IMG/VR virus record: IMGVR_UViG_3300022839_000103
Span: 1-22,288 of that record
Strand: one strand, 5' to 3'
DNA length: 22,288 nt
DNA from: a virus
The translations under genes and the position numbers were made by a program. Of this stretch, positions 1-22,288 are shown one piece after another; position 1 is the stretch's first letter; each line of letters opens with the position of its first letter. Under the pieces are notes generated by a model. The model searched no databases. It was given only the letters and a program-made list of their open reading frames with translations, and had not been told where the DNA came from.

Positions 1-3000
1 GGGAATCCTAGAGCCTGAGCCGCGAAATCACCGACAGTCATGTCATCATATATAGGGTCTTTTCTCCTAGACCGTATACCACCTTCTCTTGCGTAACGTC
101 CAACTGTGCTACGGTAAGCATTAGTAATACCGGCGGGCATAAGGCTTTCCATACCACGCTCAAAGCTACCGTACTCGCTTGAGTTGAAGTCATCATAGGC
201 ACGTTTGAGTCTAGTGCCTGTACTCAATGCGGGGCCACCCAAGTAGAATCCTAGGCTTTCTTCAAGAGAGGGGTCTTTGTTAAACCTGTTTTCCTGCAAC
301 AACAAGTTACTTAGGCTAACACGCGAGGCTACATCTGTACCCGTGAGTGCAGTTAACCCCCCTTTGTACCAACCTTCACCTAGGTACTTACGTGTTATGG
401 TGCGAGCATCGTCCTCCTCGTTATCTAAGAACATGTTCCATATCATGCTGACCATACCGTATAGCGGAAGCCCCTGCACCCCAGCAAAGAACAACGCGGA
501 TAAGTGAACCCCCATAGCCTGTTTAAGCGCCATGTTACGTAGTTCCTTTCCTTCAGCATCTTTAGCGAACATATTGTCTCCCGCTAGTATGGCAGACTTA
601 ATCATGGTGTAGTACATCTGTAGGCCATAACTCTTATACATCAGCGCCACACGACCGATACCCTGCTGTGAGTAACCTGCCGCAGTTTCTAGTACAGAAC
701 CACCGTTTGTTTCCTGTGCAAAGTACACGGCTTCAGCTACTGCTAATTCCATACGCGCTTCAGAACTACTAGGTACGTCTATGAACTTGGCCTGCACTGC
801 ACTGTAGAACCTCTTATCACCCTTAGCTTCGTGCATAGCATCTAGCTTGTTTAGAGTAAGGTCGTAAGACATCGTTAGGGTAACTTGACGGTTAAATCTT
901 TCTGCTGCGTTGAACATTACAGCGGACAAAGCAGACGTACCATCTAGGAATCTAAGCGCAGGGTTCTTATTCTTTTGTCGTCCCGCATCGTTTACGCCTA
1001 ACTGATCAGCTATTGTAGAGTGATGTATCTGACCCCCGTTCTTAGCCCTTTGTACCAAAGGTATCATGCGGTTGAAGTATTTTATCTTCGCGTCAGCTTC
1101 CGCTTTAGTAGCAGAGGTATCCCGTATTTTCTTTTCTTGGCCTGCTTTAAGAGTGTATACGTCCTTTCGACTTACCACGCCATCCGCATCTGTCGTGCTA
1201 ACTTCTTTGATGTCGTAGTATTCGTCGATAGATATTTTAGAGGAAGTTACAAACTTACCTGCTCTACCCAAGGCTACAGAAGCATCTTTAGCATTAAATT
1301 TACTTGTAAGGTACGGCAGCACCACTAGGGGTATTTGAGACAAGTTAACAAGTGCGGACGAGGCGTTAAAACCAATGGTGTATATAAAGGCTGTCTGGTT
1401 AGCACGTTGGTAGTACTGCTCTGGGCCTTTGTTAGTGGCTCCTTCACGGGCAAACTTAGCACGCCTGTCTAGCTCTCTTTTAACCAGATTAAACGTATTT
1501 TTGTTAACACCCTCGGGAGCGCCTTCTCCATGCTTCAGGTCTATAGCCTTCTCAACTGCACGTATCTCACCGCCATAACGCATCTTCTCTATCTGGGCAC
1601 CTAGATCAAAGCCTTTAGTCTGCATACCTAAGCGAGCGTCTTGTATGTAACCTAACGTGTTCTTACGTCGTTGTAGAGACTTAGCAAAAGAAGTTTCGGG
1701 TAGTGTCTCAATAAACAGTCGCATTACTTGCTCCTGTACTTCCCCTCGCTTATCTTTGGGTACGCTAGCAGCGATAACATCTAACACGTCAGCAACGAAA
1801 GAACCGGCGGGAGGACTTCTGTAGCTAGATGCTTTGGTATCACCCTCGTAAGATTCTACTGTGTCAGCAACGGTAAGGGCATCGTTCTTTACTTCCTTAG
1901 CCGCACTGTCCCGTGCTCCCTCAGTCTCAAACATAAGGAATACTGATTCTTCTCTAAAAGTACCATCGTCGTTTTTAATCTTAGTTGCATACGACAACTT
2001 GTAGTTACCCTGACGAACCAACGGAAAATATACTTCCATAGTGTTAGATGAGATCAGACGCTCGTTCATCTGCTTCTTTAGTTTTATTTTAGAAGCGTTG
2101 TCTTTGCCGTCACCTATCTCGTCAATCTCACGATTGATAACAGCCACGAGGTCTTCGTGCATACGTTTATAGGTATTACGTAACTCGGTAAACTGCTTTC
2201 TACCGCCATCATTTAATTTCTTCCATTGATCTTGATTAGCTTCCCATACTTCAAATAGGTTCCTGTCGTCTTGAGCAGTCTGGTTACCGTATCTCTTTTT
2301 AGCTTCTGCGCGGGTAAGAGTAGGGTCTACCTGATAAATAGTAGCGCCATGCTCTTGGCTATATATAATGTTATCTAGCAACTGCTTCTGTTCTAAGTTC
2401 TTCTTAGCCCACGCATCATAAGCCTCTAATACTTTATTTATCTTCTCGTCAGATTTTTGTATGTTGCCTCGTTGATCTCCAAATAGCTTGTCTAGGTTTA
2501 ACCCTAACTGCCCGAAACCATTGTTTCTTGCTACGTCGCCTAATGCTTGCGAACCAGTTAGTCTCAGTAAGAAGTCTTTAGCTGTCCTATCCGCAGTGCC
2601 GTTTAAAAAGTCTGTAGCACCTTCAAGGAAAGATTTCTTTGGGCCTTCGGACAAACGCTTCTGTATGTCTGTCATGTCGTTAAGTACTTTTCTTACTCCG
2701 TCTTGAGTAGACACCATGTTCATAACAGGATCATTGCTTGTAGCCATGTTGGGAGACAGCATCGCTATAATAGCCGCATCAGCTTCGTCTAGCGCAGAGC
2801 CTACAGGCTTAGTGTCCATGCCGATAAGTCTTCGTACATAGTTAGTGACTGCACGATAGAACCGCTCCAAGGCACTTATATCCTCGCCTTTAGGGTTGAT
2901 AGAGGCTAGCTTACGCTGGAACACAGGGTTACTAAACGCTTCAGCTATGAACTCGTTAAGGTTCTCTGCACCGTACGCTGTATCTAAATACGGCTTAACG

Positions 3001-6000
3001 TCTTTATACAACTTCTCCAACTGCTTAGTTGCTGGGTGAGATTTGTTCTTTAATTGATTAAGCGTAGTAGCGTGCGTAGTCTCATGCAGTAGCGCATGTA
3101 TGGTCAGAGGCATGTTAGAGTTAAGTATTACAGTGTTGATCCTAGGATCGAACAAACCTGCTACGTTACCCTCATCTCCGATTTCGTACCCTTTGTCTTT
3201 TAGACTAGCTTCATTAGCCAATTCTATTTTGGTGGTGCCAGTGTTCTCAGACAACGCTCTAGCTATCTGCTTGACGCGCTTACTCTTAGTGCTTTTTGCA
3301 AGGGACTGTAATGCGGCTTTTAAGTCCCCTTTCTTCAGTAGCGCCTTAACGTCTTTAGGTAGAGCCTCACTCAGTTCCAGCGCAACCTTGGGGTCTAGCT
3401 CCAAGTTAAGCACGTCGATCTTACCACCACCGGCAACGAACTTAGCAGTATCAACCGCTATCCTTGCACGTAATTGATCAGGAGACATATCTTCAGTAAG
3501 AGGTGCGGTTGCATTCTTACCCCTACTGCCTTGTATGTTCTCTATTGCTTGGCTAACTACATCTTCTTTCTTAGTCGCTCCTGATGCTTTTTTCTTGGTA
3601 GCTCTGTCTGCACGGGCAGTAGGGCTAGGCTCGACTTTTGGAGTAGCCTTGGAAGGGGTAGATGTACCAACTACCGTAGCCTGACCACCAGTAGCGGTGT
3701 CTACATCCTGTGCTATCTTAGTTTCGCGTTGCTTTACCTTAGTGTCGTCTCGTTCTTGAGTAGCCCTAGCTTTCGTATCTTTTTCTACATCGGTTGACTT
3801 CTTCTGTTGCTCGACTATGCGGCGATCTATCTCTGCCTTAGCATCGGAGCTTAGATTCTTCTCTATCCACTGCAATGTAGTTTTAGTGTTAGCTCCACCA
3901 GTACCTGCAAACTTAGCTTTCTCGGATGTAGGAGTACCTTTCTGTTCACGGAACTTAGGCGTGTTCTCTGCGATTTCAAAAGCTATAGCCTCAAACGCAT
4001 CGGCAGGGCGCTTAAACCTCTTAATGTAAGTCTGAGCGGTTTGCTCCATACCCTTCTGATCTCGGGGTATAGGCTTAGTAACTAGGTCGGTTAACGCTGT
4101 TACATCATCAGGATTAGTAAACTCTGTGCCACGAGGTACGGCAGTAGGGAACTCAATATCACCCCCTATGTCGGTAGGGGCTTCTTGTGTACTGGTATCA
4201 GCAGGCGCTTCTGTTTTTGCTTCTGCTTTCGGGGCAGTTTTCGCGGGGGGTGTTTTTGGTGCAGCTTTAGGCGTTATAGTAGGTATTGTAATACCTAATC
4301 CTTTTAGCTGCTGGGTAACTTCTTTCGGCAACGGCTGTACGGCACCGGCCTGCGACTCCAAGTCGGCGGTCTTCTTAGTAGGCATACCCGCAACTTTCTG
4401 GCGTTCTGCTATCCTAACGTCAGTCAGAGTAATTTGTTTACCCTCAGCGGGAGTTATCGTGTCTAAAGGGATGTTCTTTTCTGCTGCGTACGCCTCCGCA
4501 GTTTCGGTAGCATTGCGCCTCACGCCTTGTTTCTTAGCGGAAGACTTCGTTTGCATACCGCCTAGGGGCTGCTGCTGTTGAGTTTCTTTAGGCCCACGCT
4601 CCTTAACTTGTGCTTCTAACTGTGCCAGTGCTGTTCTGTTTTCGGTTGCAATAGCGGCATCTCTAGCCTCTGCCTCGGCAACATCTAGGGTGCCTTCAAA
4701 CAGAACAGCGTATTCCTGCTCTATAGCGCGTTTTTCTTCTGCGTCTCTAGCCGCTTGAGCTTCGTCTTCTGCGAGCAAGGCTTCAATATCAGCCGTCTCT
4801 TCTATGTCTCGTATCTGCTCGTCTTCCGCACGGTCTATCATGTCGGGTTGTTCTTTTATCTGGTCATCATCTTCCAGACGCCTTGCTCTCTCGGTCTCAG
4901 CGTCTTGTTCGGCCATAGCATCAGCCATTTCAGCGTCACTCATACCCTCGGGTGCGCGTGCGGCTACTCTCGCAGCTTCTTTTTCTGCCGTTGCTTTTTC
5001 TAGTGGGAATAAGTCACCAGTTTGTCTACGTGCTTGTTCCGCCGCATCATCTTTAACTAGCGAGGCAAGCCCTTGTTCTCTGTCCTGCGCTTCAAGGATA
5101 GCATCACGTTCTGTAGTCCTGCGTGATTCGGCGTCGCCTTGCAACTCTTGTGCGCGTAAGTATACCCGCGCTTCAGGGTCATCTATTGGCACGTTTTCAC
5201 GTAGGGAGCCATCAGGCATGGGTATGTTAACGGTTTCAGGTAAAGCAGGTAGGCCAAATACTTCTTCTACAGCTTGTTCATCAGACTTGTCATCTCCCTC
5301 TATTGCGCCGTCGGTACCTACAGACTTACCGCCTCTACGCCCCGCAATAACGTCTGCAAGGGCTTGTATAATGGCACCTGCACCGCCGCCTATGGTAGCT
5401 TCGTCAAGTACACCTGCGTCGATTAATTCTGCTTCAGCGTCATACCCACGGGCGTTAAGATTCTGTAATATTGCGGCAGCGGCTTCCTGTGCGCCTTCAG
5501 CTACGCCCGTAGTTGCTACACTACGAATGCGGTTTTTAATACCCTTTAAGTCATTAGCGTCAACTTTTTCTAGTACTTTAGCTACGCCGGGAATTTGAAG
5601 TCCTTTGGCGATTCTACCTAGGGGAGATAGTTCTAGCAGACCAATAGCTGTACCACGGAACGTAACAGAACTTCTTTCTTCTTCGGTAGCACCAAAATCG
5701 CGTGCGCGTTCGCTTGCTTCACCAGCACCAGCACCACCGGCAATAGCAGCGGCAGCGGGTAAGGCGGCAGGGCCAAGTAATGCGGTAGGCAGTAAGGCAC
5801 CAATAGAACCAATGCCAGAGGCTAGCTTATAGGTTAGTGATTCTTTGTCTCCACCTTCGGGACGGAAGGATGAGGCTACAGATTGAATTTTGTCGCGGGC
5901 TTTAAGTTCTTCTTCCTCTTCGAGTAGGGCAGCGCCACCTAAAGCAGCGGACTCGTACATGCCAATAGCACCGGAGGCTAGACCTTTACCTACGTTCTCA

Positions 6001-6131
6001 AAGAACCCTGCGCCACCTCCTCCTTTTCCTACTTCTTGCCGTAGTCTCTCGGTAAGAATCTCTACAACTTCGTAGTCTCTTTCCGCATACGCTTTATCAA
6101 TACCTTTTGACAGGTCATCTATATAAGACAT
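1..6131 (-). CDS. Giant polyvalent virion protein with zincin and PLxRFG-type regions (C-terminus beyond left edge)
   Basis: An uninterrupted frame of 2043 codons runs off the left edge with no stop. The start at 6131 has an AAGGA Shine-Dalgarno about nine bases upstream and lies 12 bases after the stop of the preceding gene. Regions in order: a glycine/alanine-rich hydrophobic stretch (about 104-140); an EGAQEAAAA-type module (about 208-250); a charged, probably helical region (about 300-520); a Pro/Ala/Thr/Lys-rich linker (about 620-660); a zinc-peptidase motif HETTH (1016-1020) with downstream Glu1060 and Glu1064; the motif PLVRQG (1370-1375), a variant of PLxRFG; and a long helical C-terminal half containing NASSALVNLSQIPLV and, at the edge, a DFAAQALGF motif. 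Known: zincin and PLxRFG regions are associated with very large phage 'polyvalent' proteins delivered with DNA. Inferred: an internal virion protein ejected into the host. No lytic transglycosylase motif was recognised. The conserved ALGF end suggests only a short missing tail. Confidence 0.9.
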   Translation of the reverse strand, partial: MSYIDDLSKGIDKAYAERDYEVVEILTERLRQEVGKGGGGAGFFENVGKGLASGAIGMYESAALGGAALLEEEEELKARDKIQSVASSFRPEGGDKESLTYKLASGIGSIGALLPTALLGPAALPAAAAIAGGAGAGEASERARDFGATEEERSSVTFRGTAIGLLELSPLGRIAKGLQIPGVAKVLEKVDANDLKGIKNRIRSVATTGVAEGAQEAAAAILQNLNARGYDAEAELIDAGVLDEATIGGGAGAIIQALADVIAGRRGGKSVGTDGAIEGDDKSDEQAVEEVFGLPALPETVNIPMPDGSLRENVPIDDPEARVYLRAQELQGDAESRRTTERDAILEAQDREQGLASLVKDDAAEQARRQTGDLFPLEKATAEKEAARVAARAPEGMSDAEMADAMAEQDAETERARRLEDDDQIKEQPDMIDRAEDEQIRDIEETADIEALLAEDEAQAARDAEEKRAIEQEYAVLFEGTLDVAEAEARDAAIATENRTALAQLEAQVKERGPKETQQQQPLGGMQTKSSAKKQGVRRNATETAEAYAAEKNIPLDTITPAEGKQITLTDVRIAERQKVAGMPTKKTADLESQAGAVQPLPKEVTQQLKGLGITIPTITPKAAPKTPPAKTAPKAEAKTEAPADTSTQEAPTDIGGDIEFPTAVPRGTEFTNPDDVTALTDLVTKPIPRDQKGMEQTAQTYIKRFKRPADAFEAIAFEIAENTPKFREQKGTPTSEKAKFAGTGGANTKTTLQWIEKNLSSDAKAEIDRRIVEQQKKSTDVEKDTKARATQERDDTKVKQRETKIAQDVDTATGGQATVVGTSTPSKATPKVEPSPTARADRATKKKASGATKKEDVVSQAIENIQGSRGKNATAPLTEDMSPDQLRARIAVDTAKFVAGGGKIDVLNLELDPKVALELSEALPKDVKALLKKGDLKAALQSLAKSTKSKRVKQIARALSENTGTTKIELANEASLKDKGYEIGDEGNVAGLFDPRINTVILNSNMPLTIHALLHETTHATTLNQLKNKSHPATKQLEKLYKDVKPYLDTAYGAENLNEFIAEAFSNPVFQRKLASINPKGEDISALERFYRAVTNYVRRLIGMDTKPVGSALDEADAAIIAMLSPNMATSNDPVMNMVSTQDGVRKVLNDMTDIQKRLSEGPKKSFLEGATDFLNGTADRTAKDFLLRLTGSQALGDVARNNGFGQLGLNLDKLFGDQRGNIQKSDEKINKVLEAYDAWAKKNLEQKQLLDNIIYSQEHGATIYQVDPTLTRAEAKKRYGNQTAQDDRNLFEVWEANQDQWKKLNDGGRKQFTELRNTYKRMHEDLVAVINREIDEIGDGKDNASKIKLKKQMNERLISSNTMEVYFPLVRQGNYKLSYATKIKNDDGTFREESVFLMFETEGARDSAAKEVKNDALTVADTVESYEGDTKASSYRSPPAGSFVADVLDVIAASVPKDKRGEVQEQVMRLFIETLPETSFAKSLQRRKNTLGYIQDARLGMQTKGFDLGAQIEKMRYGGEIRAVEKAIDLKHGEGAPEGVNKNTFNLVKRELDRRAKFAREGATNKGPEQYYQRANQTAFIYTIGFNASSALVNLSQIPLVVLPYLTSKFNAKDASVALGRAGKFVTSSKISIDEYYDIKEVSTTDADGVVSRKDVYTLKAGQEKKIRDTSATKAEADAKIKYFNRMIPLVQRAKNGGQIHHSTIADQLGVNDAGRQKNKNPALRFLDGTSALSAVMFNAAERFNRQVTLTMSYDLTLNKLDAMHEAKGDKRFYSAVQAKFIDVPSSSEARMELAVAEAVYFAQETNGGSVLETAAGYSQQGIGRVALMYKSYGLQMYYTMIKSAILAGDNMFAKDAEGKELRNMALKQAMGVHLSALFFAGVQGLPLYGMVSMIWNMFLDNEEDDARTITRKYLGEGWYKGGLTALTGTDVASRVSLSNLLLQENRFNKDPSLEESLGFYLGGPALSTGTRLKRAYDDFNSSEYGSFERGMESLMPAGITNAYRSTVGRYAREGGIRSRRKDPIYDDMTVGDFAAQALGF
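2940..3086 (-). other. Zincin (HExxH) active-site segment inside the giant left-edge protein
   Basis: Codons at 3086-3072 read His-Glu-Thr-Thr-His (residues 1016-1020), preceded by hydrophobic residues as in helix-borne HExxH motifs. About 40 residues later comes NEFIAEAF, with Glu1060 and Glu1064 as candidates for the third zinc ligand, as in gluzincin-like peptidases. The ligand assignment is inference from motif spacing. Confidence 0.75.
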
Positions 6132-6143
6132 ACAACTAAATCC

Positions 6144-8219
6144 TTATGGTTTAGGAGGAGGCGCTAGTGCATTTGCTCTTTGTAGCGCGGTGCCGCTTTG
6201 AGAAGCACTTTGAGAAGCCACTTGAGAAGTCCCTTGAGAAGTCCCTTGAGAAGTTCCTAGTTTTTGTTGCACCATAGTTTGTAGTTGCGTAATCTTAGTA
6301 TTAGAGTAGCTACCTTGATCTCTAAGCATCTTTATAATTTCTTCGTGTATAGTAATAATATCATCGACTTTAGTTTTATCCTCTATCACTTGGAAAACAC
6401 CTTCCATATCCTTTTGCTGCGCTTTCGCTAGTTTGACTTGTTCAGGGGTGGAGTCTTTGTCGTATACTATCTTATTTAACCGCATCATATCAGGCTGAAG
6501 AGCTTTAAAATGTTCTTCTCTTAGGGTGGTATTCTGCTGTATTAGCTTCGTTAAAGAACTGGAAACTTGCTCTATACTAGCTTGTTCTTGTATCAGTTTT
6601 TGTAGGTTAGCCTGCGAACTTACTTTCAGAGCGTCAATTTTATTCTTAATACCGTTCTGATTTTGGTTATACATTCTATCGGCTTCTTTTTGATACATCT
6701 CCAAATCGCCTTTAGTAACATTCGCCATCAAGTCCATACCAGCAGCGACATCCTCTGTGTACAACTTCAAGGTATCCGCTGCTCCCTTGTTTATTGTGTC
6801 TAGTACGGCGGACGTAGCTTCTTTGTTCTTAACGAACATATCTCTCTGCTCGGTAATAACGGCGCGTTGTCTTTTTGATACATTATCATCAAACTTACCT
6901 CTAGCGATGCTAGCCCCACGGCCAGTACCACCTGAAATAAGCCCTCTTATGCCCGCATTAGTGCGTTCCCTAGCCACTGCTTCAGGGTCTAACTGTGCCT
7001 TGTCCAATTCTTTTTTTCGCGTCAAGTACTCACCCAAACCTTCTTCGTATTTCTTGACGCCGTAACCGCCTTTTTCTACGTCATCAGAGGCCAGCCTAGC
7101 TAGTGTAGCCTCACTTTTAACTTCAGGGTTTACGTCTATACGGTCTTCTACCTTACCCATAAAGCTATCACCCAGTGCTGTACTGAGTTGTTTTTTGCTT
7201 ATGGCGCTAGTGTCAGGTGCAGGAGTGTTAAGCACGGACTGTAGTTGTTGGTCTATACTCATATCAGAAGAAGCACCGAAACCCGCAGGTGGTTGTCCCG
7301 CAGGTGGTTGTCCCGCAGGTGCGGCGAGCACAGTGCCAGCCCCAACAAGGGGAGCACCAATACCCGTAGTGGAGGGGTCAGGAGCATTAGTCTTAGCTAT
7401 CTGCTCTACTGCGGAAGGCTTAATCCCCGCTATACCTTTTATTTTTTGAGCCGCAGCAGCGGCAGAACTTTTAGCACTTTCTGCATCTTGGACTTTTTGG
7501 GCTTTATCTTCTTCCGTAGGATTCAAACGCTTACGGATAGCTTCACTCTTTTCAGCTCGTATTTTGGGGTCTTGCGCCTCTCGTACAGTCTTAACAATAG
7601 GCATCTCGGGTACGCCTGCGGCAGTAAACTCTTCACGTTGCTTTACGTATTCTTGTTGTATCTTAGCGTCAAGTTCTTTTCTTTGCTCTGGACGCATAGC
7701 CCTGTAGTCTTTATAGGATATACCTATCGCTTTTAATGCTTGCTCTAGCCTACTACCTTTAGCTTCTACTCCGCCGCCAGCGTCATACCCAATAATTCCG
7801 CCTTGAGCCATTTTTTGCATGTTAGGACGAGGCTGACTAGCGATACCTTGAGGAGCGCCTTGAGGCATAGGAGGCCGTTGGCCTTGGGGTTTCTGAGGAG
7901 GCATACCCATAGCTTGTTGCTTCTGTTGAGCTTGCTTTTGCTTCTGCCCAAGAACACCAGCTACTTGCCCAGCCATTTCGTCCTTGTTCATACCCACTAA
8001 CTGCTGCTCGTATTGCTCTGCTATAGTGCTTGGAGTCTGTTCAGCTTTTAGCGCCATTTCCCTAGAAGCGGCTTCTTTTTCAGTTTTCAGCTTCTGCATG
8101 GCGAGCAAATCCATCAACTCTTGATTCTGAGAGTATCTTTTTTGTAATGCTTGAGGGTTACCTCTATACGCATCTGCTTTTTGCTCTACTAACTTATCTA
8201 TGCCGCCTGCTTGTAACAT
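6144..8219 (-). CDS. Putative internal virion / ejection protein, 691 aa
   Basis: The start at 8219 has a strong AGGAG Shine-Dalgarno (TTAGGAGATACCC before ATG). The N-terminal 100 residues are helical and Gln/Lys-rich, with NPQALQKRYSQNQELMDLLA and TIAEQYEQQL, a pattern I associate with marine-phage virion proteins. A Pro/Gln/Met-rich linker (about 105-135) leads to MAQGGIIGYDAGGG (137-150). The middle is charged and helical, with a Pro-Pro-Ala-Gly-Gln repeat near 300-312. The C-terminal half is predicted mostly coiled helix and ends with a Thr-Ser-Gln/Ala-Ser-Gln repeat (655-675) and a Pro/Lys tail. There is no signal peptide, membrane segment or enzymatic motif. Its position between two other large proteins and the giant zincin protein suggests an internal virion component. 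A tail-assembly or scaffold role is the alternative. No exact family could be named. Confidence 0.85.
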   Translation of the reverse strand: MLQAGGIDKLVEQKADAYRGNPQALQKRYSQNQELMDLLAMQKLKTEKEAASREMALKAEQTPSTIAEQYEQQLVGMNKDEMAGQVAGVLGQKQKQAQQKQQAMGMPPQKPQGQRPPMPQGAPQGIASQPRPNMQKMAQGGIIGYDAGGGVEAKGSRLEQALKAIGISYKDYRAMRPEQRKELDAKIQQEYVKQREEFTAAGVPEMPIVKTVREAQDPKIRAEKSEAIRKRLNPTEEDKAQKVQDAESAKSSAAAAAQKIKGIAGIKPSAVEQIAKTNAPDPSTTGIGAPLVGAGTVLAAPAGQPPAGQPPAGFGASSDMSIDQQLQSVLNTPAPDTSAISKKQLSTALGDSFMGKVEDRIDVNPEVKSEATLARLASDDVEKGGYGVKKYEEGLGEYLTRKKELDKAQLDPEAVARERTNAGIRGLISGGTGRGASIARGKFDDNVSKRQRAVITEQRDMFVKNKEATSAVLDTINKGAADTLKLYTEDVAAGMDLMANVTKGDLEMYQKEADRMYNQNQNGIKNKIDALKVSSQANLQKLIQEQASIEQVSSSLTKLIQQNTTLREEHFKALQPDMMRLNKIVYDKDSTPEQVKLAKAQQKDMEGVFQVIEDKTKVDDIITIHEEIIKMLRDQGSYSNTKITQLQTMVQQKLGTSQGTSQGTSQVASQSASQSGTALQRANALAPPPKP
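6196..6255 (-). repeat. Five 12-bp tandem units encoding Ser-Gln-rich repeats
   Basis: Five consecutive 12-base units share the core TTGAGAAG (plus strand). On the coding strand they give alternating Gly-Thr-Ser-Gln, Val-Ala-Ser-Gln and Ser-Ala-Ser-Gln tetrapeptides near the C-terminus of the 691-residue protein. The length is a multiple of three, so copy-number change keeps the frame. Confidence 0.9.
7282..7320 (-). repeat. 15-bp tandem repeat encoding Pro-Ala-Gly-Gln-Pro
   Basis: Two perfect copies of CCCGCAGGTGGTTGT plus nine bases of a third (plus strand). They produce a Gln-Pro-Pro-Ala-Gly repeat in the middle of the 691-residue protein, probably a flexible linker. Confidence 0.9.
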
Positions 8220-8243
8220 GGGTATCTCCTAAAACTTTAAATT

Positions 8244-10001
8244 CTATTGCGAGTATTTTGCCGCTATTGCCGCCGGAGTAATACTAGGGTCAGCCGCATA
8301 TTCAGCCTCTACTTCCGCTGCGGTCGCGCCTCCAAACTGCCATTCACCAGTACCCTGAGAACCTCCGCCTAAATACTTGTTGTATATATCTTCTATGGTC
8401 TCTGCTGTACCTGCGTACTGTGCTGCGGTACTAGGGGCGTTGTAAGAAACTGATTGTGCTTCTAGTGGCAACCCTTGCAGTAGTGACTGCATATACTGTA
8501 CTTGCTTGTAAGGGAAGTCACGTTCTTCTTTAAACTGTGCGTAATCTGCGGCCATACCTTCGCTTTCGATGCCTCGCTGAGTAGCGCCTGCACCTTCTTG
8601 CCTAGCGAGTACGTCAAACCCGTACTGATTACTCTTGTCTCGATCTAAGTTAAACTGCTCTCTCGCCCTGTCATATGCAGAGGCGTAGCCCTTACCTGTT
8701 ATATCTGCTAGGTTAGTCTGTAGGTTGCGTTGATTTTCCATATCCATAAGAGCCTGACGTGAACCACCGAACGCCCCTGCCTGCGTCATGCGTCCTGCAT
8801 TAGCAATACGATCTATCTCTGACTGACGTCGCGCTTCCTCTAGTTGCGGGTTAAGCGAAGACATTAAGTATGGGTTCATACCTGCTTGAGCGTCTGCTGC
8901 GGTAAAAGCGTTAACTCCCATATTAGTAGGAGCTTGTAGACTACCAATACCTGCAAACGCCTGCTGCTGTAGCCCTGACTCTCCGGCACTAAGCGGGCCT
9001 TGGTAGGCTTGATACGCCTGATTACCCAGTGCTTTACCTTGTCCGAGCATGTCAGTTACATAGTCGCCAGCCCAGCTAGATAAAGAACTTTCTTTACCTG
9101 CATATTCTCCTACACTAGGATCAACACCCGTTGTAGTGTCTCCTCCAACTCCCGCTGCTGTATTCGTGGCAGTGGTGGTCGTGGCAGGGGTGGTCGTGGC
9201 AGGGGTGGTCGTGGCAGGGGTGGTCGGGACGGCTGATACAGCACCTGTAGCTTGGAAGTTAGTAGCTTTAGGTTGGCGTTGGTAGACAGAACCACCGTAG
9301 TTATACGCGGCTATTCCACCACCTTGAGCCATAGTAGGCATAAACTTGTTAGGGTCTATTTGTTTACCTTGTTCTGGATTACCCGTACGTTCCATACGTA
9401 CATTGTTCATCATACCGTGCAACTGGTCTGCACCCGCATCAGAGTTACCGTTGCCTAGGTGACTTACTACGTCAGCAGGAATAACGAACTCGCCGTCACT
9501 AAGACGGGCTTCTTGCTTACCATCAATGCTTGCTGGCACATCGTCAGCCATGCCATCAGTCTTACCACCTAGGTAGTAACCGTTATGTGCAGAGGCAATA
9601 CCACCCATAGCTAGACCTTGAGGGGCTTGAGGATTCTGGGCCTGTCCTAACTCCCGTGCCTGCGTTTGGGCCGCTGCCCGTGCTTCCTCTACCGTAGGAG
9701 TTGGCGTGTCAGGGCGTTGAGCAAACTGATTGTCTGAGAAGTATCTACGGCCTTGGCTTCCCGGCCTGCGGGCAGGCTGTCCTTCGGTAGGTTGCTGCAT
9801 AGGTACTCGTTCGCGCACAGCTTGTAGTTCAGGAATCTTGCCCTGATAACCTACTTTTGGGATGTCTGGTTGGAAGAATTGGTTAAGTCCACTAGTTGCG
9901 GCACCTTGTAAAGCCCCACTAACGAAATCGCTATTAAAAAACCCTTCTGCCGTACCGCCGTCAGCCGTAAGAAAGTTTACTGTATCTGAATACCAGCCCA
10001 T
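8244..10001 (-). CDS. Putative internal virion / ejection protein, 585 aa
   Basis: The start ATG at 10001 overlaps the upstream stop by one base (TAATG), with GGAG seven bases before it, so translation is probably coupled to the 1907-residue gene. Regions: a short N-terminal domain (1-75); a Gly-Gly-Ile motif (AMGGIASAHNGYYLGG, 131-146); a segment with LSDGEFVIPADVV (167-179), which resembles a motif seen in phage tail tape-measure and virion proteins; a second Gly-Gly-Ile motif (228-237); a Thr/Pro/Ala linker (259-285); and a helical C-terminal domain (about 340-545). That last domain contains NPYLMSSLNPQLEEARRQ, FGGSRQALM and EERDFPYKQVQYMQSLLQG, which I recognise as a recurrent marine-phage pattern. 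No transmembrane helix or catalytic motif is evident. I infer an internal or tail-associated virion protein working with its two larger neighbours. The pattern recognition is from memory and the function is not proven. Confidence 0.87.
   Translation of the reverse strand: MGWYSDTVNFLTADGGTAEGFFNSDFVSGALQGAATSGLNQFFQPDIPKVGYQGKIPELQAVRERVPMQQPTEGQPARRPGSQGRRYFSDNQFAQRPDTPTPTVEEARAAAQTQARELGQAQNPQAPQGLAMGGIASAHNGYYLGGKTDGMADDVPASIDGKQEARLSDGEFVIPADVVSHLGNGNSDAGADQLHGMMNNVRMERTGNPEQGKQIDPNKFMPTMAQGGGIAAYNYGGSVYQRQPKATNFQATGAVSAVPTTPATTTPATTTPATTTTATNTAAGVGGDTTTGVDPSVGEYAGKESSLSSWAGDYVTDMLGQGKALGNQAYQAYQGPLSAGESGLQQQAFAGIGSLQAPTNMGVNAFTAADAQAGMNPYLMSSLNPQLEEARRQSEIDRIANAGRMTQAGAFGGSRQALMDMENQRNLQTNLADITGKGYASAYDRAREQFNLDRDKSNQYGFDVLARQEGAGATQRGIESEGMAADYAQFKEERDFPYKQVQYMQSLLQGLPLEAQSVSYNAPSTAAQYAGTAETIEDIYNKYLGGGSQGTGEWQFGGATAAEVEAEYAADPSITPAAIAAKYSQ
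9176..9220 (-). repeat. Three perfect 15-bp tandem repeats (Thr-Pro-Ala-Thr-Thr)
   Basis: TGGTCGTGGCAGGGG (plus strand) occurs three times without change and is flanked by degenerate copies from about 9164 to 9226. It encodes the Thr-Pro-Ala-Thr-Thr linker of the 585-residue protein. Perfect identity between copies suggests recent slippage or recombination. Confidence 0.93.
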
Positions 10002-13000
10002 TAGTCTTCTCCAATTATCTTTAATAGTCTATCTGTACTGTCTTTGATTATACCACCTGACGCTTTTCTAACTCCAAATGGACTTTGCCCAAGAGGACTA
10101 GAACTAGGGCCGTACCCTCCAAATGGAGTGCCATAAGCCTGCTCTTGTTGTTGGTTAGCGAATATAGTATCAAAACCATACTGCGGGCCGATTTTCGCTA
10201 GTCCCATCTTCTTAGTAGTAGCTACTGTAGGCTGCGCGGCTTGCATCTCCGCTACCCTACGTATTTCGTCATCAAACTTGTTGAGTCTTTGGTTCTGGTC
10301 AATCTGAGTTTGAACCTCAAACTGCCGTTGTTGTTCTAACTCTTGCTCTTCTTTAAACTGCTGTTCAGCTTCTTGCTTTTGCTGTGCGGCTATTGCATCG
10401 TTGTAGGCATACAAACCAGTGGATGCGAACTTACCGCCTAATGCTACTTCATTGCCACCAAAGGCTCCCTGCACAAGGGCTTGGTCAGCCGCATCAATTA
10501 CACCATCGTTGTTAACATCATACTGCAATTGTTGGTCAGTGGGAACAAAAGAAGCCCGATCAGCCTCGCTAAGTACTTCTTGTTGTGCTAGGTAATCCGC
10601 GTAAAAATCTACATCTGTTGCAGTAATGTCACCGGCAGGCTTACCTACAAAGTTAGCGACATTATCTATTTCTAATCCAAGATCAGCCATACCCTCGTCA
10701 AAACGAGTTATCAGGGTTTCTTCAGTCTCACCTAACTCCGTGAGTATTTCTTCTTTAGTCTTACCTAGATCGGTAGATACATCGTCTATTGCTTTAGAAA
10801 GGGCTTCATCCGCAGTTAAGTTCTGGTCTTGGTACTCCTTCATCTTATACAAGATGTCGGTTTCCATGTCGCCCAGTTTAGTAGTTACATCCGCGAGTCC
10901 CGTTTCAAACTCTTCACGTAAGTTATCTTCTGTAGTACCTAAAGCAGTTAGTATAGCTTCTTCAGTTTCACCCAAATCACCTGCGACTTTAGCAATAGCT
11001 TCTTCTATGCTATCACCTTGAGCTAATAGGTCTTCTATCTCTTTGTATATACCTGTAGCATCAGCAGATTCATCCTCTTCTGTATTAGGGTCATCTTCTA
11101 CTGCACGGGTACCTACCCTACCAGCAATAGCATCTCTTTCACCCGTTGCTATGGCATCTCTAGCTACAGCAGATTCTTCCGCCAACCGTGCAGCTTCTGC
11201 TGCGGCTAATCTAGCGGCTTCTTGCGCGGCTTCTCTATCAGCTATATCCGCTAATCTAGCTTCTTCAGCTAATCTATCTGCTTCTTCTTGGGCTAATCTA
11301 GCTTCTTCAGCCAACCGTGCAGCTTCTTCTTCAGCAGCTAATCTATCGGCTTCTTCAGCAGCCAATCTAGTGGCTTCTTCTTCAGCGGCCAATCTATCTG
11401 CTTCTTCTTCAGCAGCTAATCTATCTGCTTCTTCTTGAGCTAACCTATCTGCTTCTTCTTGAGCTAACTTATCTGCTTCGGCTTGCGCTGCGGCTGCTTC
11501 TTCTTCTTGAGCTAACCTATCTGCTTCTTCTTGAGCTAACCTATCTATTTCTATTTGAGGATCAACATCAGAAGGAGGCCCGGAAGTAATAGTGCCATCG
11601 TTGCTTATCCATACACGACCGCCGTATGGCCCCAAGTCTACCCACCTACCTCCTGCCTCTTCCTCCGCAGCTAACCTATCTGCTTCTATTTGAGCTGCTT
11701 CTTCTTCAGCGGCCAATCTATCTGCTTCTTCTTCAGCGGCTAATCTATCTGCTTCTATTTTAGCGAGTCTTTCTGCTTCGGCTTGAGCTGCGGCTTCAGC
11801 TTCGGCGGCTAACCTATCTGCTTCGGCTTGGGCTGCGGCTGCTTCAGCGGCTAATCTATCTGCTTCTGCTTGTGTGGCGGCTTCAGCGGCTAAAGCGGCT
11901 AACCTATCTGCTTCTGCTTGTGCTTCAGCGGCTAACCTATCTGCTTCGGCTTCAGCGGCTAATCTATCTGCTTCTATTTGAGGATCAACAGGGTCAGCAG
12001 AGGGGGGCGTTTCAGCATCGGTATACGGGCTGCTAGGGTTAGGGTCTTGGTTGTTAGGTATGCCATCCCCGTCACTGTCGTTATCATTGCCATAGGCCAT
12101 TGCCCAGTACGAAGCTAACTCATCATCTAAGTCGGCATCGGGGGTTGATCCTGTGGTATTGGTAACGTCTTCAGGTGTGTAAGGTAGCCCTAGCGATTCT
12201 AGTGCATCAACAGCTTCGGCAGTGCTTGTGTAAACTTCGTCGTACAAGAAGTTCATTGCATCGGTGGCAACTTGTGGGTCGCCCAAGAAATTGTTTAGCT
12301 TGGTCTGTAATTCTTCTTGGCTGTAGTTTTCGGAGTTGTTTAGAAGCTCTAACGCATCAGGGTTATTACTTATTACTAGGTCGGATACAAAGTCACCTGT
12401 AGACGCTATGCTGTATATGCCTCCAGATATAGTACCTCCTACTATCCCTCCTAACGCAGCGGCGGCTCCAACATCCCCCATTACATCAATATCAGGGTCT
12501 ATTAGCGATAGCCTTCCTGACGTGTATCCGGTAGCCGCGCCTTCTTCAAAGGCTTCTGTTACGCCTTCTTTAACAGTTATTGTAGCGCCTTCTGACAACC
12601 GCCTTGATATTTCGTTGTACAGCCCTTTAAACTCTACAGGAGGCTTTCCGTTTATAAACAACTTCTCAAGTGCCATGCCACCTACGGCAAGAGAACCTAT
12701 AGCCATGACTCCTGCTACGTTACCGGAATTAATAGCTAAATTTAGGGCATACTCCCGTGCTTTTATATCTTGCGCAGCTAAGAAAGCATCTCTAGCAGGG
12801 CCAGATAATTCTAATATGTCTGCTTCTTTACCCGCCATCTTCATAAAGGTAGCGTGGCCTTGCTCGTACGCACCACCTGCGGTGCCTCCCCATGCTTCTG
12901 CTACATCAGTGGCTGCGGCAGCGGTAAGACCTGCTTTTCTACCTATTGCTTGTGCGGCTTCTTGCGATAGTTCCTTTGTAAGTCCAGCACCTAAGACTTT

Positions 13001-15724
13001 TGCCGTAGCTCGGCCTGCTAGAGTAGCTAGACCGCCCACTAATAACGGCGCTGCTTCCTGCATGAACTCTACGGATACGTATTCTCCAAAGAATGCTGCG
13101 GGGTGGTTAGCTGCGGTTTTAAATATACCCTGCGCACCTTCCCAAAGACTCTTCTTACTCTCGTCTCCAGATACATACTCACCGTTTTCGTCGTAGACTA
13201 TAGGAGTATTAGGGTCGTCTTTACGCTCTAGCCCCGCTTGGAACTCCCGCATACCGCCAACGGCTTCTTTGTATCCTGCGGTGTTAGCGCCTTCTCCAAT
13301 CTTAGCCATATCAGCAGCAAACTTACCCGCTGCGGTACCCGCAGGGTCAGAACCAAACGCGGTAGCAAAGCCATTAAACGATTCGATTATCCCTGCGGTT
13401 GCTCGTATACCGTTAGCGTACGCATTCTGAACAGCTTCGCTAGCAGGCGCGGTGTCTTCATCACCTTGTAGGTAGGTAGCTCCGTCTGCCAGTGCCTGTA
13501 ATAACCAGTCAGGTGCGGGGGTAGCCCCTGTGTCTGGGTTTGAAAGGTTGTTATCGTTTACTACGTCAGTAAAGGCTTGAGGGTCGTTTTCTGCTAAATC
13601 TTGCAGGGTGTCGTTTCCAGACCCAATCCCCGCGTTAGGGTTAGCTGCGTTTACTGCATCTATGTCTACATCAGGTACGTCCATTACGTTCATACGGTTG
13701 CCATCAGCATCCATATAGAACTGCTCGCCTGTCTCTGAGTCTGTCTGAACTATGTCTCCTAAATGTTCATTCCAGTGAGATTCCGTAGGTACATTCGTCC
13801 AAACGCGTTGTCCTGTGTCAGGGTCTATTACTAGTTCTGCCTTACCGTCGCGTATATCTGCGTTGGTTACTCCTTCAGCTTTACCAAACGTACTAGAAGT
13901 AGAAGAATACTCGTAGTCCCAGCTACCGTCATTATTTTGTGTAGCTTTAAAGAACTCTTCGCCCGTACCATCGGGGTTGTTAATAGAGCTTAGTAAGCCT
14001 TGTACAGCGTTCTGTTCGGGTATGTCTGATATGCTTCCCGACCCAGCCATAGTAGTAAGTTTTTCGCTTATAGTTTTTCTTTGGGCATCAGTTAACTGAG
14101 AGGCATCTAACCCTATTGTTTTTGCGGCAGCATTTATTACGCCATTTACCGCCGCAGAGTTCTGTGCCGTAAGAGTAGTCTGGTTAGAAGGTAGGTTGCT
14201 AAACAATCCTTCGGTTAAATAGTGGTCGTACGCCTCTTCTTTAGTTATACCGTTCTGCTCGGCGTAGAACTCAGCGTCAAAATCAGGGCTTATGTTTTCA
14301 ACTGTGGCTTGATTAATACCGGCAAACGCAGGCGCTAAAGCCCCGTTAAGTTCTTGAGTAGACTCCTCTAACGTAGCATAAGTCTCAGTGTAATTATCTA
14401 CGGCTGTTTGGTAATCCGCAGCAGTGCTGTCATATAAAGGGTTTAACACCTCTAATCTAGGGGCAAGCTCGTTAGTCACTAATTCCTGAAACTTCGCTTC
14501 GTAGATAAGTACATTATCCTGTGCGAGTTCTAACCTAGTTCTTTCTATCCTAGACATACGCATAGGGCCATCAGAACCTTGTAGGATTTTTTGCGGTATA
14601 CCTTTTAAGCGAAGCAGTTCTTCAGACCCTTCTTTAATCTGTTGGGCAATGTCGTTTATCTCATCTACAACGGCAGTATGCGCATCTACGGCTCCTTCTA
14701 CCAATAGCCCTTGATCGTTTAAGGTTGCAAACTTACCCGTTACTCTGTCCCACGCGTCTCCAAACTCTTGTTGGAATGTACCCTCGTTTAAAGCCTTTAC
14801 GCTCGCATAACCAATCTGTCTGGCCAGACTAACCATAAATGCTTCTGACACGTCTCCTTCAGTCATAGCGACATTCAGGGCATTTTGTACGGATACAGTC
14901 AGCATCTTGGTATTAAACAGAGCGTTATCGTCGCCTACATAGTCCCCTACGAGGTCTGACACTACTTTCGTGGTAACAACCGCAGACGAGATTATGCCCG
15001 CCATACGTCTTTCGTTAATCTCTCCAGTAGCTAGCTGATCAGTAACACCCTGCTGCACTAAATCTCTAACTATACTACCTACGGACTGGGATTCGTCTCC
15101 AGATATTACTTTGCCGTCGTCGTCATAGACTATAGGAGTGTTAGGATCGTCTTCTCTAAACTCACCTAACTCTTCTAGTTTGTCTAGTGCCCCGCCTGTA
15201 CGGTCATTAATCTCTCCAAGGACTCTACCAACTCCGACACTCACACCCCCCGACAAAAATGCGTCCAAAGGGTCTTGTCCCGTTATAACTGCTCCGATAG
15301 CTTCTCTAGTACCTGCGGTAACTGCTTCGGTTACAAACGCACTTACAGCTTCATTGGATATTACGCTACCTACTGACTCCCCAACTCCCGCTGCAAATTC
15401 TCCTGCTACGTCGCCAGCTTGCATAGACACATACGATACAGCAGCAGCCTTCAAAGCATCGCCAATATTACCGCCTTCATCTATAGCATCTGCGCCCTCA
15501 ATTAAAGGTAAAGCCCACGCAGCTTGCCCTGTAGCTACGGCTACAGCTTTAAGTACGGCTTTTACAGGGTCGTCAATGATCGCCTGTATCTGATCTTCTA
15601 CCGTCTTAATAACAGGCTGAAATATTTCGTCGTCTAACCAAGAACCTACGTCTTTTATGGGTTCCCAAATTTCATCGTCGATCCAACTTCCTATGTCTTT
15701 AATGGCATCTACTACAAAACTCAT
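10001..15724 (-). CDS. Giant modular virion protein with membrane-like segments, EF-hand loops and long Ala/Glu-rich repeat, 1907 aa
   Basis: The start at 15724 has GGAG ten bases upstream and lies two bases after the stop of the 151-residue gene. Regions: an amphipathic tandem repeat (10-40); Ala/Gly-rich hydrophobic stretches (about 55-175); a DDPNTPIVYD linker (192); a segment FDAEFYAEQNG with HYLTEGLF (about 478-512), like a repeat seen in bacterial surface proteins; a second DDPNTPIVYD (836); hydrophobic segments near 885-910, 1002-1018 and 1083-1101, with EGVTEAFEEGAA near 1052; a calcium-type loop DSDGDGIPNNQD (1216-1227); an Ala/Glu/Asp/Arg/Leu helical repeat (1247-about 1515); a third DDPNT (1544); repeated DLGxTxEEIL units (about 1570-1690); a canonical EF-hand loop (1736-1747); a Gln/Glu-rich helix; and a C-terminal ASGGII motif. 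No catalytic motif was found. I infer an ejected internal virion protein that inserts in or spans the cell envelope; a tail tape-measure or adhesin role is less likely but possible. Confidence 0.88.
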   Translation of the reverse strand: MSFVVDAIKDIGSWIDDEIWEPIKDVGSWLDDEIFQPVIKTVEDQIQAIIDDPVKAVLKAVAVATGQAAWALPLIEGADAIDEGGNIGDALKAAAVSYVSMQAGDVAGEFAAGVGESVGSVISNEAVSAFVTEAVTAGTREAIGAVITGQDPLDAFLSGGVSVGVGRVLGEINDRTGGALDKLEELGEFREDDPNTPIVYDDDGKVISGDESQSVGSIVRDLVQQGVTDQLATGEINERRMAGIISSAVVTTKVVSDLVGDYVGDDNALFNTKMLTVSVQNALNVAMTEGDVSEAFMVSLARQIGYASVKALNEGTFQQEFGDAWDRVTGKFATLNDQGLLVEGAVDAHTAVVDEINDIAQQIKEGSEELLRLKGIPQKILQGSDGPMRMSRIERTRLELAQDNVLIYEAKFQELVTNELAPRLEVLNPLYDSTAADYQTAVDNYTETYATLEESTQELNGALAPAFAGINQATVENISPDFDAEFYAEQNGITKEEAYDHYLTEGLFSNLPSNQTTLTAQNSAAVNGVINAAAKTIGLDASQLTDAQRKTISEKLTTMAGSGSISDIPEQNAVQGLLSSINNPDGTGEEFFKATQNNDGSWDYEYSSTSSTFGKAEGVTNADIRDGKAELVIDPDTGQRVWTNVPTESHWNEHLGDIVQTDSETGEQFYMDADGNRMNVMDVPDVDIDAVNAANPNAGIGSGNDTLQDLAENDPQAFTDVVNDNNLSNPDTGATPAPDWLLQALADGATYLQGDEDTAPASEAVQNAYANGIRATAGIIESFNGFATAFGSDPAGTAAGKFAADMAKIGEGANTAGYKEAVGGMREFQAGLERKDDPNTPIVYDENGEYVSGDESKKSLWEGAQGIFKTAANHPAAFFGEYVSVEFMQEAAPLLVGGLATLAGRATAKVLGAGLTKELSQEAAQAIGRKAGLTAAAATDVAEAWGGTAGGAYEQGHATFMKMAGKEADILELSGPARDAFLAAQDIKAREYALNLAINSGNVAGVMAIGSLAVGGMALEKLFINGKPPVEFKGLYNEISRRLSEGATITVKEGVTEAFEEGAATGYTSGRLSLIDPDIDVMGDVGAAAALGGIVGGTISGGIYSIASTGDFVSDLVISNNPDALELLNNSENYSQEELQTKLNNFLGDPQVATDAMNFLYDEVYTSTAEAVDALESLGLPYTPEDVTNTTGSTPDADLDDELASYWAMAYGNDNDSDGDGIPNNQDPNPSSPYTDAETPPSADPVDPQIEADRLAAEAEADRLAAEAQAEADRLAALAAEAATQAEADRLAAEAAAAQAEADRLAAEAEAAAQAEAERLAKIEADRLAAEEEADRLAAEEEAAQIEADRLAAEEEAGGRWVDLGPYGGRVWISNDGTITSGPPSDVDPQIEIDRLAQEEADRLAQEEEAAAAQAEADKLAQEEADRLAQEEADRLAAEEEADRLAAEEEATRLAAEEADRLAAEEEAARLAEEARLAQEEADRLAEEARLADIADREAAQEAARLAAAEAARLAEESAVARDAIATGERDAIAGRVGTRAVEDDPNTEEDESADATGIYKEIEDLLAQGDSIEEAIAKVAGDLGETEEAILTALGTTEDNLREEFETGLADVTTKLGDMETDILYKMKEYQDQNLTADEALSKAIDDVSTDLGKTKEEILTELGETEETLITRFDEGMADLGLEIDNVANFVGKPAGDITATDVDFYADYLAQQEVLSEADRASFVPTDQQLQYDVNNDGVIDAADQALVQGAFGGNEVALGGKFASTGLYAYNDAIAAQQKQEAEQQFKEEQELEQQRQFEVQTQIDQNQRLNKFDDEIRRVAEMQAAQPTVATTKKMGLAKIGPQYGFDTIFANQQQEQAYGTPFGGYGPSSSPLGQSPFGVRKASGGIIKDSTDRLLKIIGED
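11170..11986 (-). repeat. About 270-residue Ala-Glu-Ala-Asp-Arg-Leu repeat array with internal insert
   Basis: Coding strand units of the form (E/Q)EADRLAAEE recur dozens of times at residues 1247-1515 of the 1907-residue protein; the plus-strand DNA shows recurring 'gctaatctatctgcttcttc' variants. Two blocks each start with DPQIE (Asp1247 and Asp1388), so the array looks duplicated. Between them lies a non-helical insert of about 30 residues (near 1357-1386) with RWVDLGPYGGRVW and NDGTI. Such sequence is expected to form a long single helix or coiled coil. Confidence 0.93.
13161..13220 (-). repeat. Dispersed 60-bp coding repeat, copy 2 (DDPNTPIVYD linker)
   Basis: This segment encodes DDPNTPIVYDENGEYVSGDES (21 residues from Asp836; the core is DDPNTPIVYD...SGDES). 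It closely matches about 15090-15151, where the same linker begins at Asp192. The 3-prime codons for the DDPNTPIVYD core are nearly identical at DNA level. A truncated third version, DDPNT, lies near 11080-11095 (Asp1544). Confidence 0.85.
15090..15151 (-). repeat. Dispersed 60-bp coding repeat, copy 1 (DDPNTPIVYD linker)
   Basis: First occurrence of the acidic linker (Asp192 onwards) in the 1907-residue protein. It shares the TCGTCTCCAGATA and ACTATAGGAGT plus-strand blocks with the copy at 13161-13220, about 1.9 kb away. Edges are approximate. Confidence 0.82.
15605..15697 (-). repeat. N-terminal tandem amphipathic repeat in the 1907-aa protein
   Basis: Residues 10-24 (DIGSWIDDEIWEPIK) and 25-40 (DVGSWLDDEIFQPVIK) are consecutive imperfect copies. 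Alternating Trp/Ile/Leu/Phe and acidic residues suggest paired amphipathic helices. The DNA copies are diverged, so the duplication is old. Confidence 0.85.
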
Positions 15725-15725
15725 A

Positions 15726-16181
15726 CTAAGACTCCATCTCAGGTATTAGCACGAACACCGCGTACTTATCGTCTTCGGTAATACCTACATGGATATTGCC
15801 GCCAGCAGGAGTAATTAAATCTTTTAGCTCTTTTAGTACGGGCATTAACTTCTCACCATAAGATTTATCAAATTGCACGACATAATGCGTTATACCTTTT
15901 TCTTGTAGGTACTCTACATATTGCAACATGTTAGCGACAAAGTTTTCAGCGGTGTCCACGTTAAACACTCTGCCCATCATCTTAGTGCCACCCTTACGGC
16001 TGTGCCCACCGAATACTGTGTTACCAAATTGCACAACACTAGCGTTAGGCATGGCTAATTCTTGCGCTACGGATACCATAGCGGCTTTTATAGGGATGTC
16101 TCCCGTACCTACGTTTTCAGCGAAACGCATGAGTACTTCGTACCTAGGAAGTTTTTTCTTCTTGCTGTCGTAAGTCTTCAT
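15726..16181 (-). CDS. Hypothetical phage protein, 151 aa
   Basis: The start at 16181 follows an AAGGG Shine-Dalgarno, and the stop lies two bases before the start of the 1907-residue gene. The protein is a compact alpha/beta sequence with a basic N-terminus (KKKKLPRYEVL), the segments VVQFGNTVFGGH and VFNVDTAENFVANML, and a beta-like C-terminal end (IHVGITEDDKYAVFVLI). It has no signal peptide, transmembrane helix or cysteine cluster. I do not recognise a family with confidence. Its position between a beta-rich virion protein and the giant ejection-like proteins suggests an assembly factor or small virion component, but nothing in the sequence proves a role. Confidence 0.85.
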   Translation of the reverse strand: MKTYDSKKKKLPRYEVLMRFAENVGTGDIPIKAAMVSVAQELAMPNASVVQFGNTVFGGHSRKGGTKMMGRVFNVDTAENFVANMLQYVEYLQEKGITHYVVQFDKSYGEKLMPVLKELKDLITPAGGNIHVGITEDDKYAVFVLIPEMES

Positions 16182-16190
16182 AGATGCCCT

Positions 16191-17096
16191 TTAATTAGCT
16201 ATTAACACGCCTTGGAAGGATGCGCTGACTTCTACGTTGGTAGTGTCCGAAAATGCACGGCACTCAACATCTGTTTTTTCTAGTATAGCAAACGGGTAGT
16301 TAAAAGGGACTAACAGGCTGTTACTCTGCACAGTCTCTATAATTCCAGTCCTAAACGTGTCAGTGCCAAAGTTACGTAGTACAAATTTAACTGTAACATT
16401 CTTAGACGCTATGCCCAATGCAGCGGTAAAGCTAACGTCATCTAGGTACAAAGTGTGTCCAGCAGGGACAGTATATACCGCCATCTGCGACTGGTTGTCT
16501 CCCTGTGTAACGCTCGCATACGTAACGCCTGTGGGTACTCCAGAACTTACTCCACTGTTAGCTACGTATATGTCTCCCGCAGCAGTGCCCCCACTACCAG
16601 AGGTAACTACGAATATCCTGTTAACACGTAACCACGAGCTAGCATCGCCTACCTGCACCTGAGTCTGGCCGTTCATGTTCACAGTTACGCTCTTAGCGTT
16701 GTAACTACCATCTACACCTTCTACAGTTACCGTATTAGCGCCCGTACCCCCGTTAGAATCGGCAGTGCTAGAACTACTTATATACACCGTGGAGGCGGAT
16801 GTAAGGTAAGGGTAATTACCTCCCGTACCCCATATAGTCTCTTCAGTGCCATCTATGTCAGGGTTAAATCCGAACTTATAGAACGAAGTAGCACCTGCAA
16901 TCTGGCCTTTAGATACTTGCAACTCGTAGGGTTCTTGAACTGCCATAGCGTTTCTCAGTGCGTTATCTAACTGGTTAAAGTAGATACGTAGTACTTTGTT
17001 AAACTCTTCAAACGACTGTTGGTCGTATACCTGCGGGGGGTAAGGCAGAGCTGGCGCACGAAAAGGTACATTGTACCTAGTATTGTCTACAGCCAT
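16191..17096 (-). CDS. Beta-rich phage virion/tail structural protein, 301 aa
   Basis: The start ATG overlaps the upstream stop (TAATG at 17098-17094), with GGGAG just upstream. The first 50 residues look like a helical anchor (YPPQVYDQQSFEEFNKVLR and FNQLDNALR). The rest is rich in Thr, Ser, Val and Gly with alternating hydrophobic residues, typical of beta sandwiches. It includes GTEETIW, NTVTVEGVDGSYN, VTVNMNGQTQV, GSGGTAAGDIYV and MAVYTVPAGHTLYLDDV. I recognise this as a recurrent structural protein of uncultured marine phages. Adjacent to the gp10-like tail gene, it may decorate the head or tail, or act as a tail-fibre base. No catalytic residues are visible. Confidence 0.87.
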   Translation of the reverse strand: MAVDNTRYNVPFRAPALPYPPQVYDQQSFEEFNKVLRIYFNQLDNALRNAMAVQEPYELQVSKGQIAGATSFYKFGFNPDIDGTEETIWGTGGNYPYLTSASTVYISSSSTADSNGGTGANTVTVEGVDGSYNAKSVTVNMNGQTQVQVGDASSWLRVNRIFVVTSGSGGTAAGDIYVANSGVSSGVPTGVTYASVTQGDNQSQMAVYTVPAGHTLYLDDVSFTAALGIASKNVTVKFVLRNFGTDTFRTGIIETVQSNSLLVPFNYPFAILEKTDVECRAFSDTTNVEVSASFQGVLIAN

Positions 17097-18931
17097 TACC
17101 GTCTCCCGTCTGCTCGCATATCTATACGCGGGCTACCCAACTGCCAAGTAACTCCAATCTCGCTAGATTCTACCTTTATAGCAAGCTGCCGTCCACGTAC
17201 GCGTGTGAATATCTGCCCTGTAAACTGCTCTACGGGTAACGTAGCAGTACGCGTAATCCCTCCACTATTAGAGCCTCCTACAGAGGCTGGGTCATTATAC
17301 CCCGAACCGGAGTTCTGCAAGGGCAACAACGTCATGGTAGCCATAGGAGAGCCTACTTCAGAGCCATCAAACGTAATGTCCGGTAGTATGCGCCAGATAA
17401 AGGCAAACTGATGCCCGTCTTCCAGATCAAATTGTGCAGAGGATACGTACGCAGGTATAGCCGCAGTGACTGCTGTTTCGTTGTCGTCAACACCCTGCTC
17501 GTGGTTAACCAAGTTGTTACTGTACGTAGCAGCTAGTGGGTAGTTTCTTAACCCCGAATCAAGCCATGCCGTACGACTCATAGTACCGTAGTACCATACT
17601 TGCTCTAGGTAGTTATAAACTACGTAACGGTCTGACACGTTAGAGTCTGTAGAACAATACCACCACCAAATCTCGTGGTACGACTCGTTAGTCCCTGCGA
17701 ACACCTGCTCGTACTGCTCTGTATTAAAATCGTTGAATATAAACTTGCGTAAGTCGCACTGTAGGGGTTGAGTACGGCCATCGTACATGTAGAACTTGTC
17801 CTTACCCATCCAGTAAGCCACGCCGTTAGCGTAGGCCACAGCGTTTTGTGCAGCGATAGAGATGTTCTCACCGACTAACTGTGCAGTCCACACAGCGGGG
17901 GCACCAACGTACTGTAACGCGTATAGGGCAGAGTCAGTCCACACTAGTACTTCTTGACGTGCTTGTTTAGCAGCAACGATCTGTGTGCCGTTAGATAGTA
18001 TAAGGTCGCCCGCTTGGTTAGTTGCCGCAGGTGACCAGTTAGTAGCATCTTCTTGGTCTGACCAACGAACTAGCATGGGGTTGACAGTAGAGGAGAAAAT
18101 CTCATTTGCGCCAAAGCAAAACACAAACCTGTTAATGTCAGACACTAGAATGAGTTTTTGTGACGTTGGTACTTCCGTGCCTGTAAGAGCTACTGCCCTA
18201 GTGGTTAGCCCGTTTGTGGCATCCCAGAGGTATATAGAGCCATTACGCGGCCCGAAGATAAGGTCTTCACCAAAGTTAGCTTGGCTCCACAGGCGTATAG
18301 AGTCGGTAGAGGTAGTACCAATGCCCCACGTACCAGAACCCCAGCTACTTGCGCCCCAACCTACTAGGGGAACAACAAACGCGGGGCCAACATTTATCTG
18401 ATATGCAGCCGTTACCGTACCACCCCCTGTAGCACTTGAACTTGCGTTAGTGCCCGCATCAACCGTATACACGTTAGCAGTAGTAGTTTCAGTTAGCTGA
18501 TACTCGGCGTTTAGAGTGAGGCCACCTACAGCACTTGCACCACTAAAGGTAACAAAATCACCGTCAGAGTACCCGCCGCTAGCGTCAGTAACCTCTACTA
18601 TAGGCGAACCACTAGTAGTCTCAAACGGGCTAGTCAGGGTTACAGTAGCACGTAAGGGTGTGATGTCGTTGTAAGCACCACCGTTCTCGATATAGAACTT
18701 CAGATTAGTGCCTACGCCGATCAGGTTCTGACTACCTAGGGTAACCCAGTTCCATAAAGAGCGGCATACACCTAGGAATGTAGTAGCTGATATACGCTGC
18801 CACCCACCAATCTTTTCCGGCGTACCTTGGCGAAATCGTATCTTATCGCAGTCGTACCAACCACCTTCACTAGTGTATCGAGTGTTCTCGCGGTTAATTC
18901 CGGGCTTTAGTATTAGTTTTTTAAGTGGCAT
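17096..18931 (-). CDS. P22 gp10-like head-completion/tail stabilisation protein, 611 aa
   Basis: The start at 18931 has AGGA about eight bases upstream, overlapping the stop of the M15 peptidase gene. The N-terminus carries the signature LKPGINRENTRYTSEGGW followed by DKIRFRQGTPEKIGGW (residues 8-44), common to phage proteins related to P22 gp10, a DNA-stabilisation/tail-hub component that closes the portal after packaging. The body is long and beta-rich, with many Trp/Gly/Thr residues: LIGVGTNLKFYIENGG, WGASSWGSGTWG, VLVWTDSALYALQYVG and VAYWMGKDKFYMYDG. These repeated W/Y-containing strands suggest a beta-propeller-like fold, as in gp10 and T7 gp12-type tail tubes. This gene is the main support for a podovirus-like virion. 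The family call is from the N-terminal motif and layout; structural prediction would settle it. Confidence 0.85.
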   Translation of the reverse strand: MPLKKLILKPGINRENTRYTSEGGWYDCDKIRFRQGTPEKIGGWQRISATTFLGVCRSLWNWVTLGSQNLIGVGTNLKFYIENGGAYNDITPLRATVTLTSPFETTSGSPIVEVTDASGGYSDGDFVTFSGASAVGGLTLNAEYQLTETTTANVYTVDAGTNASSSATGGGTVTAAYQINVGPAFVVPLVGWGASSWGSGTWGIGTTSTDSIRLWSQANFGEDLIFGPRNGSIYLWDATNGLTTRAVALTGTEVPTSQKLILVSDINRFVFCFGANEIFSSTVNPMLVRWSDQEDATNWSPAATNQAGDLILSNGTQIVAAKQARQEVLVWTDSALYALQYVGAPAVWTAQLVGENISIAAQNAVAYANGVAYWMGKDKFYMYDGRTQPLQCDLRKFIFNDFNTEQYEQVFAGTNESYHEIWWWYCSTDSNVSDRYVVYNYLEQVWYYGTMSRTAWLDSGLRNYPLAATYSNNLVNHEQGVDDNETAVTAAIPAYVSSAQFDLEDGHQFAFIWRILPDITFDGSEVGSPMATMTLLPLQNSGSGYNDPASVGGSNSGGITRTATLPVEQFTGQIFTRVRGRQLAIKVESSEIGVTWQLGSPRIDMRADGRR

Positions 18932-18940
18932 GATTATTTC

Positions 18941-19291
18941 CTAGTAGCACCAACACATTGGCTCAGTCTTACGAGTGTCAACGTGTACGAAGGTTTTTGC
19001 AACCCCCACGGACATTCCCATAGCTGACGCATGTTTTACTATAGCTAGGCGTTGTGCGCCTCCAGATACTTTAATATCAGCGGCTATGCCTTGTGCATGA
19101 GTTCCTAATTTTTTACCTGCCGCAACCTTTGCAGCTTCTATACTATGGTTAGGTGACCTGTACCCGCTATTAATTATAAACGGGAAGTCACAGACCTCAC
19201 GCAAATGCTCTAGTACTTTAAGGAACCCAGTGTCCATAGCGTTTTCGCCAGTTTCTTGGCAATCAAACTCTCCTATTTTAAAGTACTTCAT
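18941..19291 (-). CDS. M15-type peptidoglycan peptidase (endolysin-like), 116 aa
   Basis: The motif order matches the Peptidase_M15_3 / D-Ala-D-Ala carboxypeptidase-like family: SGYRSPNHS (42-50), THAQGIAAD (64-72) with zinc ligands His65 and Asp72, and FVHVDTR (101-107) with His103 as third ligand. The protein is a single catalytic domain of usual length with no signal peptide, so it would need the holin to reach the periplasm. It should cleave cross-link or stem peptides of peptidoglycan. The start at 19291 has GGAG ten bases upstream. It lies two bases after a membrane-protein gene and close to the GTA-type holin, which makes a lysis role likely. A virion-associated wall-opening role is the alternative, since tail genes follow directly. 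Confidence 0.92.
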   Translation of the reverse strand: MKYFKIGEFDCQETGENAMDTGFLKVLEHLREVCDFPFIINSGYRSPNHSIEAAKVAAGKKLGTHAQGIAADIKVSGGAQRLAIVKHASAMGMSVGVAKTFVHVDTRKTEPMCWCY

Positions 19292-19293
19292 TT

Positions 19294-19728
19294 CTATATG
19301 ACTCCAAATATTTTAAACGCTATGTATAAGCTCAAAGGCAGTATAACTAATCCTCCTGTACCCCAAAGCAATACAGCCCAAAAAAGTGCTATGTTACTTG
19401 CTATTTTATTTTTGCGTATACGCTCTGCTCTTTCTCTATTTCTTTTGCACTTAGACTGAAATTGTAGCCAGTCTTTGTACATATCTGCTCTTCCTGCGTA
19501 GATCATGTACTCTTTGAGCCATTCTTCTTGCTCTTTGATCTTTTCAAGCTCCATAAAGCACTGGAGTTCTTCTTTGCCTCCACCCTTCTGAGCTTTCTTA
19601 ACAATGGCTGACTTATTGTCAAAATATTCCGTGGCTTTAGCCGAAACATCATAAAGCTCTTTGCCGTTGGACAAGGCTCCTTTAATGACTTGAAATGCAG
19701 CATTAGCTGCCGCTATTTCGGCTAGCAT
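19294..19728 (-). CDS. Phage membrane protein with charged helical body, 144 aa
   Basis: The start overlaps the stop of the holin gene by one base (TAATG). The first 108 residues are helical and highly charged, starting MLAEIAAANAAFQVIKGAL, with a Lys/Glu/Arg-rich segment (about 60-108). The last 35 residues (about 110-143) are hydrophobic, with two stretches broken by GTGG, consistent with two short membrane helices or a hairpin. I recall similar proteins next to the GTA-type holin in many marine phages, where they are unnamed. Possible roles are holin partner, antiholin or inner-membrane spanin-like factor. None is demonstrated, and a classical Rz spanin would have its membrane anchor at the other end. 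Confidence 0.85.
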   Translation of the reverse strand: MLAEIAAANAAFQVIKGALSNGKELYDVSAKATEYFDNKSAIVKKAQKGGGKEELQCFMELEKIKEQEEWLKEYMIYAGRADMYKDWLQFQSKCKRNRERAERIRKNKIASNIALFWAVLLWGTGGLVILPLSLYIAFKIFGVI

Positions 19729-20111
19729 TATTTCTCTCTTTGCACGCCTTTGGCCTTCTCGTAAGACCTCATTGCGCCCATACCCAACATGCCCATAAGC
19801 ACGGGGGTTAATAATGAAGGGTCAACTTCTGGCACGGTAAACCAGATACCAAGTATTTGAGCAATAATTACGTTATAGGCTAGGCCAACTCCAGCTACCC
19901 ACCCCACGAATGGACGCCATCCGGCTACGAATAAGGACTTGTGAGCCGCTTCAACCTTGTTGACACCTAACTGCCCCATGACACTTTCTTGCGCGTATTT
20001 CTGTGACATTGTTGCAATTTCATGCGCCAAAGCATTGCGCTGATCTTTATCTTCTATGAATTTGTCAAGAAGACCTGTAACTGGGCCGATAAGACTTGAT
20101 AAAATCGCCAT
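19728..20111 (-). CDS. GTA-type three-helix holin, 127 aa
   Basis: The sequence fits the 'holin of 3TMs, for gene-transfer release' family: a short hydrophobic N-terminal helix (MAILSSLIGPVTGLL), a charged helical section (18-57), the conserved AGWRPFVGWVAGVGLAYN (63-80) opening the main transmembrane helix (to about 90), and a third hydrophobic stretch (about 98-113) before a basic tail. In gene transfer agents and related phages this protein permeabilises the inner membrane so that the wall hydrolase can act. The start at 20111 directly follows the stop of the upstream small gene (TAG then ATG), with GAGAGG upstream. It is two genes before the M15 peptidase, a coherent lysis module. Confidence 0.9.
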   Translation of the reverse strand: MAILSSLIGPVTGLLDKFIEDKDQRNALAHEIATMSQKYAQESVMGQLGVNKVEAAHKSLFVAGWRPFVGWVAGVGLAYNVIIAQILGIWFTVPEVDPSLLTPVLMGMLGMGAMRSYEKAKGVQREK

Positions 20112-20291
20112 CTATAACCTCTCTACAATAAACAACCCAATTATTAGTGGGTACATACCCCATAGCATAAGTTCAGACCTTTTAAACCTTTCGCTACCTG
20201 AATCTAAGCGTCTTTCTATGTTGGTATAGCGCACAGTACATTCTCTTTCGTGGGCTTCAAGTTTAAGTAACGCTTCTTTTACAGTTGCCAT
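20112..20291 (-). CDS. Small membrane-anchored phage protein, 59 aa
   Basis: A short frame starts at CAT 20289-20291 (AAAGG upstream) and ends with TAG immediately before the holin start. It reads MATVKEALLKLEAHEREC, then a basic/acidic helical section, then a hydrophobic C-terminal segment LMLWGMYPLIIGLFIVERL (41-59). This is the layout of a tail-anchored single-pass protein. It fills exactly the space between the 67-residue gene and the holin, which supports its reality. I recall similar short proteins beside holins in marine phages. A lysis-regulator role is inference. Confidence 0.82.
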   Translation of the reverse strand: MATVKEALLKLEAHERECTVRYTNIERRLDSGSERFKRSELMLWGMYPLIIGLFIVERL

Positions 20292-20301
20292 TATGGAGCC
20301 T

Positions 20302-20505
20302 TTAATCGTGTACTGGAACCTTATTAGGGTTTACATATTTTGGGATGCAATAAGCCATTACTGGCGTGTGGTAACGTCTTCTTATGCCTTGTGCGGTAAG
20401 CTCTTCTGCGAACCACCTACATCTTTCTAAACTGCGCCAGTAACTTGTTGCCTTTGCGTCAACCTCACCGTTTACTGTAACGATCAACGCAAAGGCTAGT
20501 AACAT
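20302..20505 (-). CDS. Small signal-peptide-like phage protein, 67 aa
   Basis: The start at 20505 is two bases after the preceding stop, with only a weak GAAGAG Shine-Dalgarno, so coupled translation is likely. The N-terminal MLLAFALIVTVNG is hydrophobic and could be a signal peptide or anchor, although it lacks the usual basic n-region. The soluble part has RCRWFAEELTAQG and AYCIPKYVNP, with two cysteines (29 and 53) that could pair outside the cytoplasm. The CxWFA...AYCxPKxV pattern is one I associate with unnamed small proteins of marine phages. There is no lipobox, so an outer-membrane spanin is not supported. Confidence 0.8.
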   Translation of the reverse strand: MLLAFALIVTVNGEVDAKATSYWRSLERCRWFAEELTAQGIRRRYHTPVMAYCIPKYVNPNKVPVHD

Positions 20506-20507
20506 AG

Positions 20508-20726
20508 TTACTCTTCAGTTTCTTCCACTTTCTCAAGGTCAGCGACTAGCATATTAATAAATGCGTCTTTGCCCACTGACAATTGGTCAAGGTTAAACTG
20601 AGTGGACTTAATCTTTCTGTCTAAGTCATTACAGTGATTTACCATCACCTGCTGCTGCTCAGTCATGTCTTCAAACGTGTATTCTTTATCGTTTATCGAT
20701 ATGGGAGTTGTTTTTTTCTCGCCCAT
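20508..20726 (-). CDS. Small helical phage protein, DUF6447-like, 72 aa
   Basis: The start at 20726 has a strong AGGAG (ACAGGAGATATAAC before ATG). A short beta section (PISINDKEYTFEDMTEQQ) is followed by a coiled helix (about 21-68) ending in acidic residues. The 'INxKEY...DMTEQQQ...LDxKIxxTQFNLDQL' layout resembles the short DUF6447 family of cyanophages and marine phages; I give that name with limited certainty. There is no membrane segment. It lies in the small-gene run between tail-fibre and lysis genes and its function is unknown. Confidence 0.82.
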   Translation of the reverse strand: MGEKKTTPISINDKEYTFEDMTEQQQVMVNHCNDLDRKIKSTQFNLDQLSVGKDAFINMLVADLEKVEETEE

Positions 20727-20744
20727 GTTATATCTCCTGTTAAG

Positions 20745-20906
20745 TTACTGTTTAGCTTTGTTGTTTAGGAAAGCGAACTGCTCCAAAACCTTATAGGCTT
20801 TTGCAACAATCTCATCGTCCTTTGGAGTTTCTGTGTAGTTGCAAATGACACTAGCGATTGATACTAGGCTTGTTGCAAGTACATAAAGGTCTAATAGCAT
20901 ACCCAT
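20745..20906 (-). CDS. Small phage protein with N-terminal hydrophobic segment, 53 aa
   Basis: The ATG at 20906-20904 overlaps the upstream stop by one base (TAATG) and the frame ends TAA at 20747-20745. Residues 4-23 (LLDLYVLATSLVSIASVICN) are hydrophobic, a likely single membrane segment. They are followed by a soluble helix, TPKDDEIVAKAYKVLEQFA, and a basic end. The gene fills the 162-base space between its neighbours, and translation coupling supports it. Similar short TPxDD-containing proteins occur in marine phage lysis/tail regions, to my memory. The role is unknown; a holin-like or regulatory membrane peptide is possible. Confidence 0.78.
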   Translation of the reverse strand: MGMLLDLYVLATSLVSIASVICNYTETPKDDEIVAKAYKVLEQFAFLNNKAKQ

Positions 20907-21223
20907 TACCAAGGTACGCCAGCGGTAGTTGCTGGTGCTTTAGACTCTTCGATCTGAGCAGCAATGCTAGACTCAAGAGCTTCAACAGCCTCGTCGCCCA
21001 TAGATGCTTTGACCCACTCAACAGCCTGAGCTTCTGTGATGTCTGCATAGGCTGTGTAGCCGCTAGCAGTGCTGTCAGGCGTAAAGCCACAAGTGCCATA
21101 AGAGCTGCCTGAGTGTTCTACTTCGCCTACTGTTTCGCTATCGCTAGCGCGCCAATGTGCTACAACTACACCGTCATCAGATGAGTTGCGTTCTAGTGTT
21201 GCGATTGTCCAAGTTACTGCCAT
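20906..21223 (-). CDS. Conserved small phage protein, DUF7936-like, 105 aa
   Basis: The start at 21223 has AGGAGAA eight bases upstream, overlapping the upstream stop region. The N-terminal half is beta-like: MAVTWTIATLERN, GVVVAHWRASDSE, SSYGTCGFTPD. The C-terminal half is helical (ITEAQAVEWVKASMG, then ALESSIAAQIEESK) and ends ATTAGVPW. This layout is common in T7-like and other marine phages near tail-fibre genes, and I tentatively match it to DUF7936. It has no catalytic, membrane or signal features. Location next to the tail fibre suggests a fibre-assembly or minor virion role, which is inference. Confidence 0.85.
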   Translation of the reverse strand: MAVTWTIATLERNSSDDGVVVAHWRASDSETVGEVEHSGSSYGTCGFTPDSTASGYTAYADITEAQAVEWVKASMGDEAVEALESSIAAQIEESKAPATTAGVPW

Positions 21224-21225
21224 GA

Positions 21226-21486
21226 TTATTCTCCTGCTTCTAGTGATGCGTTGTATCCTTTGCCCGCTAAAATAGCTCCGTTTACTGCGGCCATGTCTTC
21301 GCTGCCCCAGTCCTCTTTAGCTACCATAAGCTCTAGGTGCTGCGTGTTGCGATCTACACAGCCTTGGCGGTCTGCTGCATCATCTTCTGCCATAGAGTCT
21401 CCGGCGATAATAGATGTTATAAGGCTTACGCTATCACCCATTGCTGAGTAGTCTTGTGCTAGTTGGTCGGTTGTTCTGTCTTCCAT
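21226..21486 (-). CDS. Small acidic phage protein, 86 aa
   Basis: The start at 21486 has AAGGA about nine bases upstream; the Shine-Dalgarno lies in the last codons of the tail-fibre gene. The product is acidic and helical: MEDRTTDQLAQDYSAMGDSV, a DDAADRQGCVDRN section with one cysteine, and a closing ...MAAVNGAILAGKGYNASLEAGE. I recall close relatives directly downstream of tail-fibre genes in marine phages, always unnamed. No enzymatic or membrane feature is seen. The constant position beside a trimeric fibre suggests an assembly aid, but that is inference. Confidence 0.83.
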   Translation of the reverse strand: MEDRTTDQLAQDYSAMGDSVSLITSIIAGDSMAEDDAADRQGCVDRNTQHLELMVAKEDWGSEDMAAVNGAILAGKGYNASLEAGE

Positions 21487-21491
21487 TTTAT

Positions 21492-21842
21492 TTATCCTTC
21501 TAGGGTTTCAAGTCTTGCGGTGAGTTCTTGTATAGCTTTAACAAGTATTGGTATTAGTGCTGCTTCTGCTACTTCCTGAGAGCCGTCTTCTCTGTCATCC
21601 CAAAGTCTAAACCCATCCTTTAAGCCACTCTCCGCGTCAATAGCACTCTTAACTTCTTGAGCTATAAAACCGTGGTTAGTTTGAGTGTTCTTAAATACTT
21701 CAGTTGAATCAGCTTCATAGGCGTTAAAGGTTTCTGGCAGTTCACCAAGAGTCTTGTAGTTCCAAGTACGAGGCTGTAGAGCGTTGATAAAGCTCAAACC
21801 TGTTGTACAGTCCTCAATGTCTTTCTTGTATCGTTCGTCGGA
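21492..21842 (-). other. S74 intramolecular chaperone domain (116 aa, self-released)
   Basis: The Ser-Asp dyad is at codons 21842-21837 (SDERYKK). If cleavage occurs before this Ser as in endosialidase-type fibres, a 116-residue C-terminal chaperone is released. The length, Lys-Lys motif, NHGFIAQEV segment and C-terminal coiled coil all fit the family. Confidence 0.85.
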
Positions 21843-22288
21843 TACTGTAGCCCAAGTTGCTGTACCGTGTGCGGCTCTTATGTCAGAACCCGCTTGTCCA
21901 AGAGTAGTATAGCCTCCTGCGCCAGTAACATTGTAGCCCACGACATTTGCATAGTTTGAGTCTGCCGCAGTTGTGTCTGCATAAGCGCCTATCACAACAT
22001 TACCTACACCCGTAGTAAGAGCATCACCCGCTAGACCACCAATGAGGGTGTTTTGAACGCCTGTGGTTACTGCGGCTCCTGCTCCGTAACCCACCCCTAC
22101 GTTATACATATCGACATTAGATGCAGGGTCTTGAGTAGAAAGAGCATCATAACCCACGGCCACAGACCTATCGCCGTCTACATTACTCGCAAGAGAATTT
22201 CTACCGACTGCGGTATTCCGGTCGCCGGTGGTGTTGGCCGTTAAAGCCCCATAGCCCACTGCTGTATTATCTACCGCTGTGGTGTTGG
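21492..22288 (-). CDS. Tail fibre/spike with S74 chaperone, N-terminus beyond right edge
   Basis: The frame is open from the right edge; 264 residues are visible and the true start lies outside (the internal GTG near 22259 is mid-repeat, not a start). The first half holds at least six repeats of the type NTAVGYGAL / NTAVGRNSL / SVAVGYDAL / NTLIGGLAG, similar to the left-handed beta-roll heads of trimeric adhesins. A linker (GGYTTLGQAGSD) leads to the S74 peptidase/intramolecular chaperone: TVSDERYKKDI with the catalytic Ser-Asp at 21842-21837, FGFIAQEV-like NHGFIAQEVKSA, and a terminal coiled coil (AIQELTARLETLEG). Known for the family: the chaperone trimerises the fibre and then cuts itself off before the Ser. 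The role is host-surface recognition. Confidence 0.9.
   Translation of the reverse strand, partial: NTTAVDNTAVGYGALTANTTGDRNTAVGRNSLASNVDGDRSVAVGYDALSTQDPASNVDMYNVGVGYGAGAAVTTGVQNTLIGGLAGDALTTGVGNVVIGAYADTTAADSNYANVVGYNVTGAGGYTTLGQAGSDIRAAHGTATWATVSDERYKKDIEDCTTGLSFINALQPRTWNYKTLGELPETFNAYEADSTEVFKNTQTNHGFIAQEVKSAIDAESGLKDGFRLWDDREDGSQEVAEAALIPILVKAIQELTARLETLEG

Follow-up and report, generated by a model that had tools for sequence, protein, structure and literature searches.

Four large consecutive genes of a podovirus-like viral fragment: a probable ejection-protein set with an exchangeable N-terminal tag

Four consecutive genes that dominate a viral DNA fragment most probably encode the internal (ejection) protein set of a podovirus. 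The fragment, here called the window, is the whole of a linear 22,288-base IMG/VR virus record, and its four genes are designated P4, P3, P2 and P1. The ejection-set reading draws on the position of the block after a nozzle gene, membership of P1 among the PLxRFG/polyvalent proteins, homology of its zincin to that of gp16-type ejection proteins, predicted-fold matches, and the DarB-type module of P4. If true, it would link polyvalent/DarB-like injected proteins with gp16-type ejectosome proteins, two seemingly separate literatures, through a common zincin and a hydrophobic module placed in different proteins of different phages. The N-terminus of P1 is an exchangeable tag, co-swapped with part of P2.

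The first-pass annotation had described four large, tightly spaced minus-strand ORFs covering about 70% of the window with one TAATG junction, and the ORF coordinates confirmed this layout.

10001..15724, minus strand: P4, 1907 aa
8244..10001, minus strand: P3, 585 aa
6144..8219, minus strand: P2, 691 aa
3..6131, minus strand: P1, at least 2043 aa, running off the end of the window

Together, the four span positions 1-15724 (70.5% of the window). P4 and P3 meet at CTAATGG (TAATG, 1-base overlap), and the remaining intergenic gaps measure 24 and 12 bases. A contig 100% identical across the region holds the complete P1 gene (ORF L022:8810-15265, 2151 aa), so the window copy is short by only ~108 aa. 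Scans of IMG/VR contigs found loci for P4 (15), P3 (best 80 of 198) and P1 (28). The order P7-P6-P5-P4-P3-P2-P1 was repeated among relatives, with homologues of each of P1-P4 in dozens of contigs. Values of dN/dS were 0.23-0.50 against close relatives and, where computable, 0.12-0.20 against one more distant relative, dS being saturated for P4 in the distant pair. The conserved order and low dN/dS indicate that P1-P4 are real genes, and by this substitution pattern the block is under purifying selection. A scan of genome contigs for a prophage relative of the window phage found none.

The genes preceding the block place it in a podoviral virion operon.

17096..18931, minus strand: P7, stabilization/nozzle-type virion protein (phrog_3287, E 1.1e-70), with homologues in DSL-LC04, Pag-Yong1 and HTVC027P
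16191..17096, minus strand: P6, phrog_8198 (function not known), E 2.3e-46
15726..16181, minus strand: P5, 151 aa, conserved, between P6 and P4, without known family

Homologues of P7 carry stabilization or needle-head annotations, and the presence of this nozzle-type protein assigns the block to a podovirus. In a 58-kb relative (G001), the order is terminase, portal, GroES-like gene, capsid, Pam1-type adaptor, a long fibre-type ORF, small genes, P7, P6 (P5) and P4-P1. A 43-kb relative (G010) has a G001-like order, the terminase being given for G001. Past P4-P1, both carry opposite-strand genes, one of them a helicase, and their capsid protein is 63-70% identical to those of DSL-LC04, Pag-Yong1 and HTVC027P. 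In the structural region of the relatives, the larger ORFs included a recognisable adaptor and nozzle but no recognisable gene for a tail tube or sheath, which argues for a podovirus without a tail tube. The window phage would belong to a DSL-LC04/HTVC027P-like podovirus lineage. The layout is also that of phiKMV, where tubular A and a tail protein are followed by gp35, gp36 and gp37. Coming directly after the nozzle region of a podoviral operon, P1-P4 sit in the T7-like gp14-gp16 slot.

Two minor features of this region were also recorded. At the P5 position of G001, no ORF of at least 120 aa is listed. Within the virion operon, positions 18941-20111 hold lysis-type genes (M15-type peptidase, holin-like) between fibre and nozzle, as in DSL-LC04; these calls come from comparison with the DSL-LC04 order, for the stretch between the end of the S74 fibre and P7.

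The gene of P1 comes last and is the largest, preceded by the nozzle gene and the smaller genes of the set. The following parts were marked in it.

5322..6011, minus strand: hydrophobic glycine-rich module, predicted membrane-active, residues ~41-270, conserved in the family
2682..3131, minus strand: zincin metallopeptidase domain, residues ~1001-1150, with HExxH at 3072-3086
2061..2417, minus strand: LPD39 (large polyvalent protein associated domain 39; Pfam PF18858, E 6.7e-8, above cut-off)
3..671, minus strand: C-terminal part of the tail-700/PLxRFG domain (NF032893), truncated by the window edge

Complete P1 matched NCBIfam NF032893 (tail-700, PLxRFG) with 257.6 bits (cut-off 100, E 2.5e-76), the best stretch being residues 1821-2134, and all 11 of 11 longer relatives also scored above the cut-off. 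P1 combines a zincin with LPD39 in a phage virion-gene neighbourhood, the combination of MPTase and LPD39 seen in polyvalent proteins (Iyer et al. 2017, PMC5512222). Unlike those proteins, P1 has just one recognisable enzymatic domain, the zincin, LPD39 being "potentially enzymatic". Residues H1016, E1017 and H1020 of the HExxH motif, together with E1064, were invariant in an alignment of relatives (20 of 20).

The zincin connects P1 to structurally characterised ejection proteins. Searched as a profile, residues 960-2151 matched through the zincin to 9sfn_G ("internal virion protein", 1337 aa; E 4.4e-5) and to 8vb2, the PhiM1 tetrameric ejection protein gp48 (TEP; E 1.3e-3). Against phiKMV gp37 alone the zincin gave a probability of 95.5, rising to 97 (E 3e-11) against an eight-member gp37 family profile; outside the zincin, a sequence relation to gp37 was not detectable (probability <1). 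On these profile matches, the P1 zincin is homologous to that of the phiKMV/PhiM1 gp16-type ejection proteins. An AF2 model of residues 960-2151 (pLDDT 78, pTM 0.70) had no match among PDB chains at E up to 0.001. In BFVD it matched other polyvalent proteins, as well as CRP-5 internal virion protein D (E 2e-10), and two core proteins of the phiKMV type, from Ab05 (2.9e-9) and RSB3 (8e-8); for these named ejection proteins the Foldseek probability was 1.00 but TM-scores were 0.23-0.36.

As with P1, the gene for a gp16-type protein (T7 gp16, phiKMV gp37, PhiM1 TEP gp48) closes its ejection operon and is the largest in it. The zincin homology covers phiKMV and PhiM1 (probability 97), with T7 itself unmatched. 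P1 differs in being nearly twice as long, in homology that is not detectable beyond the zincin, and in the absence of an SLT domain (in T7 gp16 an N-terminal lytic transglycosylase), for which PHROG, Pfam and NCBIfam searches of P1 gave no match. None of P1-P4 showed a recognisable murein hydrolase domain. The link between PLxRFG proteins and the gp16-type ejectosome through the zincin appears to be new: Iyer et al. 2017 (PMC5512222) do not mention gp16, and the statement extends to the part of the wider literature that was searched.

One published label may need revision in this light. The region of PhiM1 gp48 matched by P1 overlaps the authors' "endolysin-like" domain inserted in the hub (PMC11440229); by the P1 profile, residues 353-546 of 8vb2 chain A overlap an HExxH zincin-type domain. 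This domain may be better read as a peptidase than as a murein hydrolase.

P1 has relatives among other phage giants. The P1 family profile matched VPAG_00062 of douglas 12A4 (3026 aa) nearly end to end, and larger members occupy the same operon position in SopranoGao (4369 aa) and Skulduggery (3695 aa). In all three phages the NF032893/LPD-type C-terminal part was matched directly. More broadly, the PLxRFG/DarB-like giants of Bcep22-, Lasta- and Pavtok-type podoviruses (JC1 gp69, SopranoGao_6, BcepIL02 gp70) share giant size and a late position in the virion operon. The likeness has bounds: BcepIL02 gp70 was barely matched by the P1 profile (probability 5), and BcepIL02 gp63, gp66, gp68 and gp69 gave no match to the P2, P3, P4 and P7 profiles. 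Unlike the DarB-like giants, P1 has no transglycosylase, helicase or methylase domain.

P1 could accordingly be viewed as mainly an injected DarB-like host-takeover or anti-restriction effector carried in the head, leaving the conduit to P2-P4. Its place in the polyvalent family (PMC5512222), the DarB-like antirestriction annotations of its relatives, and the packaging and delivery of DarB by phage P1 all fit such a role. We consider this unlikely as the main function, for two reasons. Pfam and NCBIfam searches found no SNF2/HepA helicase or adenine methylase in P1, nor did Pfam in 20 relatives, which sets P1 apart from the DarB-like giants. P1 also lies in the gp16 slot and carries a zincin common to structural ejectosome proteins. 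We lean towards a gp16-like role for P1, not that of an effector alone; a host-entry effector role is possible.

P4, the largest complete protein of the window block, carries a module known from these same giants.

12425..13123, minus strand: hydrophobic module, residues ~868-1100, with E1057 invariant
11150..11983, minus strand: low-complexity helical array (ADRLAAEE repeats), residues ~1248-1525, with internal repeats
10484..10519, minus strand: EF-hand/dockerin-like loop DVNNDGVIDAAD, a putative Ca2+ site, residues 1736-1747

PHROG and Pfam (above cut-off) gave no family for P4, and tblastn found no counterpart in 50,697 phage records. By hhalign, its module matched that of the DarB-like giants (SopranoGao_6 residues 377-600) with a probability of 96.4 over 190 columns (E 1.1e-9, a single-pair value), while 21 reversed or shuffled controls gave at most 0.5%. 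The DarB-type module is present in 23 phage records. By this comparison, the P4 module is homologous to that of the DarB-like giants, carried here by a separate 1907-aa protein. The N-terminal hydrophobic module of P1 matched the end of the DarB-type module more weakly (probability 82, E 1e-5, likewise a single-pair value, 51 columns; controls ≤2.8%). The window phage would thus have in two proteins, P4 and P1, what Bcep22-type phages have in one. Compared directly, the P1 N-terminal and P4 modules gave weak evidence of a duplication (probability 16-21); that reading was set aside, and we claim a link solely via the DarB-type intermediate.

Complete homologues of P4 range from 1452 to 3111 aa, and the helical/coiled array, poorly conserved with low occupancy in family columns, explains part of this variation. 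In the loop, D1736, D1740 and D1747 are nearly invariant, the Dockerin_1 match falling below cut-off. The predicted P4 model was of low quality (pTM 0.34), and the P4 profile found coiled-coil-type matches or nothing in the PDB. As far as we checked, P4 is a new family of giant proteins. All the features listed in the first-pass annotation were present: hydrophobic segments, a helical array, calcium loops and a metallopeptidase, the HExxH of the last being invariant in 20 of 20 relatives.

P3 is the best conserved of the four proteins (mean column identity 45%) and consists of two conserved modules with a linker of low complexity between them. The modules are fused in 44 loci and encoded by two genes in 51 (loci not de-replicated). 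P3 was matched in Pag-Yong1, DSL-LC04, HTVC027P and CRP-901; its halves are consecutive genes in Pag-Yong1 and neighbouring genes in DSL-LC04 and HTVC027P. The linker (9146-9283) is a second small variable cassette relative to G010, at the point where other members have two separate genes. P2 is conserved in its N-terminal part; a GGIxG(Y/F)xxGG motif comes next, and then a variable C-terminal stretch that gave coiled-coil-like matches. Family profiles of P2 and P3 gave no link to T7 gp14/gp15 or P22 gp7/gp20 in PDB and PHROG, the PDB yielding coiled-coil-type matches or nothing. Solely from gene position, P2 and P3 would take part in a DNA conduit.

P3 is also where a tail reading has to be weighed, in which P3 or P4 would be a tail tape-measure or an external tail/fibre protein. 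A homologue in the slot of the first P3 module (P3a) is annotated "tail tape measure" in DSL-LC04, and the GEFVIPADVV motif of P3 presumably recalls tape-measure C-termini. We regard this reading as very improbable. A check for tape-measure homology, raised by the first-pass annotation as a point against an ejection role, recognised neither a tube nor a sheath gene in the relatives' larger ORFs and gave no PHROG tape-measure match for P3 or P4, and the hydrophobic module of P4 is one that belongs to giant injected proteins. The DSL-LC04 label itself is probably a misannotation, because DSL-LC04 looks like a podovirus. Its "tail tape measure protein" (L002:16132-18411) ends in the P3a module.

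The first-pass annotation had raised the possibility that the set plays the part of the T7 and P22 ejection proteins. Position, the P1 family, the zincin, the fold matches and the P4 module favour this; no sequence homology of P2 or P3 to T7 gp14/gp15 or P22 gp7/gp20 was detected. By analogy, the P1-P4 products would be virion proteins. From purified virions of JC1, 51 unique peptides of gp69 (4515 aa) were identified, along with the upstream gp64, gp67 and gp68 (PMC9144972); virion proteomics was found for no member of the window-phage lineage. Phage N4 ejects a polymerase of ~3500 aa (PMC12633501). The N4/DEV virion RNA polymerase set (Schitoviridae) likewise pairs a giant multidomain ejected protein bearing a zincin with smaller partners, but P1 has no RNA polymerase domain and homology to the partners was not detected. 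Unprecedented size, as the suggestion of a far larger delivery apparatus might be taken, was rejected on comparison with N4 and JC1 gp69, which provide single ejected or injected proteins of 3500-4500 aa. Giant injected proteins are already known, and the ejection idea is right in kind, not in rarity. What is new, as far as checked, is the P4 family, the separation of the module and the tag.

In the mechanism we propose, P1-P4 would be packed into the head. Upon adsorption they would exit via the nozzle (P7), ahead of the DNA or together with it. The hydrophobic modules of P4 and P1 would insert into the envelope, P2 and P3 would help form the conduit, and P1, in the T7/phiKMV-type gp16 slot and with part of the gp16 domains, would go in last. 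Its zincin would process P1 itself, its partners or a host target. During head loading, the C-terminal part of P2 would read the first ~38 residues of P1 as an address tag. The sequence comparisons themselves show the gene order, the family of P1, the homologies of its zincin and of the P4 module, and that the tag can be exchanged; we infer from them packaging and ejection, insertion into the membrane, proteolysis and what the tag does.

The tag was delineated by comparison of the window with G010.

6018..6131, minus strand: P1 N-terminal tag, type A, helical, P1 residues 1-38; candidate packaging/ejection signal
6017..7596, no strand assigned: exchange cassette, P2 residues ~209-691 plus P1 residues 1-38, from blastn and sliding identity of the window against G010

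The two sequences are 98.8-99.2% identical (97% in the P2 N-terminal part) except at 6017-7596 and 9146-9283. Identity drops sharply at 6017, and the cassette sequences are unrelated. The tag is therefore exchangeable and was swapped together with part of P2. Members of the P1 family have a homologous body preceded by ~40 residues of unrelated types: type A follows the helical pattern AxxAGDxxxAxxLxxxI, and type B the pattern YEVxGPDGxxYxVEGPEGATDxQII.

An ordinary recombination block, with its edge at the P1 tag by chance and tags that have no addressing role, is a possible account of this exchange. One sharply bounded event was mapped, and because the segments adjoin, linkage alone could give both the co-exchange and a Mantel correlation. 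Over 43 loci, tag similarity correlated with P2 C-terminal similarity once the effects of the P1 body and of the module were taken out (partial r 0.52, p 0.001; distant pairs 0.44), a Mantel result confounded by physical linkage. Chance is less readily reconciled with the family-wide difference of tag types ahead of the homologous P1 body, or with the P2 C-terminal part tracking the tag more closely than the next P1 module (0.52 vs 0.38; 0.48 vs 0.22 for the last 150 aa). It also leaves aside the recurrence of the same ~35-residue tags at the start of six phage proteins that otherwise differ.

In a search of every phage record, the 40-residue type-B tag gave five matches (E 1e-3 to 0.4) and the type-A tag two, in records of equal length (E 0.5); these are individually weak by E-value, and the evidence lies in their consistent N-terminal position and operon slot. 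Six distinct cases were inspected, five starting at the first residue of the gene and one at residue 6. The tagged proteins comprise a lytic transglycosylase, a "DNA injection protein", the product of the gene after the AH02 "P22-like injection translocase", a 3145-aa giant and two others. In the giant, the following segment resembles the DarB-type module (probability 74.5). One of the six cases is in a record labelled Myoviridae.

For DarB of phage P1, the first 30 residues are enough to package a reporter (PMC9024508). Given this precedent and the recurrence of tags at N-termini in the ejection slot, we tentatively propose that the P1 tag is an addressing signal for packaging or ejection, possibly read by P2. 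A broader conjecture, held at less than even confidence, is that the N-termini of podoviral ejection proteins bear address tags of ~35 residues that can replace one another and fall into two or more unrelated types. The ejection protein encoded just before would read each tag through a cognate docking region and so load the giant into the head, and unrelated cargo (P22-like injection proteins, transglycosylases, polyvalent proteins of 2000-3000 aa) could be swapped behind one tag. P4 would be a new giant membrane-active ejection family with the DarB-type module at its core. If true, a portable N-terminal loading tag would make the selection and packaging of podovirus ejection proteins directly testable. 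At the six tag starts (L160:3501, L161:3501, L162:3501, L163:2486, L164:2501 and L165:2501), each start codon overlaps the preceding stop.
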